From: Bacillota bacterium
GTDB lineage: Bacteria; Bacillota; Sulfobacillia; JAJYWN01
Assembly: GCA_021791495.1 (NCBI GenBank)
Contig: JAJYWN010000013.1
Span: forward strand, 62,001-126,000
Direction: 5' to 3'
Length of the DNA stretch: 64,000 bases
In this document: positions 1-64,000 of the stretch, one piece after another
Position numbering within the stretch: the first letter of the stretch is position 1
Layout of the letters: each line of letters starts with the position of its first letter
Position numbers and translations under genes: made by a program
The notes under the pieces: generated by a model
What the model was told of the DNA's origin: nothing
Seen by the model: the letters and a program-made list of their open reading frames with translations, nothing else
Databases searched by the model: none

Positions 1-3000
1 GCTATTGTCGCCACTACCGCTATTTCCGTCACTGCCACCAATGGACGTCCATTTTGCATATAGGGTTACATTGCCGTTCACCGCATCACTGCCGAAATGC
101 CAGGCGTTTGTGCAGGACGATTCCGTGTACCAGCCGCCAAAGGTATAGCCTGCTCGTGTCGGTACGGCAGGTGCACCTATGGCGGAACCCGATGTGACAC
201 GATCCATACTTGATACCGAGCTACCGCCCTGGGAGTCAAAAGTAACAGTGTACTGGGTCGGCGCTGCTCTGACTACCTGTGTTACCGTGAAGGTCACGGG
301 CGTTAGGTTATCGGCCGATACCGTTACGGTCGCGGTGTAGGTCCCCTCCGCTAGGCCGTCTTTAGCGGCCAGCGTGAAGGTGGTCGAAGGTGTCCCGACG
401 TCCAGCGTGGTGGCCGCCGGCTGGGTGATGGCGAAGCTGGCGGCGTCGGCCCCGCCCAGCGCCGCAGCCAGGTTGGCTAGGTCTCCGGTACCGGTCCGGG
501 TCACCGTGATGGTCGTGGTCTCCTGGGTACCGGCCCCATATCCAGCGGTCAGGGGTACCAGGGTCTGGTCGCCGACGGCCGCGATGGTGTAGGTCGGGGC
601 AGCGCTCATGACCTCGGTTACGGTGAAGGTCACATCGGTCATGTTGGTGGCGGACACCGTCACGGTCGCCGTGTGGGTCCCCTCAGCCAGGCCGTCCTTC
701 GCCTTCACCGTGAAGGTGGTGGACGGCGTCCCGGCGTCCAGCGTGGTGACGGCCGGCTGGGTGATGGCGAAGCTGGCGGCGTCGGCCCCGCTCAGCCCGG
801 CCGCGAGGCCCGTCAGGTCTCCGGTGCCGGTCCGGGTCACGGTGATGGTCTTCGTCTCCTGGGTGCCCGAACCGTACCCGGCGGTCAGGGGTACCAGGGT
901 CTGGTCGCCGATGGCCGTGATGGTGTAGGTCGGCGCCGCACTCACGACCTGGGTTACGGTGAAGGTCACATCGGTCATGTTGGCGGCGGAGATGGTCACC
1001 GTCGCCGTGTGGGTCCCCTCAGCCAGGCCATCTTTGGCCGCTACCGTGAAGGTGGTGGACGGCGTCCCGGCGTCCAGCGTGGTGACGGCCGGCTGGGTGA
1101 TGGCGAAGCTGGCGGCGTCGGCCCCGCCCAGCGCCGCCGCGAGGCCCGTCAGGTCTCCGGTGCCGGTCCGGGTCACGGTGATGGTCTTGGTCTCCTGCGT
1201 GCCTGGAGCATAACCCGCCGTCAGCCCCGCCAGGGTCTGGTCGCCGATGGCGCCGATGGTGTAGGTCGGCGCCGCGCTCACGACCTGGGTTACGGTGAAG
1301 GTCACATCGGTCATGTTGGCGGCGGAGATGGTCACCGTCGCCGTGTGGGTCCCCGCCGCCAGGCCGTCTTTAGCGGCCAGCGTAAAGGTGGTCGAAGGCG
1401 TCCCGGCGTCCAGGGTGGTGGCGGCCGGCTGGGTGAGGGTGAAGCTGCCCACGTCGGCCCCGCTCAGCGCCGCCGCCAGGTTGGTCAGGTCTCCGGTGCC
1501 GCTCCGGGTCACCGTGATGGTCTTGGTCTCCTGGGTACCGGCGCTATACCCCGCGGTCAGTGGCGTCAAGGTCTGGTCACCGACGGCCGCGACGGTGTAG
1601 GTCGGCGCCGCGCTCACGACCTGGGTCACGGTGAAGGTCACATCGGTCATGTTGGCGGCGGACACCGTCACGGTCGCCGTGTGGGTCCCCGCCGCCAGGC
1701 CGTCTTTAGCGGCCAGCGTGAAGGTGGTCGAAGGTGTCCCCGCATCGAGCGTGGTTGCGGCCGGCTGGGTGAGGGTGAAGCTGCCGGAGTCAGTCCCGCT
1801 CAGCCCGGCCGCCAGGTGAGTCAAGTCTCCGCTGCCGGTGCGGGTCACGGTGATGGTCTTTGTCTCCTGGGTGCCGGCCCCGTACCCCGCGGTCAGCCCC
1901 GCCAACGTCTGGTCGTCGGTGGTGGCGATGGTGTAGGTCGGTGCCGCGCTCACGACCTGAGTCACGGTGAAGGTCACAGCCGCCATGTTGGCGGCGGAGA
2001 TGGTCACCGTCGCCGTGTAGGTCCCTTCAGCCAGGCCGTCTTTGGCGGCCACCGTGAAGGTGGTGGACGGTGTCCCGGCGTCCAGCGTGGTGGCGGCCGG
2101 CTGGGTGAGGGTGAAGCTGCCCGCATCGGTCCCGCTCAGCGCCGCCGCGAGGTTGGCCAGGTCTCCGGTGCCGGTCCGGGTCACCGTGATGGTTTTGGTC
2201 TCCTGGGTTCCCGAACCGTACCCGGCGGTCAGCCCCGCCAGGGTCTGGTCGCCGATGGCGCCGATGGTGTAGGTCGGCGCCACGCTCACGACCTGGGTCA
2301 CGGTGAAGGTCACGGGCGTTAGGTTATCGGCCGATACCGTCACCGTCGCCGTGTGGGTCCCCGCCGCCAGGCCGTCTTTAGCGGCCAGCGTGAAGGTGGT
2401 CGAAGGTGTCCCGACGTCCAGCGTGGTTGCCGCCGGCTGGGTGAGGGTGAAGCTGCCCGCATCGGTCCCGCCAAGTGCGGTCGCCAGGTTGGTCAGGTCT
2501 CCGGTACCGGTCCGGGTCACGGGGATCGTCTTCGTCTCCTGTGTCCCCGAGTCGTACCCGCCGGTCAACGGCGTCAGGGTCTGGTCGCTGATGGCGGCAA
2601 TGGTGTACGTTGGCGCAGGGCTGACGGTCTGTGTCACCGCAAAGGTCACAGGCGTGAGGTTATCGGCGGAGACTGTCACGGTGGCCGTGTAGATCCCTTC
2701 CGCCAGACCGTCTTTGGCCTTCGCGGTGAAGGTGGCGGACGGCGTCGCGGCGTCGAGCGTGGTGGCGGCCGGCTGGGTGAGGGTGAAGCTGCCGGCGTTG
2801 GCCCCGCTCAGCCCGGCCGCCAGATGGGTCAAGTCTCCGCTGCCGGTGCGGGTTACCATGATGGTCTTTGTCTCCTGGGTACCGGCCCCATACCCCGCGG
2901 TTAGCGCCGCCAGGGTCTGGTCGCCGATGGCGGCGATGGTGTAGGTCGGGGCCGCGCTCACGACCTGGGTCACGGTGAAGGTCACATCGGTCATGTTGGT

Positions 3001-6000
3001 GGCGGACACCGTCACGGTCGCCGTGTGGGTCCCCTCAGCCAGGCCGTCCTTGGCCTTCACCGTGAAGGTGGTGGACGGCGTCCCGGTGTCCAGCGTGGTG
3101 ACGGCCGGCTGGGTGAGGGTGAAGCTGCCGGCGTTGGCCCCGCTCAGCGCCGCCGCGAGGTTGGCCAGGTCTCCGGTGCCGGTCCGGGTCACCGTGATGG
3201 TCTTCGTTTCCTGCGTGCCCGAGCCGTATCCCGCAGTCAGCCCCGCCAAGGTCTGGCCACTGATCGCGGCGATGGTATAGGTCGGCGCCACGCTCACGAC
3301 CTGGGTCACGGTGAAGGTCACATCGGTCATGTTGGCGGCGGAGATGGTCACCGTCGCCGTGTGGGTCCCCTCCGCCAGGCCGTCCTTGGCCTTCATCGTG
3401 AAGGTGGTGGACGGCGTCCCGGCGTCCAGCGTGGTAGCGGCCGGCTGGGTGAGGGTGAAGCTGCCGGCGTCGGCCCCGCCCAGCGCCGCAGCCAGGTTGG
3501 CCAGGTCTCCGGTGCCGGTCCGGGTCACCGTGATGGTCTTGGTCTCCTGGGTACCGGCCCCATACCCCGCGGTTAGCGCCGCCAGGGTCTGGTCGCCGAT
3601 GGCGGCGATGGTGTAGGTCGGTGCGGCACTGACTACCTGGGTCACGGTGAAGGTCACATCGGTTATGTTGGCAGCGGAGATGGTCACGGTCGCCGTGTAG
3701 GTACCCGCCGCCAGGCCGTCTTTGGCCGCCACCGTGAAGGTGGTGGACGGCGTCCCGGTGTTCAAGGTGGTTGCGGACGGCTGTGTGATGCTGAAGCTGC
3801 CGACGTCGGCCCCGCCCAGCGCCGCCGCGAGGCCCGTCAGGTCTCCGGTGCCGGTCCGGGTCACGGTGATGGTCTTCGTCTCCTGGGTGCCCGAACCGTA
3901 CCCGGCGGTCAGCCCCGCCAAAGTCTGGTCACTGATCGCCGTGATAGTGTAGGTCACTGGACTGAAGTTGGCCACCAAGGTCCTGTCCGCCGTACCCAGC
4001 GTAAAGGCATAACTTGCGGCGGTGCTTACTTCGCTGCCGCCCTCCGTCCAGTTGACGAAGGTATAGCCGCCGTTGGGAGTGGCGGTGACCGTTACCGAGG
4101 CCCCTTCGGCGAACGTGCCGCCGCCGCCGACCGTGCCACCCGCAGCCGGATTGGCCGATGCGCTGACGGTGTGAGTAGCGGGTGGGTTCGCCGTCCATTG
4201 GGCGTACAGGGTGACGTTGGCAGTGCCCATGGTGAGGTTTGCTCCGGCTGGGTAATCTATCCCGCCGCCGTCAACCGCGGTATTCCAGCCGGCGAAACTG
4301 TAGCCCGTCTTGGCGAGCTGGTCGGCTCCCTTTACAGTTGCTGTGGCGCCTTCCACATAATGAAGGCTGTCCACCGGAGCGGTCCCGGAGGTGGCCCCAT
4401 TGCCGTCATAGGTCACGGCATAGGTCTGGACCCCCGCCCAGGCGTCGCTGGCCACCCAGTTGGAACTATCGCCGCTCAGAGCAAAGCTGCTGAGGGTCCC
4501 GTTGTAGTTACCCGTCAGGTCGGGAAGATTTGTCGAGCCGGCGTTGTTTCCCCCGGCAGTACCCTGGTTGAAGTTGTAGTAGCTGATCAGGCCGGTCTGA
4601 GCGGCGGCGTCAAGCGCGTTGACCATGTCCCGTAGGATTTCTTCCTGGGTGCGCACGCGGTTCCAGACGCGGAACTCATCCAGCGAGCCCTTGAAACGAT
4701 AGGAGCCGTCGCTGCGGCTCCCAAGAAAGAAGGAGGTTGCCGTATTCCCGACGGCGGTGGTGAGCGGGTTCGGGCCGCTCTTGGTCAAAGCAACTTCTTT
4801 TCCGTTCACATACATTTTCGCCAACGCGGTGGCCGGGTCGTACACAACGGCAAGATGGGTCCAAACGCCCGTGGGCAGGACATTTGCCGCGTCAAGATAG
4901 ACGCCCGTCGCAGGAAGGAACCGTACTCCGTTCGCTCCTGCCCCGCCGCCAGTGTGGATTTCCATCTGCCCCAAGCCTTTCCCGCAGATGAACTGGATAT
5001 CGGTAGGGGAATTCGGTCCCCACTTGACCCAGGTTTCCACGGTGAAGGCGGAAATGGCTCCATCGTTGTCGGGGGTCACCACGTAGTCATCCGAACCGTC
5101 AAAAGCCAGAGCGTTCCCGGTTTCAAACTTGGCCAAGGTCACACTTACCCCTGACGTTGTCGCTCCGTCGGCCACATCCACGTTTTCCGTGCTACCGCTT
5201 TTGTAGCCGCCTTTGCTGGCGGTTACGGTGTAGCCTGTTCCCGTGGGTACGTTCAGGATGGTGTAGCCTCCGTCCGGGGCGGTGGTTGCCTGGTAAACCT
5301 GGCCGGAGACGGTCAGGTTCACGGTCGCTCCGGCGACGGGGCTGGTTCCGTCGGTCACGGTCCCACTGATGTTGCCGGCATTGGCGATCGCCGCCAACTG
5401 TCGCACTTGCGCCAGTGTCAGGGCGGAGGTGTAGAGGCGGACGTCGTCGATCAGACCGTTGAAATAATACAAGGCAGACGATCCAGAGTAGCCTGCGATC
5501 CGCACCAGGTCGCCGGGCGCCGGCGGATTGGGTTTGGCGTTGGCGCTTCCTGCAAAGCTAACCGGGTTCCCGTCCAGGTAGACCGTCCAGTTCCCCGCGC
5601 CGTCCTCCACCGCCGCCACGTGCTGCCAGACATTGGGAGTGAGCTTCGCCGTCGTGACTAACTCGAATAGACTCCCGCTTTCGCAGACAACTTCCAGATA
5701 GTCCTGGGGATTCAAGAAGAGGCCGTAACCGTTTCCTGTTACCAGGTTGCCGTTGAAAAGGATCATCTGATAGTCGCCGGTCGTCCCCTTCCACTCGACC
5801 CAGGCCGAGATGCCGACGTTCTTCGTGGCGACGGTGGGAACGGGCGCCGTAAGGGAAGTGCCATTGCCGCTGAAATCTAGGGATGCGCCGACCTGATCGA
5901 CGGAATTTGGATGGTCGGCGCTCCAGACGGGGTTCGTCAGCGTGCCATCATAGCCGTAGCCGGAAGAATCAACCGCCGTCGTCCCCGTGCCCTCGCCAAG

Positions 6001-9000
6001 TTTCCACCAACCGACCAGTTCGTTGGGGGAATAGGTGAACTTGTCGGCGGAGCCGGCGGCGCTTATGCCACCAAATGCCGTGGTCACGGTTATGTCCACC
6101 GTCCCGGCGCTCCCCGCCGGGGAAATGGCCGTGATCGAGGTGTCGCTGTCGACACTGAAGCTGGCCGCCGCCACACCGCCGAAGCTTACACTGGCTGCCC
6201 CCGTGAAGCCGCTGCCGGTGATGGTCACCACCGTGCTCCCGCTCACCGGTCCGTCGGCTGGCTTGACGCCGGTCACCGTTGGCGCCGGGGCGTACGTGAA
6301 CTTATCGCCGGAGCCGGTGGCGCTTGTTCCATTCTGGGTGGCTACGGTCACGTCCACCGTCCCGGCCGCCTCGGCCGGTGCGGTAGCGGTGATCGAGGTA
6401 TCGCTGTCGACGGTGAAGGCAGTTGCCGCGACGCCGCCGAAGCTGACGTCAGTCGCCCCGGTGAAGTTGTAGCCGGTGATGGTTACCACCGTGCCCCCGC
6501 TCACAAACCCGCCGGCCGGGCTGACGCCGGTGACCGTAGGGATGGCGAACAGATGCTCCACCTGTGCCGTTGTCAGGGCGGAGGCGTAGACGCGGACGTC
6601 GTCGATGAGGCCTTGGAAACCCGATATAGGATTCACATGGGTGGCGTATCCGATGATCATCTTGCCGCTGGGCGCCTTCGGACTGCCACTTACCTGACCC
6701 GCCTGGCTTCCGTCCAGATAGACGGTCCAGTTCCCCGAGCCGTTCTCAACCGCCGCCACGTGCTGCCAGGTGTTGGCAGTGAGTTTCGTCGTCGTAGGCA
6801 ACCAGACTATGCCTCCGCAGAGAACGTTCAGGTTGCCGTTGGGGTCCAGGAAGAGGCCGTAACCGTCCGCGCCGGGGTCGCCGTTATAGGCGATCGGCTG
6901 ATAAGTGCCGGTAGTCCCGTTCCACTTGACCCAGGCCGAGATGCTGACGTTGCCGGTGGCGACGGTGGGGAGGGGCGCAGTGAAAGCGCTGGTGCCACCG
7001 GTGAAATCTAGGGAGGCGTTGACCTGATCGGTGGTGTCGGGTGTGTGGTCGGTGCTCCAGGCGGGGTTCGTCAAGGTACCGTCATAGCCATAGCCGGACG
7101 AATCGGCCGCCATCGTCCCCGAGCCCTCACCGAGCTTCCACCAGCCGACCAGTTCATTGGTGGAATAGGTAAACTGATCCGCGGGGCCGGTGGCGCTTGT
7201 GCCACCCAGCGTGGTCACGGTTATGTCCACCGCACCGGCGCTCCCCGCCGGGGAAATGGCCGTGATCAAGGTATCGCCGCCGACGGTGAAGCTGGCCGCC
7301 GCCACGCTACCGAAGGTGACGCCGGTCGTCCAGGTGAAGCCGCTGCCGGTGATGGTCGCCACCGTGCCCCCGCTCACAGGTCCGCCGATCGGGCTGACGC
7401 CGGTGACCACCGGCGCCGGGGCGTAGGTGAACCTGTCACCGGAATCGGTGGCGCTCGTGCCATTCTGGGTGGTCACGGTCAAGTCCACCGTTCCGGCCGC
7501 CTGCGCCGGCGAGGTGGCCGTGATGGAGGTGTCACTGTTGACGATGAAGCCGACCGCCACCACGCCGCCGAAGTTGACTCCCGTCGCCCCAGTGAAGCCG
7601 CTGCCGGTGATGGTTACCTCCGTATTGCCGGTCGTCAGCCCGCCGGTCGGGCTGACGCCGGTGACCACCGGCGCCGGGACATAGCTAAACCGGTCGGCAG
7701 AGCCGGTAGCGCTGGTACCGCCAAACGGCGTGGTCACGGTCACGTCTACCATTCCGGCCGCCTGCGCCGGCGAGGTGGCCGTTATCTGAGTATTGCTGTT
7801 CACGGTGAAGCCGGCCCCCGCCACGCCGCCGAAGCTAACGCCGGTCGCCCCGGTGAAGCCGCTGCCGGTGATGGTCACCGTCGTACCGCCGGTCGTCAGC
7901 CCGCCGGCCGGGCTGATGCCGGTGACCACCGGCACCGGGACGTAGTTGAACCGGTCCGCGGCGCCGGTGGCGCTTGTACCACCAAACGGCGTGGTCACGG
8001 TCACGTCCACCGTCCCGGCCGCCTGCGCCGGCGAGGTGACCGTTATCTGGGTGTCGCTGGCCACGGTGAAGGCGGCCGCCACCACGCCGCCGAAGCTGAC
8101 GCCGGTTGCCCCGGTGAAGCTGCTACCGGTGATGGTTACCGCCGTGCCCCCGCTCACAGGCCCGCCGGTCGGGCCGACGCCGGTCACCACCGGGACCAGT
8201 GCCGCCAACTGCTGTACCTGCGCAGCCGTCAAGACGGTGGCGTAGAGGCGGACGTCGTCGATCAGGCCGGGGAAATATGATGTAAAAAACGCGTTGCTGG
8301 TGTATCCAATGATCATCTTGCCGCTTGGCGCCTTCGGACTGGAGCCCACCTGACCCACCTGGGTTCCGTTCAGGTAAACGGTCCAGTTCCCCGACCCATC
8401 CTCCTCCGCCGTCACGTGCTGCCAGGTATTGGCAGTGAGGGTTGTCGCCGTAGGCAACCAGGCCACGCCACCGCAGAGGATTTCCAGTTTGCCGTTGGGG
8501 TCCAGGAAGAGACCGTAGCCGTTCGCGCCGGGGTCGCCGTTGTAGGCGATCGGCTTATTGTCGCCGCCGGTCGTCCCGTTCCACTTGACCCAGGCCGAGA
8601 TGCTGACGTTCTGCGTGGCGACGGTGGGAAGGGGCGCCGTGAAAGCGCTGCCGCCACCGCTGAAATCCAGGGAGGCGTTGATCTGATCGACGGAATTCGG
8701 ATGGTCGGTGCTCCAGACGGGAGCCGTCAGCGTGCCGCCATAAACGTAACCAGACGAATCGTCCGCCGTCGTCCCCGAACCCTCACCGAGCTTCCACCAA
8801 CCGACCAGTTCATTGGTGGAATAGGTGAATTTATCTGCGGGGCCGGTGGCGCTTGTGCCACCCAGCGGCGTTGTCACGGTCACGTCCACCGTTCCGGCGC
8901 TCCCCGCCGGGGAAATGGCCGTGATCGAGGTATCGCTGTCGACGGTGAAGCTGGCCGCCGCCGCGCTACCGAAGGTGACGCTGGTCGCCCCAGAGAAGTT

Positions 9001-10968
9001 GGTGCCGCTGATGGTCACCACCGTGCTCCCGCTCACAGGCCCGGCGGTCGGGCTGACGCCGGTCACGGTGAGGACAGTGGCCGCCGACTGTCGGACCTGT
9101 GCCGGTGTCAGGGCGGCGGCATAGAGGCGGACGTCGTCGATCAGGCCGGGGAAAGCGGATGTGAAGAACGCGTTGCTGGTGTATCCGATGAGCATATGGC
9201 CGCTTGGCGCTTTCGGAGTGGCACTCACCTGACCCACCTGGCTCCCGTCCAGATAGACAGTCCAGTTCCCTGAGCCGTCTTCCACCGCCGCCACGTGCTG
9301 CCAGGCATTGGCGGTGAGGGTTGTCGCCGTAGGCAACCAGGCCACGCCCCCGCAGAGGACTTCCAGTTTGCCGTTGGGGTCCAGGAACAGGCCGTAACCG
9401 TCCGCGCCGGGGTCGCCGTTGTAGGCGATCGGCTTATTGTCGCCGCCGGTCGTCCCGTTCCACTTGACCCAGGCCGAAATGCTGACGTTCTTCGTGGCGA
9501 CGGTGGGAACGGACGCCGTGAAATGACTGCCGCCACCACTGAAGTCCACGGAGGCGGTGGCCGGATCGACTAAGTTCGGATGGTCGGTGCTCCAGACAGG
9601 GTTGGTCAGCGTGCCGTCATAGCCGTAGCCGGAGGAATCGGCCGCCGTCGTCCCCGCACCCTCGCCCAGCTTCCAACGACCGACCAGTTCATTGTCGGAA
9701 TAGGTGAACTGGTCGGTAGCGCCGGTGGCGCTCGTTCCGCCGGGTGTGGTCACGGTCACATCCACCGTCCCGGCCACCTGCGCCGGCGAGGTCGCCGTAA
9801 TCGAAGTGTCGCTGCTTAGGGTGAAGCTGGTCGCCGCCACGCCGCCGAAGCTGACCCCGGTCGCCCCGGTGAAGCCGCATCCCGTGATGGTCACCAACGT
9901 GCCGCCGCTCGCCGGCCCGCCGACCGGGCTGACGCCGGTGACTGTAAGCACGTTGATATTGGCCGTTCCGGTAATGCTGCCCGCTGCCGTGTCCGTCGCC
10001 GTCACCGTCTGGGGGCCGCCGGTATTCAACGTCACCCCGCCGGTGAAGGTGTGGGTACCGTTATCCTTGCCGCTGCCGTAGCCCGTAAAGGTGTAATCCT
10101 GCGGCAGCACGGGGCTGTTCGAATCGCTGCTGGTGAAATGCACCGTCCCGGTGTAGCCCTGGACCGTGTTGCCGTTCGAATCCGCGGCCGTTACCGTCAC
10201 TGTCACGGGTGCCCCCGCCGCTGGGCTGCCGGTGGATGTCACCTTCAGGCCGCTGGCCGAGTCCAGTTGCGTGGTAACGCTGCCGCCTGACATCAGGACG
10301 TCGGGATTCAGATACATAGCGGGACGGACGCCAAAGAGATGAAGGCTATCCATAGCGATTTCATGGATACCCGTCGTGCCCACTGTCCAAACATCGCAAT
10401 TAGACGGTGAGTCTGAGCAGGGAGTGATTGTCCAGAAATTTGTGGATGGATTGGTAAGAAAGCCTGCCGACGGATTCCAATACGTCGCATATTGTTTCCA
10501 TTCGTTGTAACTAATCAGTCCAACATAAGCATTTACTGTGGACGATGATTCGCTGCCATTATGATACAGATCGAGGGGACCAACGCCCCAGCTATGCTCC
10601 TGGATCAACGAAACGTACCCGGAATAATTATCCGATATGTATTTGTAAAAGCCATTGTTGACACTTGGGTTATTCAAATAGTAGCCGATGTTAGTTGAGG
10701 TGGCGGGATTGAATGTATTATGGTTAACGATTATACTGTCAAACAGCTGGTTGTCACCATAGAAACCTTGCATCAGCAGGTAACCCGCGCTAGGGTTCAA
10801 TACTATCCAATCATAACCGGCGAACGTCACTGTGGTGCCCGCTGTCAGGGATGACAATGGTACTGGCGCTGGTTGCGCCATGGCCGGCCCGGAGAAGTTC
10901 AGTATGACACCCGCCAGCAAAGTCATGGAAAGCAGCAAGTGCACGAACAACCTGACTTGTTTCTTCAT
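1..10968 (-). CDS. Giant secreted multi-repeat surface protein, C-terminus beyond window
   Basis: One uninterrupted minus-strand frame of at least 3,656 codons runs off the left edge; I checked phase at several points. ATG at 10968 follows an AGGGG/GGGGAAGG ribosome site. A signal peptide (MKKQ..., cleavage near AMA-QP, residue ~31) is followed by a DUF6273-like domain (~33-223, ending VRPAMYLNPD) and an Ig-like domain (~235-338). Next come eight TIG domains (motif VTGVSPxGGPxSGGT) interleaved with four LamG domains (NELVGWWKLGEGSGT), a carboxypeptidase-regulatory-like domain (~1865-1940), a fifth LamG (~1950-2145), and an InlB-type and a divergent InlB-like repeat. Eleven 112-aa repeats follow, and the window edge cuts just after another InlB repeat (GYTFGGWY, TLYAKWT). 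Such architectures are known from adhesins and cell-surface proteins; the ligand is unknown. No sorting signal is visible because the end is missing. Confidence 0.9.
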   Translation of the reverse strand, partial: MKKQVRLFVHLLLSMTLLAGVILNFSGPAMAQPAPVPLSSLTAGTTVTFAGYDWIVLNPSAGYLLMQGFYGDNQLFDSIIVNHNTFNPATSTNIGYYLNNPSVNNGFYKYISDNYSGYVSLIQEHSWGVGPLDLYHNGSESSSTVNAYVGLISYNEWKQYATYWNPSAGFLTNPSTNFWTITPCSDSPSNCDVWTVGTTGIHEIAMDSLHLFGVRPAMYLNPDVLMSGGSVTTQLDSASGLKVTSTGSPAAGAPVTVTVTAADSNGNTVQGYTGTVHFTSSDSNSPVLPQDYTFTGYGSGKDNGTHTFTGGVTLNTGGPQTVTATDTAAGSITGTANINVLTVTGVSPVGGPASGGTLVTITGCGFTGATGVSFGGVAATSFTLSSDTSITATSPAQVAGTVDVTVTTPGGTSATGATDQFTYSDNELVGRWKLGEGAGTTAADSSGYGYDGTLTNPVWSTDHPNLVDPATASVDFSGGGSHFTASVPTVATKNVSISAWVKWNGTTGGDNKPIAYNGDPGADGYGLFLDPNGKLEVLCGGVAWLPTATTLTANAWQHVAAVEDGSGNWTVYLDGSQVGQVSATPKAPSGHMLIGYTSNAFFTSAFPGLIDDVRLYAAALTPAQVRQSAATVLTVTGVSPTAGPVSGSTVVTISGTNFSGATSVTFGSAAAASFTVDSDTSITAISPAGSAGTVDVTVTTPLGGTSATGPADKFTYSTNELVGWWKLGEGSGTTADDSSGYVYGGTLTAPVWSTDHPNSVDQINASLDFSGGGSAFTAPLPTVATQNVSISAWVKWNGTTGGDNKPIAYNGDPGANGYGLFLDPNGKLEILCGGVAWLPTATTLTANTWQHVTAEEDGSGNWTVYLNGTQVGQVGSSPKAPSGKMIIGYTSNAFFTSYFPGLIDDVRLYATVLTAAQVQQLAALVPVVTGVGPTGGPVSGGTAVTITGSSFTGATGVSFGGVVAAAFTVASDTQITVTSPAQAAGTVDVTVTTPFGGTSATGAADRFNYVPVPVVTGISPAGGLTTGGTTVTITGSGFTGATGVSFGGVAGAGFTVNSNTQITATSPAQAAGMVDVTVTTPFGGTSATGSADRFSYVPAPVVTGVSPTGGLTTGNTEVTITGSGFTGATGVNFGGVVAVGFIVNSDTSITATSPAQAAGTVDLTVTTQNGTSATDSGDRFTYAPAPVVTGVSPIGGPVSGGTVATITGSGFTWTTGVTFGSVAAASFTVGGDTLITAISPAGSAGAVDITVTTLGGTSATGPADQFTYSTNELVGWWKLGEGSGTMAADSSGYGYDGTLTNPAWSTDHTPDTTDQVNASLDFTGGTSAFTAPLPTVATGNVSISAWVKWNGTTGTYQPIAYNGDPGADGYGLFLDPNGNLNVLCGGIVWLPTTTKLTANTWQHVAAVENGSGNWTVYLDGSQAGQVSGSPKAPSGKMIIGYATHVNPISGFQGLIDDVRVYASALTTAQVEHLFAIPTVTGVSPAGGFVSGGTVVTITGYNFTGATDVSFGGVAATAFTVDSDTSITATAPAEAAGTVDVTVATQNGTSATGSGDKFTYAPAPTVTGVKPADGPVSGSTVVTITGSGFTGAASVSFGGVAAASFSVDSDTSITAISPAGSAGTVDITVTTAFGGISAAGSADKFTYSPNELVGWWKLGEGTGTTAVDSSGYGYDGTLTNPVWSADHPNSVDQVGASLDFSGNGTSLTAPVPTVATKNVGISAWVEWKGTTGDYQMILFNGNLVTGNGYGLFLNPQDYLEVVCESGSLFELVTTAKLTPNVWQHVAAVEDGAGNWTVYLDGNPVSFAGSANAKPNPPAPGDLVRIAGYSGSSALYYFNGLIDDVRLYTSALTLAQVRQLAAIANAGNISGTVTDGTSPVAGATVNLTVSGQVYQATTAPDGGYTILNVPTGTGYTVTASKGGYKSGSTENVDVADGATTSGVSVTLAKFETGNALAFDGSDDYVVTPDNDGAISAFTVETWVKWGPNSPTDIQFICGKGLGQMEIHTGGGAGANGVRFLPATGVYLDAANVLPTGVWTHLAVVYDPATALAKMYVNGKEVALTKSGPNPLTTAVGNTATSFFLGSRSDGSYRFKGSLDEFRVWNRVRTQEEILRDMVNALDAAAQTGLISYYNFNQGTAGGNNAGSTNLPDLTGNYNGTLSSFALSGDSSNWVASDAWAGVQTYAVTYDGNGATSGTAPVDSLHYVEGATATVKGADQLAKTGYSFAGWNTAVDGGGIDYPAGANLTMGTANVTLYAQWTANPPATHTVSASANPAAGGTVGGGGTFAEGASVTVTATPNGGYTFVNWTEGGSEVSTAASYAFTLGTADRTLVANFSPVTYTITAISDQTLAGLTAGYGSGTQETKTITVTRTGTGDLTGLAAALGGADVGSFSITQPSATTLNTGTPSTTFTVAAKDGLAAGTYTATVTISAANITDVTFTVTQVVSAAPTYTIAAIGDQTLAALTAGYGAGTQETKTITVTRTGTGDLANLAAALGGADAGSFTLTQPAATTLDAGTPSTTFTMKAKDGLAEGTHTATVTISAANMTDVTFTVTQVVSVAPTYTIAAISGQTLAGLTAGYGSGTQETKTITVTRTGTGDLANLAAALSGANAGSFTLTQPAVTTLDTGTPSTTFTVKAKDGLAEGTHTATVTVSATNMTDVTFTVTQVVSAAPTYTIAAIGDQTLAALTAGYGAGTQETKTIMVTRTGSGDLTHLAAGLSGANAGSFTLTQPAATTLDAATPSATFTAKAKDGLAEGIYTATVTVSADNLTPVTFAVTQTVSPAPTYTIAAISDQTLTPLTGGYDSGTQETKTIPVTRTGTGDLTNLATALGGTDAGSFTLTQPAATTLDVGTPSTTFTLAAKDGLAAGTHTATVTVSADNLTPVTFTVTQVVSVAPTYTIGAIGDQTLAGLTAGYGSGTQETKTITVTRTGTGDLANLAAALSGTDAGSFTLTQPAATTLDAGTPSTTFTVAAKDGLAEGTYTATVTISAANMAAVTFTVTQVVSAAPTYTIATTDDQTLAGLTAGYGAGTQETKTITVTRTGSGDLTHLAAGLSGTDSGSFTLTQPAATTLDAGTPSTTFTLAAKDGLAAGTHTATVTVSAANMTDVTFTVTQVVSAAPTYTVAAVGDQTLTPLTAGYSAGTQETKTITVTRSGTGDLTNLAAALSGADVGSFTLTQPAATTLDAGTPSTTFTLAAKDGLAAGTHTATVTISAANMTDVTFTVTQVVSAAPTYTIGAIGDQTLAGLTAGYAPGTQETKTITVTRTGTGDLTGLAAALGGADAASFAITQPAVTTLDAGTPSTTFTVAAKDGLAEGTHTATVTISAANMTDVTFTVTQVVSAAPTYTITAIGDQTLVPLTAGYGSGTQETKTITVTRTGTGDLTGLAAGLSGADAASFAITQPAVTTLDAGTPSTTFTVKAKDGLAEGTHTATVTVSATNMTDVTFTVTEVMSAAPTYTIAAVGDQTLVPLTAGYGAGTQETTTITVTRTGTGDLANLAAALGGADAASFAITQPAATTLDVGTPSTTFTLAAKDGLAEGTYTATVTVSADNLTPVTFTVTQVVRAAPTQYTVTFDSQGGSSVSSMDRVTSGSAIGAPAVPTRAGYTFGGWYTESSCTNAWHFGSDAVNGNVTLYAKWTSIGGSDGNSGSGDNS
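264..3959 (-). repeat. Eleven tandem 336-bp (112-aa) coding repeats
   Basis: Eleven head-to-tail copies of exactly 336 bp lie inside the giant surface gene; 11 x 336 accounts for the whole interval. Each unit reads YTIAAISDQTLAGLTAGYG, then an ETKTITVTRTGTGDL segment, a TQPAATTLDxGTPSTTFTV segment and TVTQVVS. Copies are near-identical at DNA level, with a few variable positions (ADN versus AAN, TPV versus TDV). Constant length and high identity suggest recent expansion or homogenisation, so copy number probably varies between strains and may be mis-assembled. Long open frames on the plus strand here are periodic antisense shadows. Confidence 0.93.
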
Positions 10969-11236
10969 TCGCCTTCCCCTTCGCAACTCAAGCTTCATCC
11001 GGGTTTTTGCCACGCCCGCTTTGGTTACCCTCGAAACCAGTTACGGTGATAAATCACGGTGGTGCTCACGGTGAAGGTCGCGTGAGCCCCTACGCTCGGG
11101 AGCAATGCTGGCCAGCGTCACCAGGGCGGCCAAGAACTGACATATGTCTCCCCATGTGTACATCTTACATAGTTCGCTACCACCAAAAGTACCACCAAAC
11201 CGATGGTCGTTTTGATCGAGAACCCAGATAAAGGAA
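10969..11236 (-). promoter_or_regulatory. Upstream leader region of the giant surface gene
   Basis: About 270 bp between the regulator's terminator and the ATG at 10968. It has no plausible coding sequence. It must hold the promoter of the surface gene. The leader just upstream of the ribosome site can fold locally (GGTTTCGAGGGTAACC near 11030), but I could not match it to a riboswitch class with confidence. I see no clear -35/-10 pair. Confidence 0.35.
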
Positions 11237-11263
11237 ACCGCCGGAGGTTCTCCCTCCGGCGGT
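11237..11263 (-). terminator. Intrinsic terminator after the BTAD regulator
   Basis: A perfect 11-bp GC-rich stem, ACCGCCGGAGG / CCTCCGGCGGT, encloses a 5-nt loop. Read on the minus strand it is followed by TTTCCTTTAT. It lies about 30 bp beyond the stop of the minus-strand regulator, so it should separate that transcript from the surface gene downstream. Confidence 0.85.
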
Positions 11264-11295
11264 TCGGCCCGGCACTTGCGGCCAGTTTGATACTT

Positions 11296-14200
11296 TCACC
11301 CCAATGATCGCTGCCCTGACCCATCTCCTCTGACGGCGGCGGTTCGCAGCACCGCCGCGGCCCCGAGGAAGATCGCCTCGTAGCGGAGCCGGGCGCCCTC
11401 CGCCCATAGGGCCTCCAGATCATTCAAATAGCGGCCGCCATACAGTTCCATCACCCGCTGCGCCCGCGCCGGGGCGGGCTCCCGTTCAAACCCATCCGCC
11501 GCCTCCAAGAAGGCATCCAGGTCGCAGACCACTTCCGACATGTCCAAGCGGTAAATGCCGTGATCGTACCGGATGGGATTGGCCGCGCCCAGACTGTCGA
11601 AAGCCCGCTTGATCTCTCCCCGGCGGGTATGAAACAGCTTGACCACGTCGGCCTCGCTCTCCGCCCACAAGTCGGCGCACAGCCGTTCCCGGGTGGTGCC
11701 TCTCCGGTGCTCCAGCAGGTAGGCCAGCAACTCCCGGGCCTTCTTGGTGCGGATTCTGATCACCTGTTGTCGGTTATCGGACGGGGTGATGTAGAAACCG
11801 CCCAGGGTATTCAGATAAACCTTGGGGAACTGGTAGCCCCCGTAAGTGAGCATCTCCCGCGTGAACTCCGGCGCGATGCCGTGCTCCAGCGCCAGCCGCA
11901 GCACCGGCTCGAAGAGCTTTCGGTCCTGGAAATAGAAGCGGTGCCCCGACTCCTCGGAGTACTCTATGAACTCCCGGGCGTAGCGCAGTGCGGTCTCCTT
12001 GTCGCCTTCCTTCAGAGCGATTCCCACCAGTTCACCGCCGGACATGACGCCGACCAACCGGGCGCACCCGGCGCTCCGGCACTCTGCCATGCAGCGCAGG
12101 TAGTACTCTTTCGCGGCCGTCAGGTCCCCGCCGGCGTGGTTGATGGCATTGCCGATGCGCCACAGGGCCACCGCCCTGAAGAACGGCGGGATCGCTTCCA
12201 AGAGGGGCAGCAACTCCGCCAAGTGCTTCTCCATCTTTTTCGGTTCAAAGAACAGAACCATGGAAAGGTGGATCACTCTGCCGTCCACGGCAAAGTCCCT
12301 GGTTGTGCGGTTCAATCCGGCATACTCCGCGGCCAGGCTCAGGTAGTGCTGAAAAAGGGTTGGGTCCACTGGCTCTCCCCGCAGCATCTGTTGCATGGCT
12401 GAGGCGTTCAGGACATCAGCGTAGAGCAGGTAGACCGGGCAGAAGTCTTCATAGAGCCCCAGGCTTTGCAAGTCCGCCACTTCCGCCGCCAGGATCCGCA
12501 GGGCTTCCTCCTCATTGCCCGCGGCCTGATAGGCCTTGGCCCCGAAGGCGGCCACGCTGTGCCGCTTGAGAAATCGCTCTTCCGCCGGGGGAATGGCCAG
12601 CGATCTCTCATACGCCCGGATGCACTCCCCGGTTTCGCCGGCAAAGAAGTAAACCACCGTCAGGTAGCGCTCAAACCAGGCCTTCACCCTGAGGTCGCCC
12701 CAGGCGGCGCACCGGTCCGCCATCTCTTGGATCAGTCGGACGGCCTCCTCCAATCGGGTCATCATGGCCAGGTTGTAGATCTTCTCAATCATCACCTGGT
12801 ACCAGACCACGGGGGGCTGACCCGCCATCCGCGGCAGGAGGTCGTCGATGCAGCGGCTACTCTCCTCGAAGGAAACCTTATTGCGCAGGATACGGGCCTT
12901 ATGGGTGACCGCCCTGATATAGCTGGCCTCGTCTGCCGTACCGACCTCCGGCATGGCTGCTTCCAGGCACTGGTCCGCCTCAAGGAAGCGGCCGGTGCTC
13001 GACAGGTACATCCCCTTCATGAGCAGAACATCGGGGTCGAGCCGGGTATTCCGGCGGGCCAGGAAATCGAAGTATTCCCCCAGGATCGTGTAGCGCCCGC
13101 CGGCCAGGAGCCGCTCGGCATCCGCACGAATGCAGTCCCGCAGCCGCTCCGTATCCTCCAGCAGCATGGCATAGCGGGCGGCCTGCTCGCAGTCGCCCCC
13201 GGCAAGACAGTAACTGAGGGCCGCCGGCACGGCTTCCCACCCATCGCCCCCATCGATCTGCTGCAGGAAGGTGTGGAACAAGGTGTGGTAGCGGTAATGG
13301 CCGGGAGAGATCCGCGAGGTGAAGAGGTCGCTGTGGCAGAGCTGCTCCAGGACCGCCCCGGCGGTCTGGATGTCCAGGACGCGATTACACAGCTCCACCT
13401 CCAGATCCAGGAGCCGGCAGGTCTGCCGTAAGAAGCGCCGGACTTCCGGGGAGAGCTTCCCGAAGATCTCGGCCATCAGATAGCGGAAGATGTCCTGGTT
13501 GGCATAGAGTTTTGACCGGGGAAGATCCGGGTTCTCCATGATCGCCATTCGATAGGACTGGATGGCCAGCGCCCAGCCTTCAGTGGCCTGGTATGCCTCC
13601 TGGTCGAAATAGCCCCAGAGTGTCTCGGCCTCTTCCGGGGTGAATCGCAGGTCCTCCTCGGACAGGACCCCGATCCGCCCTTCCATCCGATCTCGCAGCA
13701 GCTCGCTCCAAAGTTCGTGGCGACTATTCAGGATCAGCGTGAGGCCCGGGGGGCAGTTTCTGACGCATTCGGTCAGCAGTGAGGAGACCGTGTCGCCGGT
13801 GACGGCCTGGCTGTCATCGAGAATCAGCGTCAGGCTCCGATCACCCAGGGCGCGCCGCGCGGCGGAGACCACGGCGGCGGCAAAGCTCGCACTCCCGGCG
13901 AAAGGGATGTAGTCGGTGGCGTGAAAGTCGAAAACACCCAGTTTTGCCCGGACTGCCTGCTCGAGACGCTGCAGAAAGGTGATGGGATCATTGTCCCGCT
14001 CATTCATGGTGAGCCACGCCACGTCGCAGCGACGCTCCGCATATTGGGTCAGCAGAGTCGTCTTGCCATAGCCCGCGCCGGCGTGAATGTAGGTGATCTG
14101 CCTGCCTGGCGGCGCGATCTTTTCCAGAAGGCGGGGGCGGAGGACCGCATGCTCTGGCGGCACCGGAATATGCCAGCGATCCGCCCGCGCCTCCGGTGCC

Positions 14201-14460
14201 GCCGGGGCAGCGGCCGGGGCAGCGGCCGGGGCAGCGGCCGGGGCTGGGGCTGGGGCTGCGACAAAGGCCGATGCTCCATTCCTCCCGCGCCTTCCGGCAT
14301 TGCTCCGGGCATCCGGCGGCTTCGCAGCCATCCGGGGAATTAGCCAGACCCGACCGTGGCGCTCCGCCGCCTCTATCCGGCCCTGTTCACAGAGGGACTG
14401 CACCCGGCGCTGGGATATTCCCCATCTTTGGGCAGCCTCCTTGGAGGTGATTTGCTGCAT
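11296..14460 (-). CDS. MalT/SARP-like transcriptional regulator (HTH, AAA, TPR, BTAD)
   Basis: A 1,054-aa regulator. ATG at 14460 is chosen because GGAGG lies 7 nt upstream; a start 14 codons further up lacks this. An N-terminal MerR/excisionase-like helix-turn-helix (SKEAAQRWGISQRRVQSL, ~5-22) leads into an Ala/Pro-rich linker (~60-85), then a P-loop ATPase (IHAGAGYGKTTLLTQYA, Walker A near residue 130) and a DDSQ Walker-B-like motif. A long helical TPR-type region follows, and a C-terminal BTAD-type domain (KARELLAYLLEHRRG ... RRGEIKRAF). The architecture is that of signal-responsive STAND regulators. It lies directly upstream of, and in the same orientation as, the giant surface gene; control of that gene is inference. 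Confidence 0.88.
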   Translation of the reverse strand: MQQITSKEAAQRWGISQRRVQSLCEQGRIEAAERHGRVWLIPRMAAKPPDARSNAGRRGRNGASAFVAAPAPAPAAAPAAAPAAAPAAPEARADRWHIPVPPEHAVLRPRLLEKIAPPGRQITYIHAGAGYGKTTLLTQYAERRCDVAWLTMNERDNDPITFLQRLEQAVRAKLGVFDFHATDYIPFAGSASFAAAVVSAARRALGDRSLTLILDDSQAVTGDTVSSLLTECVRNCPPGLTLILNSRHELWSELLRDRMEGRIGVLSEEDLRFTPEEAETLWGYFDQEAYQATEGWALAIQSYRMAIMENPDLPRSKLYANQDIFRYLMAEIFGKLSPEVRRFLRQTCRLLDLEVELCNRVLDIQTAGAVLEQLCHSDLFTSRISPGHYRYHTLFHTFLQQIDGGDGWEAVPAALSYCLAGGDCEQAARYAMLLEDTERLRDCIRADAERLLAGGRYTILGEYFDFLARRNTRLDPDVLLMKGMYLSSTGRFLEADQCLEAAMPEVGTADEASYIRAVTHKARILRNKVSFEESSRCIDDLLPRMAGQPPVVWYQVMIEKIYNLAMMTRLEEAVRLIQEMADRCAAWGDLRVKAWFERYLTVVYFFAGETGECIRAYERSLAIPPAEERFLKRHSVAAFGAKAYQAAGNEEEALRILAAEVADLQSLGLYEDFCPVYLLYADVLNASAMQQMLRGEPVDPTLFQHYLSLAAEYAGLNRTTRDFAVDGRVIHLSMVLFFEPKKMEKHLAELLPLLEAIPPFFRAVALWRIGNAINHAGGDLTAAKEYYLRCMAECRSAGCARLVGVMSGGELVGIALKEGDKETALRYAREFIEYSEESGHRFYFQDRKLFEPVLRLALEHGIAPEFTREMLTYGGYQFPKVYLNTLGGFYITPSDNRQQVIRIRTKKARELLAYLLEHRRGTTRERLCADLWAESEADVVKLFHTRRGEIKRAFDSLGAANPIRYDHGIYRLDMSEVVCDLDAFLEAADGFEREPAPARAQRVMELYGGRYLNDLEALWAEGARLRYEAIFLGAAAVLRTAAVRGDGSGQRSLG

Positions 14461-14904
14461 GGTAAGCCCTCCGAAACTGAGCAGATGAAGCCTCCATGGC
14501 AACGGTGGAAACTCGGTGCGCCACCAGCTTGACCGACTTTAGCGTGCTTTCCAGATACTCCGTTTCTTTTCCTTCTAGCTTGCTATCAGCGCTAGGGACC
14601 GCTCCGTATGCCACAGGGCGGTCCGGGTCGCGGGGGACCAGTTGGTCCCGAAAAAGGTGAGCACCTGCCGGCCGACGCCCTTGAACGCGCAATTCTCCTG
14701 TCCTTCGCGGACGGCAACCATCAAAAAACATTTGACGGTTCAACGGGCTGGCGGAACCGGGTGGAGTGGGCAACCGTTCGGTTTGGCCGAACAGTTCAGC
14801 CAAGGCATTCTCCCGAGTGCAACCTTCGAGCCCTCTAAGCAAAAGACGAGCCTGCGGGTCCCTCCAGCAAACAAGAAGGCACCCCGCTACCTACGTGTGC
14901 CTCT
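14461..14904. other. Gene-free stretch with regulator promoter, palindrome and gene scraps
   Basis: No intact gene. The part next to 14460 must hold the promoter of the minus-strand regulator. A GGGACCA-GT-TGGTCCC palindrome lies at 14634-14649 and a GGACCGC/GCGGTCC dyad just before it; either could be an operator. At 14660-14686 a 27-bp stretch encoding EHLPADALE matches the start of the AlbA-type gene near 21614 at about 25 of 27 positions, so it is probably a scrap of a paralogue. TTCGG-TTTGG-CCGAA at about 14772 is a small hairpin resembling sequence near 21410. Confidence 0.5.
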
Positions 14905-14907
14905 GTG
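14869..14907. repeat. Dispersed ~39-bp repeat, copy 1
   Basis: Begins AAACAAGAAGGCACCCCGCT and continues CTACxTGTxCCTCTGTG. It matches 19181-19219 at all but about two positions. Here it abuts the truncated VapB-like antitoxin; there it lies among oxidoreductase and metallophosphoesterase debris. Origin unknown. Confidence 0.7.
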
Positions 14908-15054
14908 GTCCGCTTCGTGGACTACGGCGGAGTCATGGGGATTGTGCCTGTTCCGAGGGACCCCATCAAGCGGGGTTTTGGAATGCTCAAGGACCGCAGG
15001 CTCACCCAGAGCCTGTTGGAGGAGCGCAACAGAGACAGAGAGATTGAACCGTGA
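14905..15054 (+). pseudogene. 5'-truncated AbrB/VapB-type antitoxin remnant
   Basis: The frame reads RFVDYGGVMGIVPVPRDPIK, then a GFGMLKDRRLTQSLLEERNRD stretch with REIEP at the end. This resembles the C-terminal, toxin-binding part of AbrB/VapB antitoxins. Upstream the frame continues without a Met to a TAA at 14836 through the dispersed repeat, so the N-terminal DNA-binding half is missing. The TGA (15052-15054) overlaps the GTG start of vapC, the usual coupled arrangement. A GTG at 14905 could still give a short peptide able to bind the toxin; that is inference. Confidence 0.6.
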
Positions 15055-15437
15055 GCACCGACTTCAAGTCACGGTACGTTCTTGATAGCTCCGCAGTGCT
15101 GGCATGGCTGCAAGGCGAGGCTGGCGGCGGCGAGGTGGCGGATCTTCTCGAACGAGCGAGACATGGAGATACTCTGCTTATCTATATCATCGAACACGAG
15201 GAATCGGTTCAGGCTGCCCAAATCGCGCTGGCTACCATTGACGGCCTTCCAGTCAGGCAGGTGAACGCGTCTCGCGAGATTGCCCTCCAGGCCGCCCACT
15301 ACGAGGCGACATATCGGATGCCCTACGCCGACTGCTTTGCCCTGGGTCTCGCGAGGCAACTGGGCGCGCCTCTGGTGACCGGAGACCCCGAGTTCCGCGC
15401 ACAAGATGAAGTGGACCTCCTCTGGATTGGATCCTGA
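15051..15437 (+). CDS. vapC: VapC-type PIN-domain toxin
   Basis: A 128-aa PIN-domain protein starting with GTG, translationally coupled to the antitoxin remnant. It has the PIN acidic residues: Asp in YVLDSSAVLAWL, a Glu in the IIEHEES region, and Asp in PYADCFALGLARQL followed by LVTGDPEF. VapC toxins are Mg-dependent RNases that cut tRNA or rRNA and are neutralised by VapB. The length is typical of the family. The gene looks intact although its antitoxin is truncated, so either the short antitoxin still works or the toxin is silent. Confidence 0.85.
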   Translation: MSTDFKSRYVLDSSAVLAWLQGEAGGGEVADLLERARHGDTLLIYIIEHEESVQAAQIALATIDGLPVRQVNASREIALQAAHYEATYRMPYADCFALGLARQLGAPLVTGDPEFRAQDEVDLLWIGS

Positions 15438-15471
15438 TTGGTACCAGGCCTCCACCAAGGACGGGCAGTGT

Positions 15472-15530
15472 TTGATGATCACGTATGAACCACAACGGAA
15501 TTTGCGAATCATAAATGGCGAAAAGTGATC
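15472..15530 (+). repeat. Direct repeat of the fic 3' end, upstream copy
   Basis: TTGATGATCACG then a diverged tail including ACGGAATTTG and AATCA. It matches 16755-16812, which spans the last codons and stop of the fic gene plus about 40 bp downstream. Here it is out of coding context, so it looks like the 3' scar of a former upstream fic copy. The two repeats bracket the present gene. Confidence 0.55.
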
Positions 15531-15646
15531 AACAAACTTGACCTTTTCCGCCCGCGGCCGGATCATCAACTTCCAGCCGGAGGGAATCACCGGCCTCAGC
15601 CGAAGTCATTTCTCTGCGGACTCACTTTCGACGTGGAGGGATAACG

Positions 15647-16771
15647 ATGGGACCTGTCCGGTACCATGAAGGCCGCTTTCCGCCAGATCGCCTGGACTGG
15701 CCGACCCTGATCCCCCTGCTAGGACCTACGGCTGCGGCAGTCGCCCGTTACGACGGTGTGTTGGCGGCCATTCCCAATCCCAACCTGTTGCTCGCGCCCC
15801 TAGCCACTCAGGAAGCCGTGCTTTCGTCGCTCATCGAGGGAACCAGGACAACCATGGGCGAGGTGCTGGAATTCGAAGCGGGGCGCGAAGCGGAGTCGCC
15901 CGACCGACTGAACGACATCCGCGAGGTGCTTAACTACAGGGCCGCTATGCGGGAAGCAGAGCGATTGCTGGCGGAACTGCCCTTCTCACAGCGCGTTGTT
16001 CGTGAGGCACACAAGGTTCTTCTTTCTGATGTCCGCGGCAGGAATGCCTCACCGGGCGAGTACCGAAAGGTTCCGAATTGGATCGGTCCACCTAGTAGCA
16101 CCATTGAACAGGCCACCTTCGTTCCCATCTCGGCGGACAAGTTGCCGGAGGCCTTGAGCGCCTGGGAACGGTACGCCCATAGCAACCAGCCAGACCGGCT
16201 CGTGCAGACGGCGATCCTTCACGCCGAGTTTGAAGCGTTGCACCCCTTTCTCGATGGTAACGGGAGGGTGGGGCGCATGCTGGTGCCCCTCCTTATGTGG
16301 CAGGCGGGACTCGTTCTCCGGCCTATGTTCTACATTAGCGCATACTTCGAGACGCACCGCGATGCCTACTACAGTAGATTGCTGGCGGTCTCTCGGGATG
16401 GCGATTGGACCGGGTGGTGCAGGTTCTTCCTGGAGGCGGTCCAGGCGCAGGCTGAAGACAATCTTGCGAAGGCTAAGGCGATCCTCAGTCTGTACGAGAG
16501 CATGAAGCACCGAATGGCGGAAATGACGCATTCGCAGTATGCTATCCATGCCTTGGACTGGATCTTCAGTCGCCCGATCTTCAGCAGCTCCGACTTTGCG
16601 TCTGAGGCCGGGATTCCGGCTCCCACGGCCAGACGCATACTAAGCGTGCTCTGTGATGAGGAAGTGCTTGCGGTCTTGTCGCCCGCGTCCGGGCGTCGGG
16701 CTGCTAGGCTGACGTTTCCAAAGCTCATCGAGATATCAGAGGGGCGAGAACCGCTTGATGATCACGCATGA
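15647..16771 (+). CDS. fic: Fic family protein (probable AMPylase)
   Basis: A 374-aa Fic protein preceded by a GGAGGG site (GTGGAGGGATAACG-ATG). A Fic_N-type N-terminal region carries an inhibitory-helix motif S60-LIE-GT matching (S/T)xxxE(G/N). The catalytic motif HPFLDGNGRVGR spans residues 199-210 with the nucleophile-activating His. A winged-helix-like C-terminal region (FSSSDFASEAGIPAPTARRI) follows. Fic proteins transfer AMP from ATP to hydroxyl side chains and are self-inhibited when the motif is N-terminal. The gene stands alone between VapBC and BrnA remnants, so it may be a solitary self-regulated Fic rather than part of a Fic toxin-antitoxin pair. The target is unknown. Confidence 0.92.
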   Translation: MGPVRYHEGRFPPDRLDWPTLIPLLGPTAAAVARYDGVLAAIPNPNLLLAPLATQEAVLSSLIEGTRTTMGEVLEFEAGREAESPDRLNDIREVLNYRAAMREAERLLAELPFSQRVVREAHKVLLSDVRGRNASPGEYRKVPNWIGPPSSTIEQATFVPISADKLPEALSAWERYAHSNQPDRLVQTAILHAEFEALHPFLDGNGRVGRMLVPLLMWQAGLVLRPMFYISAYFETHRDAYYSRLLAVSRDGDWTGWCRFFLEAVQAQAEDNLAKAKAILSLYESMKHRMAEMTHSQYAIHALDWIFSRPIFSSSDFASEAGIPAPTARRILSVLCDEEVLAVLSPASGRRAARLTFPKLIEISEGREPLDDHA

Positions 16772-16812
16772 GCAGCGACGGAATTTGTCAATCACCAATC
16801 GCCAATTGTGAT
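16755..16812 (+). repeat. Direct repeat of the fic 3' end, in-gene copy
   Basis: This covers the codons LDDHA-stop of fic and the following ~40 bp, matching 15472-15530. Further downstream (16813-16903) I see only AT-richer sequence with an AATTGTGATTAGCAATT dyad. Confidence 0.55.
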
Positions 16813-16903
16813 TAGCAATTTGGTTTGCTTTCAACGGATGAGCGACAACCAATCCGAAGGCTGCACAACATTCCCCAGAAGAATGGCGTCAAGGGGATAT
16901 CGA

Positions 16904-17119
16904 CTACTTCCAGTCCATCGTGGGTCTACGATTGTGGACGACGCAATCCCGGAGATAGAGGTTGATTAGGCTCTGGTGCGGGATTCCCGCCTCTTCCCCG
17001 AGCGACTTGAAATAGGCAATCACATCTTCGCCGAGGCGGATGGTCACCTGCTTCTTGAGCTTCTGGACGTAAGGGTTCTTTCGGCCTGCCATTTTGGAGA
17101 AGTCATATTTGTCTCTCAT
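16904..17119 (-). CDS. brnA: BrnA-like antitoxin, copy 1
   Basis: 71 aa starting MRDKYDFSKMAGRKNPY, then KKQVTIRLGEDVIAYFKSLG and INLYLRDCV, the ribbon-helix-helix pattern of BrnA antitoxins. A longer start at 17149 is rejected because the ATG at 17119 overlaps the stop of the brnT remnant (ATGA) and gives exactly the length of the second copy at 21055. BrnA binds BrnT and represses the brnTA operon. Here the partner is reduced to a scar, so this is an orphan antitoxin. Confidence 0.85.
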   Translation of the reverse strand: MRDKYDFSKMAGRKNPYVQKLKKQVTIRLGEDVIAYFKSLGEEAGIPHQSLINLYLRDCVVHNRRPTMDWK

Positions 17120-17160
17120 GGGACACCCCCTACATACGCCGGATCCCATTCCAACCTTAT
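17116..17160 (-). pseudogene. brnT: brnT scar (both ends, centre deleted)
   Basis: Reading the frame that overlaps brnA by ATGA gives RLEWDPAYVGGVP-stop. RLEWDP is the characteristic BrnT beginning, and AYVGGVP matches the end of the other brnT remnant (AYVRGVP). Nearly the whole coding region between them is gone. An AGGAGG site lies just upstream; the codon where ATG is expected is ATA. Confidence 0.65.
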
Positions 17161-17242
17161 CCTATCCTCCTACAGTGTAACTACATCGTAGTGCTCACAG
17201 CCACACCGGGTCAAGGAGAGATGGGTTTCGCATGGCGCTCGC

Positions 17243-18934
17243 TCAAGGCCGGAAGCGGACCTTCTCCGCCCGGCAAACGTGCTGGATCGCCCACTTCCCG
17301 GTCACCACCGCCACCGGCAGCCCGCCCGGCAGCAGCAGCCACTGGCCGGCCTGGTAGAAGTGGGTGAGGCCCGGGAGGGTGGCGGGCACCCCACGGATCT
17401 TGGCGCCCGGCGTGTTCGCCCACGCCATCCAAGTCCCGCGCCAGGCATTGCAGTAGCGCTCGTAGGTAGTGGGGGTGGCGACGTCGACCACCTCGATCTT
17501 GCCGCGCGCCTCCGGATAGTGCGCCTCCACCAAGGCCGCGACCTCCGCGCCGATGCGCTCCTTCTCGGCGTCGTAGGCGGCGCGGCCGTCCGCCCGCGTT
17601 CGCAACGCCTTCCACCAATCGTAATCGGCGACCAGCATGGCCCGCACCACTGACTTGCCGGGCGGGGCGAAGGAGGGTTCGTAGCAGTAGTGCTTCAGCC
17701 CGACCTCCGTCGCCCCCCGCCCGCCGCCGCTATCGATGCGGCAAGGCACGTGAAGGACGTGGGGGCGCCGGGAGAGGTCGGCGCCGACGCCCAGGGAGAC
17801 GTGGACGGAGGTGTAGATCGGGTAAACCTTGGAGGCGGCGGAGCCCGCGGCGTTCGCGGCGCCGGGGGCAGCGCCGTCGCCGTCGGCCGCACCAGCCGCA
17901 TAAAGCATCCGTAGCTTGTCGCTGAGGTGCCGGCCGCCAAGGAGGTCGAACAGAGTGTGATGCCCGTCGGCGGCGGAGATGACATAATCCGCCGTGTGGA
18001 CCTCGCCGGTCGCAAGCCGGATGCCGGTCGCGCGCCCGCCCTACTCCGTGATCTCGGCGACGCGGGCCCGGTAGACTACCTTTCCACCAAGGTCAAGGAA
18101 ACGCGTCTCCATCCGTTTGGCCAAGGCCAACGAGCCGCCCGCCGGCCACGCCGAGTCACCCGTCCACAGTGTGGCAAGGGTGGATACCAAGGAAATGGCC
18201 GTGAAGTCCGCGGGTATGGAGCCGCGCAGCGCGGCGCGCAGGCGGGGGGAGCGGAAGGTGTCGGCAAGGTCGCCAATGCTGATCTTGGTCAAACGGCCCA
18301 CGTGCTTCAGGGCCGGGCCCATGGACATGGCCAGGCGGGCGTAGTCCAGGGGGTTCATCAGCTCGAAGGGCTTGTCGGTGGGCATGGCCAGGCGCCGCAA
18401 GGCCTTGATGGAGGCGACCAGCGAGTCGATGGCCGGGGCGTCCTCGGGCGAGATGGAGAGGAAGTGCTCGCGCAGGCGGTCGGCGTCGGTGTAGACGTGG
18501 GTGAGCTGGCTGTCTGCGTGCTTCCCGCCAGCAAACCCTGCTGCGCCCGCACCCGCGCCTGCCGCCTCGCTCGCGCCCAGTCCAGCCCCCGGTGCCATGG
18601 AGAAGAAGGTGTCAAGGCTGGTAACCGACACGTCGTCGCCCAGCGCCCCCACCCGCCGCCAGATGGCGTTCAGGGAAGTACCTTCCTTGGTGCCCAGCAG
18701 CCAATGAATGCTGTTGTCGAAGGTATACCCCTTGCGCGTCCAGGCCGTCGCCTCGCCGCCCGGGATGTTATGCAGCTCGTAGATGGTGGCGTCGAAGCCG
18801 TTCAGGCGGGCGTAGATTCCCGCGGAGAGGCCGGCCACGCCGGCACCGACGATGATGCTCTTCCCCAATGGGATCACCTGATTCTTGGTGTATGTGGGCC
18901 AGGGTTGGCCCTGTGGGCTGGGAGTTTCCAGCAC
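17243..18934 (-). pseudogene. CrtI-like FAD-dependent oxidoreductase interrupted by in-frame TAG
   Basis: One frame encodes an FAD/NAD(P)-binding protein of the phytoene-desaturase-like family (COG1233 type). It has the dinucleotide motif IIVGAGVAGLSAGIYA (~27-42), then GGEATAWTRKGYTFDNSIHW, and ends ITGKWAIQHVCRAEKVRFRP-like. A TAG at 18041-18043 splits it after VAEITE; the same frame resumes GGRATGIRLATGEVHTADYV and runs to 17243, with no shift. The total of about 563 codons fits a full-length family member, so one nonsense change (or a sequencing error) explains the break. Ala/Gly-rich low-complexity insertions occur near 18540 and 17850. Substrate unknown. Confidence 0.8.
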
Positions 18935-19020
18935 CTAATACGCTCTCGCGGCGGGAATCCCTCTGGCCATCTGACGACTGAGGGGGTCAGGACGGGACGG
19001 CCAGGTTCGCACGCCACGCG

Positions 19021-19090
19021 GTGGCGTGGCGGAAAGATGTTTTCCACCGAAGTGGGCAGCGGATGGAAAGTTGCTTTCCACGCCGTGCGA
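19021..19090. repeat. Dispersed two-hairpin repeat, copy 1
   Basis: About 70 bp with two short dyads: GGAAAGATGTTTTCC and GGAAAGTTGCTTTCC, separated by CACCGAAGTGGGCAGCGGAT. It matches copies at 19599-19668 and 23589-23658. It lies just beyond the oxidoreductase pseudogene start. Confidence 0.65.
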
Positions 19091-19180
19091 CGTGGCAGGG
19101 AAAAGGACTTTACACGGCCCTGCTAGACACGCATCCTGGGTATTTCGGGGCGCAACAAGCGACGATAGTACCTCACGAGG

Positions 19181-19219
19181 AAACAAGAAGGCACCCCGCT
19201 ACCTACATGTACCTCTGTG
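19181..19219. repeat. Dispersed ~39-bp repeat, copy 2
   Basis: Second copy of the element at 14869-14907, starting AAACAAGAAGGCACCCCGCT. Just after it a GTCACT-CAT-AGTGAC palindrome lies at 19278-19292, a possible operator for a lost gene. Confidence 0.65.
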
Positions 19220-19324
19220 ACTGATCACAGATTTCGGTAGCGGCGGCGCCATCTTCTGTGTCCATTACACCCGAAATGTCACTCATAGTGACAGACGGTT
19301 TTCGCGGCCAACTTGCGGGATGGC

Positions 19325-19450
19325 TTGCTGTCCCGCCCGGAGGGTCACCAAGACGATCTCCGGCGGAGCGAAGAAGCGCACCGGAGGCGTGATCGTGCCG
19401 ATACCGTTGGACACCAGAACGGTGGTGCGTGGAGCTGCGGCGCGCGGACA
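19325..19450 (-). pseudogene. Metallophosphoesterase C-terminal fragment
   Basis: This DNA matches the 3' end of the intact metallophosphoesterase at 23705-23820 (GCGAAGAAGCGCACCGGAGG; GTTGGACACCAGAACG) with scattered changes. Only the C-terminal ~40 codons survive. It follows an oxidoreductase gene and a two-hairpin repeat, the same order as around 23.4-24.6 kb, so the two blocks derive from one duplication. Confidence 0.65.
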
Positions 19451-19598
19451 GCCCGGTCATCTGGTCACCCTATCCATTGCGGCATCCGAGAGAACCTCAT
19501 TCATATCTGCAGCCCGACCTTCCAACGTGCTCACGTGCCGCCACCTGTTCTTCGGCGCTTCCCTTCGGAATCCCCTCGGACCGAAGTTCGGAGGTGCC

Positions 19599-19668
19599 GT
19601 GGCGCGGTGGAAAGATGCTTTCCACCAAGGTGGAAAGTGCGTGGAAAGCCAGTTTCCAAACCTGGTGA
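19599..19668. repeat. Dispersed two-hairpin repeat, copy 2
   Basis: Contains the perfect dyad TGGAAAG-ATG-CTTTCCA and a second hairpin GGAAAGCCAGTTTCC. It aligns with 19021-19090 and 23589-23658. Confidence 0.65.
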
Positions 19669-19757
19669 ACCGGGACCCATTCGATCTGGTATGCTGAAGG
19701 TAAGAGGCTTCCATCACGATCAACCGCTATGTGTCATTGCAGGGGGATGTGTCGATC

Positions 19758-20417
19758 ATGGATACCGACGTCAAGGAAGTCGTAAAGGAGTTCTGGTCCA
19801 GGCGAGCTGAGGAGTTCGACACGGAGCCGGATCATGTGCTCCATTCACCCGGTCAGCACCGATCCTGGCTCGAACTCCTGGGGCGATTCGCCCAACGCGT
19901 ACCCTCAAGAATCCTTGACGTAGGGTGCGGGACCGGATTTCTGGCCTTTCTGTACGCAGAGATGGGCCATGAGGTCACGGGGATCGACCTTTCACCCGAG
20001 ATGATCGAGACTGCTCAGAGAAAGGCGCACCGCCAAGGGATTCGAGCTGCGTTCAGGGTTGGAGACGCGGAATGCATCAAGGATCGGGACCAATCGTTCG
20101 ATCTGGTTGTCGCCAGACACTTGCTGTGGACGCTTCCCGATCCGAACCGTGCTGTGCGGGAATGGCTGCGGGTTCTCCGCCCGAAGGGGCGCCTACTCCT
20201 CATTGAAGGTTATTGGGGCGCGGGTGACCTATCCGACGAGTATGGGCAAATTCACACCCATCTTCCCTTCTATGAAGGTGCCCTTGGCGAAAAGGTGGCG
20301 GCGTTTCTCCGGACGTGCGGAGTAGAAGACGTGCGGACAGAGCCTCTAACAGCCCCTGAGCTCTGGCATGAACCTCCCGAGTATCCACGGTATCTGGTGG
20401 CGGGCAGGCGGGCGTAG
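19758..20417 (+). CDS. Class I SAM-dependent methyltransferase
   Basis: A 219-aa protein with the Rossmann methyltransferase signature: motif I ILDVGCGTGFLAFLYAEMGH (~53-72), motif II VTGIDLSPEMIETAQRKA, VGDAECIKDRDQSFDLVVAR, and the post-core LRPKGRLLLIEGYWG. ATG at 19758 starts MDTDVKEVVKEFW; a GTG nine codons earlier is possible, and an AGGGGGA site serves either imperfectly. It resembles UbiE/Methyltransf_11 small-molecule methylases. The substrate cannot be deduced, and its neighbours are pseudogene debris, so no pathway context remains. Confidence 0.83.
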   Translation: MDTDVKEVVKEFWSRRAEEFDTEPDHVLHSPGQHRSWLELLGRFAQRVPSRILDVGCGTGFLAFLYAEMGHEVTGIDLSPEMIETAQRKAHRQGIRAAFRVGDAECIKDRDQSFDLVVARHLLWTLPDPNRAVREWLRVLRPKGRLLLIEGYWGAGDLSDEYGQIHTHLPFYEGALGEKVAAFLRTCGVEDVRTEPLTAPELWHEPPEYPRYLVAGRRA

Positions 20418-20445
20418 ATTCCCGCGGCCAGCCCAGCCCAGCCCA
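20403..20445 (-). pseudogene. Oxidoreductase N-terminal scrap
   Basis: On the minus strand this reads GWAGLAAGIYARLP, matching GVAGLSAGIYARLN of the oxidoreductase at 17243-18934 (DNA near 18811-18850). It is fused to the 3' end of the methyltransferase gene and faces away from the TetR fragment, the remnant of a divergent TetR/oxidoreductase pair. Confidence 0.55.
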
Positions 20446-20474
20446 GTGTAGCCCAGCCATGCTCAGCCACGCCT

Positions 20475-21014
20475 GGGAGGCCCGCGAATCGGGCGAGGCG
20501 CATCTCCGCCGTTTCCACGAGCGAGCGATCCACCGTCAACGACATCTGTGAGCGGGCGATGGTCCACCGCACCACGTTCTACAAGCACTACGCGGACAAG
20601 TTCGACCTGCTTCAGCAGGGCGTGCACCAGATGTACGACGCGCTGGTGGGCGGGGAGGAGCACCTGCCGCCCAGCGCATATTCGGCAGAGCATCCCCCGA
20701 CCTACTTCGTGCGTCTCTTCGATCACGCCGCGAAGTACCGCGGGTTCTACCAGGCGATGTTGTGCGGAGAGGGGGTGGGCCGCTTTCAGAAGCTGGTCAA
20801 GGATTACATCGTCGACGCGGCCACGACCAAGATGCGCCAGTTGCTCGCGGCCGACCGGCGCCGCGACGTACCCGCCGCCATACACGCCCACTTCGTCGCG
20901 GGAGCCGCCCTCAGTCTCCTGACCTGGTGGCTGGAAAACGACATGCCGCTCTCTCCTCATCAGATGGCGCAGTACCTGATGTCGCCGCACGGGATTTCGC
21001 CCTCTGCTTCTTGA
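20475..21014 (+). pseudogene. TetR/AcrR-family regulator, 5' end missing
   Basis: The frame reads STVNDICERAMVHRTTFYKH, then YADKFDLLQQGVHQMYDALV, and ends SPHGISPSAS. The second half of the TetR DNA-binding helix-turn-helix (RTTFYKHYADKFDLL) and the ligand-binding helical domain are clear. The first helix is not recognisable (RISAVSTSERS instead), there is no in-frame ATG before the HTH, and the 5' side is GCCCAGCCCA-rich junk. The protein from ATG at 20559 would lack a complete HTH. Ligand unknown; probably once controlled the neighbouring oxidoreductase. Confidence 0.7.
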
Positions 21015-21054
21015 CGCTACCGGGCGGCGTGGCCGCCGGCAGCGGGCACAACTG

Positions 21055-21270
21055 CTACTTCCAGTCCATCGTGGGTCTTTGGTTGTGGACGACGCAATCC
21101 CGGAGATAGAGGTTGATGAGGCTCTGGTACGGGATTCCCGTCTCTTCGCCGAGCGATTTGAAGTAGGCGATCACATCTTCACCGAGGCGGATGGTCACCT
21201 GCTTCTTGAGCTTCTTTACGTAGGGGTTCTTTCGGCCCGCCATCTTGGAGAAGTCACATTCGTCTCTCAT
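21055..21270 (-). CDS. brnA: BrnA-like antitoxin, copy 2
   Basis: 71 aa, nearly identical to the copy at 16904-17119 (MRDECDFSKMAGRKNPYVKK against MRDKYDFSKMAGRKNPYVQK). The ATG overlaps the TGA of the brnT remnant upstream, and GAGAGGTGTCCC supplies the ribosome site. The two copies also share their 3' flank (CAGTCCATCGTGGGTCT). This is a ribbon-helix-helix antitoxin without an intact toxin; it may still act as a DNA-binding repressor. Confidence 0.85.
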   Translation of the reverse strand: MRDECDFSKMAGRKNPYVKKLKKQVTIRLGEDVIAYFKSLGEETGIPYQSLINLYLRDCVVHNQRPTMDWK

Positions 21271-21385
21271 GGGACACCTCTCACGTATGCCTCATGTTCA
21301 GTCTTGGTTGCCTTCCGGGCGGAGATGATGCGGATCGTGTCTCCCCGAGGAGGAGAAAGCGATCTTCGTCGTCCGAGTGGTCATA
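21267..21385 (-). pseudogene. brnT: brnT remnant with internal deletion and frame change
   Basis: Two frames are needed: YDHSDDEDRFLLLG, then GDTIRIISARKATKTEHEAY ending in VRGVP-stop overlapping brnA. The second segment is the typical BrnT C-terminus (IRIISARKAT). The N-terminal strands and the segment between the two pieces are missing, so no active ribonuclease toxin can be made. Confidence 0.72.
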
Positions 21386-21563
21386 TGCCTTGAGTCGCGC
21401 TGGGTCAACGGTTCGGCTTTACCGGACAGTTCAGCGGCAGCACTGCCAATGCCGAAGGGGATTGTCACCCCGCCGCGAATAGACATCCTTCGACCCCTCC
21501 GACCGATAGGCACCCTCCCCCGAGCCAATAGAAACCGCCCCGTTGGGCGAGAACTATGGTGGG

Positions 21564-23282
21564 ATGAACATGCGATCTGCTAACGACGTCCGCGCCCTGT
21601 TGGACGAGCTTGAACACCTACCGGCCGACGCCCTTGAAGATCAGGACCTGGACTTCAAGGAATGGAAGACGCGTAGCATGGCGGAGGCCGTGGCTCTCGT
21701 CACCGAGATGGCCATCTGCATGGCCAACGGAGGCGGCGGGACGGTAGTCCTCGGCTTCAATGACAAGGCTGTGGGCCGCGCGAAAGCCATTACCGGCGTA
21801 CCCGCCGAAGTGGATGTCAATCGGCTGAAGAAGGCCGTCTACGACGGCACCGATCCCAAGCTCACTCCGGTCTTCGAAGAGCTGCCGGTCGCGGAAGGAA
21901 CGGGGCGCCTGGTCGTAATGCAGGTCTATCCGGGGATGCCACCCTACACCGACACCTCGGGACGTGGCAAAATCCGGGTCGGCAAGGACTGCCAGCCCCT
22001 CACCGGCACCATGCGTCGCCGGATCATGGTGGAGACGGGAGAGACTGACCTCACCGCCACCGAGGTGCCAGGACGCCCTGAGTCCCTGATCTCCGCGGCG
22101 GCGATGGAGCGGCTGCGGGAGACGGCGCGGCGCGAGCGGGCGCCGGAGGATCTCCTGTCCAAGGGCGATAAAGACCTACTGGCCGCCATCGGCCTCATCC
22201 GCAGCGGCCACCTGCTACGCGCCGGGGTTCTGCTGGCTGGAACGGAGGCCGCCATTCGGGAGCATTTGCCCAGCTACGTCTGGACCCATCTGCGCATGTC
22301 CAGCGACACCGATTACTCCAACCGCGCCGACGGACGGGACGCGCTGCCGGTGGCCCTGGACCGAATCCTGGACCGGGTGATGGTCGAGAATCCCATCACC
22401 ACCGTGCCGCAAGGTCTGTACCACTACGAGATACGAACTTACCCGGAGGTCGCCCTCAGGGAAGCGTTGATGAACGCCCTGATTCACGCCGACTATCGCA
22501 TCGCCGGGCCGGTGCTGGTCAAGCAGTTCAAGACCCGCCTCGAAATCAGCAACCCCGGCGGACTCCCCGGAGGCATCACGCCGGAGAACATTCTTCGCCA
22601 CCAGCCAATAGCGCGGAACCCTGCCTTGGTGGACGCCTTGACGCGGCTACGGCTGGTCAATCGCAGCAACATCGGCGTCCGGCGGATGTTCAAGGACCTG
22701 TTGATCGAGGGTAAGGAACCGCCCACCATTCTCGACGAAGGGGAAGCCGTGCGGGTCATCTTTCGGGCCAGCGACCTCTCTGTTCCGTTTCGCATGTTCA
22801 TCGCCGAGGAGGCGGACGAGGGGCGAATACTTCCCTTGGAGCACCTGCTTGTCTTGCAGTACCTGCTTCGCCATCTGGAGATCAGTACCCATGTCGCCGC
22901 CCGCATCACTCAGCAGAACGAAGAGGAAGCCCGTGAGGTCTTGAGCGCCATGGAGATGGGGTCGTATCTAGAACGCGGCGGTACTGGCCGGGGGACTTAT
23001 TGGACCCTGCGGCTGGACTTGCACCGTCGTCTGTCGCCCGCCAGTGACTCAGAGAAAAACCGGCGCATCGACTGGGAGGCAGCCAAGACAAGGGTATTGA
23101 GCGTTCTTCGGCAGCGCGCCGCCCGAGGCGAACCAGGGCTTTCGAATCGCGAGGCGCGTCAGCTCACCCGTTTTGACCGCAACCAGGTCACGCGCATGCT
23201 TGGTGAGCTTCGAACGGAAATGCCGCAAGTCTATGTAGAGGGGCATGGCGCAGGTGCCCGCTATTACTGGCGGCAGGATTGA
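21564..23282 (+). CDS. AlbA_2/GHKL-type ATP-binding putative transcriptional regulator
   Basis: A 572-aa protein of the COG2865 type. The N-terminal AlbA_2 domain contains DFKEWKTRSM and AICMANGGGGTVVLGFND (~30-70) and KIRVGKDCQP. The middle GHKL-like ATPase region has ALREALMNALIHADYRI and ISNPGGLPGGITPENI. A C-terminal winged helix (LSNREARQLTRFDRNQVTRM) follows. Start is chosen at MNMRSAND; ATG at 21570 after GGTGGG or a TTG at 21543 are alternatives. Such proteins are common in defence islands and plasmid or phage regulatory loci, but their biochemistry is poorly known. A related scrap lies at 14660. Confidence 0.82.
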   Translation: MNMRSANDVRALLDELEHLPADALEDQDLDFKEWKTRSMAEAVALVTEMAICMANGGGGTVVLGFNDKAVGRAKAITGVPAEVDVNRLKKAVYDGTDPKLTPVFEELPVAEGTGRLVVMQVYPGMPPYTDTSGRGKIRVGKDCQPLTGTMRRRIMVETGETDLTATEVPGRPESLISAAAMERLRETARRERAPEDLLSKGDKDLLAAIGLIRSGHLLRAGVLLAGTEAAIREHLPSYVWTHLRMSSDTDYSNRADGRDALPVALDRILDRVMVENPITTVPQGLYHYEIRTYPEVALREALMNALIHADYRIAGPVLVKQFKTRLEISNPGGLPGGITPENILRHQPIARNPALVDALTRLRLVNRSNIGVRRMFKDLLIEGKEPPTILDEGEAVRVIFRASDLSVPFRMFIAEEADEGRILPLEHLLVLQYLLRHLEISTHVAARITQQNEEEAREVLSAMEMGSYLERGGTGRGTYWTLRLDLHRRLSPASDSEKNRRIDWEAAKTRVLSVLRQRAARGEPGLSNREARQLTRFDRNQVTRMLGELRTEMPQVYVEGHGAGARYYWRQD

Positions 23283-23309
23283 GCAGGAAATTGCTCACGC
23301 GCAATTCCA

Positions 23310-23346
23310 TGCGCAATTATGGTCGGAATTGATGCCGAATTGCGCA
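23310..23346. repeat. Inverted repeat TGCGCAATT ... AATTGCGCA
   Basis: Nine-bp arms separated by 19 nt, just after the AlbA-type gene, with further GCGCAATT and GGAATTG half-sites in the same 60 bp. It has no T-tract, so a terminator role is uncertain; it may be a protein-binding site. Confidence 0.45.
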
Positions 23347-23369
23347 CACGACCGATCGCATCGTAGTGT

Positions 23370-23575
23370 TAACTCGTTTCCGGAACCTGACCTTCTCCGC
23401 CCGGCGAACATCCTGGATCACCCTCTTACCGCTCACCACCATCAGCGGCAGCCCGCCCGGCGGCAGCAGCCACCGGCCGGCCTGGTAGAAGTGGGTAATC
23501 GGCCACCAGCATGGCCCGCACCACCGACTTGCCGGGCGGGGCGAACGAGGGCTCGGCATCGGCTGGCCAAGTCCG
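23370..23575 (-). pseudogene. Oxidoreductase C-terminal fragment with internal deletion
   Basis: The minus strand reads THFYQAGRWLLPPGGLPLMV, then SGKRVIQDVRRAEKVRF, against THFYQAGQWLLLPGGLPVAV and RAEKVRF of the TAG-broken gene. A preceding piece (FAPPGKSVVRAMLVAD) is joined directly to it, so about 100 codons between them have been deleted. This is a second decayed member of the same family. Confidence 0.7.
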
Positions 23576-23588
23576 GACGCCGCCCGCA

Positions 23589-23658
23589 CGGTGAGTGGAT
23601 AGATGCTTTCCACCGAAATGGGCAACGGACGGAAAGCCAGTTTCGACGCACGCGGACC
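23589..23658. repeat. Dispersed two-hairpin repeat, copy 3
   Basis: Contains TGGATAGATGCTTTCCA then CCGAAATGGGCAACGGAC and GGAAAGCCAGTTTC. It aligns over about 70 bp with 19021-19090 and 19599-19668 and again sits between oxidoreductase and metallophosphoesterase sequence. Confidence 0.63.
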
Positions 23659-23704
23659 ATGACTGCTCTATCTTCGCGTTCCGCTGGGAGCGTGGTCAGG
23701 ATTA

Positions 23705-24574
23705 CTACTGTCCAGCCCGGAGCGTAACCAGCACGATCTCCGGCGCAGCGAAGAAGCGCAACGGCGGCGTGATCGTGCCGATGCCGTTGGACACCAGAAC
23801 GTTGGTATGTGGAGCGCTGACCAGTCCGGTGCGGTACTTTTGCCCGTAGCGCGAGGGGATCAGGGGGGCCCAAAGGCCGAAGGCGGTCACCTGTCCGCCG
23901 TGAGTGTGACCACTGAGCATCAGGTCGACATGGTCATCCCGCAAGGTCTCGGCGAGGTCCGGGTTATGCGCGACCACCAGCACGAAATCCCCGGCCGTGG
24001 TCCCATCAAGGGCCGGAGCCCACTGCGGATCGTCAGTCAGTAGGTCTGCCACGCCGCCTAACCGGATTCTCTCGTGACCGCGATTTTCGTCGTCGCCGCG
24101 CTTTGCCTCGCCGCCGCCACCGCGCTGTCTCACGTCATCGCCTCGCTCCAGCCACAGAGCGCTATTGTCCAAGGCGTGGATACCCGCCTGGGCCATGGCC
24201 TGCCGGCTGAGGTCGGCGTCTTCCCAATGGTCGTGATTGCCCAAGACACCGAAGACTCCGAGGGGAGCGGTGAGGCCAGCCAGCTCCTTGAACACCGGGA
24301 CTGTGTACCGGGAGCTGCGATGGACATAGTCGCCGCCCAGCAGTATCAGGTCCGGAGCCAAAGCGTTGGTTCGCAAAACCAGATGGCGGACTCTCTCCCG
24401 GGAGAAGAATGGTCCGTGATGGATATCGGTGAGGAAGGCGATGGTCAGACCGTCGAAGGTTGGCGGCAGGTCGGAACTCACGATCTCCACCGGCCTCACA
24501 CGCAGCAGGAGCGGCTCAATAGCTGAGTAGACCAGCAGCAGGATGAGGACCGCGGACAATCCGAAGAAGAGCAT
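23705..24574 (-). CDS. Membrane-anchored metallophosphoesterase (YkuE-like)
   Basis: A 289-aa protein. ATG at 24574 (MLFFGLSAVLILLLVYS) is chosen because GGGAGG lies 6 nt upstream and it begins with a membrane-anchor helix. Calcineurin-like metallophosphoesterase motifs are in order: FLTDIHHGPF, LILLGGDYVH, GVLGNHDHWED, VVAHNPD, and LMLSGHTHGGQV, all with the metal-ligand residues present. A hydrophilic Gly/Arg-rich insertion (~residues 170-190) is unusual. YkuE-like enzymes hydrolyse phosphoesters at the cell surface; the substrate here is unknown. A fragment of a paralogue lies at 19325. Confidence 0.85.
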   Translation of the reverse strand: MLFFGLSAVLILLLVYSAIEPLLLRVRPVEIVSSDLPPTFDGLTIAFLTDIHHGPFFSRERVRHLVLRTNALAPDLILLGGDYVHRSSRYTVPVFKELAGLTAPLGVFGVLGNHDHWEDADLSRQAMAQAGIHALDNSALWLERGDDVRQRGGGGEAKRGDDENRGHERIRLGGVADLLTDDPQWAPALDGTTAGDFVLVVAHNPDLAETLRDDHVDLMLSGHTHGGQVTAFGLWAPLIPSRYGQKYRTGLVSAPHTNVLVSNGIGTITPPLRFFAAPEIVLVTLRAGQ

Positions 24575-25248
24575 GCGGAGCCTCCCATTACGGCCCGTGG
24601 AGAACCCACCTTCCCATTTGCGCAGTTGCCACCTTGGAGCCAGAGCAACTGCCATCTCCGCCTATCTTCGCTGGCTCGGTCCGCATTGCCCTGCCGCGTA
24701 CTTCCTTAGGGTGTCGCGGAATGCTCCTTCCCAGCGGCGACGCTGTACAAGGGTAACAAGGGCGGCGCCCTTCTCGGTGCAAAGCGGCCTTCCGGCGCAA
24801 TGGAAACGGGTGACGCAGACGGAGGAGTAGATCTGTAATCCTTGGAACTACACACAAGGTCTTGAAACCGTTGGTGATGAGCCGGCCACCAAGGAGGCTG
24901 AAAAGAGCGTGGTGCCCGTGTCTCACCGCCACTCCGCTTGAACCTAGTCATACAGGCGTGGTGGATGATCGGGCAAGATTCCAAGGAAATGCCTGCTAAA
25001 CTGCCGGGGTCGGATGTGGATGGCGGAGTACCCCATTTTCGCGCACGTCTCTTTACCCCAGACCCCACTAGCTCTCATGACGCAGGAGACGACTGGAGAG
25101 CACACGAAAACCTTGTCGATGAATCAGACTTGACTGTGTCAGGCTCCTACGGGCTTTAACGGTCTGCAGTATGGTAACAGCCCGCAGATCTCATGGTTCG
25201 ACGTGCACTCTCAAGCAGGAATTGAACACTAGGCAGAGAGGTGGGGTC
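24575..25248. other. Intergenic debris upstream of the TIR-SLOG gene
   Basis: No intact gene. At about 24870-24932 the minus strand reads GHHALFSLLGGRLITNGFKT, matching GHHTLFDLLGGRHLSDKLR of the CrtI-like oxidoreductase, so a third fragment of that family is present. Near 24660-24830 the minus strand encodes FRDTLRKYAAGQCG-like sequence I cannot place. The last ~120 bp must hold the promoter of the TIR-SLOG gene; no clear boxes were seen. Confidence 0.45.
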
Positions 25249-27132
25249 ATGACAGTCTACTTCCTGGAACCCGCAATGACTATAGGGGACAACGAACTGG
25301 CAAGACGAGTGCAAGACTCGTGCTGTGGTGTTTTGAGCAGCCATGTTAGCCTGTCCGCAGTGGGCAGTAATCCAGTCGCTTTGTCGATTGTCCCAGAGTC
25401 CCACGATGCCATAGTCTTCTTTAACAGACAGGACACCGCGTATTCCTCTTCACTGACATCTTTGTTCGGCCTAATCCGGCAGGTCGGTGCAGACGTCTTT
25501 CCAGTGGCACTTAACCCGAGTAGTCGGCAACCTCCAAGCAGTCTGAATCGACGTCAAAGTTTTGACATAACTGATGAGCTACGGCGTCGTGGCCTTACCG
25601 AAGACCAAGTCGAAACCGTGGGAGTCGCTCTCGCTCATGAAGTCATCGCCAGATCTCAGCCAACCCTGAGCAAGGGCAAGATGAACCTCTTCGTCAGCTA
25701 CAGAAGGCTTGATGGAGAGGAGATTGCCGCAAGTGTCCATTCCCAACTTGTGCAACGTGAGCAGGGAACGTTTCGAGACCTTATCAGTATTCGGGTTGGT
25801 GAGGACGCTGAGGCCGTTATTGACGATCGTCTGCGGGCTAGCGATGCTGTGATCTTCCTTGACACGCCCAAAGCCGGTCAGTCGGAATGGGTCGCCCGAG
25901 AGCTTGCCACTGCCCTTTCCTACAACCTGCCCATAGTATGGGTTCGGTTTGGTGGAGATCACGACCGCACTCCAATGATGGTTTCGCCTGCAATTGAACG
26001 GCCCCATTTGTCGCTTCCGGAGATTGAGGCCGGCAAGAGCAATACGGACGAAGGCTTGGCCGACCGGCTCATCAAGCTGGCGTTTGAGCTAACGAGGTTC
26101 TTCGCAGAACAGGCCCTGGACGGGCTCAAGCAATTGCGAGACTTGACAGCGGACACCGGAGCGACCCTTAGAGAAGTCAGCCGGAAGAAGATGATCTATT
26201 CCGTTTCCGTACCTCGGGGAGGCTTCAGGTATCGCCAGAGACCGGTGACCCATGTGGTTCAGCTTTTCGGGCGCCGCCCATCCATTGAAGATGTCAATCA
26301 GCTAAGGTCTGAAGTATCTGCGGGGCAAGAGGAGAAATACCCCCAGCTGGTCGATGCAACAGTTTTGCTTGCGCCAATCCCAGGGCAGATCGCACGGCCG
26401 GCCCAAGTCATCTCCGAGGGAGATGGGGTCGAATTCATCGACTCGTACGATGAGTATATCGAGGCCTTGTCCCAGATTATGGCCTTGCCCAAGGTAATCA
26501 AGAAGGCTCAGGGCAAAGGGATTGTCATTTCAGGGGCATTTCCGGACTGCGAACCACTTTTTCAGCAGCGGCTGGCAGACGCACTTCACGTCTTTGTGAA
26601 GCTAATCCTCGACAGACAGGGCGTTGTGATCTTCGGCGGCCACCCAACTTTTCAGCACCTGATTCTCGACTTGGCCAGGCTTCGAAGACCAGCCGACTTC
26701 CGCCAAGCGGTTCACCTTTATCTGTCTGGATATTTCGTTACCGAGGATCTAGCAGGTGAGACCAAAACTAACGCTACAGTGTCCCTTGTTCAAGCAACTG
26801 TGGGCAGCCGGGAAGCAAGCCTTACCGCACTTAGGCAGGCCATGATTAGGGATGAACTGGCTGCGGGCCTAGTGGTGATGGGGGGGAAAACAGCGGCAGG
26901 CGGTCACAATCCTGGTGTCGACGAGGAGATCCTATTGGCTAGAGCTAACGGGCTACCCGTCTTCGTAGTCGGATCAGTAGGAGGGAGAAGTGCTCAGATC
27001 GCGTCAGAGCTGGACCGGAAAGGATGGGCCAACGCGCCTAACGGGCTATCACAAGAAGAGAACCGTGATCTCCTGTTGAGTACGGACTACCGAAGACTGG
27101 CCGCCGTGGTCCTAGATAGCATCGGTTTCTAG
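25249..27132 (+). CDS. TIR-SLOG protein, putative NAD-targeting defence effector (Thoeris-like)
   Basis: 627 aa; ATG at 25249 follows GAGGTGGGG, preferred to a start 26 codons upstream without a site. Residues 1-140 form a first alpha/beta domain (DAIVFFNRQDTAYSSSLTSL). A TIR domain begins near 145 (MNLFVSYRRLDGEEIAASVH) with SEWVARELATAL, whose Glu is at the position of the TIR NADase catalytic Glu. The C-terminal third matches SLOG: GIVISGAFPDCEPLFQQRL (~423), GVVIFGGHPTFQHLI, GLVVMGGKTAAGGHNPG (~541) and GLPVFVVGSVGG. In Thoeris ThsA, SLOG binds a cyclic ADP-ribose signal and activates a SIR2 NADase. Here TIR takes the enzymatic place. It faces a ThsB-like gene. The function is inference from architecture and neighbour. 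Confidence 0.78.
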   Translation: MTVYFLEPAMTIGDNELARRVQDSCCGVLSSHVSLSAVGSNPVALSIVPESHDAIVFFNRQDTAYSSSLTSLFGLIRQVGADVFPVALNPSSRQPPSSLNRRQSFDITDELRRRGLTEDQVETVGVALAHEVIARSQPTLSKGKMNLFVSYRRLDGEEIAASVHSQLVQREQGTFRDLISIRVGEDAEAVIDDRLRASDAVIFLDTPKAGQSEWVARELATALSYNLPIVWVRFGGDHDRTPMMVSPAIERPHLSLPEIEAGKSNTDEGLADRLIKLAFELTRFFAEQALDGLKQLRDLTADTGATLREVSRKKMIYSVSVPRGGFRYRQRPVTHVVQLFGRRPSIEDVNQLRSEVSAGQEEKYPQLVDATVLLAPIPGQIARPAQVISEGDGVEFIDSYDEYIEALSQIMALPKVIKKAQGKGIVISGAFPDCEPLFQQRLADALHVFVKLILDRQGVVIFGGHPTFQHLILDLARLRRPADFRQAVHLYLSGYFVTEDLAGETKTNATVSLVQATVGSREASLTALRQAMIRDELAAGLVVMGGKTAAGGHNPGVDEEILLARANGLPVFVVGSVGGRSAQIASELDRKGWANAPNGLSQEENRDLLLSTDYRRLAAVVLDSIGF

Positions 27133-27174
27133 ATGGACTTTCGGCCTTACGGTTTTCACCTCTATAGGGAGGTC

Positions 27175-27204
27175 CCAGGTCCGGCCAGTTGTGGCCGGAC
27201 CTGG
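27175..27204. terminator. Bidirectional hairpin between convergent TIR genes
   Basis: Perfect 12-bp inverted repeat CCAGGTCCGGCC / GGCCGGACCTGG with a 6-nt loop, between the convergent stops at 27132 and 27215. It lacks a long T-tract on either side, so it is terminator-like rather than a canonical intrinsic terminator. Confidence 0.72.
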
Positions 27205-27214
27205 ACAGGGGCGT

Positions 27215-27706
27215 TTAGTATTCGTTTCGGATCTTAATGGCTTCTTCGACCCAATCTGCCAAGTTCTGCTTGATGTAATCGTACACGTTCGTACTACCCT
27301 CATAAGGTGGGTTATAGGCCTTCACAATGCTTGACAGCTTCTTGCCGTCCACAGTGACGTCCGCAAACGGGTTTGCCCCTTTTTCCGATTTGTCACCGTC
27401 CGAATCCAAGAGGTTGTGGATGTACACACCGACGACTCCTTTGCCATCTTCCCAGCCTTTGGAGATTTCGTACTTGATCCACTTCCTACCCGCTGTCTTT
27501 TCACCGATAAGAACTATGACGCAGGATCTCCCATACATTTGGCCATCAATCCACTCCTTGATGGCTTTGTCTCCACCTTTCTTGACCTTCTCCCAATCAT
27601 TGTCGCTGACAGGGGCGTTCCCTTCTACCGCACCCATGTTTCTGACTTGTGCTGCTCTCCAGTTGTCAGCTTTAAAGTGAAAGCTGAAAAACGTTCTGCG
27701 TGCCAT
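27215..27706 (-). CDS. thsB: ThsB-like TIR (DUF1863) protein
   Basis: 163 aa from ATG at 27706, preceded by GAGGAGGGGG; a long upstream extension is rejected. It begins MARRTFFSFHFKADNWRAAQ, then VRNMGAVEG, SCVIVLIGEKTAGRKWIKYE and GVVGVYIHNLLD. This is the layout of the DUF1863/MTH538-type TIR family that includes Thoeris ThsB (FFSFHY, RNHW, VLIGxxTxxRxWVxYEI, IGIHI). The Glu in WIKYEI is the expected catalytic residue. ThsB senses phage and makes a cyclic ADP-ribose isomer that activates ThsA. The convergent TIR-SLOG gene is the likely effector partner; the pairing is inference. Confidence 0.82.
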   Translation of the reverse strand: MARRTFFSFHFKADNWRAAQVRNMGAVEGNAPVSDNDWEKVKKGGDKAIKEWIDGQMYGRSCVIVLIGEKTAGRKWIKYEISKGWEDGKGVVGVYIHNLLDSDGDKSEKGANPFADVTVDGKKLSSIVKAYNPPYEGSTNVYDYIKQNLADWVEEAIKIRNEY

Positions 27707-27915
27707 CTGTCCCCCTCCTCTTCGTAATAGTCCGGAATCACGCGGAGCTGTCGCATTACACGATAACTTCCGTGACTGAGAATTAGAGGCGAGTTTCGAT
27801 AGTTCCTTTCTAGATTCAGCAAAAGATCCAACAGTTGCCAGGTTTCGCTTTACAGTGGGCTGGACCGAAAGGCAGACCACAGTTGACTGCTTAAGTCTTC
27901 GGCCGGATGGGCTCC

Positions 27916-29697
27916 TTACTTCCGAGAACTGGCATGCCCCCACTTGGTTGGCCAGAACGCCTGTCCTGCCGAATCAAGCAAACGCAAGCCGTCTTCACGC
28001 AGCTGCTTCGTCACACTCAGCCTGCCGAACTTGCCAGCCATGAATACGTCAAACGCGCTGTCGCGATCCGAAAGATCCTTTGCCGCCAGGAGGGCGGACA
28101 GAGAAAGCTCACCCCTCTCTGCGAGCCCGGCCAGCCATTCCAGTTCCCGGATATACAGCCACTGGGGACCCACAAAACGGTCATCGGAATAGAGACTCGC
28201 TTTCTGGATCAGTGGGTCAAGGTAGATTGCCCGCGAAACCGCGTTGACCTGCAGTGGAGAAAGGTGTGTTATCACTGCGAAAACTCTCTTCGGTTTCCTG
28301 CCAGTGTGTTTCTCTAACCAGGACAGGACCGCACCTATGTTCATTGACTGTTGCCACATTCCCCTTGTCACCAGACCTTTGTCACTCTTCTTCCCTTGAC
28401 TGAGAGACACGGCCTTTCCGGCCTCAAGTTCTGCAAGGACGGAATCCCCAGGACCGAGAAGGCGCTCCCCCGAGCCTCCCCGCAGATACTCGGTCCCTGG
28501 GCGGCCAGCCTTGTGCTCGAAGACAATTGCGTCATCTCCTCGAACGATGCACGAATCGGCGAGTTCCTTTCCTTTCGGTCCAGGGCGCTCAAGCACTTCC
28601 CACGGGCCGTCGGCATCTCGTTCGGCGATGACTCGGATGGCATTGTGAGCATAGTCCTGATAAGCCTGACCCACCGCCTCTTGGAAACGAGTGAGCTGAG
28701 TGCCACTTAGGTATTCCGCAAGCATGAAGTAAGGGCCATCATTGACCCTCGCCAAGAGAAGAGGTAGAACCGGACAGACGGCCTCTCCCTCGCGTGCCAC
28801 AACTAAAGGGGTTCGCCGCAGAGGCGTGAAGTCAAAAGCACGTGAGGACGGGAATGCGGGGCGTCGGTCTAGCCATTCACCCACAGCCTTCACATATTTC
28901 TCTGGAGATGCCATCCACGGCTCGACGAGCGTCTGCAGAGCAGTTTGGGAAGCCTCAAGACTGGAAGTCAGATTCTTCACCGACATCCAGAGGGGCCCGT
29001 GGTCTGTGACCAGAAGATTCCATACAATGAGGCCCAAGGCTCGGAAGTAGTCCTCAATAGAGACTCCCCCCGTCGCTTGCAGGAAGTCTTCGTTTGCACG
29101 AGGGAAGTAGCCAGGGAGATATCTCGTCATCAGAATTCTGGTTCGGACCAGTTCAAGCGGGATCAGTTGCGGATTAACAAAGTAGTGGTTGAACTGCCAG
29201 TAACGCATCGCGGTTTCGACAAATGCCTTTCGGTCCACCAGTGACCGGGAGCCCCAGCTATCCGAATCGGCTACAGTTGCGTCATTGAGAAGATCGTTAG
29301 CGATGAGAAGCAATCGGCATACTCTCCTCTGAAGATCCAGTTCCAGGGAGGCGGTCTCCGTGCCGCGCCTACAATGAACTATCGCCATGTGTGATAGCCA
29401 AGCGAGGTTCTGCTCGTGGACGAGGATATGGCGTCCACCCGTGTACGGAACCCTTCCGGGTGCATACATCTCCGCCGCCTTCTGGAGTGGCACCGGAAAG
29501 TCATCAACTATAGCGTAGGCCAAGTAGACTCCTTGCCACCGGGGGTCGGAGAGCCCTTCACCCAGTACTAGCTCTCTTGAGAGTCTGCTCAGAAACCCCA
29601 GCACACCGTCAATTGGCAGACCAGTTAGCTCGTCTTCAACGACCTTCAGGCTGACCTTTGGTCCCCCGACCTGGGAGAAACCGACGTATGGTTCCAT
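27916..29697 (-). CDS. Unrecognised 593-aa protein with possible nuclease motif
   Basis: I do not recognise the family. ATG at 29697 (MEPYVGFSQ) follows GAGG; a GTG ten codons earlier is also open. The protein is largely helical in its first 350 residues. A segment KELADSCIVRGDDAIVFEHK (~370-390) has the D...ExK spacing of PD-(D/E)xK nucleases, followed by THLSPLQVNAVSRAIY. It lies between the Thoeris-like pair and the type III restriction operon, so a defence role is plausible but unproven. About 200 bp of gene-free DNA separates it from thsB; no partner gene on its strand. Confidence 0.6.
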   Translation of the reverse strand: MEPYVGFSQVGGPKVSLKVVEDELTGLPIDGVLGFLSRLSRELVLGEGLSDPRWQGVYLAYAIVDDFPVPLQKAAEMYAPGRVPYTGGRHILVHEQNLAWLSHMAIVHCRRGTETASLELDLQRRVCRLLLIANDLLNDATVADSDSWGSRSLVDRKAFVETAMRYWQFNHYFVNPQLIPLELVRTRILMTRYLPGYFPRANEDFLQATGGVSIEDYFRALGLIVWNLLVTDHGPLWMSVKNLTSSLEASQTALQTLVEPWMASPEKYVKAVGEWLDRRPAFPSSRAFDFTPLRRTPLVVAREGEAVCPVLPLLLARVNDGPYFMLAEYLSGTQLTRFQEAVGQAYQDYAHNAIRVIAERDADGPWEVLERPGPKGKELADSCIVRGDDAIVFEHKAGRPGTEYLRGGSGERLLGPGDSVLAELEAGKAVSLSQGKKSDKGLVTRGMWQQSMNIGAVLSWLEKHTGRKPKRVFAVITHLSPLQVNAVSRAIYLDPLIQKASLYSDDRFVGPQWLYIRELEWLAGLAERGELSLSALLAAKDLSDRDSAFDVFMAGKFGRLSVTKQLREDGLRLLDSAGQAFWPTKWGHASSRK

Positions 29698-30137
29698 CCA
29701 TGAATTCCTCGTGGACACCGAGTTCACCGCCCATCATATCCTCAAGCCTGTGGTAACCCGAGACCTACAGTAGAACAGTAGTGCCCTATAGCCAATCGCC
29801 GGCCTTCCTTCCCCGGATGGGAATTGGACCTGTCGCCGATTAACCCTTTTAGAGGACTTCCTGCACTACCCCTCGGAAGCGGTAACCGCCGGTGGATCCA
29901 AGCCTGGTGTAGGTTTCAAGTTGGCCCCTGAACCTCCTCGCTGGTCGGTGCCGGCTGGCAGGAGAATGCACATACTCGCCCGAAGTTGCCTATGACTGCT
30001 CGTTCCTTTGGGTCCCAGGCACCTATGGAGACAGGGCCACAGAACGTAGCGTCTTCTCCCCGATCGAACTTGTTCAACGAACCTTTCTTGTGGGCATGAC
30101 TTGCTGGATTGCGAGCCTTATGGAGTGATCTCCGACC
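29698..30137. other. Intergenic region between divergent 593-aa gene and res
   Basis: 440 bp with no convincing gene. Must contain divergent promoters for the minus-strand gene and the plus-strand res-mod operon. I see no strong -35/-10 pair, hairpin or repeat. Confidence 0.4.
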
Positions 30138-33100
30138 TTGGATAATGGGTTTTTCGAGCATCCGATCCTGAACTCTCCCTATGAATACCCGGCCCGCCAC
30201 TGGGAGCTGGACGAGCAAGGTCAGCCGACGCAGCGGATCGTTGAGAAGCGGCGGCCGGCCCAGTTTATCTCCCCGATTCCGAAGCCGAGGAAGCAGAAGG
30301 GCACGGCGGCCAGCCAGGTCCAGCTGATTCTGGACGAGGGCAAGGGGCTGTCGACCGAAACCCAACAGTACGACCCGACTCCCGTCATCAACGAGATTCG
30401 CCACCATGTCGAAGAGTGGCGCCAGATCCCGAACCCGAACAACTGGGGCGTGACACCCGAAACCGCCCGACTACTTCAGCACTGGCGGCACCACAAGTTC
30501 AGCCACATCCGCCCATTCTTCTGCCAGGTCGAAGCCGCCGAATCGGCCATCTGGTTGACGGAGGTGGCGCCGAAAGCGGGGAAGGCGGCCAGGGGTTTCC
30601 TTGAACACCTGGCGGCCGCGAACGAGGAGGCCAACCCGGAGCTTCTGCGCATTGCCCTGAAGATGGCCACCGGCTCGGGGAAGACCACCGTCATGGCCAT
30701 GCTCATAGCCTGGCAGACGATCAACGCTGTACGCCACCCGGGGAGCAAGCGGTTCACCCGCGGGTTCCTTGTGGTCACGCCCGGCATCACCATCCGCGAC
30801 CGCCTCCGGGTGCTGCTCCCGAACGACCCGGACAGCTACTATAGGAAGAACGAGCTTGTCCCCAACGACATGCTCCCCGACCTGGAGCGCGCCAAGATTG
30901 TCATCACCAACTACCACGCCTTCATGCTGCGGGAACGCATGGAGCTGTCGAAGGGTGGCCGGGCCCTCCTCCAGGGCAGGGGCAACCGCCTGCCCGAGGT
31001 GGACACGCACGAGACTGAGGGCCAGATGATCCAGCGGGTGATGCCCGACCTGATGGGTATGAAGAAGATCATGGTCATCAACGACGAGGCCCACCATTGC
31101 TATCGGGAGAAACCCAGCCAGAATGGCGGGAACGACGGGGTAAGAAGTCTCAAGGGCGAGGACAGGGAAGAGGCCCAGAAGAACAACGAGGCCGCCCGGG
31201 TCTGGATTTCCGGCCTCGAAGCCGTGAACCGGAAGCTTGGGCTCGCCCACGTCATTGACCTTTCGGCGACGCCGTTCTTCCTCCGTGGTTCGGGGTATGG
31301 GGAGGGCACGCTGTTCCCTTGGACCGTGAGCGACTTCTCCCTCATGGACGCCATCGAATGTGGGATCGTGAAGCTCCCGCGCGTGCCGGTGGTGGATAAC
31401 GCCGGCGGGGACATGCCGAAGTTCCGGAACCTCTGGGAGCACATTCGCTCGGACATGCCGAAGAAGGGTCGTGGCAAAGCCAAGACCTTGGACCCGCTCA
31501 GTCTCCCTCCCACGCTGCTGTCGGCGCTCGGGGCTCTCTACGGACACTACGCCAAGACCTACGACTCTTGGGAGCAGGCGGGCATCAAGGCGCCGCCCTG
31601 CTTCATCGTGGTCTGCAACAATACTTCCACCTCCAAGCTGGTTTACGACTACATCTCCGGCTACCATCGGGAAAACGCGGACGGCAAGGCCAACTTCGAG
31701 AACGGGCGCCTGGCGCTCTTTCGCAACTTCGACGAGGACGGCAACCAACTGGCCCGCCCCCACACGCTCCTCATCGACAGCGAGCAGCTCGAATCCGGCG
31801 AGGGGCTGGACGACAACTTCCGAGAGATAGCCGCCGACCAGATTGATCGGTTCCGCCGCGAGATCATTGAGCGCACCGGCGACCGCGGCAAGGCCGACAA
31901 CCTTTCCGACCAGGAGCTTCTCCGTGAAGTGATGAACACCGTCGGCAAGGAAGGCCGCCTCGGCGAGTCCATCCGCTGCGTGGTGTCGGTATCCATGCTG
32001 ACGGAAGGGTGGGATGCCAACACGGTCACCCACATCCTTGGCGTCCGTGCCTTCGGCACCCAACTCCTCTGCGAGCAGGTCATCGGCCGCGCGTTGCGCC
32101 GCCAGTCCTACGACCTGAACGAAGAAGGCCTGTTCAACGTGGAGTACGCGGACGTGCTCGGGGTGCCGTTCGACTTCACCGCCAAACCGGTGGTGGCGCC
32201 CCCGCAGCCGCCGCGCGAGACCATCGCGGTCAGAGCCGTCCGCCCCGACCGCGATAGCCTTGAAATCAGGTTTCCACGGGTCCAAGGTTACCGCGTTGAA
32301 CTGCCCGAGGAGCGGCTTACGCCCCAGTTCAACGCCGACTCCATCCTCGAACTCACTCCAGAGTTGGTGGGCCCCTCGGAGACCAAGAACGCCGGGATTA
32401 TCGGTGAAGCGGTGGACCTTAACCTCCAGCATTCGAAGGATGTGCGCAAAGCCACGGTCGTCTATGACCTGACTAAGCGCCTGCTCTACACCAAGTGGCG
32501 TGATCCGGACGGTGCACCGAAGCTCTATCTTTTCGGGCAACTCAAGCGCATCGCCAGACAATGGGTGGAAACGTGCCTGGTGTGCAAGGGCGGGACCCAC
32601 CCCGCCCAGTTGATGTACCAGGAAATCGAGGACATGGCCTGCGAGCGTATCTATGCCGCCATTGCTCACTCGACGGTGGGTGGGGGGCGGATCGAAGCCG
32701 TCCTTGACCCGTATAACCCCACGGGCTCCACCATCCACGTGAACTTCAACACGTCCAAGACGCACCGCTGGCGGACGGACCCGACCCGCTGCCACGTCAA
32801 CTGGGTGATTCTCGACAGTGGCTGGGAGGGTGAGTTCTGCCGCGTGGCCGAATCTCACCCTAGGGTCAAGGCCTACGTCAAGAACCAGAACCTTGGCTTC
32901 GAGGTCCCGTACCGCCACGGCTCCGAGATGCGCAGGTACCTCCCCGACTTCATTGTCCTGGTCGATGACGGCCACGGGGAGGAAGACCTGCTCCATCTGG
33001 TGGTGGAGATTAAGGGTTACCGCGGCGAAGACGCCAAGGAGAAGAAGGAAACCATGGTGACGTACTGGGTACCCGGCGTCAGCAACCTTGGCAGCTACGG

Positions 33101-33227
33101 ACGCTGGGCTTTCGCCGAGTTCACCGACGTCTACCAGATCGAACCGGATTTCGAAGCCAAGGTCCAAGCCCACTTCAACGAGCTGGTCGATTCGGTCTCG
33201 GCCCAGCCGGCGGCAAAGGGGAATTAG
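30138..33227 (+). CDS. res: Type III restriction enzyme, Res subunit
   Basis: A 1,029-aa helicase-nuclease. TTG at 30138 is the only usable start: an in-frame TGA lies 12 bp upstream, and the product begins LDNGFFEHPILNSPYEYPARHWELD, typical of this family. It is an SF2 ATPase with Walker A MATGSGKTTVMAML (~176), DEAH box INDEAHHCYR (~316), DLSATPFFLRGSG and the late motif EQVIGRALRRQ. A C-terminal PD-(D/E)xK nuclease has YLPDFIVL (~934) and LVVEIKGYRG (~957). Res with Mod translocates and cleaves unmodified DNA at paired sites. The stop is 1 bp before the mod start, so the genes form one operon. Codon use is uniformly GC-rich. Confidence 0.95.
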   Translation: MDNGFFEHPILNSPYEYPARHWELDEQGQPTQRIVEKRRPAQFISPIPKPRKQKGTAASQVQLILDEGKGLSTETQQYDPTPVINEIRHHVEEWRQIPNPNNWGVTPETARLLQHWRHHKFSHIRPFFCQVEAAESAIWLTEVAPKAGKAARGFLEHLAAANEEANPELLRIALKMATGSGKTTVMAMLIAWQTINAVRHPGSKRFTRGFLVVTPGITIRDRLRVLLPNDPDSYYRKNELVPNDMLPDLERAKIVITNYHAFMLRERMELSKGGRALLQGRGNRLPEVDTHETEGQMIQRVMPDLMGMKKIMVINDEAHHCYREKPSQNGGNDGVRSLKGEDREEAQKNNEAARVWISGLEAVNRKLGLAHVIDLSATPFFLRGSGYGEGTLFPWTVSDFSLMDAIECGIVKLPRVPVVDNAGGDMPKFRNLWEHIRSDMPKKGRGKAKTLDPLSLPPTLLSALGALYGHYAKTYDSWEQAGIKAPPCFIVVCNNTSTSKLVYDYISGYHRENADGKANFENGRLALFRNFDEDGNQLARPHTLLIDSEQLESGEGLDDNFREIAADQIDRFRREIIERTGDRGKADNLSDQELLREVMNTVGKEGRLGESIRCVVSVSMLTEGWDANTVTHILGVRAFGTQLLCEQVIGRALRRQSYDLNEEGLFNVEYADVLGVPFDFTAKPVVAPPQPPRETIAVRAVRPDRDSLEIRFPRVQGYRVELPEERLTPQFNADSILELTPELVGPSETKNAGIIGEAVDLNLQHSKDVRKATVVYDLTKRLLYTKWRDPDGAPKLYLFGQLKRIARQWVETCLVCKGGTHPAQLMYQEIEDMACERIYAAIAHSTVGGGRIEAVLDPYNPTGSTIHVNFNTSKTHRWRTDPTRCHVNWVILDSGWEGEFCRVAESHPRVKAYVKNQNLGFEVPYRHGSEMRRYLPDFIVLVDDGHGEEDLLHLVVEIKGYRGEDAKEKKETMVTYWVPGVSNLGSYGRWAFAEFTDVYQIEPDFEAKVQAHFNELVDSVSAQPAAKGN

Positions 33228-33228
33228 C

Positions 33229-35964
33229 ATGGAGAAGAAACCAGCGGGCAAAACCGTCGAGACCCTCAAGCATACCGAAGCCTCTCGCAAGAACATCCCC
33301 ACAGCCGAGTACCAGTCGGTCATGCGGAAGGAAGAGGAAAGTCCCATCCGCGTCGCCTACGAGCGCCGCAACCGGGACCTGGACCCGCAGCTCGTCTGGC
33401 GGGGTAAGGACGAGGCGGACTGGTCCGACTTGGTTGTCCACGCTCCGCCGCTGTATATCCAGGAGAAGGTCCATCCTAAGGTCCTGATCGACGACCTGAT
33501 GCGCCAGACCAAGGCTCAACAGGAGGCCAAGGCCACGCAGGTGCAGCTGGACCTGTTCTCCGACTTCAACGGTTTGCCGAACGAGAACGCCAAGACCGAG
33601 TTCTACCAGCACGATGCGAACTGGACGAACCGGATGATCCTCGGGGACAGCCTTCAGGTCATGGCCTCTTTGGCCGAGCGTGAAGGCCTGCGGGGCAAGG
33701 TCCAGTGCATTTACATCGACCCGCCGTACGGCATCAAGTTCAACTCCAACTTCCAGTGGTCTACGACAAGCCGTGATGTGAAAGACGGGAATGCCGACCA
33801 TATCACCAGAGAGCCTGAACAAGTCAAGGCCTTCAGGGACACTTGGCGTGACGGAGTGCATTCCTACCTCACCTATTTGCGGGATCGTCTAGTAGTAGCC
33901 CGAGACCTGCTAACTGAGAGCGGGTCCCTATTTGTGCAAATTGGCGACGAAAACGTGCATCTTGTGCGCACTGTTCTTGATGAGGTCTTCGGTGAAGCTC
34001 AGTTCGTAGGCCAGATTGCCGTAACGAAAACAACCGGACTGGGGACGGCGGATACGCTCCCCGGACGTCTTGACTATGTCCTGTGGTATTCGAAGAACAT
34101 GGAAGAGTCCAAGACGCGGTCCCTTCTGGTAGAAGGCAACGATCCGGAGGTCGCCGGGTACACACGGACTGACCCACAACGTCCCGAAGCCGGACCCTAC
34201 ATGAGTGGCGATCTGACGAAGCCGGGGCCGGGGCAGAAGTACGAAGTAAGCTTCTGTGGAAAGGTTTTCGATTCTGGTCGTCGTTGGTGGGGCATCCCGC
34301 CTTCGGCATTTCCCCGTTTGGAGAAGTCCGACCGCCTGTTGGCTACAGAGAACGTCTTGCGGTACAAGAGGTTCTACAGGGATTTCCCATTGGTCCAGTT
34401 AACCAATCTGTGGGCGGGGTTGGGTGGGGCTATGAACCCGGTTTACGTGGTCCAGACCAACCCGACCATAATTGAACGCTGCATCCTCATGTCGACGAAC
34501 CCTGGTGACCTGGTGCTAGACCCAACCTGCGGCTCTGGAACCACTGCCTATGTGGCAGAACAGTGGGGACGGCGATGGATTACCATTGATACTTCACGAG
34601 TTGCTCTGGCTCTGGCCCGAACTCGCATCATGGGTGCCCGCTACCCGTACTACCTGCTAGCCGACAGTCGAGATGGCCAAGTCAAGGAGGCTGAGGTCAG
34701 TCGGAGAGCTCCATCAGAGACACCGACACATGACAATGTGCGGTTTGGGTTTGTCTATGAGCGGATGCCGCATGTCACTCTGAAGTCGATCGTCAACAAC
34801 AACGAGATTGACGTCATCTGGGATGAGTATCGGCGGACTCTCGAACCGCTGCGCGGGGCGCTCAACAAGGCTCTGGGGATCAACTGGCAGGAATGGGAGA
34901 TTCCCCGCGACGCCGACGCCAAGTGGTCGGCCGAAGCGAAGAAGCTGCATGCACAGTGGTGGGAGCAGCGCATCGGCCGCCAGAAAGAGATCGGCGCCTC
35001 CATAGCCGCCAAAGCCGAGTTCGAGTACCTCTACGACAAACCCTACGAGGACAATAAGAAGGTCCGCGTCGCCGGCCCCTTCACGGTCGAGAGCCTTTCA
35101 CCCCACCGCGTCCTTGGGGTGGACGAGGACGACGAACTCATCGACACCGTGGCCGAATCGGCAGCCGGTGGCCTTGGAGGGGAGCAGGGCTTCGTCCAGA
35201 TGATCCTTGAAAACCTCCGCGTCGCCGGCGTCCAGCAGGCCCACAAGGATGACAAGATCGACTTCACCTCGATCACACCGTGGCCGGGGGAGCTGGTCTG
35301 CGCCGAGGGGCGCTACACCGAGGGCAACGCGGACAGCGGCACCGAGCGGCGCGCCGCCATCTTCGTCGGGCCGGAGTTTGGGACCGTGTCCCGCCCCGAC
35401 CTTGTGGCCGCAGCCAAGGAAGCCGCCGAGGCCGGCTTCGATGTGCTCGTCGCCTGCGCCTTTAACTACGACGCGCGTTCGACGGATTTCGACAAGCTGG
35501 GCCGAATTCCGGTGCTCAAGGCCCGGATGAACGCCGACCTCCACATGGCCGCCGACCTGAAGAACACCGGGAAGGGGAACCTCTTCGTCATCTTCGGCGA
35601 GCCCGACATCGACATCCTCCATGCCGACGGCGGCCAGATCAAGGTCAAGATCAACGGCGTGGACGTCTTCCACCCCAACACCGGCGAGGTCCGCAGCGAC
35701 GGCCCCGACGGCATCGCCTGCTGGTTCATTGACACCGACTACAACGAGGAAAGCTTCTTCGTCCGCCACGCCTACTTCCTCGGCGCCGGCGACCCCTATA
35801 AGGCGCTCAAGGTCTCGCTCAAGGCCGAAGTCAACGAAGACGCCTGGGCGACCTTGCACAGTGACACCTCCCGGCCCTTCGATAAGCCGAAGTCCGGCCG
35901 GATCGCGGTGAAGGTGATTAACCATCTGGGAGATGAGGTCATGAAGGTGTTTCGGGTGGGATAA
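33229..35964 (+). CDS. mod: Type III DNA methyltransferase, Mod subunit
   Basis: 911 aa from ATG at 33229 behind AAAGGGG; an upstream frame inside res is rejected. It is a beta-class N6-adenine methylase: motif IV IDPPYGIKFNSNFQ (~163-176) precedes motif I LDPTCGSGTTAYVAEQ (~430). The central target-recognition region (~175-515, about 33750-34780) uses visibly more A/T-rich codons than the flanks, suggesting a swapped specificity domain. The last ~225 residues (from ELVCAEGRYTEG at ~687 to KVFRVG) are the source of the repeats that recur seven times downstream. Mod provides recognition and methylation for the Res-Mod complex and can methylate alone. The gene looks intact. Confidence 0.95.
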   Translation: MEKKPAGKTVETLKHTEASRKNIPTAEYQSVMRKEEESPIRVAYERRNRDLDPQLVWRGKDEADWSDLVVHAPPLYIQEKVHPKVLIDDLMRQTKAQQEAKATQVQLDLFSDFNGLPNENAKTEFYQHDANWTNRMILGDSLQVMASLAEREGLRGKVQCIYIDPPYGIKFNSNFQWSTTSRDVKDGNADHITREPEQVKAFRDTWRDGVHSYLTYLRDRLVVARDLLTESGSLFVQIGDENVHLVRTVLDEVFGEAQFVGQIAVTKTTGLGTADTLPGRLDYVLWYSKNMEESKTRSLLVEGNDPEVAGYTRTDPQRPEAGPYMSGDLTKPGPGQKYEVSFCGKVFDSGRRWWGIPPSAFPRLEKSDRLLATENVLRYKRFYRDFPLVQLTNLWAGLGGAMNPVYVVQTNPTIIERCILMSTNPGDLVLDPTCGSGTTAYVAEQWGRRWITIDTSRVALALARTRIMGARYPYYLLADSRDGQVKEAEVSRRAPSETPTHDNVRFGFVYERMPHVTLKSIVNNNEIDVIWDEYRRTLEPLRGALNKALGINWQEWEIPRDADAKWSAEAKKLHAQWWEQRIGRQKEIGASIAAKAEFEYLYDKPYEDNKKVRVAGPFTVESLSPHRVLGVDEDDELIDTVAESAAGGLGGEQGFVQMILENLRVAGVQQAHKDDKIDFTSITPWPGELVCAEGRYTEGNADSGTERRAAIFVGPEFGTVSRPDLVAAAKEAAEAGFDVLVACAFNYDARSTDFDKLGRIPVLKARMNADLHMAADLKNTGKGNLFVIFGEPDIDILHADGGQIKVKINGVDVFHPNTGEVRSDGPDGIACWFIDTDYNEESFFVRHAYFLGAGDPYKALKVSLKAEVNEDAWATLHSDTSRPFDKPKSGRIAVKVINHLGDEVMKVFRVG

Positions 35965-36024
35965 CTGCGCTCTGGTGGGCTCAGCAATCGTCCAAACGTG
36001 CAAACGGGAACCAGAAGAGGGAAT

Positions 36025-39000
36025 ATGCAGTTCATAGCAAAGGGCCCGGACATTCCTGATGATCTATTGCAGGCGCATGAAGATGGAAGTGTGGTGTTTT
36101 TCTGCGGCGCGGGCATTTCTTACCCAGCCAGGCTGCCCGGGTTCAAGGAACTCGTGGACAGACTCTACCGACTCCTCGGAACTACGCGTACTGCCATAGA
36201 GACGAAAGCCCATAACCGCAAGCAGTTCGACGGTACTCTCGACCTGCTGGCAAAGGTGCCACCGACACCCACAATGCTTTGCTACAGCTGGCGCACAGCC
36301 GGGACGGGAAGTTGCGTCTCGTCACAACCAATCTTGACCGCATCTTCGAATGGGTAATCAGGTACAACAAGCAGCCAACCAACACTTACGTAGCGCCCGC
36401 GTTGCCGATTCCGAAGAACAGCCGTTGGGACGGTCTGGTCTATCTGCATGGTTTGTTGCCGGAAAACGATGACACTAGCGCACTTAACCAACTGGTGCTG
36501 ACCAGCGGTGACTTCGGACTCGCATACCTGACTGAACGTTGGGCAGCTCGCTTTGTGGGCGAACTATTCCGCAACTACACGGTCTGCTTTATAGGTTACA
36601 GCATAGATGACCCGATCCTGCGCTACATAATGGACGCGTTGGCAGCCGACCGGATGCTTGGAGAAGTGACGCCTCAAGCCTATGCTTTTGGTGACTATGC
36701 CCCCGGACAAGAGGATGACAAGACGGTCGAATGGGAGGCCAAGGGCGTCAAGCCCATCCTCTACCAGGTACCTGCCAAGACTCGTGACCACTCTATGCTC
36801 CATCGGACGTTGAAGTCTTGGGCAGAAACCTATCGCGATGGCATCCTCGGCAAGGAGCGCATCGTGGTGGACTATGCCATTGCGCGCCCGTCCGCGAGTA
36901 CCAGGCAAGATGATTTCGTCGGGCGCATGCTCTGGGCACTATCAGACAGGTCGGGCTTGCCCGCCAAGCGCTTCGCCGACTTTGATCCGGTGCCATCGCT
37001 GGATTGGCTTGAGGCCTTTTCAGCCGAGCGCTATCGGCATGGTGACTTGAGTCACTTCCAGATTGTCCCAGACACCAGAGTGAATGACAAACTGCGATTC
37101 AGCCTGGTCCGACGTCCAACACCATACAAAGATGCGCCGAAGATGACTTTGGTTTCAGGCGGGATTGTGGAGAGTCGATGGGATAAGGTGATGGAACAAC
37201 TGGGCCGATGGTTGGTGCGACACCTCGATGACCCTGCGTTGATCTTGTGGCTAGCACAGCAGGGTGGGCACCTGCACGATCGGTTGGCATGGCTGATCGA
37301 ACAGAAACTGAACGAGTTCTTGAGTCTTGAGCGCGAAGGCAAACTCGACGAGTTAGCGCGTATCAGGTCCCAGGCGCCAAGCGCAATCCCACGGCGGATC
37401 CTACGTCCCTTCTGGCACCTGCTGCTGACGGGGAGGGTGAAGTCGCCTTGGGGCGAACCAGACCTTTATCGCTGGATGGGCCGACTTAATCGCGAGGGAC
37501 TCACTCCGACGTTGCGTTTTGAGTTGCGCGAGTTGTTGGCCCCCAAAGTCGTGCTGGAAGCGCCCATCCCATGGCCTGGAACTGCGACGAAGGCAGAGAC
37601 CTCGGAGCGATTGGATGAGCTTATCGACTGGGAATTGGTGCTGGCTGCTGACAGCGTAGAAACATCTCTCCGCAATCTGGCGAAAGCCGAGAACTGGCAA
37701 GGTGCCTTACCGGCGCTGCTTGATGATTTTCAGCAACTGTTGCGTGACGCACTGGACCTTAAGCTTGAGCTAGGCGAGGGTGATGACCATAGCGACAGAT
37801 CGTATTCGGATCTCCCATCCATCAGCCCGTACGGGCAAGACCAGGAATTCCACGACTGGGTGGCGCTGATTGAACTGCTCCGTGATGCCTGGCTAGCGAC
37901 TCGCGAAATCGATTCCGACCGCGCCTCCCAGGTTGCGAAGGCGTGGTTTGCCATGCCGTACCCCACCTTCAAGCGGCTAGCACTGTTCGCGGCCAGTCAG
38001 GATGACTCCATTTTGCCGGATGAATGGGTGAACTGGCTTGTAAGCGATGGTGCTTGGTGGTTATGGTCTGACGATACTAGGCGCGAAACTCTGAGCCTTC
38101 TGGTGCTGCAGGGCCGTCATCTCACGCCCAAGGCCCAGGAACGGCTGGAAGCGGGGATTTTGAACGGTCCGCCGCGCGCTATGTGCCGGGACGACCTCAA
38201 GCCCGAACGCTGGAAAACCCAAGTGAACCACTCGGTCTGGTTGTGCCTAGCTAAGTTGCTGTCATCCGGTGTGGGACTTGGCCCGACTGCCGCCAAAAGG
38301 TTGACATCACTGTCGGCTGCACACCCGGACTGGCGATTGGCACAGGACGAAAGTGATGAACTTGTACAATGGATGAGTGGGACCGGCGACCCTAACCTTG
38401 GAGCCAGACGCGCAAACAATCGTGCGCCCAGGAAGAGAACTGAATTAGCCAAATGGTTGAGACAGTCGCGCTCTTCTCCAGAGTCTTTTGATGAGGACAC
38501 TTGGATGGAGACCTGCCGCACCCGTTTCTACCATTGTGCCCTCGCGTTGTGCGATCTTGCGCGCGATGGGGTATGGCCTTCCGCACGCTGGTCTGAAGCC
38601 CTGTATGCTTGGAGCGAAGAAGGGCTAGTACCGCGCTCGTGGCGATTCATCGCTCCTCTGGTCCATACCATTTCAGACGAGGTGCTGGCTGAAATAGCGC
38701 ACAGTATAACCTGGTGGCTGAAGGCTGTCTCACAATCCGTGGATCGCCATGAGGGCATCTTCCTGGATCTGTGCCGGCGAATCCTGGCCTTACCGCACAA
38801 AGATGGCGTGGATACCGATGAACCTCTCACCCGGGCCGTCAATCACCCTGTTGGCCATGTGACGCAGGCCTTGCTGAACGTGTGGTTGGAGCAGAAGCCG
38901 AATGACAACGAGCGGCTGCCCGCCGACTTGCAGCCCTTCTTCACTCAGCTGTGTGACAAGAGTGTGCCTCAGTTTCGCCACGGTCGCGTCCTGCTTGCAT

Positions 39001-39764
39001 CCCGCCTCATTCCCTTATTCCGAGTGGATAGGCCCTGGTCGGAGACCCATTTGCTGCCGCTTTTCGACTGGACGAAGGATGCGACCGAGGCACGTGCGGC
39101 CTGGACAGGTTTTCTGTGGTCCCCGCGCCTCTACAAGCCCCTTCTGACCGCGATGAAAGCACAGTTCCTAGACACCGTCCACCACTATGCAGAGCTGGGC
39201 AAGCATGCACAGCAATTCGCCGTATTCCTTACCTATGCTGCTCTGGATCCGGTGGACAGCTATACCTCGCAAGACTTCCGGGCCGCTTTTGGTGCATTAA
39301 CGCAGGAGGGCTTGCAGAAAGCTGCGCAGGCGCTCGTTCACGCCTTGGAAGGGGCTGGTAAGCAAAGAGAGGAATACTGGACCAATCGAGTTCTTCCGCT
39401 GTGGCAGAACGTCTGGCCTAAGTCCCTCCAACTCGCATCCAAGAAGATCACAGAGAGCCTTGCCCGACTCAGCGTCGACGCTAGCGGCAAGTTCCCAGCA
39501 GCACTAGCCACTGTCCAGGGCTGGTTGCAGCCGATTGAGCACCCGGATTTGGTCGTACACTTGCTACACGAATCGGGCTTACCCGGACGATTCCCGGAGG
39601 ATGCGCTAATACTCTTGAATGCTATCATGGACGATCAGCCTTGGTCGGTACGTGAACTGGAGCAGTGCTTAGCCGCTATTGCGCAGAGTGCGGCCCCGTT
39701 GCAGCAGGATCCTCGCTACCAGCGATTAGCAGAGTACGCCCGGCTGCACGGTCTCGGATCTTAA
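36025..39764 (+). pseudogene. SIR2-domain defence protein with internal deletion/frameshift
   Basis: ATG at 36025 after AGAGGG begins MQFIAKGPDIPDD and gives VVFFCGAGISYPARLPGFKE, the SIR2 NAD-binding motif. Near 36250 the frame changes: GTLDLLAKVPPT in the first frame is really KGATDTHNALLQLAHS in the second, which then continues as LRLVTTNLDRIFEWV, DGLVYLHG and VCFIGYSIDDPILRYIM, the remaining SIR2 motifs, and about 1,000 further residues. About 50 codons seem lost at the joint together with the phase. An intact form would be about 1,250 aa, like large SIR2 antiphage NADases. It is the only gene of cassette A. A sequencing error alone would not explain the missing segment. Confidence 0.8.
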
Positions 39765-39851
39765 CCGCGAGCCTCGTGGCGAGGATACTGGCACCGGCGT
39801 GCGGCCTTTTTCGCGGAGCCGAGTCCAGCACTGTGTCCCGTGGAGACATTG

Positions 39852-40316
39852 TCCTCGATGTGCTCGTGGCCTGCGCCTTTAATTGCGACGCCCATTCCTC
39901 AGACTTCGACAGCCTTGGCCGCATTCCGGTGCTCAAGGCCCGGATGAACGCCGACCTCCACATGGCCGCCGACATGAAGAACACCGGCAAGAGCAACCTC
40001 TTTGTCATCTTCGGCGAGCCCGACATCGACATCCTCCCCGCCGAAAACGACCAAGTCAAGGTCAAGATCAACGGTGTCGATTACCGGCGAGGTGCGCAGC
40101 GACGGCCCCGGTGGCAGCGCCTGCTGGTTCATCGGCACCGACTACAACGAGGAAAGCTTCTTCGTCCGCCACGCCTACTTCCTCGGCGCTAACGACCCCT
40201 ACAAGGCCCTCAAGACCACCCTCAAGGCCGAGATCACGCCTTGGCCACCTTGCGCAGCGACACCTCCCGGGCCTTCGACAAGCCGAAGTCCGGCCGGACC
40301 GCGGTCAAGGCGATTG
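39852..40316 (+). repeat. mod 3'-end repeat, copy 1 (degenerate)
   Basis: Matches mod from the DVLVACAFNYDA segment (35440) to near IAVKVI, in the same orientation. It has two internal deletions: one removes the VFHPN codons before ITGEVR, another removes part of the NEDAW codons. It loses the final ~40 bp of mod. Type: GANDPYKALKTTLKAE. Separates SIR2 (A) from the ApeA-like gene (B). Confidence 0.88.
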
Positions 40317-40536
40317 CCTGCTACCGGAAGACCCGACCAGGCCTCTCTCTAGTCGCGTCGAAATCGGCCAAGATACGGGTGGCATCGGTCCCATGTCCTA
40401 CGCTCCAGTGGCTACTCTTCGCGCCCATTCCTGCAATCTTGTGCCGTGAGGTCAGAGTGGCGGCCCCGAAGGCATTGATGGCTCCTGCACCTTCGGTTGT
40501 GGCGGTGCGCGAGACGCGACCCACGAGGTCGGGCCA

Positions 40537-41736
40537 CTAGACCGAAGTTGGCTCGTAATTCACTCGGGATATGAACTGGCCGCCGTATCCCAGAATCCTG
40601 AACAGGATTCGGAACAGGAGGTTGGAGTATTCCGCATATGTTCTAATCAAGTCATTGTGATCTGCTATCACTATCTCTCCCTGGTGAAACAGTGGATTAC
40701 GCACGCCGCTGCGGAGGTCATCACCCTGCAATGCCGCGGGGATGAATCTCAACGTGCTGTTAGTTTGTCGAATCTTCTGCTGAATGTTGAGGTCGGCTAG
40801 ACCCAAGACTCCTTGAGCCTGAAGGTACTTGGTCAGGAGGTATTCAAGAGACAGGATCAGTCCAGCTATTTTGTTCTCCAGGAACTTGCCTTCGTACATG
40901 CCAAGTAGATTGGACACAAGTTTTCTTAGGTCCCAGGAATTATCTAGCCTGACATAAGTGTCGTATGTGGCTTCGATGAAGCTGCATAAGCCGTTCCTGA
41001 CATAAAGGTTGTCAATAACCACGTTACGGTGATACGGGGATGTGACGCACCCAAGGATCTCAGTAGCAACGACACAGCCTTCAGCTAATTCCAGGTAGAT
41101 CGGGCTGAAGTTCGCATTGAGATTTGAAATGCTCAGCATTTGGCCAATGTGCCCCAAAACGTGCCGGGCCTCGGACAAATCACCATTGATGGGAATGCTT
41201 ACCGTAGACAGGACCGCACGATCTATCCGCTTTGACTCTAGCAGCCTCCGAATTGTCGACTCTGAGGGACTGAGGGCAAAGACTACTTCGCGCCCCTGGA
41301 CCTGGATCCGAAATCGGCCGGGACTGAATGAGAAATTCATGATCTGGGCCTGAATCTCAGTGGGGCACTTAGCAGCCCCGTGCTTCTCGAGGCGCATCTG
41401 ACGAAACTGACAATACAGCACTTGACCCGTTTCAACAATGCTCATACCAGGCACGATCACGGCTGAACTGTGAACCGCCCACTCTCCATCGGTTGTGGTG
41501 CCTCGAAAGGTGCATTCGACAAAAGCCCCACCAGGTTGCGCAAGGGAGTCAAAGTTAAGGTAATCATGCAGAGTTAGCACAAGCACATGATTGCCTGTTA
41601 TGTCGGCATTAAGCTCCCACTCAGCATCGTGCCCGGTGCCCTCGCGGAAGAGCGTACCGGTTCCAGAGAGATAAGGAATCGGCGAGAGTTCATAGATGTC
41701 TCCCAGGCGACCGCGGAAGTAATCTTGACCCACCAT
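40537..41736 (-). CDS. ApeA-like HEPN-domain protein
   Basis: 399 aa; ATG at 41736 follows GGGGGAG at good spacing. The N-terminal half is beta-rich (GTLFREGTGHDAEWELNADI ... FVECTFRGTT), compatible with the ApeA N-terminal domain. The C-terminal half is helical and carries R-N-P-L-F-H, matching the HEPN RNase motif R-x4-H, in GVRNPLFHQGEIV (~358-370). ApeA is a single-gene antiphage abortive-infection protein in which the HEPN part is thought to cleave RNA. It is the only gene in cassette B and is on the opposite strand to mod. The family assignment is moderate; the HEPN motif is clear. Confidence 0.68.
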   Translation of the reverse strand: MVGQDYFRGRLGDIYELSPIPYLSGTGTLFREGTGHDAEWELNADITGNHVLVLTLHDYLNFDSLAQPGGAFVECTFRGTTTDGEWAVHSSAVIVPGMSIVETGQVLYCQFRQMRLEKHGAAKCPTEIQAQIMNFSFSPGRFRIQVQGREVVFALSPSESTIRRLLESKRIDRAVLSTVSIPINGDLSEARHVLGHIGQMLSISNLNANFSPIYLELAEGCVVATEILGCVTSPYHRNVVIDNLYVRNGLCSFIEATYDTYVRLDNSWDLRKLVSNLLGMYEGKFLENKIAGLILSLEYLLTKYLQAQGVLGLADLNIQQKIRQTNSTLRFIPAALQGDDLRSGVRNPLFHQGEIVIADHNDLIRTYAEYSNLLFRILFRILGYGGQFISRVNYEPTSV

Positions 41737-41870
41737 AAAGACTCCCCCACTCCGAATGTTGTCGAAACCGAATTCCTCTCAAATACTCAGGTTTCCTTCC
41801 TAAGTTTGGAACTCAGAACATAAGATGCCATATCGGGAACTGCCTAAGGGAATGCGGTTACATTCCCGGC

Positions 41871-42262
41871 CTGACCCTTTTGCCGCTGCCAAAGAAGCCA
41901 CCGGGGCCGGCCTCGACGTCCTCGTGGCCTGCGCCTCTAGCTACGATGCCCGCTCCTCCGACTTCGACAGCCTTGGCCGCATTCCAGTGCTTAAGGCCCG
42001 GATGAACGCCGGCCTCCACATCGCCGCTGACCTGAAAAACACCGGGAAGGGCAACCTCTTCGTCATCTTCGGCGAGCCCGATATCGACATCCTCGACGCC
42101 GAAAACGGCCAGATCAAGGTCAAGATCAACGGCGTCGACGTCTTCCACCCCAACAACACCGGCGAGGCCTGCGGCGACGGCCCCGACGGCATCGCCTGCT
42201 GGTTCATTGACACCGACTGCAACGAGGAGAGCTTCCTCGTCCGCCGCGCCTACTTCCCCGGC
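41871..42262 (+). repeat. mod 3'-end repeat, copy 2 (3'-truncated)
   Basis: Matches mod from AAAKEAAEAGFDVLVACAF to about RHAYFLG, then diverges at CCCGGCTCCGAGATC, so the last ~190 bp of mod are missing. Some codons differ (ASSYDARSSDF; NNTGEACGDGPDG with one extra Asn). An open frame starting at 41825 covers it but has no independent support. Separates cassettes B and C. Confidence 0.87.
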
Positions 42263-42428
42263 TCCGAGATCTCCCAACACCCAGGGAGTTCATCCCACAC
42301 CCGAAGGTTTTCGGGGTCATAAGCAGAATATGGATTCCAGACATTCTGTCAAAGTCTGCAACCGATCCTTCTGCCGTGTCCCTTTCCTGTCGATTCAGCT
42401 CACGAGTATCACATTGGGGGGTAATTGA

Positions 42429-43520
42429 ATGGACTTTGCGGACGAGCTTAAGCAGCTTGCCAAGAGGGTGGAGGCCCTCCGTCCCCTTGTCAAGACGGAG
42501 GAAGCCGCAAAGGTATCACTGATCCTGCCTTTCGTCCAGCTCCTGGGGTATGACGTTTTTAACCCCAATGAGGTTGTGCCCGAGTTCACGGCGGACGTGG
42601 GAACGAAGAAGGGGGAGAAGGTGGATTACGCCATCATGCGTGATGGTGAGCCCTCCATCCTGATTGAGGCTAAGGGTGTGGACGACCTTCTCACCACCCA
42701 CGACACCCAACTATTCAGGTACTTCTCCGTGACCAAGGCCAAGTTCGCTGTGCTGACCAACGGCGTGGTCTACCGCTTCTATTCCGATCTGCAAGAGGCC
42801 AACAAGCTGGATGAAGCGCCCTTCCTGGAGATCGACCTTCTGAACCTGAAAGACCCCTTGATTCCTGAGCTCAAGAAGTTCCATAAGGAGAACTTCGATA
42901 GCGAGGCACTATTCTCGGACGCGGCCAATCTCAAGTACCAGGGCCAGGTCAAAAACATTATGGGCAGGGAGTTCAAGGAGCCGAGCGCGGACTTCTGCCG
43001 CTTCTTTCTCAGGGAAATCCAGGCCAACAAAGTCATCACCCAGAAGGTGATGGACAGGTTTCAGCCCTTGATTAAGAAGGCTTTGTCGATGTACGTCACG
43101 GAGCTTCTGAACGACAAGCTTAAGAGCGCTCTCGAGCCCAAAGCTGAAGACACGCTCGTGGAATCGGTGGCAGAGCAGCAGGCGCCCGCCACCCCAGAAG
43201 AGACAGGTGTAGTCACCACCCCTGAGGAGATCGAAGGTCTGGCCATTGTGAAGTCCCTGCTACGTAACGAGGTGTCGACCAAGAGGATTTCCTTGCGGGA
43301 TAGCAAGACCCGGTGCGCCGTCCTTTTGGATAACAACGGCTGGAAGTGGATCTGCCGTTTCTACTTTGGTGGTGCCAAGAAAGTCCTAGCCGTCGCCAAA
43401 GAGGACAGATCCGAAGACAGGATCGTGATGGAGGACCTAGACGACATTTACGAACACCAGAACAAGCTGGTCGAGGCGGTCCGCAGGCATCTTGCGCCAC
43501 AGGTGGCTAAAGAAGCCTGA
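42429..43520 (+). CDS. HsdR-N-type restriction endonuclease-like protein
   Basis: 363 aa; ATG at 42429 after GGGGGG. The N-terminal domain matches the HSDR_N_2 type: EEAAKVSLILPFVQLLGYDV, then GEKVDYAIMRDGEPSILIEAKG, with the D-ExK catalytic layout (~60-85), DTQLFRYFSVTKAKFAVLTNG and YRFYSD. A charged linker (~240-270) leads to a C-terminal alpha/beta domain (LRDSKTRCAVLLDNNGWKWI). Stand-alone proteins of this kind are annotated as type I restriction endonucleases without motor or methylase and are frequent in defence islands; their activity is not well defined. Only gene of cassette C. Its stop codon directly precedes a GTG that opens the next mod repeat. Confidence 0.82.
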   Translation: MDFADELKQLAKRVEALRPLVKTEEAAKVSLILPFVQLLGYDVFNPNEVVPEFTADVGTKKGEKVDYAIMRDGEPSILIEAKGVDDLLTTHDTQLFRYFSVTKAKFAVLTNGVVYRFYSDLQEANKLDEAPFLEIDLLNLKDPLIPELKKFHKENFDSEALFSDAANLKYQGQVKNIMGREFKEPSADFCRFFLREIQANKVITQKVMDRFQPLIKKALSMYVTELLNDKLKSALEPKAEDTLVESVAEQQAPATPEETGVVTTPEEIEGLAIVKSLLRNEVSTKRISLRDSKTRCAVLLDNNGWKWICRFYFGGAKKVLAVAKEDRSEDRIVMEDLDDIYEHQNKLVEAVRRHLAPQVAKEA

Positions 43521-43555
43521 GTGCTCGGTGACATGGCTGTCCGGTCGCCGGCACG

Positions 43556-44129
43556 CTGCCCCGACCTTGTCGCCGCCGCCAAGGAGGCCGCCGAGGCCGG
43601 CTTCGATGTGCTCGTCGCCTGCGCCTTCAACTACGACGCCCGCTCCTCCGACTTCGATAGCCTCGGCCGCATCCCGGTGCTCAAGGCCCGGATGAACACC
43701 GACCTCCACATGGCCGCCGACCTGAAAAACACGGGGAAGGGGAACCTCTTCGTCATCTTCGGCGAGCCGGACATTGACATCCTCCCCGCCGAAAACGGCC
43801 AGATCAAGGTCAAGATCAATGGCGTCGACGTCTTCCACCCCAACACCGGCGAAGTGCGCAGCGACGGCCCCGACGGCATCGCCTGCTGGTTCATCGACAC
43901 CGACTACAACGAGGAAAGCTTCTTCGTCCGCCACGCCTACTTCCTCGGCGCCGGTGCCCCCTACAAAGCGCTCAGGGTCTCTCTGAAAGCTGAGATCAAT
44001 GAAGACGCCTGGGCCACCTTGCACAGCGACATCTCCCGGCCGTTCGATAGGCCGAAGTCTGGCCGGATAGCGGTGAAGGTAATCAACCATCTGGGCGATG
44101 AGGTCATGAAGGTGTTTCGGGTGCAATAA
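43556..44129 (+). repeat. mod 3'-end repeat, copy 3 (open reading frame)
   Basis: Matches mod from CPDLVAAAKEAAEAGF to the stop (KVFRVQ). The frame is open for 202 aa from a GTG at 43521 that immediately follows the stop of the HsdR-N gene, so a stand-alone Mod C-terminal domain could be translated by coupling. Type: GAGAPYKALRVSLKAE. No deletions inside. After the stop, homology continues into 44130-44290 shared with 55140-55335. Confidence 0.9.
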
Positions 44130-44281
44130 CCGCACCTCGGGCGGCAACGGGAGCCGGGCGGGTTGACCGCTCGGTTAGCGATGAACGAAACAGCGATAGG
44201 CAAAGGGTCTGCTTGGGCACATACGGCTTACACAGGGGAGATTGCCATCAGTGTCTACGTTGAACCCGTTGTCCGCTGCGT
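44130..44281 (+). pseudogene. Scrap of a paralogue of the 55266 gene and its leader
   Basis: Sequence after mod copy 3 matches that after copy 6: GGCGGGTTGACCGCTCGGT, then GGGCACATACGG and CAGGGGAGATTGCCAT, followed by GTCTACGTTGAACCC (VYVEPVVR against VYVEPFVR in the 283-aa protein at 55266). It breaks off where the IS21-like array begins. The cassette-G gene, or a relative, therefore once stood here. Confidence 0.65.
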
Positions 44282-44665
44282 ATTCCGGACCAAGCCGTCC
44301 ACCTGTTCCAAGCGAACCTGTCCAGTGATTCCGAACGAATCCGTCCACCCATTCCGGCAGAACTGGCTATACTGGTAACCATCCGGGTGGTCCCGACTGT
44401 GCTCGATCCAGAGGAGTTGGAGGGTTACCCCCTTCCGGCTCAGCTACCGGGAGTTTCGTGGCGGCGATGGTCGCCCCTTGGGAGTTGGCTGTCCGGCGCC
44501 GCTTCAAACCGGTCCGGGTGGACCACAGTGGTCGCGAGATTCCGGAATCGGTGGTCGATGTTTTTCGGAATACGTGGTCGCGAATTGCCGGAACGGGTGG
44601 TCGCAAGTTGCCGGCTCAAGTGGTCGCGAGTTTTCGGAATGACTGGTCGGGAGTTTCCGGAATCT
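44282..44665. mobile_element. IS21-like terminal-repeat remnant without transposase
   Basis: Two opposed arrays of degenerate 23-bp units. Left: ATTCCG...GTCCAC repeated with GTCCA at 44297, 44320 and 44343. Right: GTGGTCGCGAGTTTTCGGAAT-type units starting at 44528, 44551, 44574, 44597, 44620 and 44643. The right units are the reverse complement of the left pattern (ATTCCG-N9-GaCCAC). IS21-family elements are known for multiple repeated transposase-binding sites at both ends. Only about 160 bp lie between the arrays, with no istA or istB, so this is a deletion derivative or MITE-like element. It has truncated the paralogue scrap at 44130-44281. Confidence 0.68.
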
Positions 44666-44856
44666 GCACCTTGGCAATTCCCTTTGCACGCAGTACTCAC
44701 CCGTTTCCCGCCCAAGCCCAACACGTGAACCGTTCGCCGGCGGGCACTTACATGGAAAACGGTTCTAGCGTCCACGAAGGGATTTGATTTAGGTCGACGA
44801 AAGCTGGTGCTGGTTGCCAACTCCCGTGCCCACGTGCGGTCGAAGGGTATGAAGCC

Positions 44857-46023
44857 ATGTCATTTGACTTCAAGGTTCTCGGGGAAAAACTGAGAGAGGC
44901 GAGGACTAGCCTAACCATTGAAGTGGCTGAGGCTGCGCACGAGATTGGGGTAGATGAGGGAAAGTACAGGCTGATCGAACAGGGAGGAACAGGGGTAACG
45001 GGCGACCAGCTAGTCATTCTAGCTCGCCTCTTCCGCCGGGATTTTCGGTTCTTTGTTACAGGACGATATCCCTCGGCCGAATCCCAGGTCAAGCAGCTGT
45101 TCCGCCGTTACTCGCAGTTGAGCAAGAGTGACCGCATAGCAATACAGGAGTTTGTTCGGCTGTGCGAGTATGAGGCCTTTCTATATGACCAGCTTGGAGA
45201 GACTTTCTCTGATGTTCCTGACTACAGCAGTTCTTTGCCAGTCACGTCTGACCGACGTCAGGGTGAGTATGTGGCGGTTTGCGAGCGAAACCGTCTGCAC
45301 TTGGATGATCAGCCAATCGATGATGTCTTCAAACTTGTCAGGTCGCAGGGCATCCACGTCTTTCGCCGTCGATTGGCCGACAGCAAAGTTTCTGGGCTGT
45401 ATATAAGGCATCCGGCCGCAGGCCATTGCATTCTCATAAACTACCACGAAGATCTCTTTCGGCAGAATTTCTCGTTGGCACACGAGTATTGTCACGCCCT
45501 GGTGGACGCCAACGACGAGCAATTGTTAACATACGAAACGGAACAGTCACTACCTGCAGAGAAGAGGGCACATAGGTTTGCCGGGGGCTTCCTGGTCCCC
45601 AAGGGCTACGTGCAGACCCACTTCACGAGGCCACAGACATATGAGGGTTGGGTTGACATCACCAGGCAGATGTCGCAGGTCTGCAAGGTGAACGGAATTG
45701 TGTCGGTGATCAGACTGACGGAAATCAACTGGCTTGACAGCAGGAGTAGGACCAAAGAGAAACTGCTTCAAGACCGAGATATCGTCACTCCGCAGAAGGG
45801 TAAGGCCGATTCAGAAATACCTCCGGATCTGTCACCCGGTACTCGGCAGCGTGTCCTTCGCCTCTTGGAGAGCGGTTTGTCCTTTCACTTCCTGAATCTG
45901 TGCAGGCAGGCCTACGAGAACCGGAAGGTTACTTTCGCCAAAGTTATTGAGATGTTGGGTCTCCCGTATGACGAGGCGGAGGAGATTCTCGCCAGCCTGC
46001 ACTTCCTGGTGGAGGTGGAATGA
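44857..46023 (+). CDS. XRE-HTH and ImmA/IrrE metallopeptidase-domain protein
   Basis: 388 aa. The N-terminal XRE-type helix-turn-helix is LGEKLREARTSLTIEVAEAA and YRLIEQGGTGVTGDQLVILA (~7-55). The ImmA/IrrE zinc-peptidase motif HEYCHALVD (~209) follows NFSLA, with ERAHRFAGGFLVP-like sequence after it (KRAHRFAGGFLVP). The C-terminal helical segment is ALLESGLSFHFLNLCRQAY-like. Proteins of this kind act as antitoxins or stress-responsive repressor proteases. The next gene, a PIN protein, starts right after its stop codon, so the two form a toxin-antitoxin-like operon in cassette D. Confidence 0.88.
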   Translation: MSFDFKVLGEKLREARTSLTIEVAEAAHEIGVDEGKYRLIEQGGTGVTGDQLVILARLFRRDFRFFVTGRYPSAESQVKQLFRRYSQLSKSDRIAIQEFVRLCEYEAFLYDQLGETFSDVPDYSSSLPVTSDRRQGEYVAVCERNRLHLDDQPIDDVFKLVRSQGIHVFRRRLADSKVSGLYIRHPAAGHCILINYHEDLFRQNFSLAHEYCHALVDANDEQLLTYETEQSLPAEKRAHRFAGGFLVPKGYVQTHFTRPQTYEGWVDITRQMSQVCKVNGIVSVIRLTEINWLDSRSRTKEKLLQDRDIVTPQKGKADSEIPPDLSPGTRQRVLRLLESGLSFHFLNLCRQAYENRKVTFAKVIEMLGLPYDEAEEILASLHFLVEVE

Positions 46024-46557
46024 GTGACTCCGAAAACGGCGACCTTGGACACGAGCCTCTTTGTGAACTTCTACCATATCGGTCAGTCTCGCCTCTTTGA
46101 CCGCCTTGAGTATTCACTTCTGACAACTATTCACGTTATCCTAGAGCTTCAAGGTTTCAGGACAGATGAGATCAGGAAGTCGTTCTCGGACCAGCTAGGG
46201 GTAAGAATTTTCCGGATGCCCTTGACACTTGACGACCTCGTGGAGATGGCCAATGTTCCTTTTTCGAAGCAGTGCAGCGACGTGGAGCTGTCTTGTTTCG
46301 TCCTGGCAGCAAGGATGGGTGCGAGCGTGCTATGTGACGACACGAGGGCTGTTAGATTCGCGAGGCGCTACATCAGTTTTCCCGAAGTGGTCGGGACAGC
46401 CGAGATACTGATACAGGCATACTTGCTTAACCTTGTTGGTGATGCAGACCTCAAGGACTTCAGCGCGTGTCTAGAGAGACACAAGTTTAGGCTACCGTTC
46501 GACCTCTGTTACGAAGCGGCCGGACGCCGATATCTGACAAAACCATCACCCGAATAG
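46024..46557 (+). CDS. PIN-domain protein, toxin partner of the XRE-ImmA gene
   Basis: 177 aa; GTG at 46024 directly abuts the upstream TGA, indicating coupled translation. PIN-like features: TLDTSLFVNFYHIGQ at the N-terminus (first Asp), an acidic residue in VILELQGFRT, and DVELSCFVLAARMGASVLCD followed by DTRAVRFARRY (C-terminal acidic residues). PIN toxins are RNases. Pairs of ImmA/IrrE-XRE proteins with downstream PIN proteins occur as mobile toxin-antitoxin-like modules; the exact family name is uncertain. Confidence 0.78.
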   Translation: MTPKTATLDTSLFVNFYHIGQSRLFDRLEYSLLTTIHVILELQGFRTDEIRKSFSDQLGVRIFRMPLTLDDLVEMANVPFSKQCSDVELSCFVLAARMGASVLCDDTRAVRFARRYISFPEVVGTAEILIQAYLLNLVGDADLKDFSACLERHKFRLPFDLCYEAAGRRYLTKPSPE

Positions 46558-46650
46558 GGCCCGGCAGGCGGACGGGGGCGTACAACCAAGTCGACGTATG
46601 GGCCTGGGGATAACAGGACGCGATGCACTCGAAGCGACACAGCCTAGCCC

Positions 46651-47323
46651 TGCAACTTGGTCTGCGCCGAAGGGCGCTACACCGAGGGCGACGCGGACAC
46701 CGGCATTGAGCGGCGCGCCGCCATCTTCGTCGGGCCGGAGTTCGGACCGTGTCCCGCCCCGACCTTGTCGCAGCCGCCCGCGAAGCCGCCGAGGCCGGCT
46801 TTGACGTGCTCGTTGCCTGCGCCTTCAACTATGACGCCCGTTTGACGGATTTCGACAAACTGGGCCGAATTCCGGTGCTTAAGGCCAGGATGAACGCCGA
46901 CCTCCACATGGCCGACGACCTGAAGAATACCTGCAAGGGCAACCTCTTCGTCATCTTTGGCGATCCCGACATTGACTCCTCCCCGCCGAAAACGACCAGA
47001 TCAAGGTTAAGATCAACGGCGTCGACGTCTTCCACCCCAACACCGGCGAGGTCCGCAGCGACGGCCCCGACGGCATCGCCCGCTGGTTCATTGACACCGA
47101 CTACAACGAGGAGAGCTTCTTCGTCCGCCACGCCTACTTCCTCGGCGCCGGCGACCCCTACAAGGCGCTCAAGGTCTCGCTTAAGGCCGAGGTCAACGAA
47201 GACGCCTGGGCCACCTTGCACAGCGACACCTCCCGGCCTTTCGACAAGCCGAAGTCGGGCCGGATCACGGTGAAGGTGATCAACCATCTGGGGGATGAAG
47301 TGATGAAGGTGTTTCGCATCTAG
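46651..47323 (+). repeat. mod 3'-end repeat, copy 4 (full length, frameshifted)
   Basis: Starts further upstream than most copies, at LVCAEGRYTEGDADTG, and runs to a stop (KVFRI-stop) after KVINHLGDEVM. A missing G in GTTCGGACCGTG and a small deletion in the IDILP codons break the frame. Type: GAGDPYKALKVSLKAEVNED, the same as mod itself. Separates cassettes D and E. Confidence 0.9.
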
Positions 47324-47442
47324 CAGCCCCCGAGCGACGCAGGCCAATCGACGTGACTGTAGAATTGGTTTCACATTCCACCGGTTCCACCGGCTTCCCA
47401 AGTCCCGGGCGACAGCACTCCATGTCAGGCTGGAGGTTGGAG

Positions 47443-48726
47443 ATGTACGTCTGCGCGGTTCACATTGAGCACTTTCGCTGTTTCGAGGACGCTTGGGTCT
47501 TCCCAAATCAGGGTCTCAATCTCCTCCTAGGGCCTAACAACAGCGGCAAGAGCACGATCCTCCAGGCCATAGGACTTGTCCTTGATCCGAACACTGGTTG
47601 GTACCGGGATGACGTCATAGGTCAATTTGACTTCTTCAGAGGAGACACCTCGAGACCCATCCAGGTACGGCTCTGGTTAAGGGCGCACCCGGACGAGCCC
47701 GAATCCAGCAAAGTCAAGTTCTACGACAGACTCAGTAAGTGGTCTATCAAGTCATCCAAGAGAGGACGCACGTTGGAGTCCCTGATCGTTGACCCCGTGG
47801 GCGGCGATTTGCCTCCTCATGAAGAACTTCTGGCCTTGGAGTTAACCGCCAAATGGAATGAAGCGGTCCAACTGGCCGAAGCGGCGGTCAATATTGTGGA
47901 CGAATCGGGAAACCCGACTCCCTTTAGCATTGACCAAAAGCGACAACTGGGTTTCCGCTTGGTACCGGCCACCCGCAGCCTTGACCAACAGATGTCATTC
48001 GGCCGGCGCAGCTTGCTTTCAAGGTCTCTCGAGGACGGGAGTCTGGACACGGCACTTAGGGATATACGTCGGAAGCTTGAATCGATCAAGAGCGATGTCA
48101 CGGGTGCCGAAGGCGTGGTGAGTCTTCTGTCTTGGCTTGGCAGGCTAGTACCAGGCGGCTTTCTCAAAGATGCTTCCGGTCACTTGCTTGAGGAGTTCAC
48201 GCTCACGTTCCTTGGGGCCAGCATTAGCGACCTTCGTAGTGCTACATCATTGGCTACGTCCATCAAAAATGATGGAGACTCCACGTCCCTCGCTCTTCCA
48301 TGGAACCTAGAAGGTACTGGCGTGCAGAGTCTGCTTCTTCTTCGGGCAATCATTGAATCGGCGAAATCCAGTACGGTTCGGCCTATCACCGCTATCGAGG
48401 AGCCGGAGCAACACCTGGGACCTTCACTGGCGCGGTGGTTGTTTGCAGGTCTCTTTCCAGCGATGAAGTCCAAGCCCGAGGACCCAGAAGTAAACACTGA
48501 AGAACCTACTCTCAGCCAGCTGTTCGTTACAACTCACTCGGCAGCACTAGTGGCCGAGCTTAGAGGAATCGACCCCGTTCTACTGTTGCCCACAAGGTCT
48601 GTTAAGGGCGATGGCAAGGCAGTTGTCCTGACCGCGAGCGCATTGCCAACCTCTACAAAGAAGTCCTTCGAACGTTATCGAGAGGAGTACAGCAAAGCGC
48701 TGTTAGCCAAGGCGTCCTCGTGGTAG
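47443..48726 (+). CDS. OLD-type AAA ATPase (GajA N-terminal half)
   Basis: 427 aa; ATG at 47443 follows GGAGGTTGGAG. ABC/SMC-like ATPase of the OLD family: VHIEHFRCFEDAWVF, Walker A LLLGPNNSGKSTILQAI (~27-43), Walker B AITAIEEPEQHLGPSLARWL, and the H-loop-like FVTTHSAALVAEL. The protein ends where the TOPRIM domain of a normal OLD nuclease would begin; that domain is encoded by the next gene in the -1 frame, overlapping by 7 nt. GajA of Gabija is one polypeptide with both domains and works with GajB. Either a natural split or a frameshift; see the findings. First gene of cassette E. Confidence 0.87.
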   Translation: MYVCAVHIEHFRCFEDAWVFPNQGLNLLLGPNNSGKSTILQAIGLVLDPNTGWYRDDVIGQFDFFRGDTSRPIQVRLWLRAHPDEPESSKVKFYDRLSKWSIKSSKRGRTLESLIVDPVGGDLPPHEELLALELTAKWNEAVQLAEAAVNIVDESGNPTPFSIDQKRQLGFRLVPATRSLDQQMSFGRRSLLSRSLEDGSLDTALRDIRRKLESIKSDVTGAEGVVSLLSWLGRLVPGGFLKDASGHLLEEFTLTFLGASISDLRSATSLATSIKNDGDSTSLALPWNLEGTGVQSLLLLRAIIESAKSSTVRPITAIEEPEQHLGPSLARWLFAGLFPAMKSKPEDPEVNTEEPTLSQLFVTTHSAALVAELRGIDPVLLLPTRSVKGDGKAVVLTASALPTSTKKSFERYREEYSKALLAKASSW

Positions 48727-49430
48727 ATGGCCCAAGCGAAGTTGGTTTCTTACCCGCGGCGTTCAATGCACTGGCCAATGGCAAGTATGAGGAGAATCCT
48801 TTGCTTCGGGGACTGGAGATCGTCAACGGTGAAAACTGCACGGAGGCCCTCAAACGCGCCAAGGACCTGGTCAGTTTTGGGAAGCCCGTCTATCTCCTTG
48901 TTGATTATGACGTAGACAAAGGCAAGAAAGACGTTACGATGAACGACATTCGTGCTCGCGCAAAAGAAGCGGGGGTCACGCTGTTCTATTGGGCCGACGA
49001 TGGGCCGGTTCCATACGCTGGCGGGTGCGACCTGGAAGTTGTGCTGGCCGCTCAGGCAGACCCCAGCTCACTTCTTGAGGCAATCAAGGCTGCTTACCGT
49101 GACCCTGGGCATGCTCTGGAAGAGGGTGCATGGCAGGCAGCCCGCGATTTGGTCGAACAGCATTACAGGTCAAGGCTACCCACCCGGATGCCAGACAACA
49201 TCGAGGAGTTCTCCCTTCAGAGCCTTGATGGCGAGGAAGTCCGACGAGCGTTCCTGTTCGCCCTTCTGCATGGACCTCACTGTTGTAAGTCCGTGAGAGA
49301 TATGCGCATTATTGCTGAGGAATTGGGCGGTCGGGGAGGGCTCCCCAAAGCTGTGGACTCTCTCAGAATACGACTGCTCAGGACGATGGGGGGGGAAAGC
49401 GGTGGTCAAGACGACGCTCCCCTCGTCTGA
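48720..49430 (+). CDS. TOPRIM nuclease protein (GajA C-terminal half)
   Basis: 236 aa from GTG at 48720 (AAGG 7 nt upstream) that overlaps the ATPase stop as GTGGTAG. The TOPRIM motifs of OLD nucleases are present: VVDGPSEVGFLPAAFNAL (catalytic acidic residue in the first strand), PVYLLVDYDVDKGK (DxD) and GGCDLEVVL. In the preceding sequence this frame reads SQGVLVVDGP, the usual linker of fused OLD proteins, so the two halves probably derive from one gene. With the ATPase it should reconstitute a sequence-specific nicking or cleaving nuclease activated by phage-induced nucleotide depletion (Gabija knowledge). Confidence 0.83.
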   Translation: MVDGPSEVGFLPAAFNALANGKYEENPLLRGLEIVNGENCTEALKRAKDLVSFGKPVYLLVDYDVDKGKKDVTMNDIRARAKEAGVTLFYWADDGPVPYAGGCDLEVVLAAQADPSSLLEAIKAAYRDPGHALEEGAWQAARDLVEQHYRSRLPTRMPDNIEEFSLQSLDGEEVRRAFLFALLHGPHCCKSVRDMRIIAEELGGRGGLPKAVDSLRIRLLRTMGGESGGQDDAPLV

Positions 49431-51342
49431 ACTATGCATCGACGATGACCAGGCCGCAGTCCTGAAGCGACTCTTGGAAGTATCAAGGGTCATGGTGGAG
49501 GCACCGCCAGGGACCGGGAAGACCTTCATAGGCGTGTGCGCTGCCACTCAGGCTTATCGCCAAGGTCGCACCAGCCAGGATCGTCCAGCGCTCTTCCTCA
49601 CTTTCTCCCGAAACGCCAGGGCCCAAATCGAATGGGAGATAAACAGGCAGACCAGGAATGGTTGGCTTACGAACGATGAACAGCGAACCCTTCAAGTCAG
49701 CAATTTCCATGCATTCTACTTCGAGATTCTCAGGCGACGCGCCGGGATTTGGGGGAGGGTCGGAGACCTAAGACCTGCGACTAGCGCCGAGAGCGCGCGG
49801 CGTGAAGCCGTGGCACGTGAGAAGCTGCTACAGTGTCCGAACTTGTCTGACAGGTCAGAATCGACAAAGGAGAACAGGATGGGATCGCTGTTCCTGGCCC
49901 ATGACATGGCGGGCATCTCTTCTGAGGTGGCCGAGGTCGTAGCAGATGTGGCCAGAACCGGTCTCAAGAACGGAAGACCCGACTACGACGATTTCGCCCC
50001 CCTATTCAGACGCCTATTAGCCGTCTCACCCGCAATCCTGATCTGGCTGCGTGCCAAGTATCCATTTGTGATCCTGGACGAGTTTCAGGATACCGATGAC
50101 ACCCAGTGGGAGATTCTCCGCCTCTGGCAGCCAACCTCACTCCTCGTCCTCTATGATCGGCATCAGATGATCTACGAGTGGCGGCACGCGTCCACTTCCC
50201 GACCTCAACAACTGGCCAGGGAGTTTGGAATTGACACCGATTGCCAGCTACAGCTGGCCACGTTACATAGGTCGGAGACCGAAAGGGAATTCGGGGAGTT
50301 CATCCGTGAGTTGAGAGCAGACAACCTGCTTGGTACAGGGGTCTCCTCGAAGACCACGCGACCCTGGCTTCGGATGATTCCTTATACGCCTTCAGATGAT
50401 CGCCCGGAGAAGGCGGAACAACGATGCCTTAGAGCCGTTCGGAAGGCCATCTGCACTTCCGGAACTACTGGGGTTATCACCCGCACCAATAAACTTGCGG
50501 AGTACTTGAGGCTAAAACTGTCCCGTCAGCCAGCCACCTATAGAGCCAGCTACTTCCCATGCTCTCTAATAGGCGGAGAAAACAGCCCAGACGAATGGCT
50601 TCGGGATGCGGTGGAGGGGCTTCGCCATACTCAGACAAAACCAGACCTGAAGAGATGGGTGGCCTCAATCCTGGTCCGGCTCTTGGTCGGCGATTGTATG
50701 GTCGGTGGCAGGGACATGAACTTGGTCACACAGCTGACCAAGCCAGCCGAACAGTTGTTCAAACGGTATAAGGAACCAGCACCAGATATGATCTGGCTCA
50801 GGAACCGACTCGCTCGTTGGTGGGATGACCCGGCTATGGATTCCAGTCAGATGGTTGTCGAAGGCCTTCAGTTTGCGGTCGAAGCGGCAGGAAAACTCAC
50901 AAAGGGGCATGCCTACCCTGACCGGGACATGGCCTTCTACGTTCGGAGGCTCGTGACCGCAGCAAGGTCCTCTAGCCATGGGGAGCCTTGGAGTGAGTTC
51001 TGCGACCGGCTGGAATCCGCCATCCTTGGAGGAACGCACTTCATTCGCTCAGCACCACGTGACACAGGGGTCTTCATTCTGACGGCCCATCAAAGCAAGG
51101 GATGGGGCTTTGACCACGTCATCCTGCCCTGGCTTTCGGAAGCGGGTGAGCCGTTCACGAGAACCCCCTTTCGGGCATCGGAAGAAGGGGACAGGAGGCT
51201 TCTCTATGTAGCTTTCACAAGGGCCAAGAAGCGAGTAACCGTGATCTACCCGGAGGAGAAGCCGGCACGCATCCTGAGTCTATGGAAGCTTCTCAGCAAG
51301 GCCGAACCAACGGAAGTGGTCCAAATGACTCTTGACCTATGA
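49402..51342 (+). CDS. UvrD/Rep-like helicase (GajB-like)
   Basis: 646 aa; GTG at 49402 after a G-rich site, overlapping the TOPRIM gene by 29 nt. SF1 helicase: Walker A VEAPPGTGKTFIGVCA (~30-45), motif Ia FLTFSRNARAQIEWE, Walker B FVILDEFQDTDDTQWEIL (~222-239), motif III LLVLYDRHQMIYEWR, motif V LTAHQSKGWGFDHVILP, motif VI RRLLYVAFTRAKKRVTV. Gene order ATPase-TOPRIM-helicase is that of Gabija (gajA-gajB), where the helicase-like protein forms a complex with GajA. It is larger than the ~500-aa GajB I know, so it may be a Gabija relative rather than a canonical system. Confidence 0.85.
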   Translation: MVKTTLPSSELCIDDDQAAVLKRLLEVSRVMVEAPPGTGKTFIGVCAATQAYRQGRTSQDRPALFLTFSRNARAQIEWEINRQTRNGWLTNDEQRTLQVSNFHAFYFEILRRRAGIWGRVGDLRPATSAESARREAVAREKLLQCPNLSDRSESTKENRMGSLFLAHDMAGISSEVAEVVADVARTGLKNGRPDYDDFAPLFRRLLAVSPAILIWLRAKYPFVILDEFQDTDDTQWEILRLWQPTSLLVLYDRHQMIYEWRHASTSRPQQLAREFGIDTDCQLQLATLHRSETEREFGEFIRELRADNLLGTGVSSKTTRPWLRMIPYTPSDDRPEKAEQRCLRAVRKAICTSGTTGVITRTNKLAEYLRLKLSRQPATYRASYFPCSLIGGENSPDEWLRDAVEGLRHTQTKPDLKRWVASILVRLLVGDCMVGGRDMNLVTQLTKPAEQLFKRYKEPAPDMIWLRNRLARWWDDPAMDSSQMVVEGLQFAVEAAGKLTKGHAYPDRDMAFYVRRLVTAARSSSHGEPWSEFCDRLESAILGGTHFIRSAPRDTGVFILTAHQSKGWGFDHVILPWLSEAGEPFTRTPFRASEEGDRRLLYVAFTRAKKRVTVIYPEEKPARILSLWKLLSKAEPTEVVQMTLDL

Positions 51343-51367
51343 ATCGCCGGGCGGGGAGGGGGAGATC

Positions 51368-52633
51368 TTGACCAAGAGATGTTGCGCCAATTGCTTTTCT
51401 GACGAACATATCCAGCGGTTCATCAAGGATCTAGACGAAATCGGCAACTGCGATTACTGCGCTGCCACTCAGGTTCATACTGGACTGACAAATGAGGTCG
51501 GGGAATTCCTTCGAGAGGGCCTAGAAAAAGCGTATCAAGACGTAGATTCCGCCGGTATTCCGTATGACAGTGCCGAAGGTGGCTACTTGACCGGGACCAG
51601 TGTGATTGACGTGCTACTTGATGAACTAAGTATCCTCTCGGAAGACTCAACTGCCAAAGCCTATGACTTGCTTAAGGACCTGCTATCCGACGGCGGCCCT
51701 TCCCCCCGTGAGATACAGAGAGGTGCAGACGATTGGCTATCGGGCGGAGACGCTCTCTTGGTTGAGCGTGGGTTTTGGTCTGACGACGATGCGGAACTCA
51801 CTTCATGGAGACAGTTCAAGCGCCACATTAAGTACTTCGCCCGTTTCTTCGACTTGGGACGTCCCACCCGAAGAACGATGCTGCAGGCTGTAGGTCAGCT
51901 CATGAACGAAGTTGCTACTGTTCTTTCAAGAGGAAGTTTGTTGTACCGTGCCAGAGTCTTGGAAAAGCGGCCGACCGCTGGGTGGTCCGCGCAGGACGAG
52001 CTTGGTCCTCCCCCCGCAAGCAGTGCCATCCACAGCAGGATGAGCCCTGACGGGATTTCTTACATGTATCTGTCCGATAGCGAGGAGACTTGCCTTGCAG
52101 AGAAGCGCCCGGAGGTCGGGGATCGTGTTGGCATAGGCATTTTCCAGCTGACTGTGCCTCTAATAGTAGTAAATCTCGGAGAGGTGTCACGGAAAAGCAT
52201 CTTCGACCCATCCTACAGCCATAGGGTGTCTATGGCCCGATCGTTTCTGGATGATTTCGTGGATGAGATATCAAGGCCACTCTCGCCAAGGGAGACAGGA
52301 CTGGAATATGTACCGACCCAAGTCCTGACAGAGTACATCAGGAGCCTTGGTTTCCAAGGGGTCAAGTACAGGAGCAGCCAAGTCAGTTCAGGAGTCAACT
52401 ACGTGCTGTTCTGCGGTCCTCAAGATAAGCCCCAAGGCACCCGACGCCCGCGGCAACGCAAGAGAGGCAAATACGTGATTCCACCTTTCACGAGGTGGAT
52501 GGTGCTTGACGACTATAAGCTCGTGAAGGTCATGTCCGTGTTATACGCTTCCGAATCGATGATCAGGCCTCTTCCGAACAAGTCCTCCGGCAACAGGCAG
52601 GCGAATGGGAAGAGGCAACGGAACCCTACCTAG
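51368..52633 (+). CDS. RES-domain protein with zinc-ribbon/HEPN-RES N-terminus
   Basis: 421 aa; TTG at 51368 is chosen for the GGGGAGGGGGA site; an overlapping TTG at 51332 is possible. N-terminal Cys pairs (RCCANCF ... NCDYC) suggest a zinc ribbon, followed by a helical domain (TLSRGSLLYRAR boundary near 200). The RES domain has LLYRARVLE, PPPASSAIHSRMSPDGISYM, YLSDSEETCLAEKRP and LEYVPTQVLTEYIRSLG. RES toxins degrade NAD with phosphate. Here it directly follows the helicase on the same strand, so it is either a fourth component of the Gabija-like operon or a separate NAD-depleting toxin. No Xre antitoxin is adjacent. Confidence 0.82.
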   Translation: MTKRCCANCFSDEHIQRFIKDLDEIGNCDYCAATQVHTGLTNEVGEFLREGLEKAYQDVDSAGIPYDSAEGGYLTGTSVIDVLLDELSILSEDSTAKAYDLLKDLLSDGGPSPREIQRGADDWLSGGDALLVERGFWSDDDAELTSWRQFKRHIKYFARFFDLGRPTRRTMLQAVGQLMNEVATVLSRGSLLYRARVLEKRPTAGWSAQDELGPPPASSAIHSRMSPDGISYMYLSDSEETCLAEKRPEVGDRVGIGIFQLTVPLIVVNLGEVSRKSIFDPSYSHRVSMARSFLDDFVDEISRPLSPRETGLEYVPTQVLTEYIRSLGFQGVKYRSSQVSSGVNYVLFCGPQDKPQGTRRPRQRKRGKYVIPPFTRWMVLDDYKLVKVMSVLYASESMIRPLPNKSSGNRQANGKRQRNPT

Positions 52634-52682
52634 ATTCGGCAGAACATGAGGATCTCTCTTTTGTGGGGGGTCTCTGCAGCCG

Positions 52683-52964
52683 TGCCCAGACCTTGTCGCC
52701 GCCTCCCGTGAGGCCGCCGAGGCCGGCTTCGGTGTGCTCGTGGCCTGCGCCTTTAACTACGACGCACACTCCCCCGACTTCGACAGCCTTGGCCGCATTC
52801 CGATGCTCAAGGCTCGCATGAACCCGATCTTCACATGGCTGCCGACCTGAAGAACACGGGGAAGGGGAACCTTTTCGTCATCTTCGGCGAGCCCGACCAT
52901 CTACATCCTCGACGCCGAGAACGGCCAGATCAAGGTCAAGATCGACGGCGTTGACGTCTTCCAC
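52683..52964 (+). repeat. mod 3'-end repeat, copy 5 (truncated, frameshifted)
   Basis: Matches mod from PDLVAAxxEAAEAGF to GVDVFH, where it ends abruptly at the 3' end of a minus-strand gene. Small indels near ARMNPIFTW and GEPDHLH break the frame. More than 280 bp of the mod end is missing. Separates cassettes E and F. Confidence 0.86.
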
Positions 52965-52980
52965 GTATGGTGCATAGATG

Positions 52981-53673
52981 CTAAGCCGACGGCCGCTTTG
53001 TCGATGCCCAATGCATGATGCTTTCTAGCCAATCGGCGAGTTCCCAGATGTCAATACAGTGGTCTAGGACGCAGAAGGTCTTTAGGTCTTCAGAGTACGA
53101 GCGCACGGGCATAGGAGCACTCATACCCTTAGGGGTGTCCCGGCCGAGGTGCCGAGAAATGGTTGGCAATGCCCATCTGTCCAACCTCTCCTCGAAATGC
53201 TCAAGAGTGTTGCGGAGATCCCTGAGTGTCATGGGCGGCCGCGGGAGATCCTCCATTTTACTGCCCAGGAAAGCTACCCGGTCCCGAGCCTGGTCGGCAA
53301 CGACAAGCCTTTGAATGCCGGCCGCGTGGCTCACGGCCTCAACCAAGTGGCGAATCACGTCCGACTCTTCGGAGCCCCGAGCGTGAGCCTCTGCTGCGTC
53401 GACGATGGCGTCCAGACCCCACAGTGATCTGGTAAAGGCCTCAAGAACCAATACCAAGCCGACTTCGCTTTTGTCGATACTCCACAGCCTTGCTTGGATG
53501 TCTTCGAGCTTCTCCAACCTTTCGTTCGAGCATTCCAATTTGTGAATTAGGTCATCTATGCCCCGACGGTCAGGCGCGCTGGCGGCCTTTTCTTTCAACG
53601 CATCAAGCCGCGCAGCGAAGGCCCCTGAACTATTGCTGGACCGCCCATAATCCCCTGGGTTCTGCCGCGTCAT
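52981..53673 (-). CDS. Helical protein with HEPN-like R-x4-H motif
   Basis: 230 aa, family not recognised. Its ATG overlaps the stop of the upstream HNH gene by 4 nt (ATGA), so the two are co-translated. Mostly alpha-helical; MTLRDLRNTLEHFEERLDRW (~150-170) contains R-N-T-L-E-H, matching the R-x4-H motif of HEPN RNases. Such a motif also occurs in proteins of unknown activity, so RNase function is a guess. Second gene of cassette F. Confidence 0.6.
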   Translation of the reverse strand: MTRQNPGDYGRSSNSSGAFAARLDALKEKAASAPDRRGIDDLIHKLECSNERLEKLEDIQARLWSIDKSEVGLVLVLEAFTRSLWGLDAIVDAAEAHARGSEESDVIRHLVEAVSHAAGIQRLVVADQARDRVAFLGSKMEDLPRPPMTLRDLRNTLEHFEERLDRWALPTISRHLGRDTPKGMSAPMPVRSYSEDLKTFCVLDHCIDIWELADWLESIMHWASTKRPSA

Positions 53674-54506
53674 GCCTTACACCTCGCACCAGACATATCT
53701 CTGCCTAGCTTCGTCCTTGTCCTACCTATAATCACCTGGTACTGCACCCCACGGAACAGTCTAACCACGGCCATGAGCGTGCGACTCTGATTCTGGAGTA
53801 TTCTCACCTCGTGGAGGTCACGTATCTGTCCCGGCTCCTCGTCGAAGGCGCCCGGTGGACAACCTACCCAGGTGCCAATATCGTCCCGCTGAGCAAGGAT
53901 ACTGGGCAGTACAAACACCTCTTCCATCGAGTCCAAACCCAGCATCGCCACCGCCGAGCCATAGGAAATCTTGGCAAGAAGCTGAGCAAATGCCACCGAT
54001 GAGAACTTGACTTCGACCGCCAGACCCTCGGCCTTGTGCATTTGGCTAAGGGCCTTCGGAGATAATCCACCCACTAACTCCAGCCCGATGCCGGTCACGG
54101 ATATCCCCCTAACGCTGGCTCCGCTAAGAAAACCAGGTGGGGGGAAATTGGGCGAAGGAAACCCAAGCAGTGTTTGGTGTGTAGGGACTTCAAGCACCTC
54201 ATCCTCGCCGTTTCTAGTGACGGTTAAACGAAAGGTGTCTGGTCTGTTCTTGGGATGGTACGTGGGCAACCCAAAGGCAGCACGAAGCGCAAGAACCTGT
54301 GGACTCCTCAGGATGTTTCTCTCGAACCTCGACGTGATCTCCGCACATCTTGGGCAACTCGCACGAGCCAATACCAAGTTCCCACCCAGTCCCCTGGGGA
54401 TCACATGTTCGTCCGAAAGCTTGGCACTGGTGCCGCAATAGATGCAACGGCCAACCTCGATACGTTCAGGGCCCACTTCCTGACACCCTCCCTCAGGAGA
54501 AACCAA
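53670..54506 (-). CDS. HNH endonuclease-like protein
   Basis: 278 aa from a TTG at 54506; a GTG at 54476 (VGPERIEVGRCIYCG) after GGAGGG is equally possible. The N-terminus shows an HNH-type zinc site: CIYCGTSAKLSDEHVIPRGLGG then CPRCAEITSRFE. The rest is unrecognised (LLGFPSPNFPPPGFLSG, LAKISYGSAVAML). HNH proteins of this layout occur as nucleases in defence loci. The overlap with the next, helical gene makes this a compact two-gene operon on the strand opposite to the flanking mod repeats. Confidence 0.75.
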   Translation of the reverse strand: MVSPEGGCQEVGPERIEVGRCIYCGTSAKLSDEHVIPRGLGGNLVLARASCPRCAEITSRFERNILRSPQVLALRAAFGLPTYHPKNRPDTFRLTVTRNGEDEVLEVPTHQTLLGFPSPNFPPPGFLSGASVRGISVTGIGLELVGGLSPKALSQMHKAEGLAVEVKFSSVAFAQLLAKISYGSAVAMLGLDSMEEVFVLPSILAQRDDIGTWVGCPPGAFDEEPGQIRDLHEVRILQNQSRTLMAVVRLFRGVQYQVIIGRTRTKLGRDMSGARCKA

Positions 54507-54655
54507 CCATCTCTGAAGAGCTTTCTGGAAGCAGGGTTGCGGTTCCTACGGGAACGTAAGCCAGTTGGAATAGGGGTGCGCGTCCTTGCCTTGTCGGCCC
54601 CTACCGACTGGCGATGGACAAGAAGGGTTGATTTGAGACCAATACGACACCCGCT

Positions 54656-55139
54656 CCTCCGCCTTCGACAGCCTTGGCCGGATTCGGGTGCTCAAGGCCC
54701 GGATGAACGCCGAACTCCACATGGCCGCCGACCTGAAGAACACGGGGAAGGGGAACCTCTTCGTCATCTTCGGCGAGCCCGACATCGACAGCCTCCCCGC
54801 CGAAAACGCCAGATCAAGGTCGAGATTAACGGTGTCGACGTCTTCCACCCCAACACCGGCCAGGTGCGCAGCGACGGCCCCGACGGCATCGCCCGCTGGT
54901 TCATTGACACCGACTACAACGAAGAGAGCTTCTTCGTCCGCCACGCCTACTTCCTCGGCGTCAACGACCCCTACAAGGCCCTCAAAACCACCCTCAGGGC
55001 CGAGATCAATGAAGACGCCTGGACCACCTTGCACAGCGACACCTCCCGGCCCTTCGACAAGCCGAAATCCGGCCGGATCGCGGTGAAGGTGATCAACCAC
55101 TTGGGGGATGAGGTTATGAAGGTGTTTAGGGTGCCATGA
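54656..55139 (+). repeat. mod 3'-end repeat, copy 6
   Basis: Matches mod from RSxFDSLGR to the stop (KVFRVP). One base is lost near the AENG codons (GAAAACGCCAGATC), shifting the frame. Type: GVNDPYKALKTTLRAE. It is followed by the same ~150-bp tail as copy 3, leading to the gene at 55266. Separates cassettes F and G. Confidence 0.9.
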
Positions 55140-55265
55140 CCACGCCAAACCACGCCTTCGCGGCATCGGGAGCCAGGCGGGTTGACCGCTCGGTAGGCGA
55201 CGGACGAAAAAGCTATAGGTGAAGGGCCAGCTCGGGCACATACGGTTTCCGCAGGGGAGATTGCC

Positions 55266-56117
55266 ATGAGTTCCTGCATGCCTGACTCCGGTAGATGCGA
55301 ACGCGTCTACGTTGAACCCTTTGTCCGTTTCCTTAACTCGGAATGCGGGACCGCCTACAAGTTCAAAGCCTGTTTGGACGTTCAGGACCGGGTCAACCCA
55401 CAACCAGAGATTCTATACGTGGATGATCAACTGCCCAAAGGCCTCAAGAACCTGGTCGTGGAGCGCAAGTCGATAGTGTGGCCCAAGGACCACGCAAAGC
55501 ACCATAGCAGCTTCCACGTCGTGGCGGACATGGTGGAGAAACCCCTGTCCGGCCTTCTCGGAGATGCGCCGTATCTTCTGACACTCCCTGGGCCGATAAG
55601 AGGCACTAAGTCGGAGATCAGAGGCCTGGGATTGCAGATTCTAAGCGAAGCCGAGAAGCGCTTGGATGCGTTGAAGGCGGGGCATCCGATCGGCAGGCGC
55701 GGTAGGTTGTGGTGGGTTTTGCAGAGACAGGAAGAGGGCGAACGTGATTACTGGGAGCCCGACTCTGGGCTCATCGTCCAGCAGCGAGGTAGTGACTATC
55801 CAACTATCGAGGAATACCCTCATGCTCTGGCTGGCGTCCAGCGACTTGTGGATCAAACCTTGCGACGCTGCACGGCGAAGTTCAAACGGCACCCGGATGC
55901 CAGACGCGTCGTGCTCCTCGAGTACTACTCCGACTTCTACCTTGGTGAGGACACTTTCAGAACGATGCTCCAATCCTGTCCGCCTCCTGCCGATGTACAT
56001 GAGGTTTGGCTGAGAAGCGAGGTGTGGATTACCGACTTTGAGCAGGACGTTTTCTTCCACAAGCTCTATCCGGTGATTGATGGGCAAGGAGAGAACAAGG
56101 TGGGGACTGTGCCCTAA
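55266..56117 (+). CDS. Unrecognised 283-aa protein, possible ExK nuclease
   Basis: ATG at 55266 follows AGGGGAG. I do not recognise the family. The N-terminal part has RVYVEPFVRFLNSECG, QPEILYVDDQ and LKNLVVERKSIVWP (~45-70), a PE...ERK arrangement that would fit a divergent PD-(D/E)xK nuclease. Further on are RGRLWWVLQRQEEGERDYW and RRVVLLEYYSDFYLGEDTF, ordinary globular sequence. A scrap of its 5' end also occurs at 44250-44281 after another mod repeat, so the gene travels with that repeat. First gene of cassette G. Confidence 0.6.
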   Translation: MSSCMPDSGRCERVYVEPFVRFLNSECGTAYKFKACLDVQDRVNPQPEILYVDDQLPKGLKNLVVERKSIVWPKDHAKHHSSFHVVADMVEKPLSGLLGDAPYLLTLPGPIRGTKSEIRGLGLQILSEAEKRLDALKAGHPIGRRGRLWWVLQRQEEGERDYWEPDSGLIVQQRGSDYPTIEEYPHALAGVQRLVDQTLRRCTAKFKRHPDARRVVLLEYYSDFYLGEDTFRTMLQSCPPPADVHEVWLRSEVWITDFEQDVFFHKLYPVIDGQGENKVGTVP

Positions 56118-56303
56118 GAGCATTGGCCCTGGTCAGCATCGTCCAAGTCATTGGCCGGAAAGCGGACGGGCAGAATGCACCTTGTCGGCCACCTCAAGGG
56201 AAAGTGGTGCCCGCCAGCTGTCCGACGAATTGGCAGCGCACCCGCTGTGCCAGTGGAGCTCCTACGGGAAGCGTTGAATTGCGGCGGGTGGGAGCTGAAT
56301 ACC

Positions 56304-57053
56304 ATGGCGATATCTGAGAAGACACGGAAGATCCTTTGGGCCCGCTCTGGGAACAGATGCGCACTGTGCAGGTGCGAACTCACGACCTCGGGCCTGGACG
56401 GGTCAGCGGCGACCGTGTTGGGCGAGGAGTGCCACATTGTAGGTCGCCAGCCGGCGGGTCCGCGCGGGATGTCCGAAGCCAATCCTGGAGCCGACCATTA
56501 CGACAACCTTATCCTCCTGTGCCGGAATTGTCACAAGCTTGTAGACAGCAACCCTGCAGTGTATACCGTCGAGATGCTTACCCTGCAGAAGGGCGCCCAT
56601 GAATCCTGGGTACGGGCAAACGTCGAAAGGAATCGGGGCAAGTCCCGTACAGGGGGGGATGACGATCCGAATTCTGATGGAGTCACCCTTCTCCCCAGGG
56701 TTCAGTCAGGTATCGATCTATGCAACATACTGAGGGGAGCTTATGCCTATCGTTTTGGACACGACGAGGCCAATGACCGAGAGGAGTCCGACTTGCTCGC
56801 TTACTTCTTCCAAGAGATCGAGGACTGGGGGGATCTGTTAAGTGATATGAGTATGGGCAAGGTTGTTGAAACCGAGTTTCGGTTGGGACAGCTCCTCGCG
56901 GAGATGAGAGATAGGGGCTTCTTGGTCTTTGGGATCGGGCGTACCGAGAGGCACACCATCGGCAAGTCCAGGGATCCCTGGCGTGTCGCCTATGTCCAGG
57001 TCGTTAGAGAGGGGAACCCTGGCGTAGTCGGAGGCCCCTCAGGCTCTGACTAA
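56304..57053 (+). CDS. HNH endonuclease
   Basis: 249 aa; ATG at 56304 (MAISEKTRKILWARSGNRCA) follows GGGAG; the open frame extends 51 codons upstream without a better start. Typical HNH nuclease: CALCRCEL, EECHIVGRQPAGPRG (first His), NLILLCRNCHKLVDSNP (Asn, CxxC, His), then WVRANVERNRG. The C-terminal ~130 residues (GIDLCNILRGAYAYRFGHDE ... FLVFGIGRTERHTIG) form an unrecognised domain, possibly a sensor. Same strand as the 283-aa gene, about 190 bp downstream. Confidence 0.85.
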   Translation: MAISEKTRKILWARSGNRCALCRCELTTSGLDGSAATVLGEECHIVGRQPAGPRGMSEANPGADHYDNLILLCRNCHKLVDSNPAVYTVEMLTLQKGAHESWVRANVERNRGKSRTGGDDDPNSDGVTLLPRVQSGIDLCNILRGAYAYRFGHDEANDREESDLLAYFFQEIEDWGDLLSDMSMGKVVETEFRLGQLLAEMRDRGFLVFGIGRTERHTIGKSRDPWRVAYVQVVREGNPGVVGGPSGSD

Positions 57054-57092
57054 GCTACTGTCGTGTGTCTGCTTGACTGACTGCGGGGATGA

Positions 57093-57791
57093 TTAGCCAC
57101 AGGACGAAGCTAGACGATCACTCAACTCCTCGATGAAGCCAATGCACGCCGAGCTATAGTCTTTGAAACTCTCTGCTGTAAGGAAGACGTCTTCGCCTAT
57201 CAGTGGCAGAACGACTTGGTGCGCAGGTACTCTGGGGCCGTCCATTTCAGGTGGTGAAAACAGGTCTGGGCGGAGAACCTTGATTTTGTCAACGGATCCT
57301 CCGTCACCGTGCTTGATAGCGTTACTGAGCAGCCGTAGCTCGTCGACCTTGACCCAGTCGGTGAACCCTTCAACCTCCATCCCGTGGGATGCCAGCCGCT
57401 TCCGGAACTCTCCTACCTTGAGGAGAGCGCGCTCATCCTCTTCCCAAGGGGTCAAGAGCTCCTTTCGAAGGAATGCAAGCAGCTGTTGCTCAAATAGGTG
57501 GTACAACCAGACGGCGGCCACATTGAGTAGCCCTTGCCTAACTCCGTCAGCAATCTGGTAGTACCTTAGGCCCGCATCGCGTGCCTGCTCCGCCAAGGAC
57601 GATATGTCCATGTCCGGATCAGTGACTTCATTGAGGAGATCGTCGTACGTCTGCTTTGCTACCGCTGTTGCTTCATCGTCAATCGGTTCGAACGCCGGTA
57701 GCAGCCGGCCGACAACCCATGCGGAGAGGGCTTCAAGCTGGGGTATGAACACTCGACGCATGTACCCTTGCCAGAAACGTCCATTCAGCAT
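57093..57791 (-). CDS. Unrecognised helical protein, possibly HEPN-like
   Basis: 232 aa; ATG at 57791 follows AAGGAAGGAGAG. Largely alpha-helical; VDELRLLSNAIKHGDGGSVD (~155-175) resembles the NAIKHG segment found in some HEPN/MAE-type proteins, but no complete R-x4-H motif is seen. It converges on the HNH gene (stop codons 40 bp apart). No function can be assigned. Confidence 0.6.
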   Translation of the reverse strand: MLNGRFWQGYMRRVFIPQLEALSAWVVGRLLPAFEPIDDEATAVAKQTYDDLLNEVTDPDMDISSLAEQARDAGLRYYQIADGVRQGLLNVAAVWLYHLFEQQLLAFLRKELLTPWEEDERALLKVGEFRKRLASHGMEVEGFTDWVKVDELRLLSNAIKHGDGGSVDKIKVLRPDLFSPPEMDGPRVPAHQVVLPLIGEDVFLTAESFKDYSSACIGFIEELSDRLASSCG

Positions 57792-58271
57792 GTTGGTCTC
57801 TCCTTCCTTGCCCGTTGGCCATCTTGCTTCCGCTTAACGCCTGGGCCGAGAAGTTGGCACACTCCAGACAGCGCCACGTCAACGGGATCACGATCAGGCT
57901 ACCGATCAGCGCCCGCACCTCAATGGAGTAACTCCAGAGCGTCGCGTAGGACTCTGCCAACGCCTGAAGAATCACTCCACGCGGGCTTGGGTATTGCCCC
58001 TTGTTCCGGAATATCACGTCCGGAGCGGTTGGATGACTACTGGCCTGGCAGCCAGGTTCCAGCGAGATCACCGAAGCGTCTTACCTAAGGGCCTACGGAA
58101 ATGGCGGATCAACACACAAGTGTCTGGCTTCTTCGTGAATCGTTCTGAGCAGTGTACGGGTTCATGTGACTCCAGATTGCATCAACTGGGGTGTCATTCC
58201 TTCCGTTGTCAGTATCAAACTTGTCCCAGCCCTTGGATACCTCACAATCAGAAGTCTGGAGGGAACTCGGC
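57792..58271. other. Stretch without a recognised gene in cassette G
   Basis: 480 bp between divergent genes. On the minus strand an open segment (about 58071 to 57800) reads LAESYATLWSYSIEVRALIG and LIVIPLTWRCLECANFSAQ with GC-rich third positions, so it may be a decayed gene; it overlaps the start of the 232-aa gene and lacks a ribosome site. Otherwise only promoters are expected. Confidence 0.35.
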
Positions 58272-59450
58272 ATGCCAGATCGGTACAGCCCTATGGGTCC
58301 TCGATGGGAACCAGGTGGGTTCAAAGCTTACGGTGAGTACTTCATCGGAAGACCGAAGACGACTGACCTTCGGACTGTGCTCGGCGTCACGGACGACCAA
58401 TTGACCCCGAACGCACGGTACATTCTAAAGTCCCGGCAGCTGAGAACGGCTGTAAACCGCGTTTCCTGGGCCGTGCGAGCTTATCTGCAATTCCAGGATC
58501 TCCAAAGTGTAACCCTGCCTTCGGCTTCTGGTGCTAACGTGCCTCAGGGGGACATCCTCAACCAGAGTTACTGCTATTACGAGAGCCTCGCGTACCTTCG
58601 GGAAAGCGCAACCTGTTGGGTCAACGGACAACTCATCAGCGCATTGACTCTACTCAGACCAATGATGGAGCTAGCGGTGCTTCATGTCTATTGGAAGACC
58701 GCAGGTTCAACTGAAGCAGCAAGGTTCTCGGATTGGCTCCGAACCGGCAATGGAAAACCAGGTTTCTCACGGAGTCTTGGAAAGGCGCTCGAGAACCTGT
58801 CGGTCGACGGTCTTGTCGGCAAAGACTCGCGGAGTCGGCTCTACAAACTGATGATGAACGGCTACAGAACCCTCTCTCAGCACGTGCACGGACCCTTTCT
58901 GACGGAGAGCCTGAGTGCTACGGCACATACACTCGGCGGATACGATCTTGAGAACTTCCTGCTTTACAGTATCCTAGTCGAAACCGTAATGACTCACTTG
59001 GTCTACATTTACATTCTGCTGTACCCGATGATCCTGTTCCCGGTCGAGAGCCACCTCAGATTCGGCTTTGCACCCCCGGATGGATTGTTTTGCGACCCTC
59101 GGTCGGGTTCGGTGGTGACCCACTTCGTCGGATTCAGGAACGTTCGAGCCCTCAGAAAGATTCTCCGCAAGAGCGTCATAGTCCAAGGCGCGTTAGGGTT
59201 CTTGGATAGCACACCAATCGCCACCCGTGAAGAGGTAGATCATTCGTGGTCGGAGTTCTGTGTGCAAATCGGCTTGAAAGAGAAAGAGCAGCACCTTAGC
59301 GATGATAGGGCACGTCTTGCTCTCGCGAAGAGTGTGATGCGGACAATGCATTGGATGGCAAACTACACGTCACAGTTCCACGCAGTCGAGGTGCCGGTGT
59401 CTGATCAGGCTGTCGATGAATACCACCGTACGCTGCGCTCTTGGAAGTGA
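58272..59450 (+). CDS. Unrecognised 392-aa protein
   Basis: ATG at 58272 follows GGAGGG at 8 nt; a GTG at 58191 lacks a site. Family not recognised. Mainly helical with a hydrophobic stretch LVETVMTHLVYIYILLYPMI (~238-257) that may be a membrane segment or buried helix. LMMNGYRTLSQHVHGPFLTE (~197-216) has closely spaced Arg/His reminiscent of DUF5677- or HEPN-like proteins, without a clear motif. Last gene before mod repeat 7; the position suggests a defence role, nothing in the sequence proves it. Confidence 0.6.
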   Translation: MPDRYSPMGPRWEPGGFKAYGEYFIGRPKTTDLRTVLGVTDDQLTPNARYILKSRQLRTAVNRVSWAVRAYLQFQDLQSVTLPSASGANVPQGDILNQSYCYYESLAYLRESATCWVNGQLISALTLLRPMMELAVLHVYWKTAGSTEAARFSDWLRTGNGKPGFSRSLGKALENLSVDGLVGKDSRSRLYKLMMNGYRTLSQHVHGPFLTESLSATAHTLGGYDLENFLLYSILVETVMTHLVYIYILLYPMILFPVESHLRFGFAPPDGLFCDPRSGSVVTHFVGFRNVRALRKILRKSVIVQGALGFLDSTPIATREEVDHSWSEFCVQIGLKEKEQHLSDDRARLALAKSVMRTMHWMANYTSQFHAVEVPVSDQAVDEYHRTLRSWK

Positions 59451-59512
59451 AGACTCCGATGTCGGTGTCAAGTCCGGATCGAAGTGCCTATCAAGGCCGG
59501 ATCGGAATTCCT

Positions 59513-60177
59513 TCGCCGAGGGGCGCTAAGCCGAGGGCGACGAGTACACTGGCACCGGGCGGCGCGCCGCCATCTTCGTCGGACCGGAGTTCGGGACCGT
59601 GTCGCGTCCCGACCTTGTCGCCGCCGCCCGCGAGGCCGCCGAGGCCGGCTTCGATGTGCTCGTGGCCTGCGCTTTTAACTATGACGCCCACTTCTCCGAC
59701 TTCGATAGCCTTGGGCGCATTCCGGTGCTCAAGGCCCGGATGAACGCCGACCTCCACATGACCGCCGACTTGAAGAACACGGGAAAGGGCAACCTCTTCG
59801 TCATCTTTGGCGAGCCCGACATTGACATCCTCCCCGCCGAAGACGGCCAGATCAAGGTTAAGATCAACGGTGTCGACGTCTTCCACCCCAACACCGGCGA
59901 GGTGCGCAGCGACGGCCCCGACGGGATCGCCTGCTGGTTCATCGACACCGACTACAACGAGGAGAGCTTCTTCGTCCGCCACGCCTACTTCCTCGGCGTC
60001 AACGACCCCTACAAGGCCCTCAAGACCACCCTCAAGGCCGAGATCAACGAAGACGCCTGGGCCACCTTGCACAGCGACACCTCCCGGCCCTTCGACAAGC
60101 CGAAGTCTGGCCGGATCGCGGTGAAGGTGATCAACCATCTGGGGGATGAGGTCATGAAGGTGTTCAGGGTAGGGTGA
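59513..60177 (+). repeat. mod 3'-end repeat, copy 7 (nearly intact)
   Basis: Starts at the AEGR segment of mod (one change makes TAC a TAA: CGCTAAGCCGAGGG) and runs to the stop (KVFRVG). From a GTG at 59599 the frame is open for 192 aa with all conserved segments present. Type: GVNDPYKALKTTLKAE. It is the last copy seen; what follows may be the oldest or the outer flank of the array. Confidence 0.91.
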
Positions 60178-60264
60178 CCTTGGAGTGCGCCATGCTCCAC
60201 CAAGCCAGCCTAGCCGGTGCTGTCGTAGGCACCAAATACGGCTTTGGGAACTGGCGGAAAGAGC

Positions 60265-60708
60265 CTACCCTCCGAGCATGGTTTTCAACCCTTGTGCACC
60301 GTCAACCAAGTCATCTAGCCGGCCATCAAGATGCTGTCGCGTACCCGGGTCCAACTCGCTGACGACATGTCTTCCCGGGCTTAGCTTACAGACGGTCTCC
60401 CCAATTAGCCGCAGTACGTCGGCCACCCACCGGTCAGCCCTAGAGTTCCTATCTTGTTGATCCTGGGCGTCAGAGCTGCCCCTCGACTCCTTTTTGTCTC
60501 GAGCGGCTGCTTTATGAGTCTCTATACGCTCCCGTGAGACCAGTACCCGGAAGGTTCCGTCATTCTCGATCTCAAGCAGCGTCCCAGACTCTTTGCCCAA
60601 CCGACGCTGGGCCTCCGTAATGGCCCCCTTTAGAACGGATTCGACGTAGATCGCCTCTTGCTCCGTAACGCAGGCAATCTTCCTCAACGGTATCGCTCTC
60701 GCACCCAC
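60265..60708 (-). CDS. Small unrecognised protein
   Basis: 147 aa; GTG at 60708 after AGGGGGG. ACVTEQEAIYVESVLKGAI and FRVLVSRERIETHK, then a charged linker (KKESRGSSDAQDQQDRNSRA) and RWVADVLRLIGETVCKLSPG. No family recognised. Ends about 90 bp from mod repeat 7 on the opposite strand. Confidence 0.5.
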   Translation of the reverse strand: MGARAIPLRKIACVTEQEAIYVESVLKGAITEAQRRLGKESGTLLEIENDGTFRVLVSRERIETHKAAARDKKESRGSSDAQDQQDRNSRADRWVADVLRLIGETVCKLSPGRHVVSELDPGTRQHLDGRLDDLVDGAQGLKTMLGG

Positions 60709-60845
60709 GTGGACACCCCCCTGGCATACCTAATGCGTCTTGGGAGTGGCCAAGAACTGAACTACACAATGAGGTCTAGCTGCTGACTGGTGATCAGGAA
60801 TGGGACCGCATCAACCGTGATATACAAGCCACTGGCAGAGTATGG

Positions 60846-61406
60846 ATGATGATGGGTGGTTGGATGCGGTGGAAAACCCACTCTACCATCGGAACGGCCG
60901 TTGTTGGCTCGGTCTTGGCGATCTCTGAACTGACGGGGCATCGGGTGACATCAGCCAACGTCTCGCTGAACGATCTGGCGTTTCCCATCGTCCTGGTGGT
61001 GGGCTTGGTGGTGGCCGCCAAAGCCTCGCCCCTACCAGACAAGCTAGAGGATAGCCTAGGTCTCAGACATCGAGGACCAGCACACAGCCTCGTTGCGTGC
61101 GCCGCTATGGCTCTCATCGGCTCGCTGATGGCTTTGGCAACACGAGGAACCTCTTACGCGGTCTTGGTTGAAGCAGTAGTCTGGCCAACAATCTGGGCCT
61201 ACTCGCTTCATATTGCGGCAGACATGCTCACGGACAACGGAGTCGAGCTATTCTGGCCAAACAAGGAGAGGCACCTCATATGCCGCCTCTGGTACTATTC
61301 CGACTCAGAGAGGCCCGAATCCATGGTTCAGACTGGGGCTCTGTTGGTCTTGATCCCCATGGTCCTATGGTCAATCTTCCGTTGGGTATCAATGCTGAGC
61401 ATCTAG
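60846..61406 (+). CDS. YdjM-type membrane-bound metal-dependent hydrolase
   Basis: 186 aa; ATG at 60846, although translation may begin at the Met of MRWKTHSTIG (60864). Four hydrophobic segments and conserved polar motifs of the YdjM/LexA-binding inner-membrane hydrolase family (PF04307): MRWKTHSTIGTAVVGSVLA, PLPDKLEDSLGLRHRGPAHS (metal-binding Asp/His cluster), LHIAADMLTDNGVELFWP. Family members sit in the cytoplasmic membrane; the substrate is unknown. No obvious operon partner. Confidence 0.8.
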   Translation: MMMGGWMRWKTHSTIGTAVVGSVLAISELTGHRVTSANVSLNDLAFPIVLVVGLVVAAKASPLPDKLEDSLGLRHRGPAHSLVACAAMALIGSLMALATRGTSYAVLVEAVVWPTIWAYSLHIAADMLTDNGVELFWPNKERHLICRLWYYSDSERPESMVQTGALLVLIPMVLWSIFRWVSMLSI

Positions 61407-61533
61407 GTCAAAGCTGAACAGGGATAGGTATGCGCAGAAGTTACCGCCTACAGCTAAGGGGCTAGTCGGCGCTACCGTGGCCGATGCAGGCCTCAACACC
61501 GGCAACGGTACCGAAGCTATTTGACAACTTGCC

Positions 61534-61562
61534 TTGAAACCCACAAAATAGTTATGGATAAC
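61534..61562 (+). promoter_or_regulatory. Putative abiE promoter
   Basis: TTGAAA (61534-61539) and GATAAC (61557-61562) are separated by 17 bp, a sigma-70/A-like pair in a locally AT-rich stretch. Another TTGACA lies at 61521 with non-ideal spacing. Transcription from here would suit the abiEi start at 61589. Confidence 0.45.
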
Positions 61563-61588
61563 TCATTTGAATGTCAAAGGTGACGAGC

Positions 61589-62395
61589 ATGTGGGCTGAG
61601 GACTTCTTTCTAGAACATCCTGTGTTCACCGTCGACGAGTTTGGACGGTATCTCTCCTCGCGCGGTCAGAATTGGAGTAGGGAGAAAGCGAACCTGCTCT
61701 CCTACCATAAGAAGACTGGACATGTCGTTTCCGTACGGCGTGGCCTGTATGCCACGGTGCCACGGGGGAGTGATCCCTTGCTGCACCAGGTGGATCCGTT
61801 TCTAATAGCAGCGAAGTTGACTGACGACGCCGTCTTATCCTATCATACGGCCCTTGAGTTCCACGGCAGGGCCTATTCCGTGCAGGAGTACTTCACCTAC
61901 GCCTCGGCCCATCCGCTGGCTGCTTTCACTTACCGTGGCCATGTCTTTCGCGGCGTACACTTCTCCCAGAAGTTGAGCCGCACGAAAGAGGAGCGGTTCG
62001 GTGTGGTTGAAGTGGACCGGTCTGGATCGGGCGTGCATGTCACGAACCTGGAACGGACCTTCGTTGATACCTTGCACCGGCCGGACCTCTCGGGCTCCTG
62101 GGAGGAGATCTGGAGGTCACTGGAGTCTATCCAGTTTCTAGACCTTGACCAGGTGCTTCGGTACACCCGGCTGCTGGGGAACGCGACGACCGCCGCGCGC
62201 GTCGGCTTCTTCCTTGAACAGCACGCCGATTCCCTCATGGTCAAGGAGAAGAACCTAGCCGCCTTTGAGCGGCTTCGGCCGAAACACCCAACCTACCTGG
62301 ATCGGAGTCAGCGGCAGGCCGGCCGGTTCGTGACTCGGTGGAACCTCATGGTCCCGACAGAGGTCCTGGAACGATCCTGGGGGACAACGTTATGA
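61589..62395 (+). CDS. abiEi: AbiEi-type antitoxin (type IV toxin-antitoxin)
   Basis: 268 aa; ATG at 61589 (MWAEDFFLEHPVFTVDEFGR) is chosen for AAGGTGA upstream; an ATG six codons earlier is possible. N-terminal winged helix (VDEFGRYLSSRGQNWSREKA ... GHVVSVRRGLYATVP) and the AbiEi-type C-terminal region (AVLSYHTALEFHGRAYSVQE, NLERTFVDTLHRPDLSGSWE). AbiEi represses the operon and blocks AbiEii without forming a stable complex. The stop overlaps the next ATG by 4 nt (ATGA), the standard abiE operon arrangement. Confidence 0.9.
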   Translation: MWAEDFFLEHPVFTVDEFGRYLSSRGQNWSREKANLLSYHKKTGHVVSVRRGLYATVPRGSDPLLHQVDPFLIAAKLTDDAVLSYHTALEFHGRAYSVQEYFTYASAHPLAAFTYRGHVFRGVHFSQKLSRTKEERFGVVEVDRSGSGVHVTNLERTFVDTLHRPDLSGSWEEIWRSLESIQFLDLDQVLRYTRLLGNATTAARVGFFLEQHADSLMVKEKNLAAFERLRPKHPTYLDRSQRQAGRFVTRWNLMVPTEVLERSWGTTL

Positions 62396-63363
62396 GAATC
62401 TCCGCTGAACAGCTATCTGAGGAGGCCGACGCCACTGGGTTCAGGCCGGACGTTCTGGAGAAGGTCGCCCAACTCTTGGGGCTCCTGAATGCGCTGCCAA
62501 CCCACCCGGCACTCCAAGGGAAGCTGGCCTTAAAGGGCGGTACGGCCCTGAACCTGTTCATCCTGGACGTGCCGCGGCTCTCCGTCGACATCGACCTAAA
62601 CTATGTCGGAACCGAGGGCCTGGAGCCTATGCAGCGGGAGCGGCCGGACATTATCCGGGCAGTTCAAGCTGTGTCCGAGCGGGAAGGTTTCGTCCTTCGC
62701 CATTCCACAGACGATCACGCTGGGGTGAAGATGAGGCTACAGTATGCTGGCGCTTCGGGACAGGCAGGCAACGTGGAAGTGGACATGAACTTCATGTTCC
62801 GGGTTCCCTTGTGGCCGATCGCCCGGATGAATTCGCACCGCGTGGGAGCTTGGCAAGCTAAAGGAGTCCCTGTGATGGACATTCATGAGTTGGTTGCCGG
62901 GAAGCTGGCCGCGCTGCTGTCTCGTAAGCAGGCCAGGGATCTCTTCGATGCCGTTCATGTCCTTAGAGGGGCCTCGGTGGACAAAGATAAGCTCCGGCTC
63001 GCCTTGACCGTCTACTGCGCCCTGAACAGGGAGAACCTCGCCGATTCGTCTCCGGATGGCATCGGTTTCGACCCGCGGGAGTTGTCGGCGATGCTCGTTC
63101 CCACGCTGCGGGCGACCGCTGACCGAGGGCAGTGACCAAGGGCGTCGTACGGTCGGGCCTTAGTTGAGGAATGCCGGACCGCCCTCTCCAATGTGCTGCC
63201 GTTTACCGGACCCGAGCGCGAGTTCATCGGACGGGTGGGTGACCGGGGCGAAATCGCTCCGGAGCTTCTCACAACGGACCAGGCTCTGCAGGACCGAATC
63301 AGGAGACACCCCGCTCTGGCTTGGAAAGCCCAGAGTGTCAGAGCGTACAGAGGGCTGCTCTGA
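62392..63363 (+). pseudogene. abiEii: AbiEii nucleotidyltransferase toxin with premature TGA
   Basis: The frame begins MRISAEQLSEEADATGFRPD and shows the nucleotidyltransferase motif LALKGGTALNLFI (GG) and RLSVDIDLNYVG (DxD), then NVEVDMNFMFR and DIHELVAGKLAALLSRKQARD. A TGA at 63133-63135 (codon 248) ends it after TADRGQ. Beyond that stop the same frame continues ALVEECRTALSNVLPFTGPE, REFIGRVGDRGEI and HPALAWKAQSVRAYRGLL to a TGA at 63361, which is a typical AbiEii C-terminus. One nonsense change thus separates 247 from 75 codons. The catalytic core is intact, so partial activity is conceivable. Confidence 0.82.
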
Positions 63364-63419
63364 ACGTCAATACCGAGAGCAGTCTTGCGTGTGCACCCTC
63401 CGGGTTAAGACTCCATACT

Positions 63420-64000
63420 CTACCCTAGGAATATGTAAACAGCAACCCTGGGGTGGCGATCGCAATGCAACCCGCCGGGGCACTCACTCATTGGGACTTG
63501 TTCACCGCCTTGCCCCGAATCGCGGTAAGTCTGGACATCGAACCAGTGCAGGTGCCAAGCTCGGCCGCGCCGGCGGGCAGCGTGTATATGCCGGGCGGCC
63601 GCCTCGATGACCACCACGGGCTCTTGGTGAACCTCGACCCGCGGGCGAACGTGGTGGGCATGTGAGACCTTGAGACTGGGGAGCACCACACCTTCGAGGG
63701 GTTCGGCGCCACCTACCTGCGCAATATGGGGCGCTGGTCTGGCTAACCTCCGAGCGGGCCGCGCGCCTGATACGGGTGGATCCGCTGGCTAGAGACCAGA
63801 TCATTTGGCCCCTGACCCACATGGCCCAAGGTCTGGCAGTCGACCCGCGGACGGGGCAGCCTTTCGCCATTGGTAACCTTGGCACGGTCACGCGCCTCGA
63901 CCCGACCCACGACTTCCGGACCGTGTGGAATATGCCTCTGCCGTGGAATCTCACCGGCTTCACCATCGACGAGCGCGGCTTCGTCTGGATGGCGGAGGCC
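63420..64000 (+). pseudogene. Decayed beta-propeller-like gene running off the right edge
   Basis: Pieces in two or more frames: VNLDPRANVVGM-stop, DLETGEHHTFEGFGATYLRN, then RAARLIRVDPLARDQIIWPL, GLAVDPRTGQPFAIGNLGTV and GFTIDERGFVWMAEA at the window end. The repeated blades (LDP, VDPRTG, IDERGFVWMAE) suggest a SMP-30/NHL/Vgb-like propeller. A stop and at least one frame change show it is broken in its first part; an intact 3' part may continue outside. Confidence 0.6.

Follow-up and report, generated by a model that had tools for sequence, protein, structure and literature searches.

The 64,000-nucleotide stretch of DNA analysed here (the window) contains a gajA gene whose OLD-type ATPase and TOPRIM halves lie in different reading frames, followed by gajB. 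This arrangement raises the question of whether the two halves are separate subunits of a working nuclease or the remains of a single damaged gene. Gabija protects bacteria against phages by means of a 4:4 GajA-GajB complex that nicks DNA. The initial annotation described the locus as Gabija-like, with the TOPRIM part continuing in the -1 frame after a GTGGTAG overlap, and proposed that the products may assemble as a two-chain GajA.

The locus is a Gabija anti-phage operon of the ordinary two-gene kind, encoding a class 2 OLD nuclease (GajA) and a UvrD-type helicase (GajB), and the frames and coordinates of the split are confirmed (Table 1). The ATPase half matches positions 1-211 of the PADLOC GajA profile PDLC04168 (E 4e-22) and the Pfam families AAA_21/AAA_15, and carries a Walker A motif (GPNNSGKS), a Walker B region (AIEEPEQ) and a TTHS motif. 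The TOPRIM half, a class 2 OLD domain that is complete when the -1 frame is read from 48702, matches that profile at positions 355-484 (E 2.5e-10). The adjacent ORF, which overlaps the TOPRIM ORF by 29 nt, encodes a UvrD/PcrA/Rep-like helicase recognized by both Pfam (UvrD-helicase, E 7.5e-25) and PADLOC (GajB, E 3e-49). Codon usage across the operon is atypical: its GC3 is about 0.61, whereas the window's Res and Mod genes have values of 0.76-0.84.

Table 1. Features of the Gabija operon and of the mod repeats around it.
Feature	Coordinates	Strand	Evidence
GajA N-terminal half, OLD/ABC ATPase ORF, 427 aa (ATG at 47443, TAG at 48724-48726)	47443-48726	+	PADLOC, Pfam, homology to fused L009 GajA
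TOPRIM frame, C-terminal half of GajA (open from 48606, homology beginning at about 48708, stop at 49430)	48606-49430	+	PADLOC GajA, fused relatives, fold model
Separate TOPRIM ORF, if any, 236 aa	48720-49430	+	
Frame break in the motif LLAK/GVLVVDG, net one base fewer than fused relatives	48708-48714	+	tblastn of fused relatives, consensus of 30 relatives
GTGGTAG, sole possible TOPRIM-frame start, overlapping the ATPase stop	48720-48726	+	sequence, start-codon scan
GajB, UvrD-like helicase (GTG start at 49402)	49402-51342	+	Pfam, PADLOC, L009 GajB
Full mod, type III methylase	33088-35964		
mod 3'-end copies	39855-40315, 41864-42266, 43558-44133, 46658-47316, 52684-52964, 54643-55133, 59511-60173	+	83-94% identical
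mod 3'-end copies, contig C8	136571-137085 and on to contig end		
Degenerate mod 3'-end pieces, contig C24			

The nearest copies found are in metagenome-assembled genomes labelled Aneurinibacillus sp. (L009; DYFA01000069), Syntrophomonas sp. and Anaerovorax odorimutans (L010 and L011). In each, gajA is a single fused gene for a protein of 655-658 aa and gajB follows with an overlap, so that the window shares with them the OLD ATPase half, the TOPRIM half, the UvrD-type helicase, and their order and spacing, and differs in its broken frame and in one catalytic residue discussed below. GajA is 44% identical to the L009 protein and 35% identical to those of L010/L011. By halves, the ATPase part is 42-44% identical to residues 1-418 of the L009 protein and the TOPRIM part 44%/35% identical to the fused relatives; GajB is 46% identical to that of L009. 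In the PDB, a profile built from two of the fused relatives matched the structures of Bacillus cereus GajA and the OLD nuclease of Thermus.

Homologues with the same ATPase/TOPRIM split were sought among these relatives, with a classic GajA profile in 398 genomes of the same phylum, and with a second GajA profile, and none was found. The classic profile gave 59 GajA/OLD matches of 370-744 aa in 51 genomes, all of them single-frame, one having an internal stop; the six matches to the second profile, partly at the same loci, were likewise unbroken. When the TOPRIM half was searched against 201 related genomes, only the window itself matched, and no relatives of this half were obtained from viral contigs (single-sequence and profile scans) or from plasmids (tblastn).

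In tblastn, the fused L009 GajA (658 aa) aligns collinearly with the window over both frames (E = 4e-143), its residues 1-418 with 47443-48717 and residues 414-655 with 48702-49427. Thus, the two ORFs represent one ancestral gene in two frames rather than a chance pair. The break falls within a motif of the family. Thirty relatives give the consensus LFAKG(V/I)ILVEG at the junction, and the window breaks between the K and the G, such that the ATPase ORF ends in ...ALLAKASSW and the TOPRIM frame, as the initial annotation had seen, reads SQGVLVVDGP upstream of GTG 48720. This single break aside, gajA (in both its halves) and gajB are intact over their 4 kb, with the Walker A, Walker B, DxD and helicase motifs retained.

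The complete TOPRIM frame, read from 48702, was modelled with 21 sequences at a pLDDT of 89. The best fold matches of this model are the C-terminal regions of XccOLD and BpOLD (PDB 6njv and 6nk8), with TM of about 0.5 and sequence identity of 12-14%; both of these come from intact fused class 2 OLD proteins, a class described as synonymous with GajA (PMC10568477). The model opens with a core strand, GVLVV, at residues 4-8. GTG 48720 corresponds to residue 7, the fourth residue of this strand, and a chain started there lacks residues 4-6, three of the five strand residues. The shortened chain was itself modelled from three sequences with a pLDDT of 58, which is too poor, and not comparable with the model of the full frame from 21 sequences. 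The acidic residue that follows the strand is Asp (VVDG) in the window and Glu in the other 20 of 21 aligned TOPRIM domains; the DxD motif is kept in the window as DYD (D62 and D64). In the alignment this Asp coincides with E379 of B. cereus GajA, whose replacement by alanine abolishes cleavage (PMC8136825); the TOPRIM glutamate has been called invariant (PMC10781630).

The operon is situated within a defence island that also encodes type III restriction-modification. Beginning at 39.8 kb and continuing to the contig end, the defence cargo genes are separated by copies of the mod 3' end; these copies measure up to about 660 nt, mostly end near the mod stop codon and, in the contig of the window, all lie on the + strand. 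In a sample of 299 genomes, a related mod C-terminus gave ten protein-level matches here and one each in 15 other genomes. It is possible that this array grew as cargo was acquired step by step through recombination at the 3' end of mod. Three of the fragments, at 46658-47316, 52684-52964 and 54643-55133, have single-base deletions relative to full mod. Directly downstream of mod, the gene for the SIR2-domain defence protein Dsr1 (36025-39764) is frame-broken as well: positions 1-77 of the Dsr1 profile match 36025-36255 and positions 100-1273 match another frame from about 36249, with roughly twenty codons missing.

Other cargo occupies the neighbouring intervals. An XRE-type HTH and IrrE-like (M78) protein, RmrA-like in PADLOC, is encoded between two mod copies at 44857-46557, and directly downstream of it lies the gene for a 177-aa protein that matches PDC-S70 weakly. 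The gene directly downstream of GajB (51368-52633) encodes a HEPN/RES-domain protein and is probably a toxin-type cargo gene. A further interval between mod copies (55266-57053) contains a 283-aa protein without matches and then an HNH-domain protein that resembles CBASS SAVED/HNH effectors.

These observations are probably best explained by a genuine and recent frame break in a canonical Gabija locus, which has left GajA inactivated or crippled. The gene would have lost a net one base at about 48708-48714, inside the first strand of the TOPRIM domain. The main product of the DNA as it stands would be an ATPase-only GajA of 427 aa, and any TOPRIM product would have to arise by reinitiation at GTG 48720, without three of the five first-strand residues and with Asp in place of the catalytic Glu. 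We infer that the nuclease activity of GajA, and hence Gabija defence, has most likely been lost or severely reduced, and that gajA is most likely a young pseudogene or crippled allele within a decaying defence island. The age of the break is likewise deduced; the split looks recent, in support of the earlier suspicion. Two points count against this reading: the remainder of the 4 kb is intact, whereas a gene long dead would carry more damage, and Asp in place of Glu might still permit metal binding. The frame-broken Dsr1 of the same island fits decay better than design.

The organism might instead possess one continuous gajA frame, the lost base being an artefact of the draft, metagenome-type assembly (81 contigs). 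Restoring a single base at the junction would by itself give an ordinary fused GajA, and the remainder of the operon is intact. Frame breaks were scanned for by codon usage in native genes only, as the detector failed to call the atypical Gabija operon coding. The scan, which recovers about a third (35%) of simulated one-base deletions, gave four hits in the roughly 336 kb outside the window, of which one is credible; the other three were discarded, since one fell at a masked stretch and two in genes of low complexity. In contrast, the same scan of a genome of the same class (G025, a single contig of 3.57 Mb; loci L032-L047) reported 149 sites in 320 kb that look like frame breaks or stops, and this intended clean control served as a positive control instead. 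The comparison indicates that the assembly of the window is not generally indel-ridden. Furthermore, the break site lacks a long homopolymer, the loss of roughly 20 codons from Dsr1 is not the type of change produced by a one-base error, and the Glu-to-Asp change does not depend on the indel. The broken Dsr1, the single-base deletions in the mod fragments and the small number of native frame breaks together favour a real break, and an assembly or sequencing error is somewhat unlikely.

The break load of G025 is as expected of an unpolished long-read assembly, and splits in such genomes are to be distrusted.

A working two-chain GajA, in which ATPase and TOPRIM chains made separately by termination and reinitiation at GTGGTAG assemble with GajB in the manner of AriA and AriB in PARIS, is quite unlikely. 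Reinitiation is physically possible, given that GTG 48720 overlaps the ATPase stop and is preceded by AAGG 7 nt upstream; the 236-aa TOPRIM ORF is otherwise open and keeps its DxD, and in PARIS an OLD ATPase and a TOPRIM do occur as distinct polypeptides (PMC10568477). However, this start lies inside the first core strand, the catalytic Glu is replaced, the same split is absent from the homologues searched, and Dsr1 is also broken. A TOPRIM-only construct of B. cereus GajA (residues 348-578) was inactive even with its first strand kept (PMC8136825). The specific case of a natural two-chain Gabija, having a TOPRIM subunit that begins at GTG 48720, an Asp-type active site and a fold completed on the ATPase subunit and GajB, is distinctly improbable; if true, it would illustrate how fused class 2 OLD proteins can give rise to split ones of the PARIS type.

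The likeness to PARIS (AriA ATPase plus AriB TOPRIM, sometimes fused as AriAB) consists in the OLD-type ATPase and TOPRIM being on separate ORFs, and the ATPase half matches AriA (6e-22) almost as well as GajA (4e-22). In contrast, the TOPRIM half matches GajA profiles only and not AriB, and the next gene encodes a UvrD-type GajB, which PARIS lacks. Membership of PARIS was rejected on these grounds, no AriB being found beside the AriA-like gene.

Programmed -1 ribosomal frameshifting, by which ATPase-only and full-length GajA would both be made, was rejected as extremely improbable: although both frames are open together over 48606-48723 and a -1 step would restore the motif LLAKGVLVVDG, that interval contains no X XXY YYZ slippery heptamer, in agreement with the initial annotation, re-pairing is poor at every position around the junction, RNA downstream is no more stably folded than shuffled sequence (z of +0.2 to +1.4) and forms no stimulatory stem-loop, and the fused relatives need no shift.

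With a damaged gajA as the preferred reading, the locus is one more Gabija. The array of methylase 3' ends around it is the more unusual feature of this DNA and may merit a study of its own. The case counsels caution: a domain split seen in a single draft genome calls for comparison with relatives before it is taken for a new architecture.
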